From IMG/VR virus record IMGVR_UViG_3300030329_003406, positions 1-55,990 of that record: DNA of 55,990 bases. The stretch is one strand, 5' to 3'. The notes below the pieces were generated by a model. The model saw only the letters and a program-made list of their open reading frames with translations, was not told the DNA's origin and ran no database searches. Made by a program: the position numbers and the translations under genes. This document shows, one piece after another, positions 1 through 55,990 of the stretch. This stretch comes from a virus. Every line of letters begins with the position of its first letter. The stretch's first letter is position 1.

Positions 1-98
1 ATGCTTTCCTAGCTTCTCTTGTAGTTATATCAAACCCAGGGTATGGTAGCTCTCCAGGATACATCCTAAAGTAATGTCTAGCTGCATCCCAACCTCTT
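1..98. repeat. Terminal overlap copy 1 (circular assembly)
   Basis: Bases 1-98 are identical to 55892-55989. The overlap lies inside one leftward coding sequence that reads through the joint in frame, so it is best explained as the closing overlap of a circular or circularly permuted contig. It does not look like a biological terminal repeat or an attachment site. Confidence 0.9.
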
Positions 99-2626
99 CC
101 TTCTTCAAATGCTGGGAGTAATTTAGATTTCCATCTACCAACTTCAGTATTTAACTGATACCAATTAAGTCTGTTGCCTGGTTCTTTAGTGAAATCAACA
201 TTACCTAATATAATCTTAGCTAAAGCAGAATTATCTGTATTGAGAACACCTGATACCATTAATCCCCATTTAATAGTACCTACAGTAGGCCCTGATACTT
301 CACTTAAAAGACCATAGGTTTCTTCTTGTCTCTTTTTACTCTTATCTAAAGGAACTAAGATATCATCTTCTATGTTTTTAATTCTCTCTAATGTTTCATT
401 AGGCATTATACCATTAAGATTAAGGTTAGTTAGTACAGATCCTAATTGTAATGCTGCAAATAAACCTGCATATCGATATAGATACATAGCTTCAGATGCA
501 TCCCACTGTCCAACTCTGATAGCATTAACACCACCCCTTATATTCCTAGATTGTTGTTGCATTAAAGACATAGGGTAATGTAATAATTGGAATACCTGTT
601 GTCCAGCTGCACCCATAGCTACTTTAGATGTAACAACCTTATTACCTACAGTATCAACTGCTGGTATACCACGTGCTGCCTTTGGTTTAGCATGTATAGC
701 ATACTCAAATGCATATCTATTAACGAATTCTAACGCCCAGTCCTTAGCTTTAGCTTCAGCTGCAGCATATCCTGTCTTGCCAGCATACTGCAATGTATCT
801 ATATATTCTTTTTGACTAGTATATTGATTATATTTATCTATAAACGCTGTTCTAAACATATGCTTACGAGTAAAATTCTCTGTAAGTCTATGAAAAACAA
901 GAGATTTTTCAATAGTCCAATTACCAGCAGCTTTTAAAGCATCTAAGGCTGGAGATCCTTTGACTGTAAACTCACCCTTGTTCATATCATATCTATAATC
1001 TGCATTATTAATACCTTTAGCTGGTAGCAATCCTTCAGATACAAGTTCAGCAGCAACATCATTAAATAAGAAACCAGATTCTGTTTCAACTTTATCAACT
1101 AATCTTCTCATACTAACAGGTTTACCTTCTTTTGTAACTTGTCCTGTTATTCCATGTAGATACTCTTTATTGGTCCTTAATATCTTACTGAGTCCCATAT
1201 GAGCAGCAGCCATTTGAACACTAGTAGCATTAACAATAGCTCCTGTTAAGTTAAGTCCCATAGTCCTAACAACCTGTATACCCTGTAAAGTTCTGGTTAC
1301 ATTATTAACCCAGTCTGGTCTACTTGTTAATCCTTCAGTAGCTATTTGGAATTCTTCACTAATCCATTTCTCCATGCCTTTTACCCATTCCCCATCTTTT
1401 AATTTGGATTCAGATAAATGTTTCATAGTCTTAAGATAATTAGATTGTATAAAGCTTAGTTTATTGAAACCAATAGCATCTGACGCGTATTGTTGTAGTA
1501 CAAATATAGGATTCTCATTATATAACTGCTTAATCTTAGCATGAGCGGGTCTAGCATGCTCAGGAATAGCTTCATATGTGATAGAGTTTATAGTATCCTC
1601 TAATGTAGATAGCTCTCTATTTTGAGTTCTTCTATCGGAAACATTATTATTCATATATTCTGTCATAACATCTTTCATCTTAACTAGATCGGACATGACA
1701 TGACTAGGTAAATATCCGCCTTCCTTCATACCAATTTTAATTCTTTGAATAGCTTCATTAATAGTTTTATCAAAGTTTCTATACTTCCCATTAGCTTCTA
1801 ATAGCTTCTGATCATTTGTGCCCATATACTTCCATTTAACGGCATCTCTAAGGTATCCAAGGCCATTAATCATAACATTACCCATCTCACCCAGCATAGC
1901 CCTGCTATTCTTTGCAGCTAAATATACATTATCATCATATCTTTGACCATCAGACCTTCTTAAGTTCTTACCTGCAAAAGATTTATTATCTAAAGTCATA
2001 AGCTCTTTAAATTGATTTAATATACTACCATGACCACGCTTATTATCTGCATCTAATGCCTTTACCAAAGCTTCTTCATATTTATGGCGTAAATCTATAT
2101 TGTCATTTTTCTGTAATTCTATTTGGAGTCTTTGAATTTCCTTAAAATGCTTTACTCCTAATGTAAACCTTCCCTGTAATCCAGCCTGTATATAAGCTTC
2201 CCTCATATGATATCCTAAAGCCTTATTATAACCATTAGCTTTACTTAAATTAACACGTTCAAAATTAGTTGCTTTATGTAATTGTTGATAGAAATTTCTA
2301 GCTAATGGATCCTTCCTAGATATACCTTCTGGTACAAAAAAGTAGTCTTCAGTTTTATTATTTATAAATCTTCCAGCTATTTTCTTATCATATTTCTTCA
2401 TTTCTAATTCTAATCTAGCTATCTCTGGTTTAGTTAAAATAAAATTAGGATCTACAGGTTTCTCAAGTATAGCTTCTCCCCACTCTTTAAATAATCTTTC
2501 AGATACTGGACCATCACCATGGATTTTAAAGATATTACCTCTATAATCTTGCCATTTCCTAGTTAAACGATCTATTTCTGATCTATTATTCTCTAAGTCT
2601 GAATCTGCGCATATAAAACTTGTCAT
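1..2626 (-). CDS. 904-aa virion-associated protein, N-terminal 875 residues (gene wraps the contig end)
   Basis: This gene starts at the ATG at 2624-2626, overlapping the stop of the giant upstream gene as TAATG. It runs off the left edge and continues in frame at 55990 to a TAA at 55803-55805, giving 905 codons on the closed circle. The protein starts MTSFICADSDLENN. It is mostly helical and polar at first, then has Ala/Gly-rich stretches that could touch membrane, such as VRTMGLNLTGAIVNATS, and ends in a Lys-rich tail. Its place as the last gene of the ejection block suggests an internal virion or ejected protein. The late segment with FQLLHYPMSLMQQQSRN recalls large polyvalent proteins of marine phages, but no catalytic motif is visible. 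Function is inferred from position only. Confidence 0.85.
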   Translation of the reverse strand, partial: MTSFICADSDLENNRSEIDRLTRKWQDYRGNIFKIHGDGPVSERLFKEWGEAILEKPVDPNFILTKPEIARLELEMKKYDKKIAGRFINNKTEDYFFVPEGISRKDPLARNFYQQLHKATNFERVNLSKANGYNKALGYHMREAYIQAGLQGRFTLGVKHFKEIQRLQIELQKNDNIDLRHKYEEALVKALDADNKRGHGSILNQFKELMTLDNKSFAGKNLRRSDGQRYDDNVYLAAKNSRAMLGEMGNVMINGLGYLRDAVKWKYMGTNDQKLLEANGKYRNFDKTINEAIQRIKIGMKEGGYLPSHVMSDLVKMKDVMTEYMNNNVSDRRTQNRELSTLEDTINSITYEAIPEHARPAHAKIKQLYNENPIFVLQQYASDAIGFNKLSFIQSNYLKTMKHLSESKLKDGEWVKGMEKWISEEFQIATEGLTSRPDWVNNVTRTLQGIQVVRTMGLNLTGAIVNATSVQMAAAHMGLSKILRTNKEYLHGITGQVTKEGKPVSMRRLVDKVETESGFLFNDVAAELVSEGLLPAKGINNADYRYDMNKGEFTVKGSPALDALKAAGNWTIEKSLVFHRLTENFTRKHMFRTAFIDKYNQYTSQKEYIDTLQYAGKTGYAAAEAKAKDWALEFVNRYAFEYAIHAKPKAARGIPAVDTVGNKVVTSKVAMGAAGQQVFQLLHYPMSLMQQQSRNIRGGVNAIRVGQWDASEAMYLYRYAGLFAALQLGSVLTNLNLNGIMPNETLERIKNIEDDILVPLDKSKKRQEETYGLLSEVSGPTVGTIKWGLMVSGVLNTDNSALAKIILGNVDFTKEPGNRLNWYQLNTEVGRWKSKLLPAFEEGRGWDAARHYFRMYPGELPYPGFDITTREARKA

Positions 2627-5600
2627 TATTCACAAACCTTTCTTGATTTCTTAGGCTGCCTTATTTTGTATTTATCTTTACCAGTACCACCCTTCATAGT
2701 ACTAGTCTTCCAGTGCTCAAGTCCGTATCTATTAGCTTGAACTTCAATCCATGGACTATGGAAGCCTGGGCCAAGTAAATTTTTAATAAAAGACATATTC
2801 TCACCAAGCTTATTAAAATTATATTTATTAGTATACATCATTTGATGCCCTGATATAAAGTCATCTACATTTATATCACCACCATCAGCAACTCTTTGCC
2901 ATTCTTTAGCAAATTTATCTGCAATCTTATCTGTACCTTTTGTATTGTAGTAATACCGTAGCATTGTACGTACAAGGCGCTTATTCATGCCATAAAACGG
3001 TAGATCTATTCTCTCTGGACGTTTACCTTCACCTGGCATAGTAACGGTCTTATATCGACCAGTTAATGCAGTTGGTTTAACTATATGATGTAACAGAAAT
3101 TCATATGCATCTTGTTCACCGAGTCCTAATTCTGACAATCTTTCTAACCAACCTCTTCTTTTTCCATCTTTAGTACCATGGAAGAACTCTCTTATAATAG
3201 CTTCCTCTCTAGCTGACGATGCAGACCATTGAAGATTAGCCATATTTCTATCCTTCTGAGTTAAGCTCATAGTATCTCTATAGTTTGTGCTTAATTCCCC
3301 TTTAAGTATACCAACTGAATCTAAAAACTCAAGTCTTAAACTATAATCCCTAAATACAGCTTGTGCATCACCTACTGGGAATGTTAATTTCTGTAAGGCA
3401 TCAGCATACTTAGCTTCAGCAGTATTAACAGACTCTCTTATTGATGGATTCTTTGTCTCTATATAATAATACCCTTCATCCCTTTGATAACTTCTATCAG
3501 AAGATTTATAAGATTTAGGATCTACCCATCCAACTCTTTCAATTTTCTTCCAATCAATTGTACGATCTGCAGCATTAAAAAAGTCAGATCTTACCTTATA
3601 TACATAAACCTTACTTGATGGCTTTGTAGTTTTGGAGAATACCCCAGCAGCTTTCTGTTCAGGACTAAATGTAACAGGCCTTCTTACTCTTTGATTTTTA
3701 GTATCTTTTGCAACTAAGTTTTCATAGTATTGCTTATTAAATGAATCTAACGCTGAAGATATAGCATCTTTACGATCTCTCATCCTTGTAATTTTCTCTG
3801 GGTTAGTAAATCTTTCTTCAGCTAAATATCTTAATTGATTAGCTAAGTTATTATTCTCAACCTCTAATATATTATGCACTAATCCTCTGTTAACAGCGTT
3901 GTCATTATATACGTCTCTCTCAAATTTAACTAAGCTACCATAATTAAAGTCACCATCAGCAATATTCTCTCCAAACAATCTTAAGAATTCAACCCTATTA
4001 ACTATATCATCAACGGCTATACCAGCATTCCTGAAAAGCTTACCATCAGAATTTGTATAATCAGCATATTGAAAATCAGTATAAAACTTTCTATTAACCA
4101 TATCAACTAAACTATTAGCACCTAAATGCTCAGCTGCGCCAATCTTAAGCTTTTGAGTTATACTAGGTTCTTTTGATATATCATCCCTAAAGGCGAATCT
4201 TCTTCTGGTCTGTGGTAATCTCCAAGCTTTACCTGATCGTAACATTTTAATAAAATCTGCTCTTTGTGTTGGATGAGTAATAGCATCAACTTTGTAACCA
4301 TAAAAGAATCCCATCAATTCACTCAATCTCTGCTCTCTTAAAGCTGAATCTGTTATCCTTGAGTACTCTCTAACTAATTTAGAAACTAAAAATTGATCTG
4401 GGTTCGAAAGGAATAATCTTAAATCTTTAACTATAGCCCGTAATTCTGATGGCTCAGGAGGTCTTTTCCCAGCAGTATCATATGTTTCGTTAGTAATGGC
4501 ATTAGTTTTCTTTAATGTTCTAAGTACAATCCTTACAATATCCTTACCTACTGTCTGGTCAGTCCAATGTTGTAAATTTTTCTGCCCTTCATTTTTATCT
4601 GGATTCCATCCCTTTTTAAATACGTTTAACCTGGAAGCATTATGTGTTGTAGGATCCGCTATTTCTCCAGCAACAGCCCTCGAAGGTCTATCCCCTAAAA
4701 CTGAAAAATTAGTAATAGTATTTCTTCCATGCTTAGGATTCATAACCTCAGGTGTAGCTGTATGTACATCTACTCCAGTTTGGGCGGCATACAACATCCT
4801 TAATGCTATGCCAAATTCGTCGCCACCGACCTCTAAGTTTTTGATATTATTTAAATCAAAAATCTCTGTCTTATCTTTAGTATTATGAAACCCAAGTCTA
4901 GTTAAGAAAGATAGTGCACTTCTATTTCCTATATTGGCACCGATAGCTTTCTGCTTTTGATGGACTATAGCTCCATATTTAGAATGCCCTATTTCACCAT
5001 CAACCTCACCAGCAACAAATCTATTCTCATTTAAATTAAAGCCATACTGATTAGATTCATGCCCAGTCTTCATCTCTGCCTTGTATTGCCTAAAATCAAC
5101 TACCCTTCCATTCACTTGTACATCTTCAGATATAGCCCTAAGAGATTTATCTAAATAAACATAAAAGTGATCACCATCATAATCTCTTTGATGAATTATA
5201 CGAGTATCATAATCATTAATCTCTACTAATCCATTCTTATTTTCATTTAAAACTTTCCCAATTCTATGGAATGCTTTATCATAACCTTTAAGTGGTATGG
5301 CTATACCTGATGCCCCCATCTCAAGATTTAATTTATCAAGCTCTACCTTCTTAACACCTGATAGTTTAGATAAGACATATGTCTGCCCATTCTTAGTCAG
5401 TACACCATTCTTTATAAAGTTATGTACTTGCAATGCAGTAAGATTACGAATGGAGTTAATTGATTTTAATACCTTTGAAATTGTTGCTAATTTAGATTTA
5501 TCTGCTTTTGGTATTACAGCTCCAGTATCATCACCACGAACATTATATCCTGCATATTTATCATGCAATGGACTGGTTGTTCTAAAGTTTTTCCCATCAT

Positions 5601-8600
5601 AATTTATTATCACATCAATGCCAGAATCATTATATACGAATGAGTATTTAGATATATCTCTATGCTTAGTTCTATTCATCATATAATGTGATACACCTAT
5701 CTGACCATGCGTAGCGTTAATTCTATCAGTGATAATCTCAGATCCTCTTTCGTTTAAAGGTTTATCTTTGTATAATTTAGCACTTTGAACCTCAACTATA
5801 TTAGGCATAGATAAATCACCCTTTGAATTAGGTATTATGAATGCATCTTCCCCATTCTTTGTTGTAGGCCTTTTTATAAACTCAAAATCTTTGCTTCTAA
5901 TTAACCTGTCAACAGCTGTCTTTAATACAGGATTATCTATACTCATCCTAGATTGTACCATAGCTTTAGCTAAGCCCATAGAACCTTGTGTATATTGAAA
6001 CCCTTGGTCTTCTTTAAGTTGAAATAAATACTCAGCGATCTGTTGTTTAGCTCCAGAATGATCTCTATGGAAATTACTTAGTTTTTCAATAGTTGACTCT
6101 AAACCCTGCCAAGCCCTTAATTCTGCAATATAAGCAGAACTTTGAAGGTCTCCAGTTGAATTAGATATAGTAACACCATCAACTTTCTTACCTGTAAATC
6201 CTATTCCAACAGAAGAAAAGTCAATACTCATTATATTATCCTTTGATATGCTACCTAACTCAGCCATCCAATCACTACTATTCTTTGATATTTTGAGAGC
6301 TTGTATATCTTTACCTGAAAGAGATATGCCAGCCATAGATTTAGCTGCAGATTCTGGCACTAACATATGAACATTCTTAGGTATGTTGATAGCTGGATCA
6401 TAATACAAGAATCCCTTACCTAAGAGATTGTTACCAGCACCTACTGACATTATATAAGGCTTCATGCCATTAAAGTCTTCTATACGACCACCATTAGCTT
6501 CCCATAGATATTTAGCATATTCTTTGCTAATAGGTATACCTCCATCAACACTAGACGATTCGAGACTGTCAAACCTTCCTCTTTCCACATCAGCTCTATG
6601 TTGATTTAAAGATATCTTTTCAAACTCTGAGATATTAGGATCTTTAAGCTTATTATCTATAGCCCTAATAACTCTTTCTTTATTATAAAATGGATCATCA
6701 ACTCCACCCATTGCTTCGTCACGTAATGCTGCTATATTTAATGAATTAGGATCTTTTGCAAACCTTCTAGATAATGCTCTTACATCAGCATCAGCAGTTA
6801 TATCGCCAATATATCTGTTCATATCTTTATTAATAATATTACTTGTACCGCCATCAGCTATATACCCACGCTTATACATATTAGCTAATGTTTTCCTTAC
6901 ATCAATATTTGCTGCATTATCTTTAACCTGGTTAACCATCTTATCAAACTCACCACGCATTGTATGATCGCTATGCATTAATAGCATTTTAAGTTCTAAC
7001 GACCTAGATGAATCTCCCTTTTCCAGAACACCCTCAAACATCTCTTTAAATACATCGCCTAAAGATTTGTTCTTTTTATTATAATAAGATAGCTTTTTAT
7101 TATACCATGCTTCATAATCTTTATTAAGAAGATCTATATTCTTTTGAGAGCCAACAAATAATATTCTAGCCTTAGGAGATAGATTCATAAATGTTAAATA
7201 ATTTGTAGCAGCAGTGGTAACATCATTCCACATTTTAATATCTTTGGCAGTTACTGGCTCACCTGCTGCTAATCTTTCATTAACAAACTCTCTTAAGGCT
7301 CTAGGAGTCATAGTAGAATTATTAATTGCGTTCTGTATATATTTATAAACCCCCTCTGGAGTTACACCACTTGGACCTCCAACTATATCATTGATAGATA
7401 AAGTTCTATCTCTTCCTCCTTCTGTTACTACTAAAGTATTATCAAGAAAGAAGACATCGTATTTAAATTGATCTGCATCTGGTTGATGCTTCCTATTAAA
7501 GAAATCACTATTAGCATTCTTCCTCCCAGTAGCATCACCTACTTCTGTGTTGCCCTTTCTAAATGTCATAGTAGGTACAACCTCTGAATTAGTTAATCTT
7601 AATAGCATGAATTGAGAATCTTTGTCCACCCATTGATCAAAGAGTTCAGTTTTCTCTTTATTGCTTAAATCTTTTATTTCTAAAATCTTAGTCACTCCAT
7701 GATCCACAGCCTCATTAAGCTTACCTTGAGCAACTAAGTCAGCAAATGTCTCATCAACCTTATTAGGATCTTTAAGACTTAATAAATTATACCTCTTCGC
7801 AACTTCCAATGGATTCTTGGATGAACTATGCACAACAGATTGAACTTCTAATTCATTGTATATATTATTAAACTCTGCTGCGTGTGGATCTTTCTCTGCT
7901 CTAGCTTGGGCTATCCTTAAATTAATAGACTCTGCAAGATCCATAAATTTAGTCCAACTCCCAGATTCATTATATGCATTAACTAAATCTTCAAATGGAA
8001 CCTCTTTATCGCCTAGATTTTTAAGCTCTTTCATAAGCTCTTTAGTTAGAGTATTGTAATAATCTTCTGATTCCGATCTACTATATCCCTCTTTTCCAGC
8101 TCTAGTTTTATTTATCAGCTGATTAACTATCCCAATGAATGCATCCTCAGATAACTGGGTATTAGTAATTAATTTATTTATCACCTCATTTACGCTAGGT
8201 ATAGTCTCATCAGCTTTAAATTGCTCAATCCCCTCATCTGGAATTCTTTTCATTCTCTTCTCTATTATTTCCAATTGAGTTAATGCAGTATCAAAAAGCT
8301 CTTGATTTTTATCTCTCATTTCAGACTTCTCAGAGTCTTTATTCCTTGTGGAAAGTATTTCTACTTCATCTTTAATAGTTTTAATCGCTGCTTCATGGTC
8401 ATACCCAGACTTCCCGATATCTTCAGCTAGTCTACCTATATCTAATTGTAATTGGAAGAGTCTCTTATTTAATTTTGACCCCTCAAATTGTATATTTGCT
8501 AATGATTCTTTACCAAAGTTAACAAAATCTTGGAACGATCTATCCTTTAAAGTGCTATGTATACTAGCTATATCAGAAAGATCAAACTTTCTGAATGCAT

Positions 8601-11600
8601 CAGCTGCAGTATTCTCAATTATATAATCAGAAAACTCAATATGCTCTCTACCAATAGCTCTAATAATATTTGTATACATCTCCCCAGCTTTAAGTCTGTC
8701 GCCTTCAGAAGTCTCTGGGCCCAACATTCTCTCTAAGCCTTCCTCTGAAAACATTTTTATTTTACCTTCTTTAGTAATTTCTAGGTTCCATTTATCTCTT
8801 ATCTCTAATACAGTATTAAGTGATCGTCTATCATAGTTCCTAGTTTCCATTACTCTTTTTATAAAATAATCCTTAGCAACACCATCAAAGTTTGCTCTAA
8901 ATTCTACTGGCATTTGCAACCTAAATTTATCAAACTGTTCTGCTAATAACTTTGCATCTTTATAGCTTATCTCAGTTTTGCCTTGTATATTTCTAGATGG
9001 AGCTCCAGCTGTCCATTTCATTAATTCAAATAAAGGAGATAATGAATCTCTTACACTATCAGCACGGTCCCTTACTTCATTTGCTCCCATAGTTTCAAGC
9101 TCTTTATCTGTAAATTTTATCTCATAATCATTAATATTACGTCTATACCTACTGCCATTATCGTTAACTATAAATAATTGATCTGCTGAAATACCAATAG
9201 CTTCATCTGCTACACTTCCAATCTCTTCAGATGTTCTTCTAGTCATTATCTTAAACATCTTATCTAATGCTTCAGATGTCTTTCCAGCTTTAACAAGTTG
9301 CGTGTATGGGTTATTTAGAATATCAAAATTATAGTTACCTACTCCATGTTCTCTGTTTAGAACACCCTTAGTAGATTCTATTATCTCCTCAACGACTTTC
9401 TCTGTATCAGCATTAAATTTATATTTCCTTGTGCTAGCACCTGTTTCTATATAGCCTCTATCAGCAAAGAATTTTACAATATTATGCACATCAGATAAAT
9501 TACTAGCATTATCCCATGTAAAATCATCAATTCTTAATCTTCCATTATTTAATTCTTCAACTTTTAGCCCAGCAGAATCTCTGAACTGTAAAATCATATC
9601 TCTATATACCCTCCATACACCAGCAGCAGTATCTTGAGTTAATCTACTTTGAACACCACCAGCATGAAGGTCTTTAAGTGATGTTCCGTCTTCAAATTTT
9701 AATCCTTTAAGTTGACTTTCAAGCCATGTCAATCCTTCTTTACCTAAAAATCTAGCATCTCTAGGTGTGTATGAACCTTGTATACCAGGGTCCTGCATAG
9801 AAGTTTCCATCATTTTATTTATATCATTTAGCTCAGCAATTAATCTATGCGCTTTCATAGGATCATAATCTTTACTTGTACCAGTAAATGATTTCATATT
9901 AAATGCTTCGTTAAATAGTCTATGTATCTCAGCTCCTACTGGATGCGTATTGATAGAGCTACCAAACTTAGCACTAACATCATTAGCATTATACATTGGG
10001 ATAATATCTTTTAATCCATTACCACTTAATCCTAATAGGTGTAATGTCTCCATTTCTGGAGTAAAGTCAGCCATATACTGATTTAACTCTTGGCGTCCCC
10101 AATGACCTCTACTCTTAGTCATAGCGGCAGACATTAATAAATGTATACCTAATTCTTCTGGATTTAAATCATTAAATGCACCAGTAGAGAATAAACCATA
10201 GTTCATAACAGCTACACCAGCAGCCATACGACCAGAGGATGCCATAAAGTCATAAGCATACTTACCATACCATTCTTTGTTAAGCTTTCTAGCAGTTAAA
10301 TCCCTAACACTGTTCAGTAAAGAATGCACATGGTCCATAGGGACTTCACCTTTATCCATCTTCCTAATTATATCTTCTGCATTTTTATAAGTAGTTTTTC
10401 CTACCTTCCAATGTCTTTTAGCTAACTCTGATGAGTTTAATATATCGAATTTACCACCCTTAAGCATTATCTTTAACAATCCTTTAGTAGCATCTTCTCC
10501 AGCTTCTTCTGTAATTTTTGCATAATTAGACTTACCATAGGTTGCTTTTAATAATCTAACTTTCCTAGCAAGAGATTCGTTTCCACCTCCAGGGAATGCT
10601 CTTATAATAGGAAATGCTAATCCCATTAATAAAGAATGATTTGCTACATGCCCAGCTTCAGCTAAACCAAACTCTTCGCCTCTAGCATGAGCCATAACAG
10701 CTCCACTTATAAGACCATGAGCCCCCATCATCATAACGTCTTGAGATGCCATGCCTAAGTATTTACCTAATACATCTCTTAATGGCCCTGCAGATTCACC
10801 TGCAAACTTAGTAGCAACCCATTCACTTAATTCATTGATATGTTTACCGCTACCCATGTGCTCCATAAAATCGTCCGATATCCTGCTTAAATCGTCTGCA
10901 CCTATGTTCTTTATACCTACATCTTCAAAAGCCTTTTTAATGGCATGCTGTGAGCGTAGAGTAAGCATTTGTAGGCCTTCTCTTCTTTGATCTGCATTAC
11001 CCTTTAGGTTATATATCCATTTTAAACTACCATCATCTGTACCAGTTTTAATTAATCCAAGCTTAACTTTATTATCAAGCTCACTTAACACGGAACTAGT
11101 CTTCTTGCCAGTATTCTTAGCTATCTCAGCAGCAGCTTTAACAACAGCAATAGACTCTTTCTTGCCTTTAACATTGCTTACTGCTTTCCCAGCAGAAGCA
11201 GCACCTCTTTTTATAATACTTTCTACACCCTCTGTAGCTACCTTTCTAGTGACAAGGCTACCAGCCTTACCCATAGCAGCAAAAGGACCAACGATAGGAG
11301 CAAATAATCCAGCAGTTTCACCTATTATTCTCCCAGCTTGACCTAATCTAGATCGTTCTTGACCTTCTTCCATATCAGGTTCAAGATATTCTGTAGCTCC
11401 CCATGATATACCAGACGCAAGACCTAGTCCTGTCTGGCTAATAAAATCCCATGCACTACCCCAATTCTCATCTTTTGAGGCAGAGTCCATAACTTGATCA
11501 AATGTTGGTAGATTAGGAAGAGTAGGATTTACTCTTCTCTCTGTACGTTTGCGGTCTCTTTCGACTCTATTCTTATCTTCTTGTAATTTATCGAAATACC

Positions 11601-11616
11601 TAGTTGGTAAAGGCAT
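2626..11616 (-). CDS. Giant 2996-aa virion protein with a probable double-psi beta-barrel RNA polymerase
   Basis: The N-terminal ~600 residues contain Gly/Ala-rich, possibly membrane-active stretches (about 85-135, 285-350 and 455-490), as expected for an ejected virion protein. A long helical region follows. Residues about 1690-1740 resemble the first (beta-type) barrel: DGGIPISKEYAKYLW starting at D1691, then LLGKGFLYYDP with K1734. At about 2120-2155 the segment ending HQRDYDGDHFYVYLD aligns with the beta-prime NADFDGD loop; D2145, D2147 and D2149 would bind catalytic magnesium. IGN at 2229-2231 and LRMLYAAQTGVDVHTATP near V2282-D2283 resemble the bridge-helix region of QDE-1-type enzymes. 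The Arg-Pro motif usual before the second barrel was not found. The family of two-barrel single-chain polymerases (QDE-1, YonO, crAss-like gp66) is known; membership here is inferred by eye. The gene lies between ejection proteins and the 904-aa protein, which fits a packaged polymerase. The start ATG is 3 bases after the upstream stop. Confidence 0.78.
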   Translation of the reverse strand: MPLPTRYFDKLQEDKNRVERDRKRTERRVNPTLPNLPTFDQVMDSASKDENWGSAWDFISQTGLGLASGISWGATEYLEPDMEEGQERSRLGQAGRIIGETAGLFAPIVGPFAAMGKAGSLVTRKVATEGVESIIKRGAASAGKAVSNVKGKKESIAVVKAAAEIAKNTGKKTSSVLSELDNKVKLGLIKTGTDDGSLKWIYNLKGNADQRREGLQMLTLRSQHAIKKAFEDVGIKNIGADDLSRISDDFMEHMGSGKHINELSEWVATKFAGESAGPLRDVLGKYLGMASQDVMMMGAHGLISGAVMAHARGEEFGLAEAGHVANHSLLMGLAFPIIRAFPGGGNESLARKVRLLKATYGKSNYAKITEEAGEDATKGLLKIMLKGGKFDILNSSELAKRHWKVGKTTYKNAEDIIRKMDKGEVPMDHVHSLLNSVRDLTARKLNKEWYGKYAYDFMASSGRMAAGVAVMNYGLFSTGAFNDLNPEELGIHLLMSAAMTKSRGHWGRQELNQYMADFTPEMETLHLLGLSGNGLKDIIPMYNANDVSAKFGSSINTHPVGAEIHRLFNEAFNMKSFTGTSKDYDPMKAHRLIAELNDINKMMETSMQDPGIQGSYTPRDARFLGKEGLTWLESQLKGLKFEDGTSLKDLHAGGVQSRLTQDTAAGVWRVYRDMILQFRDSAGLKVEELNNGRLRIDDFTWDNASNLSDVHNIVKFFADRGYIETGASTRKYKFNADTEKVVEEIIESTKGVLNREHGVGNYNFDILNNPYTQLVKAGKTSEALDKMFKIMTRRTSEEIGSVADEAIGISADQLFIVNDNGSRYRRNINDYEIKFTDKELETMGANEVRDRADSVRDSLSPLFELMKWTAGAPSRNIQGKTEISYKDAKLLAEQFDKFRLQMPVEFRANFDGVAKDYFIKRVMETRNYDRRSLNTVLEIRDKWNLEITKEGKIKMFSEEGLERMLGPETSEGDRLKAGEMYTNIIRAIGREHIEFSDYIIENTAADAFRKFDLSDIASIHSTLKDRSFQDFVNFGKESLANIQFEGSKLNKRLFQLQLDIGRLAEDIGKSGYDHEAAIKTIKDEVEILSTRNKDSEKSEMRDKNQELFDTALTQLEIIEKRMKRIPDEGIEQFKADETIPSVNEVINKLITNTQLSEDAFIGIVNQLINKTRAGKEGYSRSESEDYYNTLTKELMKELKNLGDKEVPFEDLVNAYNESGSWTKFMDLAESINLRIAQARAEKDPHAAEFNNIYNELEVQSVVHSSSKNPLEVAKRYNLLSLKDPNKVDETFADLVAQGKLNEAVDHGVTKILEIKDLSNKEKTELFDQWVDKDSQFMLLRLTNSEVVPTMTFRKGNTEVGDATGRKNANSDFFNRKHQPDADQFKYDVFFLDNTLVVTEGGRDRTLSINDIVGGPSGVTPEGVYKYIQNAINNSTMTPRALREFVNERLAAGEPVTAKDIKMWNDVTTAATNYLTFMNLSPKARILFVGSQKNIDLLNKDYEAWYNKKLSYYNKKNKSLGDVFKEMFEGVLEKGDSSRSLELKMLLMHSDHTMRGEFDKMVNQVKDNAANIDVRKTLANMYKRGYIADGGTSNIINKDMNRYIGDITADADVRALSRRFAKDPNSLNIAALRDEAMGGVDDPFYNKERVIRAIDNKLKDPNISEFEKISLNQHRADVERGRFDSLESSSVDGGIPISKEYAKYLWEANGGRIEDFNGMKPYIMSVGAGNNLLGKGFLYYDPAINIPKNVHMLVPESAAKSMAGISLSGKDIQALKISKNSSDWMAELGSISKDNIMSIDFSSVGIGFTGKKVDGVTISNSTGDLQSSAYIAELRAWQGLESTIEKLSNFHRDHSGAKQQIAEYLFQLKEDQGFQYTQGSMGLAKAMVQSRMSIDNPVLKTAVDRLIRSKDFEFIKRPTTKNGEDAFIIPNSKGDLSMPNIVEVQSAKLYKDKPLNERGSEIITDRINATHGQIGVSHYMMNRTKHRDISKYSFVYNDSGIDVIINYDGKNFRTTSPLHDKYAGYNVRGDDTGAVIPKADKSKLATISKVLKSINSIRNLTALQVHNFIKNGVLTKNGQTYVLSKLSGVKKVELDKLNLEMGASGIAIPLKGYDKAFHRIGKVLNENKNGLVEINDYDTRIIHQRDYDGDHFYVYLDKSLRAISEDVQVNGRVVDFRQYKAEMKTGHESNQYGFNLNENRFVAGEVDGEIGHSKYGAIVHQKQKAIGANIGNRSALSFLTRLGFHNTKDKTEIFDLNNIKNLEVGGDEFGIALRMLYAAQTGVDVHTATPEVMNPKHGRNTITNFSVLGDRPSRAVAGEIADPTTHNASRLNVFKKGWNPDKNEGQKNLQHWTDQTVGKDIVRIVLRTLKKTNAITNETYDTAGKRPPEPSELRAIVKDLRLFLSNPDQFLVSKLVREYSRITDSALREQRLSELMGFFYGYKVDAITHPTQRADFIKMLRSGKAWRLPQTRRRFAFRDDISKEPSITQKLKIGAAEHLGANSLVDMVNRKFYTDFQYADYTNSDGKLFRNAGIAVDDIVNRVEFLRLFGENIADGDFNYGSLVKFERDVYNDNAVNRGLVHNILEVENNNLANQLRYLAEERFTNPEKITRMRDRKDAISSALDSFNKQYYENLVAKDTKNQRVRRPVTFSPEQKAAGVFSKTTKPSSKVYVYKVRSDFFNAADRTIDWKKIERVGWVDPKSYKSSDRSYQRDEGYYYIETKNPSIRESVNTAEAKYADALQKLTFPVGDAQAVFRDYSLRLEFLDSVGILKGELSTNYRDTMSLTQKDRNMANLQWSASSAREEAIIREFFHGTKDGKRRGWLERLSELGLGEQDAYEFLLHHIVKPTALTGRYKTVTMPGEGKRPERIDLPFYGMNKRLVRTMLRYYYNTKGTDKIADKFAKEWQRVADGGDINVDDFISGHQMMYTNKYNFNKLGENMSFIKNLLGPGFHSPWIEVQANRYGLEHWKTSTMKGGTGKDKYKIRQPKKSRKVCE

Positions 11617-11619
11617 TAT

Positions 11620-13530
11620 CTACTCTCCAATTTTTTCTAAAGCTTTTAGCGCAGCAGACCTATCTATAGGTGTACCTGTCAAGCTCGTATATTCCATAAT
11701 ATCTTCTTCAAAATCTTTCCAGGCAGTTAATATTTGCTCTGCATCTTCTGGGTCCCCTAATAAGCCAATCTTGGTACCAACCCAAGAAAAAGGATTATCG
11801 CTAAGTCCTCTGCCAGCCCACTCTTTAGCTTCTGATCTGACAATGCTAAGTAATTCATTTAACATATTAGGATTTTGCTTTGCTCTATTTATAATTTCAT
11901 TTGCTAAGCCAGTATCCCCTAACTCTAAAAGCCTACGACCACTAATTCCTACTATATCCGCCATTGCTTTTCTTAACTTTGGAGATTCTGACATAGCAGA
12001 AGTTAATCCACTAATAGCTCCCTTTTTAGCTGTTGTGATCTTTGCTCTCTTTGATTGAATATCTTTGGTAGCTGATACTAATTCTGCTATATTAGCTATA
12101 TCTTCAGCTCCAGATCTCTGTCTTTCTAAATTCTTTATTTGATTATTTAATGATATTAATTGATTTTCATCTGGATTCTCACTATTACGTATTAAATCTC
12201 TCTTAGCTATAAGTGCATCAATATCACCAGATAGCATCTCAAGTTCTGTAGATGCATCGTCACCCTCACCTAATGCTACTTGATATATAGCATCTGAAAA
12301 TCCTGGTGATACAGCTTCACCACCTGCAGCTAGACTGTCATATAAAGCATCCATAGTAGCACTATCTGTAATTCCTTGCTCACTATATATATTCTCTAAT
12401 AATCTAAATGCTTCTTTAGGGTCTGTTGTTTGATTTAATATATCACCTACAGCATTATTTACATTAAAGCCTTCTAGCTGCTTAGTTAGGTTTAATGGAT
12501 TCATATAACCTGAATAATCATCTTGCATATTATTTAATGCTATATCAAATCCTCTCATCATTCTTAAGTATGGTTCAATTGTTTTACCTTCAGGTGAATT
12601 TAAGTAACCCATAAATGTTATACCATCAGGTTGCATAAGAGACGCTGATATCTCTCCACCTAATGAAAGCTTCTGTTCGTCTGTTAATGCATCAAATGCA
12701 TCTTCTCCCTCTTCAGAAATAGACATTAAGGACTCTAATGCATCTATATCTGTTCCCTCTTCGCCTTTAAGGGCAGCCCAAGAGGCTCCTATGGTAGCAT
12801 AATTTGTATCTAATCTAGTTGTAAGTTCACCAGTAACATGCTCTTTAAATCTTTCTTCTACCTCTTGTTTAGTTGGAGTATCTAATGCCATGCCTGACCA
12901 TATACGTCTAGCATTTGCTATCTCCAATTCGCCCTTCCCTTCAGCTTCAAGCTTTGGAGCGATAGTATTTTCAAAGTATAATGATTTATCTCCCTGTTCA
13001 AATCTATATGGCATATCTCCTTGAGCAGCTATAATATCTAAACTATGTGAAAGTTCTAAATTTAATCTATCAGCCATAGCATTATTAGCAGCCGCAGCAT
13101 TATATCTAGCTTGCCATGTAGCTCTTTCATCTGCAAGAGCTTTTGTATTTAATACTGATGTTTTAATCCCAGATTCTAATACACCTTCATATCCGCCAAG
13201 TATTTGATCCATAACCTCAACTGAATTATAATTTGAAGTAGCATTAATATCAGACAGATCTTGAAGCGATGTAGTTATTGCACCTGTCTGCTCTTGTAGA
13301 TCAATTGTTTTTTGCTTATAGTCTTCTGCCTTCTCTAACTCTATTTGCCTAGTAGTAGCAAGATTACTTAATTCTAATTCAGCTAGTGCCATCATCTCTT
13401 GGCTACGCATCTTTTCTCTCTCTAATGCATTACGACTAGCATTAGCTTGCATGCTTATCATTAACTGAGGTAAGTCAGCTACAAAATTCTCCAACATACT
13501 AACTGCTCTTGATTGTCTTTTAATGGCCAT
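11620..13530 (-). CDS. 636-aa putative ejection/internal virion protein
   Basis: An all-helical, coiled-coil-rich protein with no signal peptide. Residues about 35-100 form a long Glu/Gln/Lys-rich heptad stretch, and further heptads occur around 430-480. It sits directly before the giant polymerase-like gene with a 3-base gap and behind three smaller proteins of the same block. Size, helix content and position match the core or ejection proteins that podoviruses push into the cell, for example the T7 gp15/gp16 type, but I recognise no family. Role is inferred from context. Confidence 0.75.
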   Translation of the reverse strand: MAIKRQSRAVSMLENFVADLPQLMISMQANASRNALEREKMRSQEMMALAELELSNLATTRQIELEKAEDYKQKTIDLQEQTGAITTSLQDLSDINATSNYNSVEVMDQILGGYEGVLESGIKTSVLNTKALADERATWQARYNAAAANNAMADRLNLELSHSLDIIAAQGDMPYRFEQGDKSLYFENTIAPKLEAEGKGELEIANARRIWSGMALDTPTKQEVEERFKEHVTGELTTRLDTNYATIGASWAALKGEEGTDIDALESLMSISEEGEDAFDALTDEQKLSLGGEISASLMQPDGITFMGYLNSPEGKTIEPYLRMMRGFDIALNNMQDDYSGYMNPLNLTKQLEGFNVNNAVGDILNQTTDPKEAFRLLENIYSEQGITDSATMDALYDSLAAGGEAVSPGFSDAIYQVALGEGDDASTELEMLSGDIDALIAKRDLIRNSENPDENQLISLNNQIKNLERQRSGAEDIANIAELVSATKDIQSKRAKITTAKKGAISGLTSAMSESPKLRKAMADIVGISGRRLLELGDTGLANEIINRAKQNPNMLNELLSIVRSEAKEWAGRGLSDNPFSWVGTKIGLLGDPEDAEQILTAWKDFEEDIMEYTSLTGTPIDRSAALKALEKIGE

Positions 13531-13533
13531 AAT

Positions 13534-14166
13534 CTACCAGCAATTCCAATCCCATGGAGGACAGTCGTCATTCCATGGAGTAATACTCTCATAGATATCA
13601 CTAACAGTAACACCTGCCTGATCTAATATATCCGAAAAAAATCCACCCAAATCTTGGCCAATTACTGGATAACTTCCCACTGAATCTTCGCTTCTTAATT
13701 CTGGATCTGTAAGCAAGAAGTCTGTATATAGCCCCCATAAGTCATCCACATGCTCTTCTCTTAAATTACTGATTCCCTTTTTAGCGCTTATTAACTCTGA
13801 AGCTATACCTATATTTTTAGACATAGCATCAGAAGTTATTGAATTTACAAGAATATTATTCATATCTTGCCATGCACCTGCGCCTGAGAAACCTCCTTTA
13901 GATTTGGCTTTCCCAACCTCTCTTAAAGAATTTAAAGCTGCTAATTTATCAGATTCATATTTTAACTGAGATTGTTCTGCACCCAACTTAGCTTGATTCT
14001 TTAGCATATTTTCCCTAAATGGATCATAGTCAGATATAAATGGAAGAAATTTTCCTCTCGCCTCATCTGAATATTGATAAGTTAAGGCATCAAAATCAGG
14101 GATTTCTTCTAATGGATCTAAAGGAAGATCTAAATCTTCAAATTCTTCAGGGTTATATCCGTTCAT
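13534..14166 (-). CDS. 210-aa putative ejection protein with C-terminal CPPWDWNCW
   Basis: The N-terminus is acidic and Leu/Pro-rich, the middle is basic and Gly-rich (KSKGGFSGAGAW) followed by helices, and the Cys/Trp-rich end is NDDCPPWDWNCW. The next upstream gene has the same plan (a Gly-rich turn, then a helix with DLWxxY), so the two may be distant paralogues. The closing motif CPPxDxNC is shared with the unrelated-looking 271-aa protein at 39337-40152. The gene lies 3 bases upstream of the 636-aa gene in the ejection block. Function unknown; a structural or ejected role is inferred. Confidence 0.75.
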   Translation of the reverse strand: MNGYNPEEFEDLDLPLDPLEEIPDFDALTYQYSDEARGKFLPFISDYDPFRENMLKNQAKLGAEQSQLKYESDKLAALNSLREVGKAKSKGGFSGAGAWQDMNNILVNSITSDAMSKNIGIASELISAKKGISNLREEHVDDLWGLYTDFLLTDPELRSEDSVGSYPVIGQDLGGFFSDILDQAGVTVSDIYESITPWNDDCPPWDWNCW

Positions 14167-14178
14167 TATTCTCCTAAT

Positions 14179-14796
14179 TTACCAAACATCATCTTGTAAT
14201 CTTTCCCATAGCAACCTATCATCACCCTCCATAGCTGCACCTATTTCATCTCTGTATTGCTCTGTTCCTATAAACTCAGAAAGATTAGCTTTAGTAGCAA
14301 ATGCTTGATATCTATTCCATAGATCTTCTCTATACTTTTCTCTCTTTGAATATATATCTTCAGTATGGCCTAATTGTGTAGCTTCCCATCCCTTTTTTGC
14401 CGCTTTCTTTGCTAGTTCGCTAGATTTAAGCCCACTAAAAATACCCTTAGAAGCTCCACCTCCGCCAGCAAATCCAGATCTACCTATTGAGCCACGAGTA
14501 GATTTTAAATTTTGTCTGCTTTGTACATCTATATCTTTTAAGCTTTGTCTATATGATTTATAGTCTAATCCATACTGATCTCTAATAAGTTCTTCTTCGC
14601 TAGACGGATCATATTGTGCCCCTAAAGCATAGTCATACATTTCAGGAACAAGATCAGAATTCCAAACATTTGCATACACATCATAAATACTTTTAAATCC
14701 AGCATAAAGTTCGTCAAGATCTTCTACTCCATAACCTTGAGAATAATCACTAACAGTGCCTAAACTACCACTTTCATAATATTCTGGTAAAGTCAT
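14179..14796 (-). CDS. 205-aa putative ejection/tail-associated protein
   Basis: The first 70 residues are Tyr/Asp-rich. A helix and a Gly-rich hinge (GRSGFAGGGGASK, about 105-120) follow, then a charged helix with REDLWNRYQAF. Gly-rich hinge proteins of this kind are common beside ejection proteins in environmental podoviruses. The start overlaps the stop of the preceding gene by one base (TAATG), so the two are translationally coupled. No catalytic motif is seen. Confidence 0.75.
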   Translation of the reverse strand: MTLPEYYESGSLGTVSDYSQGYGVEDLDELYAGFKSIYDVYANVWNSDLVPEMYDYALGAQYDPSSEEELIRDQYGLDYKSYRQSLKDIDVQSRQNLKSTRGSIGRSGFAGGGGASKGIFSGLKSSELAKKAAKKGWEATQLGHTEDIYSKREKYREDLWNRYQAFATKANLSEFIGTEQYRDEIGAAMEGDDRLLWERLQDDVW

Positions 14797-15374
14797 TATC
14801 TACCTTCTTGCTTTCTTTGAATAAAAGATAAAGGATCAAATTTATATTTACTACCTAATGTTTTACCAATTCTAGCACCAAAAGGTACTGCTCCAGATGG
14901 AACTTCAACTCCTGCTGCTAGTTCTTCTGGAGTGAAAGCACTTGCCTCCCATGCGTCACCTACTCCTCCAGCTATTGCTGTTGTGATAGCTGCTTGACCA
15001 GCATCCATCCATTGTTTCTCGTCAAACCCGCCATATACATCTTCTAAATTTTGTTCATAAGCTAATCTTTGTTCAGTGCCAAAACCTCTATTAGTTAATG
15101 GACCTGCATCTACTCCCCCTCCATACTGCTCTCCTATCTCAGAACCAGCATAACTACCAATACCTGCCAATGCAGAAGTAGCCCCTAAAGATAAACCTCC
15201 TGTTGCCCATGCAGCAAGAGCTGGTATTCCTATTTGACCCATAAGTCCACCCCAAAAAGAAGCTTCAGCAGCAGCTTGATTTTGGTTCATTCTATCTTCA
15301 TATTCTTTTCTGGCTTCTCTTTGAGCACTCATTTGAGCTTCGGCTAACATTGCTCTGGCTTTTGCTTGTGACAT
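14796..15374 (-). CDS. 192-aa putative internal virion protein with hydrophobic Gly/Ala segment
   Basis: A helical N-terminus rich in Ala, Gln and Glu is followed at about 40-80 by a hydrophobic stretch (GLMGQIGIPALAAWATGG, then GATSALAGIG). This looks like one or two membrane-inserting helices rather than a signal peptide. It is the first of four small-to-medium genes leading to the giant protein, which matches ejection proteins that line the tail channel. RBS GGAG lies upstream. Exact role is not visible. Confidence 0.75.
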   Translation of the reverse strand: MSQAKARAMLAEAQMSAQREARKEYEDRMNQNQAAAEASFWGGLMGQIGIPALAAWATGGLSLGATSALAGIGSYAGSEIGEQYGGGVDAGPLTNRGFGTEQRLAYEQNLEDVYGGFDEKQWMDAGQAAITTAIAGGVGDAWEASAFTPEELAAGVEVPSGAVPFGARIGKTLGSKYKFDPLSFIQRKQEGR

Positions 15375-15385
15375 GTTTATCTCCT

Positions 15386-15432
15386 AAATCGATATAAGTT
15401 ATCCAAGGAATTTAATATATTCTCTGATATAA
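15386..15432 (-). promoter_or_regulatory. Possible weak sigma70-type promoter before the ejection block
   Basis: The 64-base gap before the 192-aa gene contains, read leftward, TTGCTT followed after about 16-18 bases by TATTAA/TAAATT. The match is imperfect, and the gap is the longest in this part of the block, so a promoter is plausible but not secure. Confidence 0.25.
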
Positions 15433-15438
15433 AAGCAA

Positions 15439-15969
15439 CTAAAAATTTGTCCCAAAAAATATTGCATTATCACTAGGGGCTGCTGCTGCTGACACATACA
15501 CAACTTCAACAGCAAAGTATGATATATGAACTAATGCTGTTCCATTCTTGGTAATATTGAATAATAAATTTTCAATATCAGAATAACTCCAAGCACTAGA
15601 ATCAGGTTTTGCTGTTCTTGTAGTTCCATATTCAACTTCATAATTTAAGTTATTAAAAAAGTTTAATGTTTCTGAAAAGCCTGATGGAGTATCAAATTCA
15701 AAATCAACATCACTCCCACCAGAACCTCTTGCAGGACATCTGCCAGTAGCTAAGAATCTAACAGAAGTAATTGAATCTATATCACCAGATGAAACACTTG
15801 GATTTGTTACCGATATATCAGTAATTGTCCCACCATTAGTACTAGAATGGACATAAGATGAGCCAGCAGCTGTTGTTCCATCATTAGATGTAAGAGGATT
15901 AGTGCCACTGTCAGACCAATCTCCTGAACCACCACCAATAGCATCAACAGTTAATGTCATAGTCGGCAT
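15439..15969 (-). CDS. 176-aa beta-rich tail or fibre-associated protein
   Basis: Ser/Thr/Gly-rich, predicted mostly beta, with alternating hydrophobic residues typical of jelly-roll or fibre tip domains. There is no coiled coil or enzyme motif. It follows the 755-aa fibre gene by 28 bases, so it may be a small fibre accessory, a receptor-binding tip or a decoration protein. I do not recognise a family. Confidence 0.7.
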   Translation of the reverse strand: MPTMTLTVDAIGGGSGDWSDSGTNPLTSNDGTTAAGSSYVHSSTNGGTITDISVTNPSVSSGDIDSITSVRFLATGRCPARGSGGSDVDFEFDTPSGFSETLNFFNNLNYEVEYGTTRTAKPDSSAWSYSDIENLLFNITKNGTALVHISYFAVEVVYVSAAAAPSDNAIFFGTNF

Positions 15970-15997
15970 GTCTTACCTATCCATTCTTGCTTAATCA

Positions 15998-18265
15998 TTA
16001 TGGTGTAGCAAATGCTAGAGATGCAACTCCATAGCATTGTTCTTCAGTAGAATCCCAATAAAAAGTAACTATATCTATACCGTTATTAGTAAACGCAGGT
16101 ACACTTCCACCTGCCCACATAACATCTGTAGTAGTTGCAGCTGATTCGTCAGACTCATATACTTTCCAATTAGAAACATCATGATCACCATTAGTTGTGC
16201 ATACTAAAGTAAAATTACCTGATGCATTTGGGAATATTAAATTCATATTAATTATATCGCCTGTCATTTCAAGTCTATATTTATTGCTAAATCTAAAATC
16301 TATATCTGTATCATCTGTTCCACCTGATCCTATAACTGTTGTTGCGCTAAATGTTGCTTCTTTTCTAGTAAAACCAACAGCTCCAGCCCTAAAAAGAGAA
16401 AGCTGCCCATCAGATCCATTCTCATTGAACCTAAACATGCAAACTCCACCAACAAAGAATGATAACTCATCTGCATTAGTTTCTACAATATATGTATCTC
16501 CAAACGTATCAAAATTTAACTTAGCTCCAGTAGCTATAGAACAATCAACAATGTCATTAGTATCTGTACCTTGAAGAGAGAATCCAGTTTGTATTCCATC
16601 TCCAGTACCACCACTATCTTTAGTAAGTACTCCAAGGTACATTTTACCAGCACCAGTACCATCTGTCTCATCTCCAATTTGAACTTTTATATTTCCATAT
16701 TCATTACTCTCTGGATTAGGACTTGCATCATTCTTTCCATAGAATCTAATTTGACCTACAGTATCATTAACTGCAGGACTATCTGAATTATGCATGAATG
16801 CAAGCCATCCTGCTTCAGTACCATTATCATTTGTTTCTACTACTAAATTAGGTCTTGATGCGCTACCTGTTGTAGATAAAGTCAGCTGCCCACCAGCTGG
16901 AGTTATAGTTAGATTGCCTGGGGCTGTTATTGCGTCCCCATCTATATCCAAATCACCTGCTATAGTAGTTACTGACGCTGTACCAGCTCCAATCCATGCA
17001 TTAACCTCATCATTAGTATTACTTCCTGCTAATATAAATCCAGTAGTCAATACTGGCGCTGAAGAATTTTCAGTGATAACTTTCATTTTAAGCAAACCTG
17101 ATTCTGTATCACTAGTTACATCACCTATAAGCACTTCCATTTCAGCATAAGTAGTTGTGTTATTATCTGAATCTCTACCTATAAAATGCAATCTACCTAA
17201 CTTATCATTCATTGCTTCAGAACTATCAATAGGTATATGTATAAATTCTAATATAGGGCCACCAGAACCATTATGGGTACTATATATACTTACCTTAGGG
17301 TCAGCCGTATCATTAACACCAGCTATAGTAAGAGTGTTTAAATTAAGAAATGACGCATCATTACCACCTGGATTAATAGTTAAATCTCCTGTTGGATTAA
17401 TAGTTAAGTTACCTGCTGCTGTTATTTCAGTTCCATCTATATCTAAATTCCCAGCTACAGTTGTAGTGGATGTAGTCCCAGACCCTATATTTGCATTAAC
17501 TACATCGTCAGTAGTACTGCCTGCTAATGCTAATCCTGTTATTAAACCTGACCCTCCACCGCTAGCTGAATTAGTCATGACTTGCCAATAAAAATGACCT
17601 CTCTCATCACCATCAGTTACATCAAGAGCTTGGCACATCAAGCGACCATATTGCGTTCTATCGCCATTATCATTATATCCAAAATAATCTAAAGCACCTA
17701 AAATATCATTATCTTGGCTGTTATCAGTACCATTCCTATGAGCCTCAAATTGAAGTGTTGGGCATCCTGCTGCACTGTTATGTTGGCCTATAAGTATTAA
17801 GTCTGGGTCAAGAGCGCCAGCAGCAGAACTCTCTATTGTAAACTGTCCTCCTTTAACATCTACAGTTAAATCTCCTGCAACATCAAAGTTAACATTACCA
17901 CTACCAGCAGCATATAATTTTGATTGAGCTTCTCCCTTTTGAGCTACACCTGTATTAACCTTACCAAATACAATAGCTCCACCCATATTAAGGTTACCAG
18001 TTCTAGAGTTTATTGTAGTCCCAGAAGCCATATTATGCACCTGTAAGCTCTCATCTCCATCTCTACCACCTAATATCCCAAGAGACTGTTCTCCGACGAT
18101 ATACCATCGATTTCTATGTTTTGCGAATAATTTTAAACCACTCTTTGTAGATCTTAATGCTAACTCTCCATCAGATCCTTCATTATTCCTAGGAGGGCCT
18201 GAGCCTATACGAACTCTAAAAGCCTTCTGATGTTCAAGTCTTCTAGTGGTTCTATTAGATGCCAT
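15998..18265 (-). CDS. 755-aa tail fibre-like protein
   Basis: The N-terminal ~60 residues (FRVRIGSGPPRN ... GSDGELALRSTKSG ... RWYIVG) resemble attachment modules of environmental phage tail fibres. The rest is beta-rich with three related modules. Two contain LAGSxTxDxVNAxIGxGT followed by a xxTTxAGxLDIDG strand, and the third is degenerate (QGTDTNDIVDCSI). The C-terminal ~140 residues form a separate beta domain with ASGNFTLVCTTNGDHD, possibly the receptor-binding part. Its ATG overlaps the stop of the 1510-aa gene. A host-recognition role is inferred. Confidence 0.75.
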   Translation of the reverse strand: MASNRTTRRLEHQKAFRVRIGSGPPRNNEGSDGELALRSTKSGLKLFAKHRNRWYIVGEQSLGILGGRDGDESLQVHNMASGTTINSRTGNLNMGGAIVFGKVNTGVAQKGEAQSKLYAAGSGNVNFDVAGDLTVDVKGGQFTIESSAAGALDPDLILIGQHNSAAGCPTLQFEAHRNGTDNSQDNDILGALDYFGYNDNGDRTQYGRLMCQALDVTDGDERGHFYWQVMTNSASGGGSGLITGLALAGSTTDDVVNANIGSGTTSTTTVAGNLDIDGTEITAAGNLTINPTGDLTINPGGNDASFLNLNTLTIAGVNDTADPKVSIYSTHNGSGGPILEFIHIPIDSSEAMNDKLGRLHFIGRDSDNNTTTYAEMEVLIGDVTSDTESGLLKMKVITENSSAPVLTTGFILAGSNTNDEVNAWIGAGTASVTTIAGDLDIDGDAITAPGNLTITPAGGQLTLSTTGSASRPNLVVETNDNGTEAGWLAFMHNSDSPAVNDTVGQIRFYGKNDASPNPESNEYGNIKVQIGDETDGTGAGKMYLGVLTKDSGGTGDGIQTGFSLQGTDTNDIVDCSIATGAKLNFDTFGDTYIVETNADELSFFVGGVCMFRFNENGSDGQLSLFRAGAVGFTRKEATFSATTVIGSGGTDDTDIDFRFSNKYRLEMTGDIINMNLIFPNASGNFTLVCTTNGDHDVSNWKVYESDESAATTTDVMWAGGSVPAFTNNGIDIVTFYWDSTEEQCYGVASLAFATP

Positions 18266-21200
18266 TAAACTGCCCTATATACTATAGATATATCATTGAT
18301 TTCAAAAAATTCAGCAGTTTCACATTCAAATTCTATCATAAGAGAAAATTGTTTTACTGGAGCCCCAGAACCAGAGAAAGTAATTTCTTTAGTAGTCCAT
18401 GAATTAGAAGGAGAAAGAGTCCCTAAATCTGTAAATCCTAAACCACTATTATATGAGGATTTCACATTCACTAGAGATGATGATTTATAAGTTACTATAA
18501 CACCATATAATGCTTTCTTAGAATTAGGAGAACCAAAATCTATATCTCTAGTTCTTACATTAATAGGAGCAGAAATTCTATGAGAATACCCATTGTCAAA
18601 ATCTCTTACTCCTAAATTTAAAACAACCCAACCAGCTGCAGCTAAAGGTACACTAGTAGCAGAAGGAGCATTGCCTATAATTCTTATAGAAGAAAATGTT
18701 ACAGTTACATTACTAAATGATTCGTTAGTACCACAAGCACCTCCCTCTTTAACTATAGCATGAGTAATTCCAGTTGACCCAGCAGCTCCGCCCCAAGGAT
18801 CAGTTGTTGCGCTGGCAATACCTATAGAAGTAAAACCTGCATCACTATCTGCTCCATACTCACTTATAGTTTTAACTCGAAATATATTATCACCAGTATT
18901 GGCTCCGCCAAAATCATCACCAGTATCATCAAATGTAAATAAATCACCTACTTTTATATAGCCTGCATTTGGTCCAGTTGGAGAGTAATCACCAGCAACC
19001 TTTAATGTTAAACCACTATCATCAACTTTAATAGTCCCTGGTCCAATAGTATTTTTAGCTTCAGATGCCCATGCCCCGCCAGCAGCTCTCGCTTCTTGAA
19101 TCAAGGGAAGCAATGAATTAGTTACATTCATATCATTATCATCTGAACTAGTTGTATATGGTCCAATTCTATTATCATCGTCATCATTATCTTTAATTAT
19201 AACAGAGAAATTACTGCCTCCTGATAAATTTCCAGTTCTTCTTGGATGTAATAACCATTCTCCAGGACTAGCTGCAGAACCAGGAACATGTATACTATTT
19301 ACAGGTCCACTGCCAACAGTAAAGGTTACAGTATTATGCTCTCCATAAGTAACATAAGTATCCCAATTAGATACTATGTCACTTTGCTGTGAACTTTGTT
19401 CAAACGTTAACCTTGTAATATAAGCATTATCTCCCCAATTTTCTGCTGGAGCTTCAGGTATCTCATACAGTGCGCCTGCTGCAAATCCCGATGCAATAGT
19501 ATCAAAAGGCATATATTCAACAGATTCATCTAAAAAGAATGCGTCACCATTCATAGTGCCTTGACTGCAACCGCTTAAAGTATAAAGAGCTCCTGGAACA
19601 AATAAGTCAGCTTTTCTTCCTAACATAGTTATAATCATTTTATCTCCAGTCACCCTAAAAACTAATCCTGGAACTGTCCAGATACAACTTGTAGGAGTAA
19701 CACTAGTAATAGCATCTGGAATCAATGAATCCCAATGACCTGTTGATCCGAAAGATAATGCAGTACCTGACCCATTAATACCGTCAACATTAATACTAGA
19801 AATATCTTGAAGCATATTCTTTGGAATATATGTATTTATTCCCCATGAAGGTGTATGAGATGAATTCCATCCAAACATAGCATTATCAGCTCTACCATAC
19901 CCTAGTTGAAAATAAGCTTTCTGGAAGTGAAATAAAGTGCCAGCGTTTTCAAGTCCATATCCAGTATCATTGGTACCAATATTAGATAGCCCATCAATAC
20001 TTTCAACTCCATCCCAAAAATCTACATGGCTTAATGCAGTATCTAAAACAAGCTGTGAGTTACTTCCTGGAAGACCAGCAAAGTTACCACCAGCAGCCTT
20101 AGTTACTTTAATCTGAATTGCATTAGGATTTATAAATATAGTATCTCCATTAGAATGATACTGTTGTGGCTCTATGCCATATAATCCACTAGACACACTA
20201 TTAATAGCACTACCAATAGGAGCAAAGACATTATATAAATCAAGATGACAATGATAAAATAATACCATCTGCGGATAGTTACTATAGTCAGAACCTGTCA
20301 CCTCACTAGTCGATGCCAAGTGAAGAGCATAAGTGTCAGCAACGTTATCTGGCAACTCAGGAGGACTTACCTCGTATACTAAGGCATTTTCAAAATGGCT
20401 TGCTGCAACAGTATCTTTAGTTATTTCGCCTTTTGCTACAACTATAGTAGCCCCGCTAGGAGTATTTGTAAAAACTATATTATTACCATTAAACGTATCT
20501 GAGCTTTCAATTTCCCAAGAAGGCCTAACAAGAGTAAAATCATCTGGGTTGCCTTGATCTACCAAAAAGGATCCAGAACCATATGTATTAATAAAATCCG
20601 TAGCATTTATATATGACTGTATCTGAAATGCTAATTCCTCTCTAAATGTGCGATCATTTTCTGCAGTAGCACTATAGCTAAATGTATTAGTTATATTTAC
20701 TCCATTAATAGTAAGATAGGTATTACTGGCATTCATATTTTGATTGGTATTTGTTATAGTCCAATGTGCATTAACCCCTGCATATGCTGGCACTATATTG
20801 TCAGATAATATAACCTCACTATTATTTGTGCTATGACTTAAGAACATACAAGTATTATCATAATTTGCAACTATATTAGATTTAGGGAGCCCACTTACAC
20901 GCCCTTCCCCTCTAGTCCATGATTGGGTCATAATATCATAAATCATAACATCACCAGTATTCTCATAAAGATCATCACTAAGGATAGCTGATGCAGGGTC
21001 TTGCATAATAACTATCTGTTTTAATTCTTGTATATATCCTACCATACCATTAGACCCAATAAACTCACTCCATCCTAAAGATATTGCTGTAGATGATTCT
21101 GTTGGATTTAATTTGCCTAATATTAAATTATTTATTTTCTCTCCATCATACAAATAGCAACCATTCTTATTTACCCACACAGGTCCAAATTCAGTTGTAC

Positions 21201-22797
21201 ATACTTGATAATCATGATTTACACCCATAAACCTATGTTCAGACTCTAACCTCTCATAGTCTTCAGATATATTTATAATATATAGATTTTCATTTTTGAA
21301 TTGAAGTAATCTATCTGAGAAGGAAACTAATGCTGTTATTTTTTCTCCATCATTAATAGCAACATCTATAAAGTTAGATTTAGGGAATATATCAAACGCA
21401 TTAACTGGAGAAACCAACATTCTATCATGCTCGGTATCAATCGCTCTAGTCCTGCATTGCTTCTTGCAATTCCCAGTAGTATAAAAATCACCATCATCGG
21501 TGACATTAGAATCTGTAAGGAACTTAACTCTTTTAACCCCACCTATATAGGTACGTCTATTAACAACTACAGCTGATGCATATCTGGCCGCCGTAGACTC
21601 TTCTCCATGCGTAATACCAGTCCTGAGTTCATATGTCAAAGCAGGCAATTTAGGTATTACCAATGCATTAGTATTCTTCACCGCATTATTCTGACCGCCA
21701 ATAACATCATCCGCAGTAAATGCCGTTTGCTTATCGCCTGCATGAGATTCAAAATAAGGCTTATCATCATCGCTAGTACCAAAATGCATATATGCCATAA
21801 ACAAAGGATCATCAAATACTCCTAGAGAATCTCCCATCCAATAAATATTGACACCTTTTAGTCTTGGGTCAAAAGGAATACTACTAGCATCTTCAGATGC
21901 ATCATCAAATCCTACACCTACTTGGAGCTTTATAGATCCATCTGCTGCACCACCACCGCTAGTAGTATCTAATACACAAGCTGTACCATTAGCTTTTAAA
22001 AATTGAGTAATAGGAGATTCCTGATCATCATCATAGACAAAAGAAGCTCCAAATTGAAGAGAACTATCTTGCTCCCATTCTCCAGCTGTACTATCGTAAT
22101 CAGCATACAAGAAAACGCTTCCAGTTCCCAACTTGCCATAAGCAGCAGTATCACCATGGGCAGTATTCTCTACAGCAAAATCATCTCTATTAACTAATTG
22201 ACCATTATTATTGTCAGCCCCAGAAGCAGATGGTGGAAATATATAAGAGTCTAAATCATACCAATCTGCTGGAACTACATAACCTAAGCCAGCGGTAGCA
22301 TTTGGAAAGCTAGAAACTCCATAAAACCATGTTTTATCTATAAATTGATATCTTCTAGGATAAACGGATTTAACATTGCTAAGGCTTAAGTCAGAAACCC
22401 TTAACCTTCCATCAACATAATAAAATACAGGTCGTATATTACTAACATCAGCAGCAGTACTAATACGAATTTCATCAGTATGCATAGATCCATCATATAT
22501 TGTAATACCAGTACCATTTTGTATAGCAAGTAATTTAGTCTCCTTGGCTTCGTTAGATATATTATGATCTGCATTAAATGCAAATAATCCATATCCAGGA
22601 GAAAAGAATCCCTCGATTTCACCACCACTATTTATTATAGCATGAGTCTTAGAGCCACCCATATTGCGTATCTTACCTTGAACATCAACCATTACTCCAT
22701 TCGCATCTGATAATGCATTTTCTGGGAGGTCTCTAGGGTCATACTGATTTACTAAGCCACCTTCAAACTTATTTATTAGTAGTACTGATTTTGGCAC
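18265..22797 (-). CDS. 1510-aa tail nozzle/stabilisation-type protein
   Basis: The start is GTG at 22795-22797. The N-terminus (KFEGGLVNQYDPRDLPENAL, then a segment ending GKIRNMGG) follows the pattern of podovirus tail tubular B/stabilisation proteins, which open with a GG-x-N-x-x-x-DP-x-x-L motif and a G-x-x-R turn. Residues about 470-640 look like propeller blades: FGPVWVNKNGCYLYDG, then a W-x-R-GEGRVSG strand. The C-terminal half is beta-rich, with several Gly/Ser-rich carbohydrate-binding-like modules. At about twice the length of T7 gp12 it may include fibre domains. It is probably the distal tail tube on which the fibres sit. Confidence 0.75.
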   Translation of the reverse strand: MPKSVLLINKFEGGLVNQYDPRDLPENALSDANGVMVDVQGKIRNMGGSKTHAIINSGGEIEGFFSPGYGLFAFNADHNISNEAKETKLLAIQNGTGITIYDGSMHTDEIRISTAADVSNIRPVFYYVDGRLRVSDLSLSNVKSVYPRRYQFIDKTWFYGVSSFPNATAGLGYVVPADWYDLDSYIFPPSASGADNNNGQLVNRDDFAVENTAHGDTAAYGKLGTGSVFLYADYDSTAGEWEQDSSLQFGASFVYDDDQESPITQFLKANGTACVLDTTSGGGAADGSIKLQVGVGFDDASEDASSIPFDPRLKGVNIYWMGDSLGVFDDPLFMAYMHFGTSDDDKPYFESHAGDKQTAFTADDVIGGQNNAVKNTNALVIPKLPALTYELRTGITHGEESTAARYASAVVVNRRTYIGGVKRVKFLTDSNVTDDGDFYTTGNCKKQCRTRAIDTEHDRMLVSPVNAFDIFPKSNFIDVAINDGEKITALVSFSDRLLQFKNENLYIINISEDYERLESEHRFMGVNHDYQVCTTEFGPVWVNKNGCYLYDGEKINNLILGKLNPTESSTAISLGWSEFIGSNGMVGYIQELKQIVIMQDPASAILSDDLYENTGDVMIYDIMTQSWTRGEGRVSGLPKSNIVANYDNTCMFLSHSTNNSEVILSDNIVPAYAGVNAHWTITNTNQNMNASNTYLTINGVNITNTFSYSATAENDRTFREELAFQIQSYINATDFINTYGSGSFLVDQGNPDDFTLVRPSWEIESSDTFNGNNIVFTNTPSGATIVVAKGEITKDTVAASHFENALVYEVSPPELPDNVADTYALHLASTSEVTGSDYSNYPQMVLFYHCHLDLYNVFAPIGSAINSVSSGLYGIEPQQYHSNGDTIFINPNAIQIKVTKAAGGNFAGLPGSNSQLVLDTALSHVDFWDGVESIDGLSNIGTNDTGYGLENAGTLFHFQKAYFQLGYGRADNAMFGWNSSHTPSWGINTYIPKNMLQDISSINVDGINGSGTALSFGSTGHWDSLIPDAITSVTPTSCIWTVPGLVFRVTGDKMIITMLGRKADLFVPGALYTLSGCSQGTMNGDAFFLDESVEYMPFDTIASGFAAGALYEIPEAPAENWGDNAYITRLTFEQSSQQSDIVSNWDTYVTYGEHNTVTFTVGSGPVNSIHVPGSAASPGEWLLHPRRTGNLSGGSNFSVIIKDNDDDDNRIGPYTTSSDDNDMNVTNSLLPLIQEARAAGGAWASEAKNTIGPGTIKVDDSGLTLKVAGDYSPTGPNAGYIKVGDLFTFDDTGDDFGGANTGDNIFRVKTISEYGADSDAGFTSIGIASATTDPWGGAAGSTGITHAIVKEGGACGTNESFSNVTVTFSSIRIIGNAPSATSVPLAAAGWVVLNLGVRDFDNGYSHRISAPINVRTRDIDFGSPNSKKALYGVIVTYKSSSLVNVKSSYNSGLGFTDLGTLSPSNSWTTKEITFSGSGAPVKQFSLMIEFECETAEFFEINDISIVYRAV

Positions 22798-22906
22798 GTT
22801 TGTGCTTACCTTTCTTCTTTATATATGAAAATCTAACATCACCCTTCTCATCTTTCCATTCATATAAGTCATCCATTACTGAATAAACTTTCTTCTTCTT
22901 AGCCAT
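22769..22906 (-). CDS. 45-aa small basic protein
   Basis: The ORF starts MAKKKKVYSVMDDLYEW and ends KRAKISTTNK, with Lys-rich ends and an acidic-aromatic middle. The start lies just after the previous stop, and the last 29 bases overlap the GTG start of the 1510-aa gene in another frame. Similar tiny basic ORFs are common in phage late operons. Coding status is likely but function is unknown. Confidence 0.6.
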   Translation of the reverse strand: MAKKKKVYSVMDDLYEWKDEKGDVRFSYIKKKGKHKRAKISTTNK

Positions 22907-22908
22907 TA

Positions 22909-23202
22909 TTAATTATCTGATCTTAATCCTTTGATGAATCCTCTTACTAATCCACCCATAATATTATCAAATAGGTCAATAAACCATGGCTCTATTGTGC
23001 CATTCCAGAACTTCTTACTGAAGCTCCATTTACCAAATCCTAATGTCATAACCTTACCGCAAGTTTCTGCAAATGTTTCTACCATATTTGCTAGCTGGTC
23101 ATTAGGAACTTTCTTAAGTACAAATAAGATGATACCTGCTGTACCACCTCCCATTAGCAATCCTGAATTACCTGATGCTAGCCCTATTAATGAATCAAAC
23201 AT
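22909..23202 (-). CDS. 97-aa membrane protein
   Basis: One hydrophobic segment (about 15-30, GLLMGGGTAGIILFVLKK), then an amphipathic helix and a Trp-rich region. It sits in a run of small membrane proteins (47, 86 and 97 aa), consistent with a lysis or membrane function, but it has no recognised holin signature. Confidence 0.7.
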   Translation of the reverse strand: MFDSLIGLASGNSGLLMGGGTAGIILFVLKKVPNDQLANMVETFAETCGKVMTLGFGKWSFSKKFWNGTIEPWFIDLFDNIMGGLVRGFIKGLRSDN

Positions 23203-23203
23203 A

Positions 23204-23464
23204 TTACTTCTCCTTTTTTAATAAATTTGTTACAATCTCTACTAAAGATTGATACGATTTTAATATACCTCGTTGTTCTATCTGCATTTTCTTCTGTTGG
23301 TCTATAAGCTTTATAATGATCATTTCTAGACGTTTAAAGTCTTGATCTAACTCCTCCATCAGCTCGTTCTGAATAAATTGATTCTGACGCCAAATAAAGA
23401 AGCCAAAGGCCATAGCTACTGCAACGGGTATCCCAAACTTTTCTAATACTGCAAATAAATCCAT
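23204..23464 (-). CDS. 86-aa holin-like membrane protein (BhlA/UviB-like layout)
   Basis: A single N-terminal transmembrane helix (about 9-25, KFGIPVAVAMAFGFFIWR) is followed by a charged coiled coil to the end. This layout matches small BhlA/UviB-type holins and other phage coiled-coil membrane proteins. It is coupled by TAATG to the phosphoesterase gene. The holin role is inferred from topology and size; no endolysin is adjacent. Confidence 0.65.
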   Translation of the reverse strand: MDLFAVLEKFGIPVAVAMAFGFFIWRQNQFIQNELMEELDQDFKRLEMIIIKLIDQQKKMQIEQRGILKSYQSLVEIVTNLLKKEK

Positions 23465-24246
23465 TATTTATTCCCATCTACCATCTCTCCCCAAACGCAA
23501 CAGCGTCCATCTATAATTTGAACTACATCTACTGTAAAATTACCTCGACCATAGAAATCTATTATAGCAAATGCATGTGCCCAGTTTATTCTCCTATTCG
23601 AAAGCCATTCATTGGCACTAGCTTTCATATTCTTTAAGCATCCAATACTCCATGCTGACTTAGGTCCATCCATATGAGTAGCAGACATTTGTTGTAGATC
23701 ATGCCAATGTCCATACATTACATTGCATCCAAGTTTTCTTAAATGATTTGATGTATGATACTGGCCTCCATATTGATGCCCATGATAAAAATATAATTTA
23801 CCAATCTTTAAATGCTTTCCAAAAGGGTAATACGTATACCCCCTATCAGCCAAGTTAACGGCATTAGCAAACTTATACTGTGGAATATAAGGATACTTCT
23901 CAACTGCAAGATTAAGCCAATCATCATGGTTTCCTTCAGTAATATACTTCTTTCCACAACCTGACTTATCAAGAGCCTCATCTATAATATCCATTCCTGC
24001 ATTTACTGCCTTTACATCTTTATCAAAATCTTTTATCAAGAACTCTAATGGAGGGGCTTTCTTACGTTTCCACTTCCAATGAGAAAAAGCTTCCCACTCT
24101 CCCACATCTCCCAGATCAACATATATATCTGGCTTAACAATCTCAATCGCTTTACAAAGAGCGTTTATTGCTGGCATATCCGCTAACGGAAAATGCTTAT
24201 CTGGAGTGGCAATTGCTCGCTTGATCACCCCTTTATCATTAGGCAT
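23464..24246 (-). CDS. Calcineurin-like metallophosphoesterase
   Basis: The order of metal-binding motifs is right for the family: TPDKHFP (D-x-H near residue 15), DLGDVGEW (GD), TEGNHDDW (GNHD), YHGHQYG and MYGHWHD (GHxH). The length of 260 aa is usual. Such enzymes cleave phosphodiesters or phosphomonoesters using two metal ions; the substrate is unknown. Phage copies occur near tail and lysis genes and resemble nuclease SbcD-type or cyclic-nucleotide phosphodiesterases. It is coupled to the holin-like gene. A role against nucleotide-signalling defence or in DNA processing is only a guess. Confidence 0.85.
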   Translation of the reverse strand: MPNDKGVIKRAIATPDKHFPLADMPAINALCKAIEIVKPDIYVDLGDVGEWEAFSHWKWKRKKAPPLEFLIKDFDKDVKAVNAGMDIIDEALDKSGCGKKYITEGNHDDWLNLAVEKYPYIPQYKFANAVNLADRGYTYYPFGKHLKIGKLYFYHGHQYGGQYHTSNHLRKLGCNVMYGHWHDLQQMSATHMDGPKSAWSIGCLKNMKASANEWLSNRRINWAHAFAIIDFYGRGNFTVDVVQIIDGRCCVWGEMVDGNK

Positions 24247-24254
24247 AGTCTCTC

Positions 24255-24407
24255 CTATTTAGACTTCTTAGATTTTCCTTCTTTTTTAACTTCTTCCTCT
24301 TCAGGATTTTCAGTTAATACCTCTATAGCACCTTGAAGTTTATAATATATTACTTCACATTCTTTAAGTTGCTTATTAAGGTTTTGAAGTTTTTCTTCAT
24401 TAGTCAT
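24255..24407 (-). CDS. 50-aa small coiled-coil protein
   Basis: ATG at 24405-24407 to TAG at 24255-24257. The protein starts MTNEEKLQNLNKQLKECE and ends in a Glu-rich then Lys/Ser-rich tail, forming a short helix able to coil. It lies between the holin-like 47-aa gene and the phosphoesterase gene. Function unknown. Confidence 0.65.
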   Translation of the reverse strand: MTNEEKLQNLNKQLKECEVIYYKLQGAIEVLTENPEEEEVKKEGKSKKSK

Positions 24408-24432
24408 CTTGATTTCTCTCCTTGTTTGTTTA

Positions 24433-24576
24433 TTATAATTCTTTTCTTATTTTTATAATTAAATATACTAAGGTAGCTATACCAACAGCAACAGAAACAA
24501 CTTCTGGTAACAACTGAAAACAATTGATCCATGTAGCTGCAACTCCAGCTCCAGCTGTCCTCAATGTATCTAGCAT
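24433..24576 (-). CDS. 47-aa single-span membrane protein
   Basis: ATG at 24574-24576 overlaps the preceding stop as TAATG. One strong transmembrane helix is present at about 22-41 (LLPEVVSVAVGIATLVYLII), followed by a short basic tail KIRKEL. The layout fits a pinholin or lysis accessory, but nothing in the sequence is diagnostic. Confidence 0.65.
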   Translation of the reverse strand: MLDTLRTAGAGVAATWINCFQLLPEVVSVAVGIATLVYLIIKIRKEL

Positions 24577-24839
24577 TATAGTGCGTTAATGTCTGATATA
24601 ATTGCAGTTAATCCTGTGATTTGAGATTCAATTTTACTTTTCTCTGCTTCAAGTCTTGCTTTGTCACGTTCATAATCTGTAACTCTAACTACATTAACTG
24701 CATCATCTGCAGCTTCACCTGTAGCACTATTGTACCTTTTTTCAGTTAAACTTATTATATCATTGCCATCATCATCAGCACTTTTTGAAAAGCTAACCTT
24801 TGATGCTGATTTTAATGAACTATAGTTTTCTGGTCTCAT
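24576..24839 (-). CDS. 87-aa fibre-adjacent protein with C-terminal coiled coil
   Basis: The first half is short and beta-like, with acidic and Ser-rich turns, and residues about 50-85 form a heptad-rich helix (YERDKARLEAEKSKIESQI). It follows the S74 fibre gene by 15 bases and could be a fibre accessory or assembly factor. No family recognised. Confidence 0.65.
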   Translation of the reverse strand: MRPENYSSLKSASKVSFSKSADDDGNDIISLTEKRYNSATGEAADDAVNVVRVTDYERDKARLEAEKSKIESQITGLTAIISDINAL

Positions 24840-24854
24840 TTATCTTTCTCCTTG

Positions 24855-27800
24855 TTAATTACATTTACATTTAGATTTTAATTTTTCCATTTCTTCTGAT
24901 AACTCTTGAACTGCTTTCACAAGAGGAGTTATTAATTCTGCTTCTGCTAATTCTTGCATACTATCTTTATTTTCACTCCACATAGGAAAATTAGAATGTC
25001 CAACTTTATCCATCGCTTCCTTTACCTCTTGGGCAATAAATCCATAATGAATTCTATTCGGATTCTTTCTTTCAGTTTCATTTGGGTTATATCCTTTAAA
25101 TTCTTTAGGATATTCACTTGGAGCTTTCTTTTTATAACTCACAGTTCTTAATCCATTAATAAAATCAAGACCTAATTCATTATCACTTATATCTTTTTTA
25201 ATCCTAATATCTGATGAATGTGACCAAGTAGCATTTTCTCCAAAATCAACTGTTATGTAATCACTCGCCCTTCCTATCCTGCAAGTTTCTGTTCCAGCAC
25301 CATCAAAATCATTACTAACATCAGCACCAGCACCTATAACAATTTCATGTGTTACGTCAGCAGCCGAAGCATTTAAATGAAATCCAAGCATAACATTATT
25401 ACTACCAGTTGCTATATTTTCTCCAGAACGAGAACCTATGCAAATATTAAAATCTCCAGTTGTTATACTTTCACCTGCTTCATATCCCACAGCAGTATTA
25501 TGCTGTGCATCTGTAATTACAGCAGTTAAAGCTTCCCATCCAACACCAACATTACCTTGACCAGTCAATGGTGTTCCAGTAACTGATTCTAAAGCATAAG
25601 TTCCTATTGCAATATTTTTTTCTGCATCACCAATAAACTCACCTGCTTTATGACCTATAGCAACATTATCGCCCTCATTATCAGAGTTTGTGCATTGATA
25701 TAAAGCTTTCATACCTATAGCAATATTCCTATCTCCTGTAGATTGAGAGCCTAATGCCTGATAACCTAAAGCAACATTTTTATCACCTGCAGTTAAATTT
25801 GTACCTGCTTGGTATCCAATTCCTATATTTTGACCTGATGTATTATCCTCAAGTGCAAGTCTACCAATACCAATACAATCATCTGCTGAAACTATGCCTG
25901 TGCCCATAGCACCTTTTCCCATAGCAATATTATAATAACCTTCATTATCAGCAGTGTCTAAAGTATTAGAGCCAATAGCTATACAGTCTCTTTGACCATC
26001 TACATGAGTACCACCCATTAAGGCTTGATAACCAATAGCAATATTGTAGTCATATTCAGGGTCATTAGCTGTACTCATAGCTTGATGACCAATAGCAACG
26101 TTATAATTTTCACCACTATCTGCAGCATCAAGAGCTTGATGTCCTATAACCACATTTCCAACATTATTAGTCATAGTGCCACCTGAATCAGCACCTATCA
26201 ATATATTCTTAGTAGCATCAGCTAATTCATCACCTGAAGCATATCCAATACAAACATTGTAATCACCACTAGAAACTAGTGTGCCTGCATAATATCCTAG
26301 ATAAACACCTCCTGTTGCTGTTAATGCAGATGTTGATGTACCACCACCTGCATAAGCACCTACTGCAGTACTATACACTGTTGTATTATTAGCAGCAGTT
26401 GAAGTATCTCCACCAATAAGAGTTTTAAATCCAATAGCAGTATTACCTCTATTATAATTATTATCTGTATCTCCTAAATATTTACCTGCATAACCACCAA
26501 CATATGTGCCTGAAAAAACTTCATTACTTGCTCCAGATAGACCAACTGCACTATAAGCTGCTTCATGACCAATTGCTACACATGCATTCCCTGAATCATC
26601 ATTCAAAGTATACAAAGCATTAGAACCAATTGCAACACAATCACTAACAGCTTGAGCACTTCCCATAGCTCTATAGCCCAAAGCAGTATTATTTCCACCA
26701 CTAGTCGCAGCAGTCAAAGCACTATTACCTATAGCAGTATTTGCATTACCTGAAGTTAAATTAGCAGCTGCTGAGTATCCTACATAAACACCATTACCTG
26801 CAGTGAAATGGTCAGCAGTACCACCTGCAGCTAAACCTCCACCTGCATAATGACCAACACCAACACTATAAGATGCTGTGTTATTAGTTACATCATCTGT
26901 TTCACCACCTGACATAGCTAAATATCCTATAGCAGTTATACCTACATTACCAGCAGTGCTACTTCCATTATCTATAGTTCCTAAATACCTTGCAGCTCTA
27001 TAACCTACAGCAGTTATTGCTGAAGCACCTGCAGCTCCATTTTGTGAATTATTATGATAAGCTGCTTCAAATCCAATAGCAACACTTCTATCTAAAGATT
27101 CATCATTAGCAGTATATAAAGAACCATATCCGAGGGTAGCGCAATTGTCTACAGCTGTAGAAGTATACATACTCAAATAACCAACTGCAGTATTTAAAGT
27201 ACCAGTACAAGCTGGAGCAGCTTGTCTTCCCATTACAGTATTTCCCTCTCCACAATCAGCACTTAATGCATCATACCCAACAGCTGTATTTCCATTAGCA
27301 CTTGTTAAACCATGAAGGGCTGTACTCCCTACTGCAGTATTTCCAACACCAGTACTAACAGTACTCATAGCTGCAAAACCAACTGCAGTATTACCACCTG
27401 AATCTTCTGCAGGCTCAAAAACTTTCATTGTATCTGCTCCAATAGCAGTATTGCTATTTCCATCAACATTTGCAGCTAAAGCTTGATAACCAAATGCAGT
27501 ATTACTTTCACCATCTGCATTAGCAGCCAAGGCTTGATATCCAACTGCAGCATTTTTTGTTCCTACAGTTAATGCTTTTAATGCTTCGAAACCAACTGCT
27601 ACAGCACCATCTGCTGCTGATGTTACAGCACCTTGCATAGCATCATGCCCTATAGCAATGCAATCATCTCCTGCAAAAGAAGCATTATTCATAACATTAG
27701 CACCGATAGCTATATTATTACCATCTACAGAAGTACCACCTTTTAATGCCTCAAAACCAATAGCTATATTATAATCAGCATCATCAGTATTTATATCACC

Positions 27801-28205
27801 ACCTGCTGATTTTCCAATCAATATATTATATGCTTCACCACCATCTGCTGCATCAAAAGCATAAGAACCAACAGCTATATTATTAGAACCATTACCTGCT
27901 GCACCTGCTGAACGACCAATATAAACATTATCATCTGCTGTTGTTTGGTCTTTTCCTGCATGATGCCCAATTAATACATTATTGTCACCACCAGTTATAT
28001 CTTCCCCTGCTTTTGAACCTATTGCTATATTCGCATCTGCACCACTATCTGCATCTGTTGTACTTGATAAAGCATCAGTTCCAATTGCTATATTACTGCC
28101 ATCATCTGCATCTAAAAGAGCTCCTGCACCCTCACCAATAGCCATACTATCTGTAGTGCTATCAATTTTTATTGGAGGTACTGAGCTTAACATTCCATTT
28201 AACAT
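24855..28205 (-). CDS. 1116-aa trimeric fibre: YadA-like head repeats plus S74 chaperone
   Basis: From about residue 25 to 960 the protein is dozens of imperfect 14-20 residue repeats of the type N-x-A-I-G-x-x-A (for example GDNNVLIGHHAGKD and YNIAIGYQALMGG). These match the left-handed beta-roll head repeats of YadA-type trimeric adhesins. The end (about 1000-1116) has SSDIRIKKDISDNELGLDF and IHYGFIAQEVKEAMDKVG, the hallmarks of the S74 intramolecular chaperone, in which the Ser of SDIRIKK and a Lys form the self-cleavage dyad. So it is probably a trimeric spike or fibre whose C-terminal domain is released after folding. The repeats are visible in the DNA as well. Confidence 0.9.
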   Translation of the reverse strand: MLNGMLSSVPPIKIDSTTDSMAIGEGAGALLDADDGSNIAIGTDALSSTTDADSGADANIAIGSKAGEDITGGDNNVLIGHHAGKDQTTADDNVYIGRSAGAAGNGSNNIAVGSYAFDAADGGEAYNILIGKSAGGDINTDDADYNIAIGFEALKGGTSVDGNNIAIGANVMNNASFAGDDCIAIGHDAMQGAVTSAADGAVAVGFEALKALTVGTKNAAVGYQALAANADGESNTAFGYQALAANVDGNSNTAIGADTMKVFEPAEDSGGNTAVGFAAMSTVSTGVGNTAVGSTALHGLTSANGNTAVGYDALSADCGEGNTVMGRQAAPACTGTLNTAVGYLSMYTSTAVDNCATLGYGSLYTANDESLDRSVAIGFEAAYHNNSQNGAAGASAITAVGYRAARYLGTIDNGSSTAGNVGITAIGYLAMSGGETDDVTNNTASYSVGVGHYAGGGLAAGGTADHFTAGNGVYVGYSAAANLTSGNANTAIGNSALTAATSGGNNTALGYRAMGSAQAVSDCVAIGSNALYTLNDDSGNACVAIGHEAAYSAVGLSGASNEVFSGTYVGGYAGKYLGDTDNNYNRGNTAIGFKTLIGGDTSTAANNTTVYSTAVGAYAGGGTSTSALTATGGVYLGYYAGTLVSSGDYNVCIGYASGDELADATKNILIGADSGGTMTNNVGNVVIGHQALDAADSGENYNVAIGHQAMSTANDPEYDYNIAIGYQALMGGTHVDGQRDCIAIGSNTLDTADNEGYYNIAMGKGAMGTGIVSADDCIGIGRLALEDNTSGQNIGIGYQAGTNLTAGDKNVALGYQALGSQSTGDRNIAIGMKALYQCTNSDNEGDNVAIGHKAGEFIGDAEKNIAIGTYALESVTGTPLTGQGNVGVGWEALTAVITDAQHNTAVGYEAGESITTGDFNICIGSRSGENIATGSNNVMLGFHLNASAADVTHEIVIGAGADVSNDFDGAGTETCRIGRASDYITVDFGENATWSHSSDIRIKKDISDNELGLDFINGLRTVSYKKKAPSEYPKEFKGYNPNETERKNPNRIHYGFIAQEVKEAMDKVGHSNFPMWSENKDSMQELAEAELITPLVKAVQELSEEMEKLKSKCKCN

Positions 28206-28206
28206 A

Positions 28207-28545
28207 TTATACCTCCACTATTCTTACAGCTACAGCACTTAACCCTAAATGGTTAAAGTATATAGTGCTCCCTAATCCTCTTGGGACTGTTATAAAAGTT
28301 AATGTTGAACCTGGGATTATAAGGTCATTTGATGTATTACAATCTACTCCTTCATCTGCAGAGAATCTAAAATAAATACTTCCAGCAGCATATATTCCAA
28401 GTTGACTTGCTCCTGATACATCTAAATGAATAGTATCTGTTGTTCCCGTTCCACCATGAGTAGCTGCAGCATTAGTAGTCCAAACACCACCTGGACCAGT
28501 AGAGTTTAGTGCTTCTTGCACAGTAAGTTTGTGTAAATTAGCCAT
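28207..28545 (-). CDS. 112-aa beta-rich head/fibre accessory protein
   Basis: A compact beta-rich sequence with GTGTTDTIHLDVSGASQLGI and a LGSTIYFNHLG strand near the end. This type often sits next to fibre or capsid decoration genes. It is coupled to the fibre gene (2 bases before its ATG). Its transcript leader contains a nested hairpin. Role uncertain. Confidence 0.65.
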   Translation of the reverse strand: MANLHKLTVQEALNSTGPGGVWTTNAAATHGGTGTTDTIHLDVSGASQLGIYAAGSIYFRFSADEGVDCNTSNDLIIPGSTLTFITVPRGLGSTIYFNHLGLSAVAVRIVEV

Positions 28546-28564
28546 TTTATTCTCCTTTCGAGTC

Positions 28565-28598
28565 GCACTTTAAGGTCTTGACTTGACCGTGAATGTGC
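28565..28598 (-). promoter_or_regulatory. Nested hairpin in the leader of the fibre cassette
   Basis: GCAC(28565-28568)/GTGC(28595-28598) encloses GGTC(28574-28577)/GACC(28585-28588). No T-run follows, so it is more likely an RNA processing or attenuation structure than an intrinsic terminator. Confidence 0.4.
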
Positions 28599-28608
28599 TA
28601 TTTTATAA

Positions 28609-29034
28609 TTATCTTATTGCCATATTCCCAGACATTATAATTCTGGGGCCAGCAACTTTAGCATTTTCATGCTTTTCTACCATTTTCCTAAATTCTCGCA
28701 TGAAGTATTCTTTTTTTTCTAAATCCATTAGGTCTTCTGCGACCCTAGCTTTAACGTAATAAACTAATGCTTTTTGTATATATGATGCAACTGGAATATC
28801 ATCTGATTCATCGCTTATAGAACTATATGTAGCATATTCTATTTCTAGCCCATCAGTAACACTTTCTATTGGACTTTTATAATGACTTGATCCAGAAGGT
28901 ATATCATCTGTTATGCCATCTCCAGACACTCCAGAGTAAACATAATTTAATCCATCTGTAGTAGTAAAGTCTTTCTCAATAAGAGATAGCTTATTAGCTT
29001 TAATTTGATATGAATATTCTTTTCTATTTGCCAT
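28609..29034 (-). CDS. 141-aa putative head-tail connector/completion protein
   Basis: A mixed protein with a long C-terminal helix (YIQKALVYYVKARVAEDLMD, about 83-105) and a basic end. The position among three small genes between the capsid block and the tail block matches connector or adaptor proteins. Its ATG overlaps the upstream stop. No diagnostic motif. Confidence 0.65.
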   Translation of the reverse strand: MANRKEYSYQIKANKLSLIEKDFTTTDGLNYVYSGVSGDGITDDIPSGSSHYKSPIESVTDGLEIEYATYSSISDESDDIPVASYIQKALVYYVKARVAEDLMDLEKKEYFMREFRKMVEKHENAKVAGPRIIMSGNMAIR

Positions 29035-29303
29035 TAAAACCTCTTACTAAATGTTAGTTTATAATCTACAGGCATATTACCCATTCTAGTATTATAGCCA
29101 AAATCTAAACTATGACTATCATCAAAGTCATAACCTATATTAAATGTCCCTCTATCTCTAGCTATATCTGAAATCATTCCAAGTTCCATCCTGCCAGAAT
29201 TAAATGCCTCTATTAATGCTAAGCCTAATAGATCATTTAAATTATGCCTAAATCTAAAACTATCATCATTTTGTTGAAATGTAGGTATTATACTATTTGC
29301 CAT
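29034..29303 (-). CDS. 89-aa small connector-region protein
   Basis: I chose the ATG at 29301-29303 (protein starts MANSIIPTFQQNDDS). AAAGG lies six bases upstream of this codon, and this start reduces overlap with the upstream gene. The sequence is beta-like and ends LTFSKRF. A head-tail joining role is inferred from its neighbours only. Confidence 0.6.
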   Translation of the reverse strand: MANSIIPTFQQNDDSFRFRHNLNDLLGLALIEAFNSGRMELGMISDIARDRGTFNIGYDFDDSHSLDFGYNTRMGNMPVDYKLTFSKRF

Positions 29304-29577
29304 CTGCATCCTTTGTTGGAACATTGCCTATCGCTCTTGGTATACTTCTATATTCATCTTTATTATTTAAATGGTTCTTGCACCTAACATCTACTATTTT
29401 AATAGCATCAGGAGGTAGATCATAAAATCTTTTATTTTCCTCTATATCTATTCTGGTAGTTTGTATATCTGTTTCGGATATTATATTCAATTCTTCCAAC
29501 CCATCTTTTAAATATGCGATTAATCTTCCTGTCGCTATTCCCTCTCCTACTCTTTCTGAAAATTCTCTTATTTTCAT
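29293..29577 (-). CDS. 94-aa putative head-tail adaptor
   Basis: A short helical start (MKIREFSERVGEGIATGRLI) leads into a segment with DIEENKRFYDLPPDAIKIVDV. The phrase with R-x-Y-x-L-P-x-x-x-x-x-I is typical of podovirus adaptor proteins that sit below the portal. The gene overlaps its upstream neighbour by four bases (ATGA) and lies between connector genes. Confidence 0.65.
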   Translation of the reverse strand: MKIREFSERVGEGIATGRLIAYLKDGLEELNIISETDIQTTRIDIEENKRFYDLPPDAIKIVDVRCKNHLNNKDEYRSIPRAIGNVPTKDADGK

Positions 29578-30530
29578 CTTCTAGCTCCTTGAGCTTGTTG
29601 TTGTTGTTTTGGAGCCATTAATGCAAATGCTCCATCATACTCAGCTTTCAATTCATTATATCTGGCGATTCTAGAAGCTATTTCTGCCATATATCCTTGC
29701 GCTTCTTTTAATGGTAAATCAGCAAGAGATGTAACTTCTTTAATAGCTGTATCTGCATGTACCAATTCTACCTGAATTGCCTCTAAACTTGTTTTAACCA
29801 TCTCTGGATCTTCCATCATTAAAAATGATGATGTATCGCTAGATGATGATGGATAATCTCCATCAAATAATTTACCTGCATTATCTAATGCAGTCTTTAC
29901 TTGCTTAAATCTTTTTGCTCCCAAATCTCTATTATCTAAAGCATTATAAAGAGAATCACTTATCTTGTCTAATGCTGTCTCTACAGTCTTATGCATACTT
30001 CCTATCTTATTCTGTAAGGATCTCATACCTGCATATAACACTACCAAGTACTCATACTCATATGGGAAGTTAAGAATTCCATCTGCTGCAGTGCCAAAAG
30101 CAACACTTTGATCATAATAAACTTGAGATACTTGCCCTCTATTATCGCCAGTCGAAGTTCCTTCTGGTACTACAAATATCTTACCATTTAATTGATAATA
30201 TCCAGGATTAAATTTAGATCTAAAATGAAGACTATTTACATCTGTAGCTTCATACCTTTCAGTAGGATCTATTCTTGTGCATGACCTAAGTACTGTAGTA
30301 CTATCATGTTCTCTCATAACATGAAATACCCTACCTGATTGAGCTACTCCAGCCCCAGTATCTTCAGTAGTCGTACTAAACTTATTTATCTCTTGAGGTC
30401 TTAGCTGTATAATTCTATTAACTACCTCAACTACCCCACTCTTAAGATATTCAGTAATATCTCCTGTAGTAGGGTTAGTCCCGACAGTTAGATCGGTTAA
30501 AGACTCTATTTGATTTTGAAAATTTGCCAT
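29574..30530 (-). CDS. 318-aa head-tail connector-like protein
   Basis: The N-terminal half has the adaptor-like phrase RIDPTERYEATDVNSLHF and LNGKIFVVPEG, and the second half is helical with a coiled coil (about 240-300) and a Gln-rich end. Adaptors of T7 gp11 type and larger environmental relatives share this order. It follows an intrinsic terminator and has AGGAT just before its ATG. Confidence 0.65.
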   Translation of the reverse strand: MANFQNQIESLTDLTVGTNPTTGDITEYLKSGVVEVVNRIIQLRPQEINKFSTTTEDTGAGVAQSGRVFHVMREHDSTTVLRSCTRIDPTERYEATDVNSLHFRSKFNPGYYQLNGKIFVVPEGTSTGDNRGQVSQVYYDQSVAFGTAADGILNFPYEYEYLVVLYAGMRSLQNKIGSMHKTVETALDKISDSLYNALDNRDLGAKRFKQVKTALDNAGKLFDGDYPSSSSDTSSFLMMEDPEMVKTSLEAIQVELVHADTAIKEVTSLADLPLKEAQGYMAEIASRIARYNELKAEYDGAFALMAPKQQQQAQGARR

Positions 30531-30540
30531 TTATCCTTTT

Positions 30541-30600
30541 CTTTAAATAAAGCCCACCCCCTCCTACGGGGAGAGAATATCCCTGAGGAAGGGGCAGACC
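30541..30600 (-). terminator. Intrinsic terminator between decoration and connector genes
   Basis: Read leftward, a GC-rich stem pairs CCCC/TCCT (30591-30594, 30586-30589 complement) with AGGA/GGGG (30562-30565, 30557-30560 complement), with an inner GGG/CCC pair. It ends TGGGC followed by TTTATTTAAAG. It is the strongest GC hairpin plus T-rich tail in the virion block and would lower expression of tail genes relative to capsid genes. Confidence 0.75.
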
Positions 30601-30609
30601 TATTTTTAT

Positions 30610-31095
30610 TTATGAAGCTACGTAAGTAGAAGACACTGTGTCAGTTGGTTTAGACCAGATAACAAGAAATCTTGTTTCTCCAGTTGTACCAGCCCCACCA
30701 GACGTTATCTTTGCAGTTATCGTCCTGGCAGATGCTGAATAACCTCCTAATGCACCGTCATCATCAGTTACATAAGCACCTTTTTCTCCACCATCATGAT
30801 TGAATGCAAAGACTTCACCCGCGGCTAAAGCGCCACCAGATAAAAGATTAGTGGCTTCATAAAAGCCATTATCATCATCTCCGTCACCTACAATCATAGA
30901 ACATGAAGAAGCAGAATCCCATAAAGTTACACCATGAACTTGAACGTCATTGACATAAGCTCCTGCTGGAATGGTCACCGAAGCAGTATATACACCTGCA
31001 GCTGCACCACCATTACCATCTGTAATCTTAATAACCATTTCAGCGGTATTAGGATTCCAACTTGATTTGTATGTTTGTCTATCTAAGGTTGCCAT
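30610..31095 (-). CDS. 161-aa head decoration-like protein
   Basis: Starts MATLDRQTYKSSWNPN. The core is beta-rich and Gly/Ala-rich with acidic turns (VGDGDDDNGF), ending in strands TRFLVIWSKP. It is transcribed right after the major capsid gene and one other small gene, typical for decoration or head-fibre proteins made in high copy. Good RBS (GGAGG). Confidence 0.7.
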   Translation of the reverse strand: MATLDRQTYKSSWNPNTAEMVIKITDGNGGAAAGVYTASVTIPAGAYVNDVQVHGVTLWDSASSCSMIVGDGDDDNGFYEATNLLSGGALAAGEVFAFNHDGGEKGAYVTDDDGALGGYSASARTITAKITSGGAGTTGETRFLVIWSKPTDTVSSTYVAS

Positions 31096-31106
31096 TATCT
31101 ACCTCC

Positions 31107-31610
31107 TTAACTAAATGGAGTAGCTAAAGATCCACTTCCATAAAGAAAGCCTTCAACAGTCCAATAGCCATTTTCATTAACAGTAAACTTAGCCCAACTT
31201 CCAATTAACCCTCCTGTTGTACCACCGTTCATAGAGAATACAAGATCATTAGATTCATCAGCTGCAAATTCAGCCGCATTAGCAACTGCATCAGAAGCTT
31301 TAGTTATGATAATACTACCTTCAAGTAAATCGCCTGATTGAGCTGTTACAGAAATTAAATCAGCTGATGTAACTGTCACAGCAGTTTCTATCTTGATCCA
31401 TAATCCAGCATCTTCAGCAGATACAGCAGGCAATGTAATATCCATACCATTAGCGTGATGACTTGCATATGTTGCACAACAATCATCTTTTTCTAATGTG
31501 AACTGAGTATTATCACCAGCAACCTTTACATCTAAAGAACCTCTGAAAGCATTTCTAGCTTTATCTAAAGCATTATCAGCCTTATTTTGTCCATACATTG
31601 GATTTGCCAT
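31107..31610 (-). CDS. 167-aa capsid-adjacent decoration/head protein
   Basis: The ATG at 31608-31610 is chosen because AAGGAGG lies seven bases before it; the longer reading from 31643 overlaps the capsid stop and has no such site. The protein starts MANPMYGQNKADNALDKARN, then is beta-rich with acidic turns (ITLPAVSAEDAGLWIKIE). This is a common arrangement for capsid stabilising proteins, inferred from position and composition. Confidence 0.7.
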   Translation of the reverse strand: MANPMYGQNKADNALDKARNAFRGSLDVKVAGDNTQFTLEKDDCCATYASHHANGMDITLPAVSAEDAGLWIKIETAVTVTSADLISVTAQSGDLLEGSIIITKASDAVANAAEFAADESNDLVFSMNGGTTGGLIGSWAKFTVNENGYWTVEGFLYGSGSLATPFS

Positions 31611-31621
31611 AATTAACCTCC

Positions 31622-33181
31622 TTATACCCAGATAGCGTGACACTCAGGCATACTTAGCTCAAGTCCAGCTTCTGTTAAGATTAAGTCAACTCTACGGTCA
31701 ATACCACTGTTTTCAAGCGTTTGAACGCCTACATAAACAGATGTATCTCTGTTAACACCGTTGCCTACTAGAGGGCGATAATGTGCATACTTCATATTAA
31801 TACCTAGCATTTTAATATTTGTACCATCTAAGTGAATATTACGAGCAACATTCATATCACCATAAGGTGTTGAGAATGTAGTAATATCTACACCTAAGAT
31901 CTTTTTCTTTCCTGTCATAGCAAAGTCAGCTCTAAAGTTAGGAGAAACCTCAAGATTGTTCTTAAAATATCCACCTAATTTATGCATCCAATTATAAACA
32001 GAAGTGCTTACAAAAAATACATTAGCTGTACTATTATTATAACGAGGATCAAGATAATTAGACATGTCATCTAAAAAGTCATCAGCTGTTTTAGTGGCTA
32101 CATCTAATGAGAATTGGTTACCATAGTTAATAATATAATCTACACAACCTTGTGTCGTGTAATAATCATCACTTTGAGAACCAAACAATAATGAGTTTTC
32201 AATATCCCATTTATGCTCAACTAACTTATCTTTCCAAACACGAGCCCACTCATTGGAATCATATTTTAATACTGTAGCTCTGGCTGTATTAGTCATTGCC
32301 ATAGATGTTTTCCATATTTGAGTACGTCCATAGTTTGTTGAGTAAGGTTGATCTTTCCATGTTTCAGGATAACCAGATCCTTCATCGTGAGCAGTTCCAA
32401 CAACATAACATCTTGATGCTTCTAATCCTGCACCTGCACTAGCACCTGCAATAGAAGTCGAAGCTACACTATCGCCAACAGGAGCATTAACTCCTAAAGG
32501 ACCAGCAAAATAATCATCACCAGCATCTTTTGCTTTAACTACTGTACCTTTTAGAATTACAGCCTCACCGTGCGTATGCGCAGTTGGTGTTCCTGTAGAT
32601 TCATCTTGCTCTGTTACTGTAACAACCTTAATTAAAGAATAAGAACCCATAGCTCCAGCTGCACTAGCAGCAAATGGTATCTTAACTAATTGTCCTGGTA
32701 AGAAGAATTTAGGCATAGTTCCATCATGGCCTAATTTTACTTCATTAGCTGTATTACTGTAAATGTTTTGAATGTTGCCAGAATTCTTATAATCACCAGC
32801 CATTTTAACATATACCGTGCTTCCAGCAGTCTCATATGTATCATATTGAGTAGTAGCATTAGTAGATTGATCTTCTACCCATGTAATATTATCATTACTA
32901 AATGCTGTTGGATACGCATAGCGTTTATGCCATGAGTCTCTTTTTTCTGTCCACTTGAATTGTGGATCGTCTGTAGGTTTCTTACCTACCTTACTTACGA
33001 ATCTAAAGAACGGATCTTGTGGGATAGCTAACTCTGATACTCTATCACCAAAATTATACTTTCTACGCAGATCACCAGTACCCCCACCAGGAATACTAGG
33101 ACCAGCACCAGGACCATTACCTGCTACATCCGTTGTACTAAGATTCGATAACTGAGCTAAATCACCATTAAATGAAGACAT
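31622..33181 (-). CDS. Major capsid protein (HK97-fold type)
   Basis: At 519 aa it directly follows the scaffold gene and has the best RBS of the block (AGGAGG). Features of HK97-like capsid proteins include an N-terminal arm with ELAIPQDPFFRFVSKVG, a central NYGRTQIWKTSMAMTN segment and the spine-helix-like stretch WKDKLVEHKWDIENSLLFG. C-terminal strands of the A and P domains are rich in aromatic residues (FFVSTSVYNWMHKLG). No protease gene is seen nearby, so maturation cleavage may be absent. Confidence 0.85.
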   Translation of the reverse strand: MSSFNGDLAQLSNLSTTDVAGNGPGAGPSIPGGGTGDLRRKYNFGDRVSELAIPQDPFFRFVSKVGKKPTDDPQFKWTEKRDSWHKRYAYPTAFSNDNITWVEDQSTNATTQYDTYETAGSTVYVKMAGDYKNSGNIQNIYSNTANEVKLGHDGTMPKFFLPGQLVKIPFAASAAGAMGSYSLIKVVTVTEQDESTGTPTAHTHGEAVILKGTVVKAKDAGDDYFAGPLGVNAPVGDSVASTSIAGASAGAGLEASRCYVVGTAHDEGSGYPETWKDQPYSTNYGRTQIWKTSMAMTNTARATVLKYDSNEWARVWKDKLVEHKWDIENSLLFGSQSDDYYTTQGCVDYIINYGNQFSLDVATKTADDFLDDMSNYLDPRYNNSTANVFFVSTSVYNWMHKLGGYFKNNLEVSPNFRADFAMTGKKKILGVDITTFSTPYGDMNVARNIHLDGTNIKMLGINMKYAHYRPLVGNGVNRDTSVYVGVQTLENSGIDRRVDLILTEAGLELSMPECHAIWV

Positions 33182-33239
33182 TCAGTTACCTCCTTTTCGT
33201 TTTATGTTAAGCTCGAATAGGAGTTTTTAAATTTTTTAC

Positions 33240-34100
33240 CTACCCGAACAGTTCGTCTATATTGCCATCCGAGCCTAACAATGCATCAAATACATCATCT
33301 TCAAATGAGTTTGATTTATCGTTTTGGCTATTGGCTCCACTCGCACTTGCAGGTATATCTCTGACATTTTTCATTTGGTTTAGCATATCAGCTTTAGTTG
33401 AATTAGCTACATTTTGATTAGCTTGATCTCTATTAACTAGATAATGAACATCATCTAATGTTAATATATGAGATTTAGCTTTATTAACTAATTCTCCAAA
33501 TTGTTCATCTGACATATTATGTTTCTTTTTAAACTCTATCTCTTGTCTCCTTTGAGCAATTTGACGTTGAGTTATTTGCGCTTTTTGCTTCTCTTTTCCA
33601 AGAACGTCATTAACTCGCCCTTGAACCATTGAATCGATATGCGCATTAAACACTTTAGCAGAATCTGAATCTGGATTTTCTATTGCTTCTGTTTGATCAT
33701 ACTCAAAATCCTCAGCTAAACCAAGTCTTTCTTGTACGCTCTTTACAGGAGCTCCACCATTTTCAAAATAGTCACGTACATGCTGCACGAGTCCACTATC
33801 TTCTTTCATTGCATTAAGCACGGGCACAAAAGGTTTTAAATTCTTAAGCTCATCATTCATTGCTTGAGCTCCTTTTTGAGAATCTTTATACCTCTTTTCC
33901 CAATCCACGCTATTATTGGAGCCTTCCGATGCCTTTATGTGGGTTGCCTGTTCGGGGCCACTTTCTATCGGAGGGGTTACCTCTGTGGTTTCGAATGGAT
34001 CTTGTATGCCTCCATTCACGGCATTTTCCATTTCTTCAAAGAAATCACCACCAGAGCTAGATTGATCTAGGTTACCAGCAGTTTGTTCGTTATCAGTCAT
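33240..34100 (-). CDS. Scaffolding protein
   Basis: 286 aa, acidic, low complexity at the start (NLDQSSSGGDFFEEMENAV), with a long central coiled coil (about 60-110 and 150-230) and a short acidic tail. The order portal, scaffold, capsid and this composition are typical for podovirus scaffolds that shape the procapsid and then leave. It has its own sigma70-like promoter just upstream, overlapping the portal gene end. Confidence 0.8.
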   Translation of the reverse strand: MTDNEQTAGNLDQSSSGGDFFEEMENAVNGGIQDPFETTEVTPPIESGPEQATHIKASEGSNNSVDWEKRYKDSQKGAQAMNDELKNLKPFVPVLNAMKEDSGLVQHVRDYFENGGAPVKSVQERLGLAEDFEYDQTEAIENPDSDSAKVFNAHIDSMVQGRVNDVLGKEKQKAQITQRQIAQRRQEIEFKKKHNMSDEQFGELVNKAKSHILTLDDVHYLVNRDQANQNVANSTKADMLNQMKNVRDIPASASGANSQNDKSNSFEDDVFDALLGSDGNIDELFG

Positions 34101-34125
34101 GTTTCTCTCCTTTTATAAGTTTTAT

Positions 34126-34155
34126 AATATAACTATAATTCTATTCTTTTGTCAA
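34126..34155 (-). promoter_or_regulatory. Sigma70-like promoter for scaffold-capsid genes
   Basis: Read leftward, TTGACA (34155-34150), an 18-base spacer, then TATATT (34131-34126). It overlaps the last codons of the portal gene and lies 25 bases upstream of the scaffold ATG. A perfect -35 box and a near-perfect -10 box suggest recognition by host housekeeping RNA polymerase. Confidence 0.6.
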
Positions 34156-36453
34156 GTTTTCTTTTTGTTGCGCTTTTGCTTCTCTCTCTACTTCATTAAT
34201 CATCATATTAGCTTGAGTATTTTGAGCGGCAACATTATTTTTCATTTGACCTTGTATTACATTCATAGCTGCAGATCCTTTAACAACTTCTGATTCAAGG
34301 TCACCTTTAACTTCTTCTTTCTTTTTATTGATCTCAACAGAAGCTTGCATAACTTTATTTTTAATTCCAGCTTGAACTAACTGTCTTTCTAATGTTTCTA
34401 TAGTGCCTTCTCTGTCTTTTAGCGCATCTTCCATAGATGATACTTGACCTTGTAACTGAGAGTACAAAGATTTCCTTTTTGCAATTTTCTCTTTATTTCT
34501 TATATCAGTTTCTGCTAATAGCGCTATATCATCTATAACCCCAAGTTGCATTAATTGCTTAAGTTCGTCTAAATATGCCCATCTATTTACAGGAAGAGTT
34601 GATCCAGCTATAATTCGAACATCAAACTTTGCAACATTATAATCTTTAAACTTCCCAATTACTTGACCATAGTCATTATACATAGGTACATTAATTTCTA
34701 CTTCCCTCTCTTCTTGTATAGCACTAGGCTGTACAATTCTAAATACTTTATGCGCAGTATAAACAGCTTGAGAAAATTGCATTACCACTTCACCTACTTG
34801 CATTAATGCTGTTTCTATAGAGTTCTTCATCCATTGCTTAACTCTTCTGGTTCCATATTCGTCCATTGCTAACATACCACGATAAGTCTCATGTTGTGAG
34901 CTAACATCTCCTTGCATGGCTCCATATATACCAGCTAAATACTCCATATCACCTTTGCCTTCCTGTACTATACTAAAAAATGCATTGGATAAAGGTGCTG
35001 GTTGTACTGGAGTTGGAGGAGTAGCCCCTGGTCTAATAGGAAGTAATGCCCCAGGAGAACTTGCATATTGTTCCCAATAATCTGTATCAACAGATCCTTC
35101 TTCATGCATCCATCTTAATGAGGATCCCAATGAAGCATTGTGCACCATTATTTGATGAGCTTTATTTAACTCCATTTGCTTTCCTATTAATGGAGATACT
35201 GCTGATATAGGAAATGGTGTACCTGTCCATTTAAAATGAAATGGAACAATAGGATATTCTGTTACTTTATCAGGTAGAACTTTTTCATATAAAGTTTTAT
35301 CTCCAGCAACGCAAGTTAGTTTTACCCTATCTCCATAAAACTTAACGCTATCAACTAAAGATTTCTTAAATTCTTGACTCTTCATCATAATTTTAAATTC
35401 TTTTTCAGTTACAATAACATTCTCTATTTTAGACATTTGAGCCTGTAGTTCACTCATGTATTGCTGTTCAGCAGACTGTAGTTGTTGAACTTGCATTTGT
35501 TGGGCTTTCTCCATTTCCAACTTAAATCTCTCTGGTAACATCTCTCCTTTTTGAACAGCTTCTTGCATAGCAGCCTGTTGTTCAAGTAGTTCAACATCCA
35601 TCTCCTTTTTCATTTCCATCATTTTAACTTTAACTTGCTCTTGTATTTGTACCAACATTTCTTTACTAGGAGGTATTCTATAAAATACATTCATATATGG
35701 AACTTTAATTTTTTCATAAAACTCATATAGCTCTATAACTTCATCATGATCTCCTGAGTCTGGATTTATTGCTTCTGTTTCAGTTACATCTTTATAATGA
35801 AAGTCTTTCTTAAGAGGACCGCCAGACTTCTCTGAATAAAAATCTTCTCTTTGCCTATCTCCAGATATATTCTTTATCTTCCTGGCAAGACTAGGAAACA
35901 TCTTCATTAAATGATGCTTAGGTAATAATTTTCTGATCAATATATATGCAGCGTCTCTAAACATTATATCCCTAGATTTAGGGTCAACAAATACATCGAA
36001 TGGATCTGGTTGTTCTATTTTAACCTCTCCCATTCCATGATCAGCATCCTGATCTACTGTTACTAAAAGATAGCCAATAGATTTAGTAATTGCATCATTA
36101 ACGGCATTTGCATATCTACATTGACCATCTGATTGATGCCATATATAATCTGCTAAATCAGAAAATACTGCAGCTACATCTACATCAGAACCTTCAGCTC
36201 CAACTGCTTGCCATCTTGGACTTTGAGCGGTAGCATAAAAATTCAACATTTCAACAACAGGCATTATTCTATTAATTGTAAAGGTAGGCATACCTTGTGA
36301 TTCTAATGATATTCTCTCTTCTTCCGTTAACTGATTGTCATTAGAAAAGTCATAACCTTTTTGATTGATATATTCCCATTGAGCCCTAGTATGGGTTTTG
36401 GTTTTATTATATATCTCCTTTATTCTATCTGCTTTTTTATCCTTTTTAGGCAT
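34141..36453 (-). CDS. Portal protein
   Basis: 770 aa, in the usual place between terminase and scaffold. Early residues have QLTEEERISLESQGMPTFTI (about 40-60), typical of P22-like portals, followed by the wing and stem regions. A Gln/Met/Lys-rich coiled region (about 270-350) and a C-terminal helical barrel-like tail (about 640-770) match long podovirus portals. It would form the dodecameric DNA gate and bind terminase and connector. Confidence 0.88.
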   Translation of the reverse strand: MPKKDKKADRIKEIYNKTKTHTRAQWEYINQKGYDFSNDNQLTEEERISLESQGMPTFTINRIMPVVEMLNFYATAQSPRWQAVGAEGSDVDVAAVFSDLADYIWHQSDGQCRYANAVNDAITKSIGYLLVTVDQDADHGMGEVKIEQPDPFDVFVDPKSRDIMFRDAAYILIRKLLPKHHLMKMFPSLARKIKNISGDRQREDFYSEKSGGPLKKDFHYKDVTETEAINPDSGDHDEVIELYEFYEKIKVPYMNVFYRIPPSKEMLVQIQEQVKVKMMEMKKEMDVELLEQQAAMQEAVQKGEMLPERFKLEMEKAQQMQVQQLQSAEQQYMSELQAQMSKIENVIVTEKEFKIMMKSQEFKKSLVDSVKFYGDRVKLTCVAGDKTLYEKVLPDKVTEYPIVPFHFKWTGTPFPISAVSPLIGKQMELNKAHQIMVHNASLGSSLRWMHEEGSVDTDYWEQYASSPGALLPIRPGATPPTPVQPAPLSNAFFSIVQEGKGDMEYLAGIYGAMQGDVSSQHETYRGMLAMDEYGTRRVKQWMKNSIETALMQVGEVVMQFSQAVYTAHKVFRIVQPSAIQEEREVEINVPMYNDYGQVIGKFKDYNVAKFDVRIIAGSTLPVNRWAYLDELKQLMQLGVIDDIALLAETDIRNKEKIAKRKSLYSQLQGQVSSMEDALKDREGTIETLERQLVQAGIKNKVMQASVEINKKKEEVKGDLESEVVKGSAAMNVIQGQMKNNVAAQNTQANMMINEVEREAKAQQKENLTKE

Positions 36454-36548
36454 TACTCTTCCTCTTCTTCGTTAGTATTAGTAGGATCGTTCTCTCTTTG
36501 AGAAGGAATCTCTACCGTTAAATCTTTCAATGTGAATAAATCTGGCAT
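36453..36548 (-). CDS. 31-aa acidic mini-protein
   Basis: The ORF MPDLFTLKDLTVEIPSQREN ends with a poly-Glu tail. Its start and stop overlap the neighbouring genes as TAATG on both sides, which suggests a real coupled gene rather than chance. Function unknown. Confidence 0.5.
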   Translation of the reverse strand: MPDLFTLKDLTVEIPSQRENDPTNTNEEEEE

Positions 36549-36925
36549 TATTCTTCTATTATTAAATATTCTACTTCAACATTCTCTGCAGCAGAAGCTA
36601 TAACATATAAAGCTGCAATACTATTTTTAGCTCTTACTAAACATGATTCACCAACTTTTAGTTTCCCACCATAATTAGTATCATTAGTGTATCCCCATTC
36701 TATATAAGTAGATGCTGTAGGTGCACTTAATAATTTTAAATAAAAATATCCTATAGCCCCTATGTCACCATTATCCATTATATCTTCCCTAGAATTAGCT
36801 ACAACTTGAACTCCTTGATGATAAGCATTGCCAGTCACATCTATCGTAAAACTTTCAGACTTACTTGTACTGGCACTATTCTTACTAAATGTTAAACTTA
36901 AACTTCCCTTTAATTCATCTGCCAT
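36548..36925 (-). CDS. 125-aa beta-rich decoration-like protein
   Basis: A beta-sandwich-like sequence (LKGSLSLTFSKNSAS ... ITVEYLIIEE-type end strand) without enzyme motifs. It resembles small head proteins that form jelly-roll trimers. Located between the lysozyme-like gene and portal. Family not recognised. Confidence 0.65.
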   Translation of the reverse strand: MADELKGSLSLTFSKNSASTSKSESFTIDVTGNAYHQGVQVVANSREDIMDNGDIGAIGYFYLKLLSAPTASTYIEWGYTNDTNYGGKLKVGESCLVRAKNSIAALYVIASAAENVEVEYLIIEE

Positions 36926-36934
36926 ACTTTACTC

Positions 36935-37615
36935 CTAATATCTTTTTGAGGTATCTGGTATAATACCCATTTCTTTATTTACTTTATCATCAGGATAATC
37001 ATCCATATCTCTCTTAAAAGAAGCCAATCTCTTAGGTACTTCAGAACCTGCTGTTTTATTATGATTCTTTAACCACCATTTAGATAACTCCTTATGATTA
37101 GTGCTAATTCCCTCGAAACTATCATGTTTAGCCATTAATTTATCCGCCATAAATAATATCTTTTGCTGTTTTGCACTTAAATTTGAAAAATCCACATCAA
37201 CCAATGTAGCATCTCTACGTTTAGTATTAGGATTCCTAGGAAAGTATGCCAGCATCCAATCTGGTAAATTAGATGGCTCCACACCACTAGCTAAACTACC
37301 TCCCATATAATGATACAATCTATTCATTGCGGATCTTCCTGCGCCTTGCTTGCCATTATGACTTATTTCATACTGGAATAAACCTCTACCTCGTCCAATA
37401 GCACCGCCACCTAATTCTTGCTTCGAATCTACCTTGCCTTTACTTTCATGATACGCTATCATATCCATAGCCTTTTCAATATCTGACGGAGACACTCCCG
37501 ATCTATGAGATGCTGTACTTAATAATTGGTTGTACAATTGATCAATGTCGCCTCTAAAGATATCCATATCCTTAGTTGCATTATTCATCGCATCAAATGC
37601 TCTATTATTACTCAT
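36935..37615 (-). CDS. 226-aa putative peptidoglycan hydrolase (lysozyme/transglycosylase-like)
   Basis: The ATG at 37613-37615 lies just after the terminase stop and gives MSNNRAFDAMNN; the longer reading from 37762 lies inside the terminase gene. At about 45-85 the sequence MIAYHESKGKVDS and GRGRGLFQYE resembles the active-site area of phage lytic enzymes, with a possible catalytic Glu in HES or in QYE. The rest is helical. It may be a virion-borne wall enzyme or the endolysin; no other lysin is visible in the genome. Confidence 0.55.
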   Translation of the reverse strand: MSNNRAFDAMNNATKDMDIFRGDIDQLYNQLLSTASHRSGVSPSDIEKAMDMIAYHESKGKVDSKQELGGGAIGRGRGLFQYEISHNGKQGAGRSAMNRLYHYMGGSLASGVEPSNLPDWMLAYFPRNPNTKRRDATLVDVDFSNLSAKQQKILFMADKLMAKHDSFEGISTNHKELSKWWLKNHNKTAGSEVPKRLASFKRDMDDYPDDKVNKEMGIIPDTSKRY

Positions 37616-37616
37616 G

Positions 37617-39173
37617 CTATGCTGTAACCCAAGACTTTGCTTGTGGTTTATGTTTATACCAATCTCCGTCTTTTCTCTGTTTAATAGACTTAGGAGGATT
37701 AGCGTACTTGCAAGCATATGCCAGCGCGTCAATCGTATCATCATGTCCCATCCTTGGTCCAAATGTTAATATCTCATGTTGTAAATCGTACATACTTTTT
37801 TTAATATGTACGCTCCCTATTGCAAATCTTTGTGCCATTATCTCTTGAATACGATCTCTTTTAGACATCCTATTACCTGGCTTTTCTGCTGTGTACTTCA
37901 CTGTAAAATCATTCCTCCTACGCATCTCTGCATTTATTGCTTGGAAAACGGGTTTCGACATCGTAGTATCTTCAATAGTATACAAACTAGGTTTGTAGAT
38001 TTCGTTATAATCAAAGATATAATCAACAATACCTTTTTTAGCATCACCTGGAATACCGAGGACAGGAATAGAACGATAGCGCAAATAATCAAGTACGTAA
38101 ACATTATTATCAACATCAACGGCCACAAATAATATAACGCTAAAATCGCTGTCCCTACGAGTAGAGTCCGTAGCAGGGTCAACGCCTGCAAAAACATTGA
38201 CAGGCTTGACATCACCTTCTTTAGTGAAGATAAAAGATACCTCACCTTCTTCATCATATTTAAAATCTCCCTCCCAATACTTTAAGTGATTTCTATTAAA
38301 AATAGAATCTTCCTCATTTTGAACTTCCATCATATACTCTTGATAGAACTTCTGAGGTTGACCACTATCAGCATAAAACTTTTTCTTTCTCTCCATCTCT
38401 TTTTGACCAAACCAACTAGGCCAAAGCGGAGTGCCATCAGGCTGGAGAGCTTTATAAGTTACAACATCCCAACTATATTTATCACCTAGTTTTTTTGATT
38501 TCTGGTATCCATTAAGGATATTGGTAATAAAAGCATCAAAATGAACGGGAGTACCATTAATACGTAACCGACCAGTACCAGGTTCGAGAGCAGGGAATAC
38601 AACAGCCGTAACAAGGTTAGCAATTTTACTTCTAGACTCAGGCGTAACGGTATTATTCTCGTCTTCAAAATCGTCAAGCACGATAAGATCGTACCGTTTA
38701 TGGAGCTTAGCTCCTCCCCTAATGCCTGAGAGATTGGATTTACTAATGAGCTTACAGCCATTTTTAAGTTCGATATCATCTTCTGTCCATTTCTTTCCTT
38801 TAAGATCTCCAAAATAATATGAAAATCTATCATTGTATTCTAAGTGATATTTTATATAATCTAAGTTTGGTATCGATATTTTACTAGATGCAGCTACCCA
38901 TCCATAAAATAATGGACCTTCTGCAAAAACAAAATCATGTAATATTGAGCATTTAGTTAATACCGTCTTTCCGTGGCCACGTGGCAATACAACAGCTAAC
39001 TGTCGTTTATCTAAATCATTTAAGAGGTCTGCAACTTCATAATGAAAAAACGGAGTCTCGCTCCGCATAAAATCGTCTGGTAAAAATAATTTTCCGAAAG
39101 CTATTAAATCATTCTTTGCCATTAATAACTGCTCTTCCATATCGGAAACATTATTTAAAATTATATTAGACAT
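37617..39173 (-). CDS. terL: Terminase large subunit
   Basis: 518 aa. ATPase: Walker A LPRGHGKT with K69-T70, Walker B DLIVLDDFED with D167-D168, then a coupling segment RINGTP. Nuclease (RNase H fold): GVDPATD with D332, YTIEDTT, and GHDDTIDALAYA near the end. Both domains are intact, so it should cleave and package DNA through the portal. The ATG overlaps the upstream small gene stop as TAATG. The circularly closing assembly fits headful packaging, though short direct repeats lost in assembly are not excluded. Confidence 0.95.
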   Translation of the reverse strand: MSNIILNNVSDMEEQLLMAKNDLIAFGKLFLPDDFMRSETPFFHYEVADLLNDLDKRQLAVVLPRGHGKTVLTKCSILHDFVFAEGPLFYGWVAASSKISIPNLDYIKYHLEYNDRFSYYFGDLKGKKWTEDDIELKNGCKLISKSNLSGIRGGAKLHKRYDLIVLDDFEDENNTVTPESRSKIANLVTAVVFPALEPGTGRLRINGTPVHFDAFITNILNGYQKSKKLGDKYSWDVVTYKALQPDGTPLWPSWFGQKEMERKKKFYADSGQPQKFYQEYMMEVQNEEDSIFNRNHLKYWEGDFKYDEEGEVSFIFTKEGDVKPVNVFAGVDPATDSTRRDSDFSVILFVAVDVDNNVYVLDYLRYRSIPVLGIPGDAKKGIVDYIFDYNEIYKPSLYTIEDTTMSKPVFQAINAEMRRRNDFTVKYTAEKPGNRMSKRDRIQEIMAQRFAIGSVHIKKSMYDLQHEILTFGPRMGHDDTIDALAYACKYANPPKSIKQRKDGDWYKHKPQAKSWVTA

Positions 39174-39337
39174 TATTTAAACCATTTTTTAATAAATTCT
39201 TTCCCAACATATATAGCTAATATAACAATAAGAATAGAAGCAACATCTACTAGATGATTTCCACTATCACTTTCTAGTGAACCCATTGGTGTATCAACTT
39301 TAAATCTTTTAGGTACTGTAGATTCTAACGGCTCCAT
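39173..39337 (-). CDS. 54-aa single-span membrane protein
   Basis: ATG at 39335-39337, TAA at 39173-39175, overlapping both neighbours as TAATG. A polar N-terminus is followed by a transmembrane helix at about 30-45 (VASILIVILAIYVG) and a basic tail KEFIKKWFK. Small membrane genes near terminase can be lysis factors; role unknown here. Confidence 0.6.
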   Translation of the reverse strand: MEPLESTVPKRFKVDTPMGSLESDSGNHLVDVASILIVILAIYVGKEFIKKWFK

Positions 39338-40152
39338 TACCTACAGTTAGGATCTCCTGGTGGGCAAACAATGCCTTTTCTTCTATAGATAGGTCTAGGA
39401 GATTGCATAGATTCTCCAGTTCCTACTAACGTTGGATCATATGAATCTGAGGGATTAAAAGCTCCGCCAGGTCTAGGTGAATCCATAAAGTCTTCAAAAT
39501 CATAAGATCCAGGAAGACCAGGAGGTCTGAGCATACTAGCTGCACCACCAGATTCTGAAGCTCCTGGTTTTATTTTATCTGGCATGAACTGTTCAAATCC
39601 CTGCCTAGGATCTACATAATCTTCTTGCATATAATCTCCACCCGCTAAGCCTTGACCAGGACCATAAATAGGATCGTCAATTACATAACCTCCGCCAGGT
39701 AATCCAAATATTGGACTCTTGCCTGTTAAGTTGAAACCAGGTGGCATATCTGCTGCAAGATTTTTTCCAAGATTATATGGACCCTCATAGCTTCCACTAC
39801 CCTGTTCCCATAAATCTCCAGCACCTCCAGGTCCGCCACCATACTCAGACATAAAACCTGAACCATAGCCTTCATATCCAGTACCTACTCCAGTCCCAGG
39901 AGGGATATAATCAAAATCACCACCAACCATACCTGCAGCGTATGGAGACATTTCATCTCCTACAGGCCTTCCTAACATGCTATATAAATCTTGTTCTCCT
40001 CTAAGTGGCTTACCAATAAATGGTCTTGATTGGCCAGAAGCGGTTTTTGGCATAGTATATCCTCTAGTTCCACTAAATCTGCCTCTAACTCCTGAACTAC
40101 TTCTAGATCCTCTTCCCCAATTACCTGGTGTAGTATTGAACCCTTGTGCCAT
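39337..40152 (-). CDS. 271-aa Gly/Pro-rich low-complexity protein with C-terminal CPPGDPNC
   Basis: Unusually rich in Gly, Pro, Ser and Tyr with no predicted hydrophobic core. It is basic at the start (GRGSRSSSGVRGRFSGTRG), acidic in the middle, and ends GIVCPPGDPNCR. It looks intrinsically disordered. The C-terminal CPPxDxNC motif recurs in the 210-aa ejection-block protein. Location between the two terminase subunits is odd; it may be a virion component. No homologue recognised. Confidence 0.65.
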   Translation of the reverse strand: MAQGFNTTPGNWGRGSRSSSGVRGRFSGTRGYTMPKTASGQSRPFIGKPLRGEQDLYSMLGRPVGDEMSPYAAGMVGGDFDYIPPGTGVGTGYEGYGSGFMSEYGGGPGGAGDLWEQGSGSYEGPYNLGKNLAADMPPGFNLTGKSPIFGLPGGGYVIDDPIYGPGQGLAGGDYMQEDYVDPRQGFEQFMPDKIKPGASESGGAASMLRPPGLPGSYDFEDFMDSPRPGGAFNPSDSYDPTLVGTGESMQSPRPIYRRKGIVCPPGDPNCR

Positions 40153-40997
40153 TATTTAATTTCCTTTGGTCTTTCTGCCACTTCTAACTCCTTATTCGTA
40201 AATCCTTGAAATAATGCACCTGTTACTTGAGTAACTTTAGTGCTATTCTTATCCTCTAAGTCCATAATATCAGCCAGTTTAAAAAGAGCTTTCAACCTAG
40301 TCTCATCCTTTTCGGATGTAGAGATCACCTCCTTTATAGTTTTAAGTACAAACCGCTCATCAATGTCTAACTCCTCCAAAACTGGCTTAAGTTCTTCTTT
40401 CATAGCTGTTTTTACCCTCTCCGTTCTAACTAATGTCCCAGCCTTCTCAAATGCATACTTCCTATTGTTAGTAGGAAAAGCTTTAAGATATGCTTCTTCT
40501 GGACTAACCTTATTTCCTAATAAAGTTACAAAATATTCTTCACATTTACTAAGATTCTTTTTATCAAAAATTCTATCTTGAACTTTTCGTCCGCCAAATG
40601 AGTAGATGTCTTCTCTCCTACTTGTATCCATCTTAACAGTTTTGACTGCTGGAAAAGTTCCTGTACATGTTCCTATATACTCCCTGACTTTATTCTTTCC
40701 TTTCCTCCTAAGCATTTCACCTCTCCTGAGGACTTGAATGATGCAATCATCATCTGCTCTGACCCAATCACCCACTTGGCCTTCTCGCCAATTAGCCTGA
40801 ACAATCAAGCTGTCTGGTAAGGTATCATCTGGGTCATAAACTTTATGCTCTGCCCGATTTGCTTTATATATCCTCATAACACAATTATGATCTACCCTAC
40901 AGTACGTAGGACAAGGAGTCTTCTCTGGATAATGATCTGGAAGATTGTTGGTCACGAAAGCAAATAACCATGTTAATATCATTTGCTCGATATTCAA
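40152..40997 (-). CDS. Putative terminase small subunit with extra N-terminal domain
   Basis: The reading frame begins with TTG at 40995-40997 behind GGAG; an ATG five codons later is an alternative. Residues about 1-130 contain Cys and basic residues (KTPCPTYCRVDHNC), possibly metal binding. Residues about 150-260 (CEEYFVTLLGNKVSPEEAYL ... AGTLVRTERVKTAM) follow the helix-turn-helix pattern of phage small terminases, which recognise DNA for packaging. Position two genes before terL supports this. Confidence 0.6.
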   Translation of the reverse strand: MNIEQMILTWLFAFVTNNLPDHYPEKTPCPTYCRVDHNCVMRIYKANRAEHKVYDPDDTLPDSLIVQANWREGQVGDWVRADDDCIIQVLRRGEMLRRKGKNKVREYIGTCTGTFPAVKTVKMDTSRREDIYSFGGRKVQDRIFDKKNLSKCEEYFVTLLGNKVSPEEAYLKAFPTNNRKYAFEKAGTLVRTERVKTAMKEELKPVLEELDIDERFVLKTIKEVISTSEKDETRLKALFKLADIMDLEDKNSTKVTQVTGALFQGFTNKELEVAERPKEIK

Positions 40998-41020
40998 GTG
41001 CCGTCTCCACTTTCAAAATG

Positions 41021-41149
41021 TTACACTCCTTCTTTATACTTACTCCTACCAACTTTATAATCTGTTTTTGCCAAATTAGTTTTTTTATGCTTCTTCCCAA
41101 CTGGATGAGGCTTACCTGAATTTGGTCATGTATGATAGCCCTTTTTCAT
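41021..41149 (-). pseudogene. Small basic ORF interrupted by an in-frame TGA
   Basis: ATG at 41147-41149 lies nine bases after the upstream stop and reads MKKGYHT, then TGA at 41126-41128. The same frame then continues open as PNSGKPHPVGKKHKK ... VGRSKYKEGV to TAA at 41021-41023. Codons after the TGA give a compositionally sensible Lys-rich peptide with no new start. This could be a recent nonsense mutation, a sequencing error or stop read-through. No other gene in the window needs TGA as sense. Confidence 0.45.
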
Positions 41150-41158
41150 TAATACTTC

Positions 41159-41419
41159 TTATACGCTTTCTTTGGCATCTTCAAGCTTACTTTCTTTTTT
41201 GAGCTTGACTTCTTTGACTTTACCGCTTTCTTTCTTGGCATTATTGCTCCCCTTTATAGGTTTTATTGTTTTAATATAAGACTTTAATTCATTAAACTCT
41301 AAATTGATAGCTGTTAATTCATTGTCTATCTTATTTCTTAGTTGTTTTATTTCATTATCTATTCTATCGATGTTTTGATCCATCTTCTCATTTAATGAAT
41401 AACCATCTAAACTAGGCAT
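41159..41419 (-). CDS. 86-aa coiled-coil protein with Lys/Glu-rich tail
   Basis: Residues about 5-60 form a continuous heptad helix (NRIDNEIKQLRNKI-type), followed by a charged Lys/Glu tail. It is encoded just upstream of the terminase region and overlaps the preceding 46-aa gene. Probably a small structural or assembly protein; not recognised. Confidence 0.6.
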   Translation of the reverse strand: MPSLDGYSLNEKMDQNIDRIDNEIKQLRNKIDNELTAINLEFNELKSYIKTIKPIKGSNNAKKESGKVKEVKLKKESKLEDAKESV

Positions 41420-41552
41420 TACTCTCTCCTTCTATTATATATGCGTTTATTTTTGCTATTGCTTCTTCAAGTTGGTCTATTTTATACTGCACTTCTACTA
41501 ATGCACTATCTATTTTACCAACTGCATCTACTAACTTTATATCATCAAGCAT
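41412..41552 (-). CDS. 46-aa coiled-coil mini-protein
   Basis: ATG at 41550-41552 overlaps the upstream stop as ATGA, and the TAG at 41412-41414 overlaps the next start. The sequence MLDDIKLVDAVGKIDSALV continues as an amphipathic helix. It has the same style as the adjacent 86-aa protein, so the two could form a hetero-coil. Function unknown. Confidence 0.55.
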   Translation of the reverse strand: MLDDIKLVDAVGKIDSALVEVQYKIDQLEEAIAKINAYIIEGESNA

Positions 41553-42073
41553 CATGAACTCGCTACAAAAACTTCTAAATCGACAGCATTACTTGTATGT
41601 TCATTTACAACCCTAATATCAGTAATTGCATCTAATGTTGGAGCGTCAGCGTCAGCATTATCTGCATCAAAGGCAGCATCAAAAGTATTAATTATCATAG
41701 ACTTTCCTTCTTCAAGTAATAACCATGCACCTTCATCATCAGTCCCATCACTATCATCATCTCTAGCTATATTCACTATAAGACCCTCTCCTGCCCCTGT
41801 ATTTAAATTTGTTAATCTGCAATATTTTATATCGCCTACTATAAATTTGCCAGCTTCAACTGCACTTCCAGAATCCCCAGTAGTAGTAATAATAGTGACA
41901 TGATCATCTGAACCTATAGATCCATCATTAACAGGTATCGTCATTATTCTTTTATATATTTGAGATATACTAGATATAGTATCTGTAGTAGTATTCCCTT
42001 GCTGTACTCCATTTAGAGTAATATCTTCTGTAATCTTTACAGTCAAAGTTTTTGCTGTTGCTAAAGTTGCCAT
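41552..42073 (-). CDS. 173-aa beta-rich head-associated protein (paralogue B)
   Basis: Shares with the next upstream gene the opening LTVKITEDITLNGVQQGNTT and the later RIMTIPV strand, so the two arose by tandem duplication. It carries an acidic insertion (DDDSDGTDDEGAW) absent from its partner. The beta-sandwich style suggests a capsid decoration or head-fibre protein. Family not recognised. Confidence 0.65.
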   Translation of the reverse strand: MATLATAKTLTVKITEDITLNGVQQGNTTTDTISSISQIYKRIMTIPVNDGSIGSDDHVTIITTTGDSGSAVEAGKFIVGDIKYCRLTNLNTGAGEGLIVNIARDDDSDGTDDEGAWLLLEEGKSMIINTFDAAFDADNADADAPTLDAITDIRVVNEHTSNAVDLEVFVASS

Positions 42074-42081
42074 CTACCCTC

Positions 42082-42543
42082 CTATTTGCATGCTACTACA
42101 ACTTCTAAGTTGCACGCACCTGTATTTGCTATTGCTTTAATTGTATTTATTGCCTCTAGAGTCGCTGCACTTATGTCTGCATAGTCATCCATACCAAGAC
42201 TTGCATGATTTAATGTAGCCAAGTATGTTCCTCTATTCTTATCTAATCTAACGCAAAAGTCTACTGAGTCATCTCCCTCAAAGCTTAATGTAACATAGTT
42301 AGTATCATCTAGATTAGTAATTCTTATATATTGAACATCTGTATCATGGAATGTACCAGCAGAATTAGCATCACCAAGAGAGATTAAATTAACTTCACTT
42401 GTAGGTATTGTCACGATCCTTCTTGAGAATTCAGCTATATTAGCTGTAGTTATTGTATTAGTAGTACCTTGTTGTTGACCATTAAGAGTAATATCTTCAG
42501 TTATCTTAATGGTTAATGGTGCTGCTGTAATGCTTGATGCCAT
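42082..42543 (-). CDS. 153-aa beta-rich head-associated protein (paralogue A)
   Basis: The opening LTIKITEDITLNGQQQGTTN and RRIVTIPTSEV match the downstream paralogue at 41552-42073. C-terminal strands end NLEVVVACK. It lies eight bases before the partner gene and after the hairpin cluster at 42610-42639. Probably a virion surface or decoration protein. Confidence 0.65.
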   Translation of the reverse strand: MASSITAAPLTIKITEDITLNGQQQGTTNTITTANIAEFSRRIVTIPTSEVNLISLGDANSAGTFHDTDVQYIRITNLDDTNYVTLSFEGDDSVDFCVRLDKNRGTYLATLNHASLGMDDYADISAATLEAINTIKAIANTGACNLEVVVACK

Positions 42544-42588
42544 ACGTACCTTCTCCTATACTATTTAATTCTTTCTAGAATGATATTG

Positions 42589-42639
42589 CGCGAGCGTAGC
42601 GAGTAAGACGCTGCGAAGCAGCAAATCCCGAAGGGATTT
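42589..42639. other. GC-rich cluster of GAA-triloop hairpins
   Basis: Two adjacent perfect inverted repeats with the same GAA loop on the plus strand: GCTGC-GAA-GCAGC at 42610-42622 and AAATCCC-GAA-GGGATTT at 42623-42639. A GCG-rich stretch (GCGCGAGCGTAGCGAG) precedes them and can also pair. The first contains GCGAAGC, known to form an exceptionally stable DNA mini-hairpin. No T-run follows in either direction. It may be an RNA processing/stability element or a DNA recognition structure. Confidence 0.6.
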
Positions 42640-42640
42640 A

Positions 42641-42832
42641 TTAAGTTTCTCCTACTATATAATGCTCCCGAATATAATCTAATGTTTCTTTATCAAATCT
42701 TGATTCTAGATCTATAGCTCCTAATGTCTTAGTCTCTAAAGAGTCATCTTCAAGTATTTCTTCCTGTAGATACTCAATAGTGTCAGTATCGCTATCATAT
42801 TCTATAGTTAACAAATATGTTTTCTTAGCCAT
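42641..42832 (-). CDS. 63-aa acidic small protein, first gene of leftward block
   Basis: Reads MAKKTYLLTIEYDSDTDTIE and continues acidic with a C-terminal helix. AGGAGG lies seven bases before its ATG, and a sigma70-like promoter lies 39 bases upstream. Short beta-start proteins of this sort occur in many phages; function unknown. Confidence 0.7.
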   Translation of the reverse strand: MAKKTYLLTIEYDSDTDTIEYLQEEILEDDSLETKTLGAIDLESRFDKETLDYIREHYIVGET

Positions 42833-42870
42833 GATAACCTCCTATCTTTGTTCTACAATTTAGTCCTACT

Positions 42871-42899
42871 AGTTTACTAAACCTATATAAATTAATCAA
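42871..42899 (-). promoter_or_regulatory. Sigma70-like promoter for the leftward virion block
   Basis: Read leftward, TTGATT (42899-42894), a 17-base spacer, then TAAACT (42876-42871). It faces the 63-aa gene and so the whole leftward operon. Spacing is ideal and both boxes are close to consensus. Confidence 0.5.
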
Positions 42900-43142
42900 G
42901 AATTATTTTCATGCTATAACTACCTGAAAAATAAGCACTTATGATTTTAAGAGGTCCCCCTTTTTAATCGCGATTGCAAATCCAAAACGTTAACTTTCAA
43001 AAATTATAGAATTTCTATGTGTGGTGTTTCAATACACCCCTACCCCCTTGAAAAGGGTTTTTCCCAAATGGGATTTAGTTATTTTTGATTTCATATTAAA
43101 TGTGGTTTTTAGTCGTTAATTAATTAAAGAAAGGGAAGTAAC
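42900..43142. promoter_or_regulatory. Divergent control region with five palindromes
   Basis: A non-coding gap of about 310 bases between the two transcription blocks. It holds AATCGCGATT (42966-42975), ATAGAA-T-TTCTAT (43006-43018), GGTGT/ACACC with a TTCAAT loop (43023-43038), CCCTT-GAA-AAGGG (43045-43057) and TCCC-AAAT-GGGA (43062-43073). I find no convincing sigma70 promoter facing right. Origin, operator cluster or hairpin-type promoters are all possible. Confidence 0.5.
43045..43062 (+). terminator. Terminator-like hairpin CCCTT-GAA-AAGGG-TTTTT
   Basis: A perfect five-base-pair stem with a GAA loop is followed directly by five T on the plus strand. It looks like a short intrinsic terminator or attenuator ahead of the early operon. 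A hairpin recognised as DNA is an alternative. Confidence 0.4.
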
Positions 43143-43415
43143 ATGTTATTATATGAGGAACCAACAACAGATGCTGAGGCAGCTATAGTATTAGATGACC
43201 TATGCTCAGAGGCTGAAGTTATTATGTATCCAGCTACTAGAGGTGATAGACGTGGCCTTAATCAAAAGAGACGTAAGGTTAATGCATTGCTTGATAGACT
43301 TATTGCATCATGCTTTCGTAAAGGTTGGAAAGATGTAGCAGATAAAGCTGTATCTACTAGGGATAAGATGATACAAATGAAGGAAGCTGTGCAAGAACTC
43401 AACAGTATATTTTAA
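43143..43415 (+). CDS. 90-aa early protein, first gene of the rightward block
   Basis: Starts MLLYEEPTTDAEAAIVLDDL behind GGGAAG. It is helical, with a basic centre (RGDRRGLNQKRRKVNALLD), which hints at nucleic-acid contact. Its leading position suggests an early host-takeover protein, but no family is recognised. Confidence 0.65.
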   Translation: MLLYEEPTTDAEAAIVLDDLCSEAEVIMYPATRGDRRGLNQKRRKVNALLDRLIASCFRKGWKDVADKAVSTRDKMIQMKEAVQELNSIF

Positions 43416-43424
43416 TTGCTCAAT

Positions 43425-43454
43425 AAGGGATGGTATAACTACTGTCCCTTTTCC
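43425..43454 (+). terminator. Hairpin with T-run after the first early gene
   Basis: The arms AAGGGATGGTA (43425-43435) and TACTGTCCCTT (43440-43450) pair over 11 positions (two G-U) around TAAC, followed by TTCC. Downstream is an AT-rich stretch with TATAAT (43462-43467), so it may be terminator plus promoter between genes 1 and 2. Confidence 0.5.
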
Positions 43455-43505
43455 TTATTATATAATACACTTATACTTCACATAACATAACAGGGAGATA
43501 ATGAT

Positions 43506-43850
43506 ATGGACATACAACCTAAGAATAATGAACATAGAATATTTATAAATAATCGTTTAACACCAATAAGTCGTTACCATCTACTTAAAGTTAAAGATGA
43601 GTATAGTATTACTAATAGCGTAAGTAAATTACAAATGAATGAGGCAGTACCTGCAATTGAACTGATCATGAGTAAAGCTTTATGGGAGAAGTTTAAAGTA
43701 TTAACAGTAAGCGATGTGTATAATGGAGAACATCTAATGCTTCCAAGATTTGGAGCTACTAAACATAGAAAGGTAATGAAATGCTTGCTGTTATCTAATA
43801 ATCTTTTAAATACTACAGATAAACGAAAATTCTTAATAAAATACTTATAG
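43506..43850 (+). CDS. 114-aa early protein of unknown function
   Basis: Starts MDIQPKNNEHRIFINNRLTP with GGGAG upstream. The second half (NGEHLMLPRFGATKHRKVMK, about 77-97) is basic and could form a winged or helix-turn-helix-like unit. No clear family. Sits between a terminator-like hairpin and two mini-genes. Confidence 0.65.
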   Translation: MDIQPKNNEHRIFINNRLTPISRYHLLKVKDEYSITNSVSKLQMNEAVPAIELIMSKALWEKFKVLTVSDVYNGEHLMLPRFGATKHRKVMKCLLLSNNLLNTTDKRKFLIKYL

Positions 43851-43861
43851 AAAGGATCAAC

Positions 43862-43996
43862 ATGCCTAATAATCGATATAGATTAACTGAAAAAGGTAAG
43901 AACATACTTAAAGATTTAAAGCCAACAAAGTGTAAGCCAGGGTTTATAGATAGGCTTAATGAACGAATCAAAAGAATAGATAGGGGAGAAGAATGA
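43862..43996 (+). CDS. 44-aa basic mini-protein
   Basis: ATG at 43862 with AAAGGA upstream. It reads MPNNRYRLTEKGKNILKDLK and then a second short helix, ending RGEE. The pattern (short strand, RLTEKGKNIL helix) resembles a fragment of a winged-helix domain. Stop and next start overlap as ATGA. Confidence 0.6.
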   Translation: MPNNRYRLTEKGKNILKDLKPTKCKPGFIDRLNERIKRIDRGEE

Positions 43997-44172
43997 TAAC
44001 AAGAACATTAGACTCAATACTAGATTTCTTAATGCTTAGGGAGGATAGATCTTATTGGGCACATTGGTTTATTTATGTATACTTTATGATAGGTGTATGT
44101 ATTCATTGTCCACAAGTAGCAAAGGCTATTCTTTGGCCATTTATGATCATACATAGTATTGTAAGAGGTTAA
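43993..44172 (+). CDS. 59-aa membrane mini-protein
   Basis: ATG at 43993 overlaps the previous stop. A hydrophobic aromatic segment (WAHWFIYVYFMIGVCIHC, about 22-40) probably spans the membrane, followed by AILWPFMIIHS. Early phage membrane mini-proteins often act on host functions or superinfection; role unknown here. Confidence 0.6.
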   Translation: MITRTLDSILDFLMLREDRSYWAHWFIYVYFMIGVCIHCPQVAKAILWPFMIIHSIVRG

Positions 44173-44441
44173 AAGATTTAAATAATATTTATCGATCGTG
44201 ATGGCTGTAACCACCGATACTATCATGGAATAATCCTTACAGGGATATAACAAGTGATTGGAAGATAAATAACTAACAGACCTTGACGAAGGCGGCTCCT
44301 GAGTAAGAGTTAGTAAAAGGCTCAATAATTTCAAACTTGGTTAGTACGACCCTAATGCGCAATGATGTCAACTTTCATGAGAGTTCTGACTATAATCATT
44401 TGATGAGATATTAAGCTATCTCTAGGGCAGAAAGCCTCTAA
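44173..44441 (+). other. Long non-coding interval, first part, with local hairpins
   Basis: No ORF with a credible start on either strand. Hairpins visible on the plus strand include CCTT-GACG-AAGG near 44283, CTAAC/GTTAG around it, and a perfect GAGATA/TATCTC at 44405-44422 with a six-base loop. It continues directly into the repeated structured element at 44442-44508. Probably transcribed as part of the early operon. Confidence 0.5.
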
Positions 44442-44508
44442 GGGGATATTGACAGGCGAGATAACCAAGGGTACACTTCAAGTACATGACTAACGAGGGT
44501 CAAGCCCC
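44442..44508 (+). ncRNA. Structured RNA element, copy 1
   Basis: GGGGATATTGACAGGCGAG at the 5' side and CTAACGAGGGTCAAGCCCC at the 3' side are shared with a second copy at 45185-45278. GGGG pairs with CCCC and TTGAC with GTCAA, with ATA opposite G as an internal loop. The middle differs between copies. It ends 27 bases before the ATG of the ribbon-helix-helix gene, just ahead of the RBS. This suggests a cis-acting leader, an RNA-processing signal or a small ribozyme; no known class recognised. Confidence 0.55.
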
Positions 44509-44535
44509 AAAGAATTAAATAAAAGGGAGAACAAT

Positions 44536-44727
44536 ATGAATGAAGACGATAAGATACATGTTATACAAGTAAAACTAACTAGAAAGTTTAGGAAGAGGCT
44601 GCAAGAAGATGCTGAGAAACATTTTAGGAGTGTTGGTATGCATGTTAAAGCTATAATAACTAAGTATTTTAATGATAAGTCATTACCTAGTAATAATTAT
44701 GATGCTAGGGACATGGAAAACTTATAA
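44536..44727 (+). CDS. 63-aa ribbon-helix-helix-like DNA-binding protein
   Basis: Reads VIQVKLTRKFRKRLQEDAEK then a second helix VGMHVKAIITKYF. A beta strand followed by two helices, with a conserved small residue at the turn, is the Arc/MetJ layout. Likely a dimeric repressor or regulator of phage genes. The gene follows structured element copy 1 and an AAGGGAG ribosome site. Confidence 0.6.
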   Translation: MNEDDKIHVIQVKLTRKFRKRLQEDAEKHFRSVGMHVKAIITKYFNDKSLPSNNYDARDMENL

Positions 44728-44742
44728 ACAAAGGGAGATAAC

Positions 44743-45171
44743 ATGGAAAGAGGATTTTGGATAGTAATAACAGTAGTATTATCAATGCCAATATGGTTAT
44801 TGATGTATGATGAACTAGTACCAGATGTAATAAATGAGACAAATACTGTGTATGTTGAGCCTGATGTAGATTGTGCTGAATGTATTGAGGTATGTCATGG
44901 TGGTACTTATGAGGAAGTGGCAGTAATTAATACTGTGCAAGATATTACTCCTACAATGAGTGATAAAGAACGTATGAAGACAGATCATCCAGTGTTATGG
45001 AATGATATGAGTCCTAAATACTTTAATGATACTAGTGATGGAGCATTTAATGATGCATTTAAGGCAGCTAGAGCTGAGCTTGGTCCTGGTAATACCTTCA
45101 CTTGGAATTATAAAGAGTATAATACGTATTACAAAGAAGAACTAGAAGTAACAAATCAATCGATCGACTAA
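44743..45171 (+). CDS. 142-aa membrane-anchored protein with C-terminal GPGNTFTWN domain
   Basis: An N-terminal signal anchor (about 5-21, FWIVITVVLSMPIWLLM) is followed by a linker with CAECIEVC and a C-terminal module DAFKAARAELGPGNTFTWN plus YKEYNTYY. The A-x-x-A-R-x-x-x-G-P-G-x-x-F-x-W motif recurs as a short domain in various phage proteins. Probably exposed to the periplasm or outer side of the membrane. Function unknown. Confidence 0.65.
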   Translation: MERGFWIVITVVLSMPIWLLMYDELVPDVINETNTVYVEPDVDCAECIEVCHGGTYEEVAVINTVQDITPTMSDKERMKTDHPVLWNDMSPKYFNDTSDGAFNDAFKAARAELGPGNTFTWNYKEYNTYYKEELEVTNQSID

Positions 45172-45184
45172 TACTTCTAACATT

Positions 45185-45278
45185 GGGGGGATATTGAAAG
45201 GCGAGTAACAGTTCTATGAGCAAGATTAAATTACGGGTTTAATGCGCCGTAAACTATGCTAACGAGGGTCAAGCCCCC
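45185..45278 (+). ncRNA. Structured RNA element, copy 2
   Basis: Same conserved ends as copy 1: GGGGGGATATTGAAAGGCGAG and CTAACGAGGGTCAAGCCCCC. The outer stem is five G-C pairs (45186-45190 with 45274-45278). The variable middle holds its own hairpin TTACGG (45231-45236)/CCGTAA (45247-45252). It lies in the 131-base gap before the HNH gene and ends 24 bases before that ATG, as in copy 1. Confidence 0.55.
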
Positions 45279-45302
45279 TGATCAAACTAAAGGGAGATAA
45301 CA

Positions 45303-45980
45303 ATGGCATATAGTTTAGAATATCAAAGAGAATGGCAAAGGAATAACAAAGATAAGATGAAAAAATACAAAGATAAATATAGATCATCTGAGAAAGGAAA
45401 GACTACAACTAAAGCTTATACAAAGAAATATACAGAAAGCGGAAGAAGAGCCAAGATGCAAGCTATAAGAATGGCTAATCCTGATTATAGAGCTAAGGCA
45501 AGTAAATGGCATAAAGAAAACTCTAAAAGACCTGAAGTAATAAAAAGAAGAAGAGAATTACATTATATATGGTCAAAGAATAATCCTAATTATATGATGA
45601 AGAGAAGAATTAAAGCTTGTTTTAAAAATGCTATAAATATTTATACTGAAAAAGGCAAAACTTTATCTTCAAGAGATTATGGGCTAGATTACTCTAAATG
45701 TATTGATAAATTAACCAAAGATGCTAAAGAAATGGGTTGCACTCTTAAAGAGATAAAAGACATGGATTATCATATAGATCATATAATACCTATGTCTATC
45801 TATGATTTAGAAGATAGAAATGAGATTAAAAAATGTTGCAATCCAGCAAATATGAGATGGCTTAATTCTATTGAAAACATAGTTAAAGGTAACAATTTAA
45901 GACCTGAAGATATAAAGGTTATAGAAACTCTTCCAAAGAGTATATATCCTAAACAATGGGGCGGAATAATACCAAGTTAA
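45303..45980 (+). CDS. HNH endonuclease
   Basis: 225 aa. The basic N-terminal ~100 residues have repeated Lys/Tyr-rich motifs (KDKMKKYKDKYRSSEKGK), typical of phage homing-type DNA contact regions. The HNH core is DYHIDHIIPMSIYD with H157 and H160, then NPANMRWLNSIENIVKGNN with N183. It probably nicks or cuts DNA as a free-standing homing enzyme. It is flanked on both sides by structured non-coding RNA, which fits insertion as a mobile unit. Confidence 0.85.
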   Translation: MAYSLEYQREWQRNNKDKMKKYKDKYRSSEKGKTTTKAYTKKYTESGRRAKMQAIRMANPDYRAKASKWHKENSKRPEVIKRRRELHYIWSKNNPNYMMKRRIKACFKNAINIYTEKGKTLSSRDYGLDYSKCIDKLTKDAKEMGCTLKEIKDMDYHIDHIIPMSIYDLEDRNEIKKCCNPANMRWLNSIENIVKGNNLRPEDIKVIETLPKSIYPKQWGGIIPS

Positions 45981-46332
45981 ACTAATAGGGAGATAAAAAT
46001 GATTTAAATATAATAAGATACTAACAAACTTCCCTAGCATACGGAAGGGCAACGCTTAAGATGTGCACAGGCTGCGTCATATAGTATGCTAAGAATTAGA
46101 GAGAGTTACGGCTAAAACCACCATCTCGTTAAATAAGTCGATGAAGCATGATAGTGATGGCCGCAGGTGTCATTAATGTTCATAGCGGGTGAGCAGCTAA
46201 ACACTGCATACGCAAGCGTGGTCTCTCTCTGAAATTATGCTGAGATTAATATCTCACTAGTAATAAATATGAAGTTATTGGAGAAAACAACAAATAAATA
46301 TAATAAAACACAACAAAACAGGGAGATAATAG
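45981..46332 (+). other. Long non-coding interval with pseudoknot-capable RNA
   Basis: It begins with a strong ribosome site (GGGAG) and a two-codon frame ATG ATT TAA at 45999-46007. Then CTTCC (46029-46033)/GGAAG (46043-46047) closes a loop whose TAGCATAC (46035-46042) is complementary to GTATGCTA (46084-46091), an H-type pseudoknot. AGAGAGAG (46098-46105) pairs with CTCTCTCT (46223-46230) around an inner CCATC/GATGG and other hairpins. GAGAT-taat-ATCTC lies at 46242-46255. Group I intron signature strings were looked for and not found. Confidence 0.5.
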
Positions 46333-46503
46333 ATGCAACTAGATGAAACAATATTGCAGACCAGGACTGTCACTACTATAGTTGATATCCTGAAGAAGAT
46401 CGTGGATGATATGAACCCACTGATCAGAGAGACACAAGATGTCTATGAAATTATCAAAGAACATGATAAAGCTAAAGCAAAGGTAAAATTTCAATATGAG
46501 TGA
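46333..46503 (+). CDS. 56-aa helical mini-protein
   Basis: ATG at 46333 after GGGAGATAATAG. It reads MQLDETILQTRTVTTIVDIL then charged helix, ending KVKFQYE. Its stop overlaps the next start (46496). First gene after the HNH interval and head of the ubiquitin-like cassette by position. Function unknown. Confidence 0.6.
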   Translation: MQLDETILQTRTVTTIVDILKKIVDDMNPLIRETQDVYEIIKEHDKAKAKVKFQYE

Positions 46504-46741
46504 TGCGGCTTATGTCGTGTTCATCTCCCTAAAGGAGGAGGGGAAGGTAGTCGACCATCCCCTTTGTCCTTGCTCAACGGAGATAGAGGCGAGAGCATAC
46601 CGTGACGGTTACGTGGATGCTATAGTCAATCATACAGGAAAAGCCAACCGAGCCGAAGTATATGGACAGTTTAGTATACGAAAAGTTGGTGAAGAATTAG
46701 CTAATAATAACAAAAAAGAAGAAGGGAGTAAGAATGCCTGA
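46496..46741 (+). CDS. 81-aa protein in the ubiquitin-like cassette
   Basis: Reads MSDAAYVVFISLKEEGKVVD, then CPCSTEIEARAYRDGYVDA, alpha/beta in style with a polar Lys/Asn-rich tail. It overlaps the neighbouring genes on both sides. Base composition at its 5' end is richer in G+C than the surroundings. Not recognised; it may be an accessory of the conjugation system or unrelated. Confidence 0.6.
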   Translation: MSDAAYVVFISLKEEGKVVDHPLCPCSTEIEARAYRDGYVDAIVNHTGKANRAEVYGQFSIRKVGEELANNNKKEEGSKNA

Positions 46742-46937
46742 CATAAAAATACTAGAAGGTGGCGGCTTTGTAGACCATAGTGTAACATCAACAACAGTAG
46801 GTGGATTAAGAACTGAGAAGAGTATACCTCAGGGCTCATCTATATCTGTTGGTGGTAGAACTGTAGGTGATGATCATGCTTTAACAGATGGTGATCTAGT
46901 AGCTGCAGTACATAATGATAAAACTGGTGGAAAATAG
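46734..46937 (+). CDS. 67-aa ubiquitin-like (beta-grasp) protein ending TGGK
   Basis: The length and strand pattern suit a ubiquitin/ThiS/MoaD-like fold: IKILEGGGFVDH, TTVGGLRTEKSI, ISVGGRTVGDD, then ALTDGDLVAAVHND. The final L-x-D-G-D-x-V-A strand followed by a Gly-Gly matches the signature of sulfur-carrier and prokaryotic ubiquitin-like proteins. The tail is TGGK, so removal of one Lys would expose the diglycine for activation. Clear GGGAG ribosome site. Downstream genes encode E2-, JAMM- and E1-like proteins, which strongly supports this role. Targets unknown. Confidence 0.75.
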   Translation: MPDIKILEGGGFVDHSVTSTTVGGLRTEKSIPQGSSISVGGRTVGDDHALTDGDLVAAVHNDKTGGK

Positions 46938-46965
46938 AATGGCTAACCACGCAAGGTGAATTCTA

Positions 46966-47058
46966 GAGGGACTAATTGATTATTTGGGGGATGCTGAATG
47001 AGAAGGCAGTATCAGATTAGGCTTTTACGTGACTAAAGCTATAATTAATTAGTTCCTC
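46966..47058 (+). ncRNA. Closed-stem structured RNA candidate after the Ubl gene
   Basis: GAGGGACTAATTGATTAT (46966-46983) pairs with 47041-47058 over 18 positions, 16 Watson-Crick and 2 G-U. Inside, GATGCTG (46990-46996) pairs with CAGTATC (47007-47013), and GCTTT (47021-47025) with AAAGC (47035-47039), giving a three-way junction. It fills the 145-base gap before the next ribosome site. No known class recognised. Confidence 0.55.
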
Positions 47059-47082
47059 CCATCATAAACATAAGGAGATAAT

Positions 47083-47328
47083 ATGGCAAGATTAACAAAT
47101 TTAGATGCATTAAAGAGTGATCTCAATGCTTTAGTAGTAAAGATATTGACTTTAGGTAAAGCGGAAGAGAATGCAGGGAAATATGAGTATTATAAAGAGA
47201 AATTAAACATTGCAAGCGCATTAGAAGATATAATAAAGAAACATTTTAATAATACGGTATTCGGTGAAATGACTAATGAAGAAGCTAGAGATATAGCTGT
47301 TAATGGCTATAAACATAAAAAATGTTAG
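47083..47328 (+). CDS. 81-aa helical protein
   Basis: Reads MARLTNLDALKSDLNALVVK and continues as two to three helices. AAGGAG precedes its ATG. It follows the structured interval and overlaps the next gene by seven bases. No recognised family; lies inside the ubiquitin-like cassette. Confidence 0.6.
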   Translation: MARLTNLDALKSDLNALVVKILTLGKAEENAGKYEYYKEKLNIASALEDIIKKHFNNTVFGEMTNEEARDIAVNGYKHKKC

Positions 47329-47510
47329 TGCCAGATAAAAATGGATATTTATGTCCAGAATGTGGAGAAGATTATCTTGAAGAAGGTGAAGCTGGTAATC
47401 TAGGCACAGGCCCTGATGGTATTCCTATAATGTGGTGTCCAACCTGTGAACTTATGTTAGATGAGCATGATTTTATGGATTATTATGAACCAGGGAGGGA
47501 TGATGAGTGA
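47322..47510 (+). CDS. 62-aa zinc-ribbon protein
   Basis: Two CxxC pairs, LCPECGEDY (about 11-14) and MWCPTCELM (about 39-42), form a probable rubredoxin-like zinc ribbon. The acidic tail is rich in Asp/Glu. Overlaps both neighbours. Could be a transcription-modulating or adaptor protein; no specific family. Confidence 0.65.
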   Translation: MLVPDKNGYLCPECGEDYLEEGEAGNLGTGPDGIPIMWCPTCELMLDEHDFMDYYEPGRDDE

Positions 47511-47736
47511 ATATGTATCAGTATTAGATGGACATAACTTAAGATTTTGTAAAAAATGTAGTTCAGTATGGGAAGGACCATGGAAGAGGTTATATGGCCT
47601 AACTATCATAAAATACAGCAACTTAAGTTCATATAAGTTAAAAAGAGAACGTTGTTTAGAATGTGAAAGGGAGATAAATGGAACAAAAACTAACGCATGT
47701 ATCGGAGGCAAGAGATTGGTCACCAAATATTACTAA
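47503..47736 (+). CDS. 77-aa CxxC zinc-binding protein
   Basis: I chose ATG 47503 (MSEYVSVLDGHNLRFCKKC), which has GGGAGG just upstream and overlaps the previous stop by eight bases; a longer frame from 47461 has no such site. Two CxxC pairs, FCKKCSSVW and RCLECEREI, suggest one zinc site. The last 59 bases overlap the start of the E2-like gene, an unusually long overlap. Confidence 0.6.
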   Translation: MSEYVSVLDGHNLRFCKKCSSVWEGPWKRLYGLTIIKYSNLSSYKLKRERCLECEREINGTKTNACIGGKRLVTKYY

Positions 47737-49108
47737 TCTAAATGAGCAGTTGTTATTAGGGCCTCAAAGAGAAATACTGGAATTAATTCAAGAAATTAAT
47801 AGAAGGTGGACTTTAGACCTAAATGCAACTAAAACATATAGATGGGGACCAGGATATATGGATAAAATAAAGAGATGGTATCGTGATCACTATGTTGAAG
47901 AGCATATGAAGAGAAAAATATCAACATTCTTTAATAAAGTAGCCGAAAAACACTGGTCAGTTAAGGAATTAGAGAAGAAATTAAGAGTTGTTGATGAGAA
48001 AATGGCCTCTAGACGTAGAAATGGTGCAGTTTTCCAAGATAATAGTGGTTTATTGGAAGAAAAACTAGAAATATTATCAAATAGAGTGGAATCTCAGTTG
48101 AGTGAAGCTAATAAACAGTTTAATTCTTCAGGAATACATATAAATGCAAGTTTATATCGCTATCAAAATACTAATAGGTATGATGCTGCAATTAAAGATG
48201 AATATGTAATACAGGTTTCTCTTCCACCAGGTAAAATGAACTTATTTGTGGGAGATACACCATATCAAATAGAGATAGGAGGCTCAATAATATGGTTTAG
48301 GCTTGACTTAATGAAACTTATATATACAATTTGCAATGAAAACTCAAGAATAGTTAATGATAATACATTTAAACTTAATTATACACCTTATGCTGAAACA
48401 GGTAGTAAGATTATAGCTCATTATTTTCCTGAATGGGAAGAAAATAGTGAAGGTAAAGAGTTGAAACATCCATATATAAGCGGTAGAAATGCATGGAATC
48501 AATTGAGAATTAATGATGAACTTATTGGATCACATGTATGTTTAGGTGAATTAACTGGTCATGTAGATAGACAAATGAAGAAATTAGACTTAGTTTCTCT
48601 ATGTGCAACACTAATGTTATGGAATTCTACGTTCCATATAGGTAGAACGCACCCATTAAACCAAATAAAGAAGGTATTTTGGGGTATTTCACCTGAAAAT
48701 AACACAGATGAGTTCAAAAATGCTGTAAATATGGTGAGTGCTGGTGATTGTGAGCATAATAATTGGGACGATCGATCTAATATAGACACCATGTATTGCG
48801 ATGAAACACAATGTGTATTTAGAGATAGTTGTACTACTTATAGAGTAGGCATGGATGTAGATCAAGAAGAACCTCAAGAAGAGCCTAGTGTTGGTGGCGT
48901 AATAGAGGTATTGCAGGCTATGGAAGAAGATTCTAGGGAAATTAATGCTCAAAGAACAGAAATAGAAGAAAGAATGAGACAAGAGAACCCTAATGGTCAA
49001 ATCGATGTAGATGAAGTGGCTAGATGGATTGAATTAGAAACACCTGAAGAACGGGTAATAAGATGGGCTGCCGAAAACGGTGGTGCAATTAACATAGGAG
49101 AAAGATAA
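47678..49108 (+). CDS. 476-aa E2-like ubiquitin-conjugating protein
   Basis: The N-terminal ~150 residues are helical with a coiled coil. The strands VIQVSLPPGKMNLFVG and YQIEIGGSIIWF then lead to LKHPYISG (H264-P265), IGSHVCLGELTG (C288) and the helix LVSLCATLMLWNSTFH before THPLNQIKKV. HP, then x-x-C-L-G, then the crossing helix is the E2 (UBC) order, with C288 as the likely thioester cysteine; the HP-to-Cys spacing is about 14 residues longer than in classical E2s. C358, C374, C379 and C385 may bind zinc or iron-sulfur. Coupled by TAATG to the JAMM gene. Assignment by eye plus context. Confidence 0.65.
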   Translation: MEQKLTHVSEARDWSPNITNLNEQLLLGPQREILELIQEINRRWTLDLNATKTYRWGPGYMDKIKRWYRDHYVEEHMKRKISTFFNKVAEKHWSVKELEKKLRVVDEKMASRRRNGAVFQDNSGLLEEKLEILSNRVESQLSEANKQFNSSGIHINASLYRYQNTNRYDAAIKDEYVIQVSLPPGKMNLFVGDTPYQIEIGGSIIWFRLDLMKLIYTICNENSRIVNDNTFKLNYTPYAETGSKIIAHYFPEWEENSEGKELKHPYISGRNAWNQLRINDELIGSHVCLGELTGHVDRQMKKLDLVSLCATLMLWNSTFHIGRTHPLNQIKKVFWGISPENNTDEFKNAVNMVSAGDCEHNNWDDRSNIDTMYCDETQCVFRDSCTTYRVGMDVDQEEPQEEPSVGGVIEVLQAMEEDSREINAQRTEIEERMRQENPNGQIDVDEVARWIELETPEERVIRWAAENGGAINIGER

Positions 49109-49962
49109 TGGAATCAGAGTTTTATATAGAAGGTAAGGCCTGGGATAAAGTGATAAACTATGCACGATCTGCTTATGGTCAGTTTAAAGCTGAAATAGGT
49201 GGAATGATGGTAGTTGTTAAAGATCAGGATGGTGATTGGGAGTTAAAAGATCCAGTGATCATGAAACAAGAAGTGACTGCAGGTAATACTCATTTAGATA
49301 AAGATGAACTTGCTAAATATTATACTAAAGCAGCGATGAAATATGCCAAAGAAGAATTTAGATTCTGTTGGTGGCATTCTCATCATACAATGGGAGCTTT
49401 CTGGAGTGGTACTGACACTAATACTATAGATGAGTTTAGTGATGGAGACTTTAGCTTTGCTTTAGTAGTTAATCTTAAGGAAGAATATAAGTTTAGAGTA
49501 TCTGTATGGAAACCTATAGAGGCACATGAAGATGTTGAGCTTAATATACTTACTAAAGAAAAGAAAGTTCCAAAGAAAATAGAAGATGAGGTAAAAGAAA
49601 TGTGTCAAGCTGGAAATACAGCATGGAGGCATAAGTCCCTTAATAACAATTACTTACGTCCACAAGAAACACTATTTAATTTACCTTATGAACAAAATGA
49701 AGTGCCGTATGCACAGGTATATAAACTAATAGATAGACTACATAGAAATCTTATAGCTGGTGAAGTTACTTATGGTGATTACTATAGAAAGATACAAGAT
49801 GAAAATGAACGTCTAAAGACAGAAAATCTTGGCATGCGAATAAAGGTACTTAAAGAAGAAGAGTTAGCTAATGAATTATTATTCTCTACTCCTACAGATT
49901 TCATAGAAGAAGAAATAATAGATGATGAGTTAACCGATTGGAATAGGGGCTTCTTATGTTAA
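49108..49962 (+). CDS. JAMM/MPN-domain isopeptidase-like protein
   Basis: The zinc motif is complete: E29 in FKAEIGGMM and HSHHTMGAFWSGTD with H90, H92, S100 and D103, exactly HxH-x7-S-x2-D. Residues 1-150 form the MPN domain; the rest is helical with a charged coiled coil near the end (about 225-260). Such enzymes cut isopeptide or C-terminal bonds of ubiquitin-like proteins, so here it could trim the TGGK tail or remove conjugates. It overlaps the E1-like gene by seven bases. Confidence 0.88.
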   Translation: MESEFYIEGKAWDKVINYARSAYGQFKAEIGGMMVVVKDQDGDWELKDPVIMKQEVTAGNTHLDKDELAKYYTKAAMKYAKEEFRFCWWHSHHTMGAFWSGTDTNTIDEFSDGDFSFALVVNLKEEYKFRVSVWKPIEAHEDVELNILTKEKKVPKKIEDEVKEMCQAGNTAWRHKSLNNNYLRPQETLFNLPYEQNEVPYAQVYKLIDRLHRNLIAGEVTYGDYYRKIQDENERLKTENLGMRIKVLKEEELANELLFSTPTDFIEEEIIDDELTDWNRGFLC

Positions 49963-50624
49963 ATGCAAGGTATTCTGGAATAGTAGATAATGCTAACCAG
50001 TTTGTCTTTCATATCTTGGGCTGTGGAGCTATTGGTAGTTCTGCAGCCACCCAGATATGCAGGATGGGCGGTGAGAAGTTCTATCTATATGATTATGATC
50101 AAGTAGAGAGCGTTAATATAGGCGTGTCTCAATACAATCATGATGATATAGGTAAAAATAAAGTAGATGCTTTAAAAGAACATCTATTAAGTATCAATCC
50201 TAATATAAAAGTAGAGGTAGAACATGCTTTATTTGAGCATTATTCATACCAAGGTGAGAATGATATAGCTATATTAGGGTTTGATAGTATGAAATCAAGA
50301 TTAGATGCAGTAGAAGCGCTTTGTAGATTCAAGAATGCTAAGCCTAAATATATTATTGACGGTCGTATGGGAGCTGAACATTATCAGCAATATATAATAG
50401 ATAAGCCGACAGTCGCTAAATATACAAAATGTTGGTATTCTGATGAGACAGGAAGCACAGAACCTTGTAATGCAAAAGCTACAAGTTACTGCTCTAATAT
50501 GAGTGGCTCATTTATAGCTAACTCAGTTAGAAAGCTGATCATGAACCAGCCATATAATAGAGAGTTCTCGTTTAACTTCCCAATTATGTTGTTGGAAAAA
50601 ACAAAAATGATTAGTAAATTATAG
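49956..50624 (+). CDS. ThiF/E1-like activating enzyme
   Basis: 222 aa. Nucleotide-binding loop LGCGAIGS (G22, G24, G27), then LYDYDQVESVNIGVSQYN and IGKNKVDAL, the usual acidic pair and Lys of ThiF/MoeB/E1 enzymes that adenylate a C-terminal glycine. The family's Arg before the Gln (N-L-x-R-Q) is absent here (NIGVSQ). Cysteines at TKCWYSDE, STEPCNAK and TSYCSNMSG supply a candidate thioester Cys and possible metal site, and SGSFIANSVRKLI matches the last core helix. Shorter than MoeB, so minimal. Confidence 0.85.
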   Translation: MLNARYSGIVDNANQFVFHILGCGAIGSSAATQICRMGGEKFYLYDYDQVESVNIGVSQYNHDDIGKNKVDALKEHLLSINPNIKVEVEHALFEHYSYQGENDIAILGFDSMKSRLDAVEALCRFKNAKPKYIIDGRMGAEHYQQYIIDKPTVAKYTKCWYSDETGSTEPCNAKATSYCSNMSGSFIANSVRKLIMNQPYNREFSFNFPIMLLEKTKMISKL

Positions 50625-50850
50625 GTACAAGAGGTTGATATAAATCAATAACTGATCCTCCTGGAACAACAGTGATATTAAATGTAATCGCGGCTTATAG
50701 GTATGGGCATTCCCTACTAATACATTTAGCGAACCTGAGTGTAGCGCATTTAATATATAAATCTGGCGGCGAAAGGGTAATAAGTCCTGTATGGCAAGGA
50801 AAATGTGAGATTTATTTCTGCCTCTTTCCTATCTAATAAAAGGAGTAACA
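50625..50850 (+). other. Non-coding interval with long perfect stems
   Basis: ATATTAAATG (50675-50684) pairs perfectly with CATTTAATAT (50747-50756), enclosing TAGG/CCTA-type and GGG-CATT-CCC hairpins. It is followed at once by ATAAATC (50757-50763) paired with GATTTAT (50809-50815). TTGAT-ataa-ATCAA stands in front. The block ends at the AAGGAG site of the ERF gene. No ORF. A structured leader or processed RNA is likely; class unknown. Confidence 0.5.
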
Positions 50851-51354
50851 ATGGAAGAAAATACAACACCTGAAGTTCAGGTGAAGGAAACTTCGTCCCC
50901 TCAAGATAATGTATGGAAATCAGATACTATAGGTAAGCTATCAGCTGCGCTATCTAAAGCTCAAGGTGAAATGAAAGGTGCTGCTAGTAAGAGTACCAAT
51001 CCTTTCTTTAATAGCTCGTATGCTGACTTACACACAGTAATAGAATCATCTGTACCATATCTATCTAAGCATGGGATATCGGTAATACAAGGAACTGAAT
51101 TTGATATGGTTTGTGGATACTTTGTAACTACAAGGTTAATGCATGAATCAGGCGAATGGGTTCAAACAAGAGTAAGATGCCCTCTCGGTGGCAAGAAGGA
51201 TATACAGGCTGTGGGTAGTGCAATAACTTACGGGAGAAGATACGGCTTATCAGCTATGGCTGGTATAGCACAACATGATGATGATGGGAACTCAAATACA
51301 AATAGAAGTTTGAGCAAACAACATCAACAACAAATGCAAAAACAAGGAGCTTAA
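50851..51354 (+). CDS. ERF-family single-strand annealing protein
   Basis: 167 aa. Hallmarks of the ERF superfamily: NPFFNSSYADLHTVIE (about 50-65), a Gly-rich HGISVIQGTEF strand, and SAITYGRRYGLSAMAGIAQ followed by DDDGN. ERF proteins anneal complementary single strands in phage recombination and concatemer formation. Next to an SSB-like gene, as is common. Confidence 0.9.
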   Translation: MEENTTPEVQVKETSSPQDNVWKSDTIGKLSAALSKAQGEMKGAASKSTNPFFNSSYADLHTVIESSVPYLSKHGISVIQGTEFDMVCGYFVTTRLMHESGEWVQTRVRCPLGGKKDIQAVGSAITYGRRYGLSAMAGIAQHDDDGNSNTNRSLSKQHQQQMQKQGA

Positions 51355-51355
51355 T

Positions 51356-51880
51356 ATGGCTAGAACATTGACAGTTAGAAAAGGTAATGGAGCTAATCCT
51401 TATTCAGAAGGTTGGCATAGAGTAACTATCTCTAGTGCTAAATATGGAGAATGGAATGGATCTAAATTCCTAGACGTATGTTTCGAAGGATATTCTGAGA
51501 AATGTAACATGAGAGTATACGAGAAAATGGGGAAAGATGGAGAAGAATTTGCTATAGGGCAAGTATTCCGCTTTGCAGATGCTGGTATAACTGATGGGTT
51601 AGAAGATGCTGATGGTAACGTGACTATTAAAATGGATGATTCACCTGATACTTTGGTAGGAAAAGAAGTAAACATATTCCTATATAAAGATGGTGAGTAC
51701 TCAAGAGTATTAAGTCAAGTTGCACCAGTTACATTTAAAAATATAATAGAAGAGTTTACTGATAGTGATGTAGATTTCTGGAAAGGTAAAGCTGATACCT
51801 ATTATACTAAATACATACAACCGAAGTTGTCTAATACTACTACGGAGACAAATGATGTAACGGCAGATATGCCATTCTAA
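51356..51880 (+). CDS. SSB-like protein with acidic DMPF tip
   Basis: 174 aa. The beta-rich OB-like core is followed by a Thr/Asn linker and the C-terminus VTADMPF, close to the D-x-P-F tip by which single-strand binding proteins recruit partners. Located two bases after the annealase gene. This probably is the phage ssDNA-binding partner of ERF and the primase-helicase. Confidence 0.65.
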   Translation: MARTLTVRKGNGANPYSEGWHRVTISSAKYGEWNGSKFLDVCFEGYSEKCNMRVYEKMGKDGEEFAIGQVFRFADAGITDGLEDADGNVTIKMDDSPDTLVGKEVNIFLYKDGEYSRVLSQVAPVTFKNIIEEFTDSDVDFWKGKADTYYTKYIQPKLSNTTTETNDVTADMPF

Positions 51881-51889
51881 TAAATAATT

Positions 51890-51966
51890 ATAGAGTGAGT
51901 ACGTTTCCTGCCAACAGGCAATACCAAAGTAGAAAGATCGCACAAGTTCTTAACTGCTCACTCTAT
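51890..51966 (+). ncRNA. Closed-stem RNA candidate before the primase genes
   Basis: ATAGAGTGAG (51890-51899) pairs perfectly with CTCACTCTAT (51957-51966), and flanking AATT/TAATT extends the stem with a bulge. Inside are CCTG-CCAA-CAGG (51908-51919) and AGTT-CTT-AACT. It fills the 105-base gap and ends just before the GGGAG site of the 57-aa gene, the same placement as the other closed-stem elements. Confidence 0.5.
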
Positions 51967-51985
51967 TAATTAACAGGGAGAAAAA

Positions 51986-52159
51986 ATGATAAAAGATTTG
52001 ATAAAAATTATTGATACATATTTAGATGTAGAACAAAGACATTACGAAGAAAATCCAAAGAAAGATCATGTGTTTCATTCATTATTAAATTTATCTTTAT
52101 GGGTAAAAGAAAATCATACTATGAAGGAGGATAATAATGATAAAAGAGTTCGCATTTAG
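51986..52159 (+). CDS. 57-aa small helical protein
   Basis: ATG at 51986 with GGGAG upstream, reading MIKDLIKIIDTYLDVEQRHY and ending NNDKRVRI. Its end overlaps the primase-helicase start by 23 bases. The helical, charged sequence resembles small accessory proteins near replication genes. Not recognised. Confidence 0.6.
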   Translation: MIKDLIKIIDTYLDVEQRHYEENPKKDHVFHSLLNLSLWVKENHTMKEDNNDKRVRI

Positions 52160-53897
52160 CTTATCAAAGAGGCATTACTTTCAAGATGCATCTGAAGAAG
52201 CTAATTGGCATAGACTAGATAGCGATACGTTTATGTCTTTATATGACTATGATGAATATGTCAAAGAATACTTCGCTAAGCACAACACACTAGCTGGATA
52301 TGATGGCTTATTATATATGCCTGATCAGTTTATATTAGATGTAGATGGATCTTCATTTGAACAAGCTGTAAAGAAATCAATAGGATTAAAGGTATTATTA
52401 AGCGATATGGATATACCATACAGACTATTCTTTAGCGGAACAGGGTTTCACTTTAGCATACCAGCTGAAGCATTTAGATGGAAGCCAGATCCTAACTTAC
52501 ACTTAAAGGTAAAAGATGCATTAACTAAATCAGGTATATTTGAATATGCAGACCCATCAGTAACTGATAAAATTAGGCTCATAAGGGTACCAAATACATT
52601 GAATAGTAAGTCAAGGCTATACAAAGTTGAAGTGCCAGGAAATTGGCTTGAAATGGACAATTTAGAAGACAAGATATCTAAGTATGCTAAAGCACCAAAA
52701 GAGCTAGATGATACTCCACTAGAGTGTAATCCTGTATTTGATGTACTATCTAGGGAGAAAGCAAAGATAGAAAGTAAACCAGAGTTTATATCACAAGGAC
52801 GTAATCCTGATCCAGTGAACTATCCATGTATAAGTAGTATGCTTAATTCTATACCTATGGGTAGAAGGCATGGTGTAGCATTAAGATTAGCTGCATGGTT
52901 CAGATGGTTATATCCAGAAGAAACAGTAAGATTACTAATGGAAAACTGGAGACAGCAAGTAGATGATAATAAATCTGAGTTTTCAATTAAAGAAATGGAA
53001 AGCATAGTATCTAATTGCTATGATGGTCACAATGGACAGGGATATAGGTATGGCTGTACTGATCCTATTATGGATGAATATTGCAAGAATACATGTAAAC
53101 TCTATAAGTCTAAGAAAAATCAAACACTTATGACCTCTTCAGATATGGAAACACATCTAATAGAATTCTTAAGATCAGATGCTAAGCCTATTAATTTAGG
53201 AGATATGTATCCAGGCCAAGACTTTCCTATATATCCAGGTGAAGTTGTTATGATACAAGCTCCACCTAAGAGTATGAAGACTATGTTATTACAGAACTGG
53301 ATGAATGGCTTTAAGAAACCTACATACTTTATTGAAATGGAGATGTCTCCACGACAAATATGGTCTAGGTTTGTAATGATAGAGATGAAATGGAATGAAG
53401 AGCAATTAAAAGATCACTATCAACAGATGTTTAATGGCATGGATGATAGGTTTAAATGGTTAACAGTAGATTATTCTACTCCTTATGCACATGAGCTAGA
53501 GAAAAGAATATCTATGCTGCCAGTAAAACCAGAGATAGTTGTTATTGATCATATGGGCTTATTCAGATCCAACCAGAGAGACTCTAATATGAAAATAGAA
53601 GAAGCATCTCAAGCTATAATGGAAGTTGCTGTTAAGTATAACATAATAGTATTTGCTGTTAGTGAGATAACTAAACAAGCATTCCATGAAGGTATGAATA
53701 TAGCATCATCTAAAGGATCATTTAGAACAGCATACAATACCAATAAACTTTTGTCAGTTAATCCTAAGAAGAGTATAGCTACAGGATTAATAGAGGAATT
53801 GAATATTAGATGCGAAGCTAATAGAGAAAGAGAGAATATTAACATAAACCTAAAAGTAGAAAATACGAGGATATACCATGAAGAAACTACACTTTGA
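52137..53897 (+). CDS. AEP primase-helicase fusion
   Basis: 586 aa. The N-terminal archaeo-eukaryotic primase shows FILDVDG (D68, D70), FFSGTGFHFS (S100-H105) and IRLIRVPNTLNSK. A middle region with CISSMLNSIPMGRRHG and GCTDPIMDEYCKNTCKLYK holds Cys residues like a primase zinc or Fe-S domain. The C-terminal RecA-like ATPase has VMIQAPPKSMKTMLL (K381-T382) and EIVVIDHMG (D471), so it is likely a DnaB/KaiC-type helicase; the loop lacks the usual glycines. It would prime and unwind at the fork. No DNA polymerase gene is seen, so the host enzyme is presumably used. Confidence 0.85.
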   Translation: MIKEFAFSLSKRHYFQDASEEANWHRLDSDTFMSLYDYDEYVKEYFAKHNTLAGYDGLLYMPDQFILDVDGSSFEQAVKKSIGLKVLLSDMDIPYRLFFSGTGFHFSIPAEAFRWKPDPNLHLKVKDALTKSGIFEYADPSVTDKIRLIRVPNTLNSKSRLYKVEVPGNWLEMDNLEDKISKYAKAPKELDDTPLECNPVFDVLSREKAKIESKPEFISQGRNPDPVNYPCISSMLNSIPMGRRHGVALRLAAWFRWLYPEETVRLLMENWRQQVDDNKSEFSIKEMESIVSNCYDGHNGQGYRYGCTDPIMDEYCKNTCKLYKSKKNQTLMTSSDMETHLIEFLRSDAKPINLGDMYPGQDFPIYPGEVVMIQAPPKSMKTMLLQNWMNGFKKPTYFIEMEMSPRQIWSRFVMIEMKWNEEQLKDHYQQMFNGMDDRFKWLTVDYSTPYAHELEKRISMLPVKPEIVVIDHMGLFRSNQRDSNMKIEEASQAIMEVAVKYNIIVFAVSEITKQAFHEGMNIASSKGSFRTAYNTNKLLSVNPKKSIATGLIEELNIRCEANRERENININLKVENTRIYHEETTL

Positions 53898-54207
53898 TGT
53901 ATTCTTTGACCATATAATAGGAGAAGTTAAAAACACTAGAGATGAAGGTCAGAAAGAATATGCAAGAACTGAAGATAATATATTTGCAAACTTCGAAAGA
54001 GTAGCAGATTGTCTTAAAATAGAAAGAGAGAAAGTCTTGATGGTTTATCTCTTAAAACATATAGATGGCATATCATCCTATATAGATGGACATAAATCTC
54101 AAAGAGAAGATGTTACAGGAAGAGTTAAAGATGCAATTGTGTATTTATTATTGCTCTGGGCTATGGTTATAGGCGATGATACATTTAAAAAGCTAAAGGA
54201 GGGATAA
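53878..54207 (+). CDS. 109-aa helical phage protein (DUF1599/MazG-like)
   Basis: The layout DEGQKEYARTEDNIFANFER, YLLKHIDGISSYID and VKDAIVYLLLLWAM resembles an all-helical family (nucleotide-modification-associated domain 1, MazG-like) found in many phages. Conserved acidic and His residues would bind a nucleotide and metal if the match holds. Overlaps the primase-helicase stop by 20 bases. Catalysis is not proven from sequence. Confidence 0.6.
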   Translation: MKKLHFDVFFDHIIGEVKNTRDEGQKEYARTEDNIFANFERVADCLKIEREKVLMVYLLKHIDGISSYIDGHKSQREDVTGRVKDAIVYLLLLWAMVIGDDTFKKLKEG

Positions 54208-54407
54208 TGGGCTTAAGAGATAAGTTGTTTCAAAAAGGTCTAAAGATAATAGATGACACAATAGGGAAAGATGTTAAGGTAGTAGATCAAATAACAGATA
54301 TATTCCAAGATGAGCAAGTTAAGCTACTTGAGGAATTTGATAAACGATTAACTAAAATAGAGAAATATATAGAAAGGGAGAGAGATGAGAATAAAGATGC
54401 AGGATAA
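54207..54407 (+). CDS. 66-aa coiled-coil protein
   Basis: Reads MGLRDKLFQKGLKIIDDTIG and continues as heptads rich in Lys, Glu and Ile (DEQVKLLEEFDKRLTKIEKY). The start overlaps the previous stop (TAATG). Probably an oligomeric accessory; unknown function. Confidence 0.6.
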   Translation: MGLRDKLFQKGLKIIDDTIGKDVKVVDQITDIFQDEQVKLLEEFDKRLTKIEKYIERERDENKDAG

Positions 54408-54738
54408 AGTTAAAGCGATACTTTTAGAGAAGGCTGTAACTAGAGATAATGATTTCTATTTAATGTATTCTCTATGGCAAGATGAATTTAATGGTTTAAA
54501 AACTGAAAAGATGAACCATTTAGATTCATTCGATCATGTAGATGTGCTTAGACTTATGAGATTACTTAACGAGAAGAAGTTAACACATCCTAGTGCTATA
54601 ACTAGAGCTAGGAGAAAGGTTCAGGAGGTTCACCCAGAAACACGTGGAAGTTTATGGGAGAAAAGGCATAAGCGTCAAGCTCAAGTAAAAGCTGACCTGG
54701 GATATACATATCAATCTATGGGTGATGAAGTAATATGA
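54385..54738 (+). CDS. 117-aa phage protein with basic C-terminal motif
   Basis: The pattern KAVTRDNDFYLMYSLWQDE followed by LTHPSAITRARRKVQEVHPE and RGSLWEKR recurs in small replication-region proteins of diverse phages. The Arg-rich helix S-x-I-T-R-A-R-R-K looks like a DNA-recognition helix. GGGAG precedes the ATG. Function not established. Confidence 0.65.
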   Translation: MRIKMQDKVKAILLEKAVTRDNDFYLMYSLWQDEFNGLKTEKMNHLDSFDHVDVLRLMRLLNEKKLTHPSAITRARRKVQEVHPETRGSLWEKRHKRQAQVKADLGYTYQSMGDEVI

Positions 54739-54893
54739 GCTTATTTGATAGAATAGCAGCAGATCAAGACTGGAGAGATGGGCATGATATGTTTAGACTG
54801 CGAGTAACTGAAGAGTTAAAGGAGATCAGGCGACAATTAAAGGAGCTTAAAGATGGAAGTAATAACACCACTCGGCAAAAGACTAAACTTTAA
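54735..54893 (+). CDS. 52-aa charged mini-protein
   Basis: ATG at 54735 overlaps the upstream stop (ATGA). It reads MSLFDRIAADQDWRDGHDMF then a charged helix with EELKEIRRQLKELK. Overlaps the following gene by 41 bases. Likely a small coiled-coil accessory; unknown. Confidence 0.55.
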   Translation: MSLFDRIAADQDWRDGHDMFRLRVTEELKEIRRQLKELKDGSNNTTRQKTKL

Positions 54894-55062
54894 ATGTCAA
54901 ATGTGTGACAGGTACCTAGTGAGGGGGAATGTCTATATGTGGCATCCCCCTCTCAAGAGCTTAACGGGAACACCTGATATGGAAATATGTGAGAAGTGTG
55001 CAAAGAGAGAGTTTGGAAGTAAAAGAACTAAACAATGGAAGGAACTAAATGGAATTGAATAA
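54853..55062 (+). CDS. 69-aa zinc-finger-like protein
   Basis: Cysteine pairs KCQMCDRY and EICEKCAK, about 30 residues apart, suggest one zinc site. The sequence between has YMWHPPLKSLTG. The basic tail may contact nucleic acid. Stop overlaps the next gene start. Not assigned to a family. Confidence 0.6.
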   Translation: MEVITPLGKRLNFKCQMCDRYLVRGNVYMWHPPLKSLTGTPDMEICEKCAKREFGSKRTKQWKELNGIE

Positions 55063-55351
55063 CAAAACACTTGAGATAATATATAAAGTATTGGATCGTG
55101 CTGAATTATGCATGGATGATTACATGAAGTGTGTTAATGAGATCGTAAGACTAGATGCATTAGACACTAAAAAGAAACCACATCTTGGCGATAACAGCAT
55201 GGAAACAATAGCACGTTCATTAAAGAAGCTAGAACTAGAAATGGGGTTTGGAATAAAAAATGACGAAAACAAGCAGCAGGAAAGCAAAAGGGAGACGGTT
55301 ACAGAACTTTGTGAGGGATATATTGAGGGAACTATATCCACAACTACATGA
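55049..55351 (+). CDS. 100-aa helical protein overlapping the nuclease gene
   Basis: Helical with Cys/Asp-rich centre (AELCMDDYMKCVNEIVRLDA) and a polar tail. Its last 92 bases overlap the PD-(D/E)XK gene in another frame. The first two-thirds look like a real gene; the tail may only exist because of the overlap. Function unknown. Confidence 0.5.
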   Translation: MELNNKTLEIIYKVLDRAELCMDDYMKCVNEIVRLDALDTKKKPHLGDNSMETIARSLKKLELEMGFGIKNDENKQQESKRETVTELCEGYIEGTISTTT

Positions 55352-55610
55352 GGATGATATAAAATCCCAAACGATGGGTATGTCTGGTGAAGACATTGTA
55401 CTATCTCCAGCAGCAAGGAAGCTAATACCATTTAGCTTTGAATGTAAGAATCAAGAAGCACTACCTTTATGGAAATCTTTAGCTCAGGCTGAAGATAATT
55501 CTAATGGTAGAGATCCAGTATTGGTAATTAAAAGAAACAGAAGTGGTATATATGCAGTAATACCATTTGATGTTTTTACTAAATTAATAGAAGGGAAGGT
55601 GGATGAGTGA
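55260..55610 (+). CDS. PD-(D/E)XK nuclease, Holliday junction resolvase-like
   Basis: 116 aa. It opens SSRKAKGRRLQNFVRDILRE, then MGMSGEDIVLSPAARK and PFSFECKNQEALPLWK. The GED-I plus E-C-K core is the PD-(D/E)XK active site (Asp, Glu, Lys), and the length suits archaeal-type or T7-like junction resolvases. It would resolve branched DNA before packaging. Last enzyme of the early block. Confidence 0.8.
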   Translation: MTKTSSRKAKGRRLQNFVRDILRELYPQLHEDDIKSQTMGMSGEDIVLSPAARKLIPFSFECKNQEALPLWKSLAQAEDNSNGRDPVLVIKRNRSGIYAVIPFDVFTKLIEGKVDE

Positions 55611-55770
55611 ACTAGCAGCGTTTAATTGTGATAAAGAAAGTATATATATAAAACTATTTCCAGTATGGTTTCATGTATTATACTTAGGGAACTTTATAAC
55701 ATTCAATGTAGGATTCTTAATAATATCCCTATCATTTAGTATATCAATAGATGAGAGTGAATTTAGTTAA
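55603..55770 (+). CDS. 55-aa membrane mini-protein
   Basis: ATG at 55603 overlaps the nuclease stop. The hydrophobic region runs from about 18 to 46 (FHVLYLGNFITFNVGFLIIS), with an acidic end DESEFS. Last gene of the rightward operon. Role unknown. Confidence 0.6.
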   Translation: MSELAAFNCDKESIYIKLFPVWFHVLYLGNFITFNVGFLIISLSFSISIDESEFS

Positions 55771-55777
55771 CGACAGT

Positions 55778-55804
55778 AGGGGGAGGTTTTTCCTGCCTTC
55801 CCTT
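55778..55804. terminator. Hairpin between the converging operons
   Basis: AGGGGGAGG (55778-55786) pairs with CCTTCCCTT (55796-55804) around a T-rich nine-base loop, with two G-T pairs. It lies between the 55-aa gene stop and the stop of the leftward 904-aa gene. No strong T-run on either side, so termination efficiency is uncertain. Confidence 0.45.
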
Positions 55805-55990
55805 ACAACCTAGCTAATGCTTCTATCACAGCTTTTCTTTTATTTTCAGCAGATTTAGATTGCTTAGATTTTCTTTTCTTCTGTAATCCTAATGCTTTCC
55901 TAGCTTCTCTTGTAGTTATATCAAACCCAGGGTATGGTAGCTCTCCAGGATACATCCTAAAGTAATGTCTAGCTGCATCCCAACCTCTTA
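55803..55990 (-). CDS. 904-aa virion-associated protein, C-terminal end
   Basis: Continuation of the gene cut at position 1. Read leftward across the joint, the frame stays open (... TTREARKALGLQKKRK) and ends with a Lys/Ser-rich tail and TAA at 55803-55805. The last window base (55990, A) differs from its counterpart at 99 (C). Confidence 0.85.
   Translation of the reverse strand, partial: RGWDAARHYFRMYPGELPYPGFDITTREARKALGLQKKRKSKQSKSAENKRKAVIEALARL
55892..55989. repeat. Terminal overlap copy 2
   Basis: Identical to 1-98. See copy 1; it indicates a circular assembly, with one mismatch at the final base. Confidence 0.9.

What the first reader, a model, noticed from the sequence alone, without database searches (positions are those of the whole stretch)
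2626..11616. Giant ejection-type protein carries a double-psi beta-barrel RNA polymerase core
Seen: D2145-Y-D2147-G-D2149 within a segment whose spacing matches the beta-prime NADFDGD loop; an upstream DG-rich first-barrel-like region with K1734; a downstream bridge-helix-like segment near 2270-2290. Known: two-barrel single-chain polymerases include QDE-1, YonO and crAss-like phage gp66, and N4 packages a different (T7-type) giant polymerase. Inference: this is a virion RNA polymerase in a ~56 kb podovirus genome much smaller than those of crAss-like phages, possibly a new lineage.
Basis: partly seen in the sequence, partly recalled or inferred. Interest (0 to 1): 0.92.

Follow-up and report, generated by a model that had tools for sequence, protein, structure and literature searches.

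The report
Giant phage protein with RNA polymerase core
A lineage of roughly 56-kb phages, known only from metagenomes, carries a ~3,000-residue protein whose second half is a very divergent RNA polymerase of the kind that crAss-like phages inject into their hosts, so these small phages probably bring their own transcription enzyme into the cell.

Summary
A 2,996-aa ORF lies on the minus strand at 2626-11616, with DYDGD at residues 2145-2149 and K1734 as stated. The motif alone is weak evidence (DxDxD occurs 6 times in 11,103 residues of long frames). I found 72 related IMG/VR loci. In 43 non-redundant full-length giants D2145, D2147, D2149, K1719, K1734 and K1759 are invariant, although core identity to the window protein is only 13-29%. 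[quoted passage not shown] A tighter model (1680-2299) matches gp66, QDE-1, then only two-barrel RNA polymerases in the top 50. Key spacings equal those of gp66 (K-K 15, P-to-DxDxD 37). The gene is second-to-last in the late operon, as gp66 is. The head genes fall in other PHROG families than those of phi14:2, so this is a crAss-type polymerase in a non-crassvirus lineage not found in INPHARED. Virion packaging and activity are inferred, not shown.

The parts
2626..11616 (-). giant ORF, 2,996 aa, N-terminal module plus RNA polymerase core
   Evidence: homologues of about 2,870-3,210 aa in relatives
7420..11616 (-). residues 1-1399, N-terminal region of unknown function; small conservation peak at 401-500; no transmembrane-like stretch
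   Evidence: a separate 1,521-aa ORF in relative G009
4117..7419 (-). residues 1400-2500, modelled RNA polymerase core
   Evidence: AlphaFold2 pLDDT 82.5, pTM 0.84; PDB 6VR4 at E 1.0e-6
6169..6465 (-). residues 1718-1816, first barrel (DPBB-B-like) strands
   Evidence: secondary structure of the model; hhalign to gp66 first barrel p 8.6e-4
6460..6462 (-). K1719, invariant; corresponds in spacing to gp66 K1012
6415..6417 (-). K1734, invariant; corresponds in spacing to gp66 K1027
6340..6342 (-). K1759, invariant; aligned by hhalign with gp66 K1065
5155..5403 (-). residues 2072-2154, second barrel (DPBB-A-like) strands
   Evidence: hhalign to gp66 second barrel p 3.6e-4
5293..5295 (-). P2108, invariant, 37 residues before the DxDxD as in gp66
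5170..5184 (-). DYDGD, residues 2145-2149, putative Mg-binding loop
4894..4983 (-). residues 2212-2241, 30-residue helix, likely bridge helix
   Evidence: position inferred from the model's secondary structure
2..2626 (-). last gene of the late operon, 875 aa up to the record edge and continuing across the junction (55803-55988), probable co-packaged protein
   Evidence: a gene of about 870-1,055 aa follows the giant in most relatives
11620..13530 (-). 636-aa gene just upstream, probable co-packaged or structural protein
   Evidence: synteny

Best explanation
The giant protein is a single-chain two-barrel (double-psi beta-barrel) RNA polymerase of the crAss gp66/QDE-1 type, fused behind a ~1,400-residue N-terminal region. 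It is most likely packed in the phage head with its gene neighbours, ejected with the DNA, and used to transcribe the rightward early genes (43-55.6 kb). Shown: the gene, invariant catalytic residues across a diverse family, the fold match, the position at the end of the late operon. Inferred: packaging, ejection, polymerase activity, DNA as template, choice of early genes.
For: Asp triad and three lysines 43/43 in relatives with 13-29% core identity to the window protein. Two AlphaFold2 models match gp66 (E 1e-6 and 2.8e-5, probability 1.00), QDE-1 (E 1.9e-3) and otherwise almost only two-barrel RNA polymerases; predicted crAss-phage giants follow in the viral library. Spacings K-K 15 and P-D 37 equal those of gp66. 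hhalign matches barrel to barrel (p 8.6e-4, 3.6e-4) and not crosswise (0.3, 0.63). Position second-to-last in a late operon that converges on the early genes, as for gp66, which is annotated from virion proteomics. Crass vRNAPs are packaged and transcribe early genes (PMC10136315; PMC7886860).
Against: No direct evidence of packaging or activity. Whole-chain sequence similarity to gp66 is marginal (p 0.03 for the whole core). TM-scores to solved structures are low (0.28-0.36), so only the catalytic core is shared. Window P2108 lacks the preceding Arg that gp66 has. Foldseek hits other than gp66 do not reach E 0.001.
Confidence: 0.85

Rival explanations
1. A working two-barrel RNA polymerase that is not packaged: it is made late in infection and transcribes late genes.
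For: It is encoded in the late operon; no virion proteomics exists. Non-virion two-barrel polymerases are known (P23-45 gp64, PMC10770324).
Against: A polymerase encoded at the end of the operon it would serve is unlikely; the fusion to a large N-terminal region and the gp66-like gene position fit cargo proteins.
Confidence: 0.09
2. A structural or ejection protein with a degenerate, inactive polymerase domain.
For: Very fast sequence divergence.
Against: Catalytic Asp and Lys are invariant in 43 of 43 while nearly everything else varies; even the split version in relative G009 keeps P-x37-DFDID.
Confidence: 0.03
3. A two-barrel DNA polymerase related to archaeal PolD.
For: PolD also uses two double-psi barrels (PMC10770324); no DNA polymerase was recognised among the window proteins scanned.
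Against: No PolD among the 50 best PDB matches in either search; a late structural position does not fit a replicase.
Confidence: 0.02

Closest known systems
[quoted passage not shown]
   Same: Single chain with both barrels; DxDxD (DFDID); conserved lysines K1012/K1027/K1065 in the same order; K-K 15 and P-D 37 identical; second-to-last gene of a late operon converging on the early genes
   Different: 2,180 aa in a 100-kb crassvirus against 2,996 aa in ~56 kb; little sequence similarity; other TerL, portal and capsid families
QDE-1 RNA-interference polymerase (PDB 2J7N and others)
   Same: Second-best fold match of the focused model (E 1.9e-3); K743-K767 24 apart against K1734-K1759 25
   Different: Cellular, RNA- and DNA-templated, no ejection module
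Thermus phage P23-45 gp96 (polymerase fused to the tape measure)
   Same: Two-barrel polymerase within a giant virion protein (PMC10770324)
   Different: Polymerase is N-terminal there and in the second half here; fold match weak (E 1.2 and 0.039); no hhalign match
Phage N4 virion RNA polymerase
   Same: About 3,500-residue ejected polymerase in a podovirus (PMC12633501 abstract): works alike
   Different: T7-type fold by prior knowledge; no such match here

Membership tests
Two-barrel (double-psi beta-barrel) RNA polymerases | DxDxD metal-binding triad in the second barrel, conserved | tested here: met
   43/43 and 59/59
Two-barrel (double-psi beta-barrel) RNA polymerases | Fold of two double-psi barrels | tested here: met
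   By fold search: two models, top hits two-barrel RNA polymerases; barrel topology was not inspected atom by atom
Two-barrel (double-psi beta-barrel) RNA polymerases | Conserved first-barrel lysines | tested here: met
   K1719, K1734, K1759 43/43, spacing as in gp66
Two-barrel (double-psi beta-barrel) RNA polymerases | RNA synthesis activity | not testable with these tools
   needs purified protein
crAss-type virion RNA polymerase | Both barrels in one chain, order lysine barrel then DxDxD barrel | tested here: met
crAss-type virion RNA polymerase | Detectable sequence homology to gp66 | tested here: inconclusive
   Whole core p 0.03, score 30.4 against at most 18.8 in 30 column shuffles; barrels alone p 8.6e-4 and 3.6e-4
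crAss-type virion RNA polymerase | Packaged and ejected, transcribes early genes | not testable with these tools
   inferred from gene position only
Order Crassvirales (the phage) | Crass-type TerL, portal and capsid | tested here: not met
   phrog_38, 156, 1328 here against phrog_6681, 6547, 11589 in phi14:2
P23-45 type (tape-measure fusion) | N-terminal polymerase on a tape measure with a metallopeptidase domain | tested here: not met
   Core lies at 1400-2500; no peptidase match in Pfam
N4-type virion RNA polymerase | T7-like single-subunit polymerase fold | tested here: not met
   No Pfam match and no such structure among the fold matches

The most novel reading that the evidence does not exclude
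A distinct, widespread family of virion two-barrel RNA polymerases outside the Crassvirales, in roughly 50-60-kb podovirus-type phages, in which a ~1,400-residue ejection module is fused to the polymerase (and is a separate gene in at least one relative). It would mean that crAss-type injected polymerases were exchanged between, or predate, unrelated phage lineages.
Probability: 0.65. Interest if true: 0.72.

Novelty: new variant of a known kind. Interest (0 to 1): 0.64.

Why it matters
Injected two-barrel polymerases were known in crAss-like phages, jumbo phages and the P23-45 group. One of ~3,000 aa in ~56-kb phages with different head genes widens where such enzymes occur, adds a deep branch next to gp66 and QDE-1 that bears on the origin of RNA-interference polymerases, and makes host-independent early transcription testable in a lineage with over 200 portal matches in IMG/VR and none close in the phage record collection searched.

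Tried and rejected
Direct searches with the giant: nothing significant in Pfam, PHROGs, NCBIfam, PDB sequences, INPHARED or IMG/VR; the portal was used instead to find relatives. Profile search of PDB sequences with the 59 cores: no polymerase. hhalign against P23-45 gp96: no match. Roseobacter phage CRP-810 (57.7 kb, distant capsid match, 2,016-aa gp35) considered as a cultured relative: gp35 lacks DxDxD and does not match the profile. Relative G009 seemed to lack the enzyme; it has a split, very divergent candidate (1,521 + 1,435 aa) with RSP-x37-DFDID, seen by eye and not by profile. Early promoters: sigma-70-like sites no more common than in shuffles (62 against 62.6); no promoter motif was pursued. 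Rfam: nothing at gathering threshold.

Full report
WHAT IS THERE. The window is an IMG/VR virus record of 55,990 bases. Its last 99 bases repeat its first 99 with one mismatch, so it is probably a complete, circularly closing genome. The giant ORF 2626-11616 is on the minus strand, 2,996 aa. DYDGD is at 2145-2149 and K1734 is as stated. The motif by itself is not remarkable: D.D.D occurs six times in 11,103 residues of long frames.

RELATIVES. The protein itself finds nothing. The portal finds 210 IMG/VR stretches. Genomes behind them contain giants of about 2,870-3,065 aa, and alignments of their cores led to 72 loci. In 43 non-redundant full-length giants only 28 columns of 2,996 are nearly invariant; the Asp triad and K1719, K1734, K1759, P2108, N2134 and D2283 are 43/43. 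Three subfamilies are homologous to each other by profile comparison (E 7e-18 to 1e-41), so this is conservation among true homologues. The residues between the Asp vary (DNDGD, DFDLD, DFDGD, DYDGD, DFDVD and others), the three Asp do not. Portals of ten members are 63-90% identical to the window portal, the polymerase cores only 13-29%: the polymerase evolves very fast, as reported for crAss-like polymerases (PMC7886860).

FOLD. AlphaFold2 on residues 1400-2500 with 59 sequences: pLDDT 82.5, pTM 0.84. Foldseek against the PDB: 6VR4, the crAss-like phi14:2 virion RNA polymerase, E 1.0e-6, probability 1.00, the only hit below 0.001; nearly all further listed hits are RNA polymerases. Against predicted viral structures: unnamed viral proteins at 2e-23 and 6e-18 (TM 0.61, 0.52), then giants of uncultured crAss-type phages among others. 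A separate model of 1680-2299 (pTM 0.85) gives gp66 at 2.8e-5, QDE-1 at 1.9e-3, and two-barrel polymerases in all 50 listed places. TM-scores are modest (0.28-0.36 for the best PDB hits), so only the catalytic core is shared.

RESIDUE-LEVEL CHECK. I built a profile of 74 crAss-type polymerases. Its conserved residues include K1012, K1027, K1065, P1324 and D1361/D1363/D1365 of gp66. K1012-K1027 is 15 residues and K1719-K1734 is 15; P1324-D1361 is 37 and P2108-D2145 is 37. Across the family P-to-D is 35-38 in 42 of 43. QDE-1 has K743 and K767 in its first barrel (PMC1750930), 24 apart; K1734-K1759 is 25. hhalign of the first barrel against the gp66 first barrel gives p 8.6e-4, of the second against the second 3.6e-4, while cross comparisons give 0.3 and 0.63.

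HOW IT PROBABLY WORKS. The late genes run leftward from terminase (39 kb) through portal, scaffold, capsid and tail genes to a 636-aa protein, the giant, and a last ~875-aa gene, and converge on the rightward early genes. phi14:2 has the same layout, with gp67, gp66 and gp65 at the end of the block and annotated from virion proteomics. By analogy with gp66 and N4 the giant would be packed in the head, ejected with its neighbours, and transcribe the early genes. The N-terminal ~1,400 residues have no transmembrane-like stretch and no known domain. In relative G009 the two halves seem to be separate ORFs (1,521 and 1,435 aa), the second with RSP-x37-DFDID, which suggests a separable ejection or structural module. 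Packaging, ejection and activity are inferences.

LINEAGE. TerL, portal and capsid match phrog_38, 156 and 1328, not the phi14:2 families phrog_6681, 6547 and 11589. No INPHARED record holds a family portal; the best are partial matches of about 25% to portals such as those of VvAW1 and APSE. The one hit among cellular genomes is a contig binned in a Flavobacteriales MAG, weak evidence of a host. Podovirus morphology is likely (P22-like portal matches, no tail-tube or tape-measure match seen) but inferred.

LIMITS. I could not read model coordinates, so barrel topology and the lysine-Asp facing rest on fold matching and conservation. Whether this family is one of the 23 two-barrel families of PMC10770324 was not checked, so novelty is relative to the collections searched here.

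Noticed in passing
window 49108-50624 (+), with 47678-49108 and 46734-46937 upstream: A JAB-domain protein (PF14464, E 2.8e-5) directly followed by a ThiF/E1-like protein (PF00899, E 2.5e-20; best PADLOC match E1-E2, 8e-16), after a 476-aa unknown and a 67-aa protein: looks like a ubiquitin-like conjugation module in the phage early region. ORFs of similar size lie in the same order in relative G009.
   Followed up: partly
L103/L104 (relative G009, 56,637 bp): The giant appears as two ORFs (1,521 and 1,435 aa); the second has RSP-x37-DFDID, identical in layout to gp66, but is too divergent for the family profile.
   Followed up: partly
window 44170-44530, 45150-45300, 45990-46330, 46940-47080: Several noncoding stretches between early genes, two with near-identical 'ctaacgagggtcaagccc' boxes; no Rfam family at gathering score. 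Possibly structured RNAs or intron-like elements.
   Followed up: partly
window 24855-28205 (-): A 1,116-aa protein with many 'AIG' repeats matching a tail spike family (phrog_4636, E 2.9e-92).
   Followed up: no
window 1-99 and 55892-55990: The record's last 99 bases repeat its first 99 with one mismatch, and the 875-aa gene runs across the junction: probably a closed genome.
   Followed up: yes
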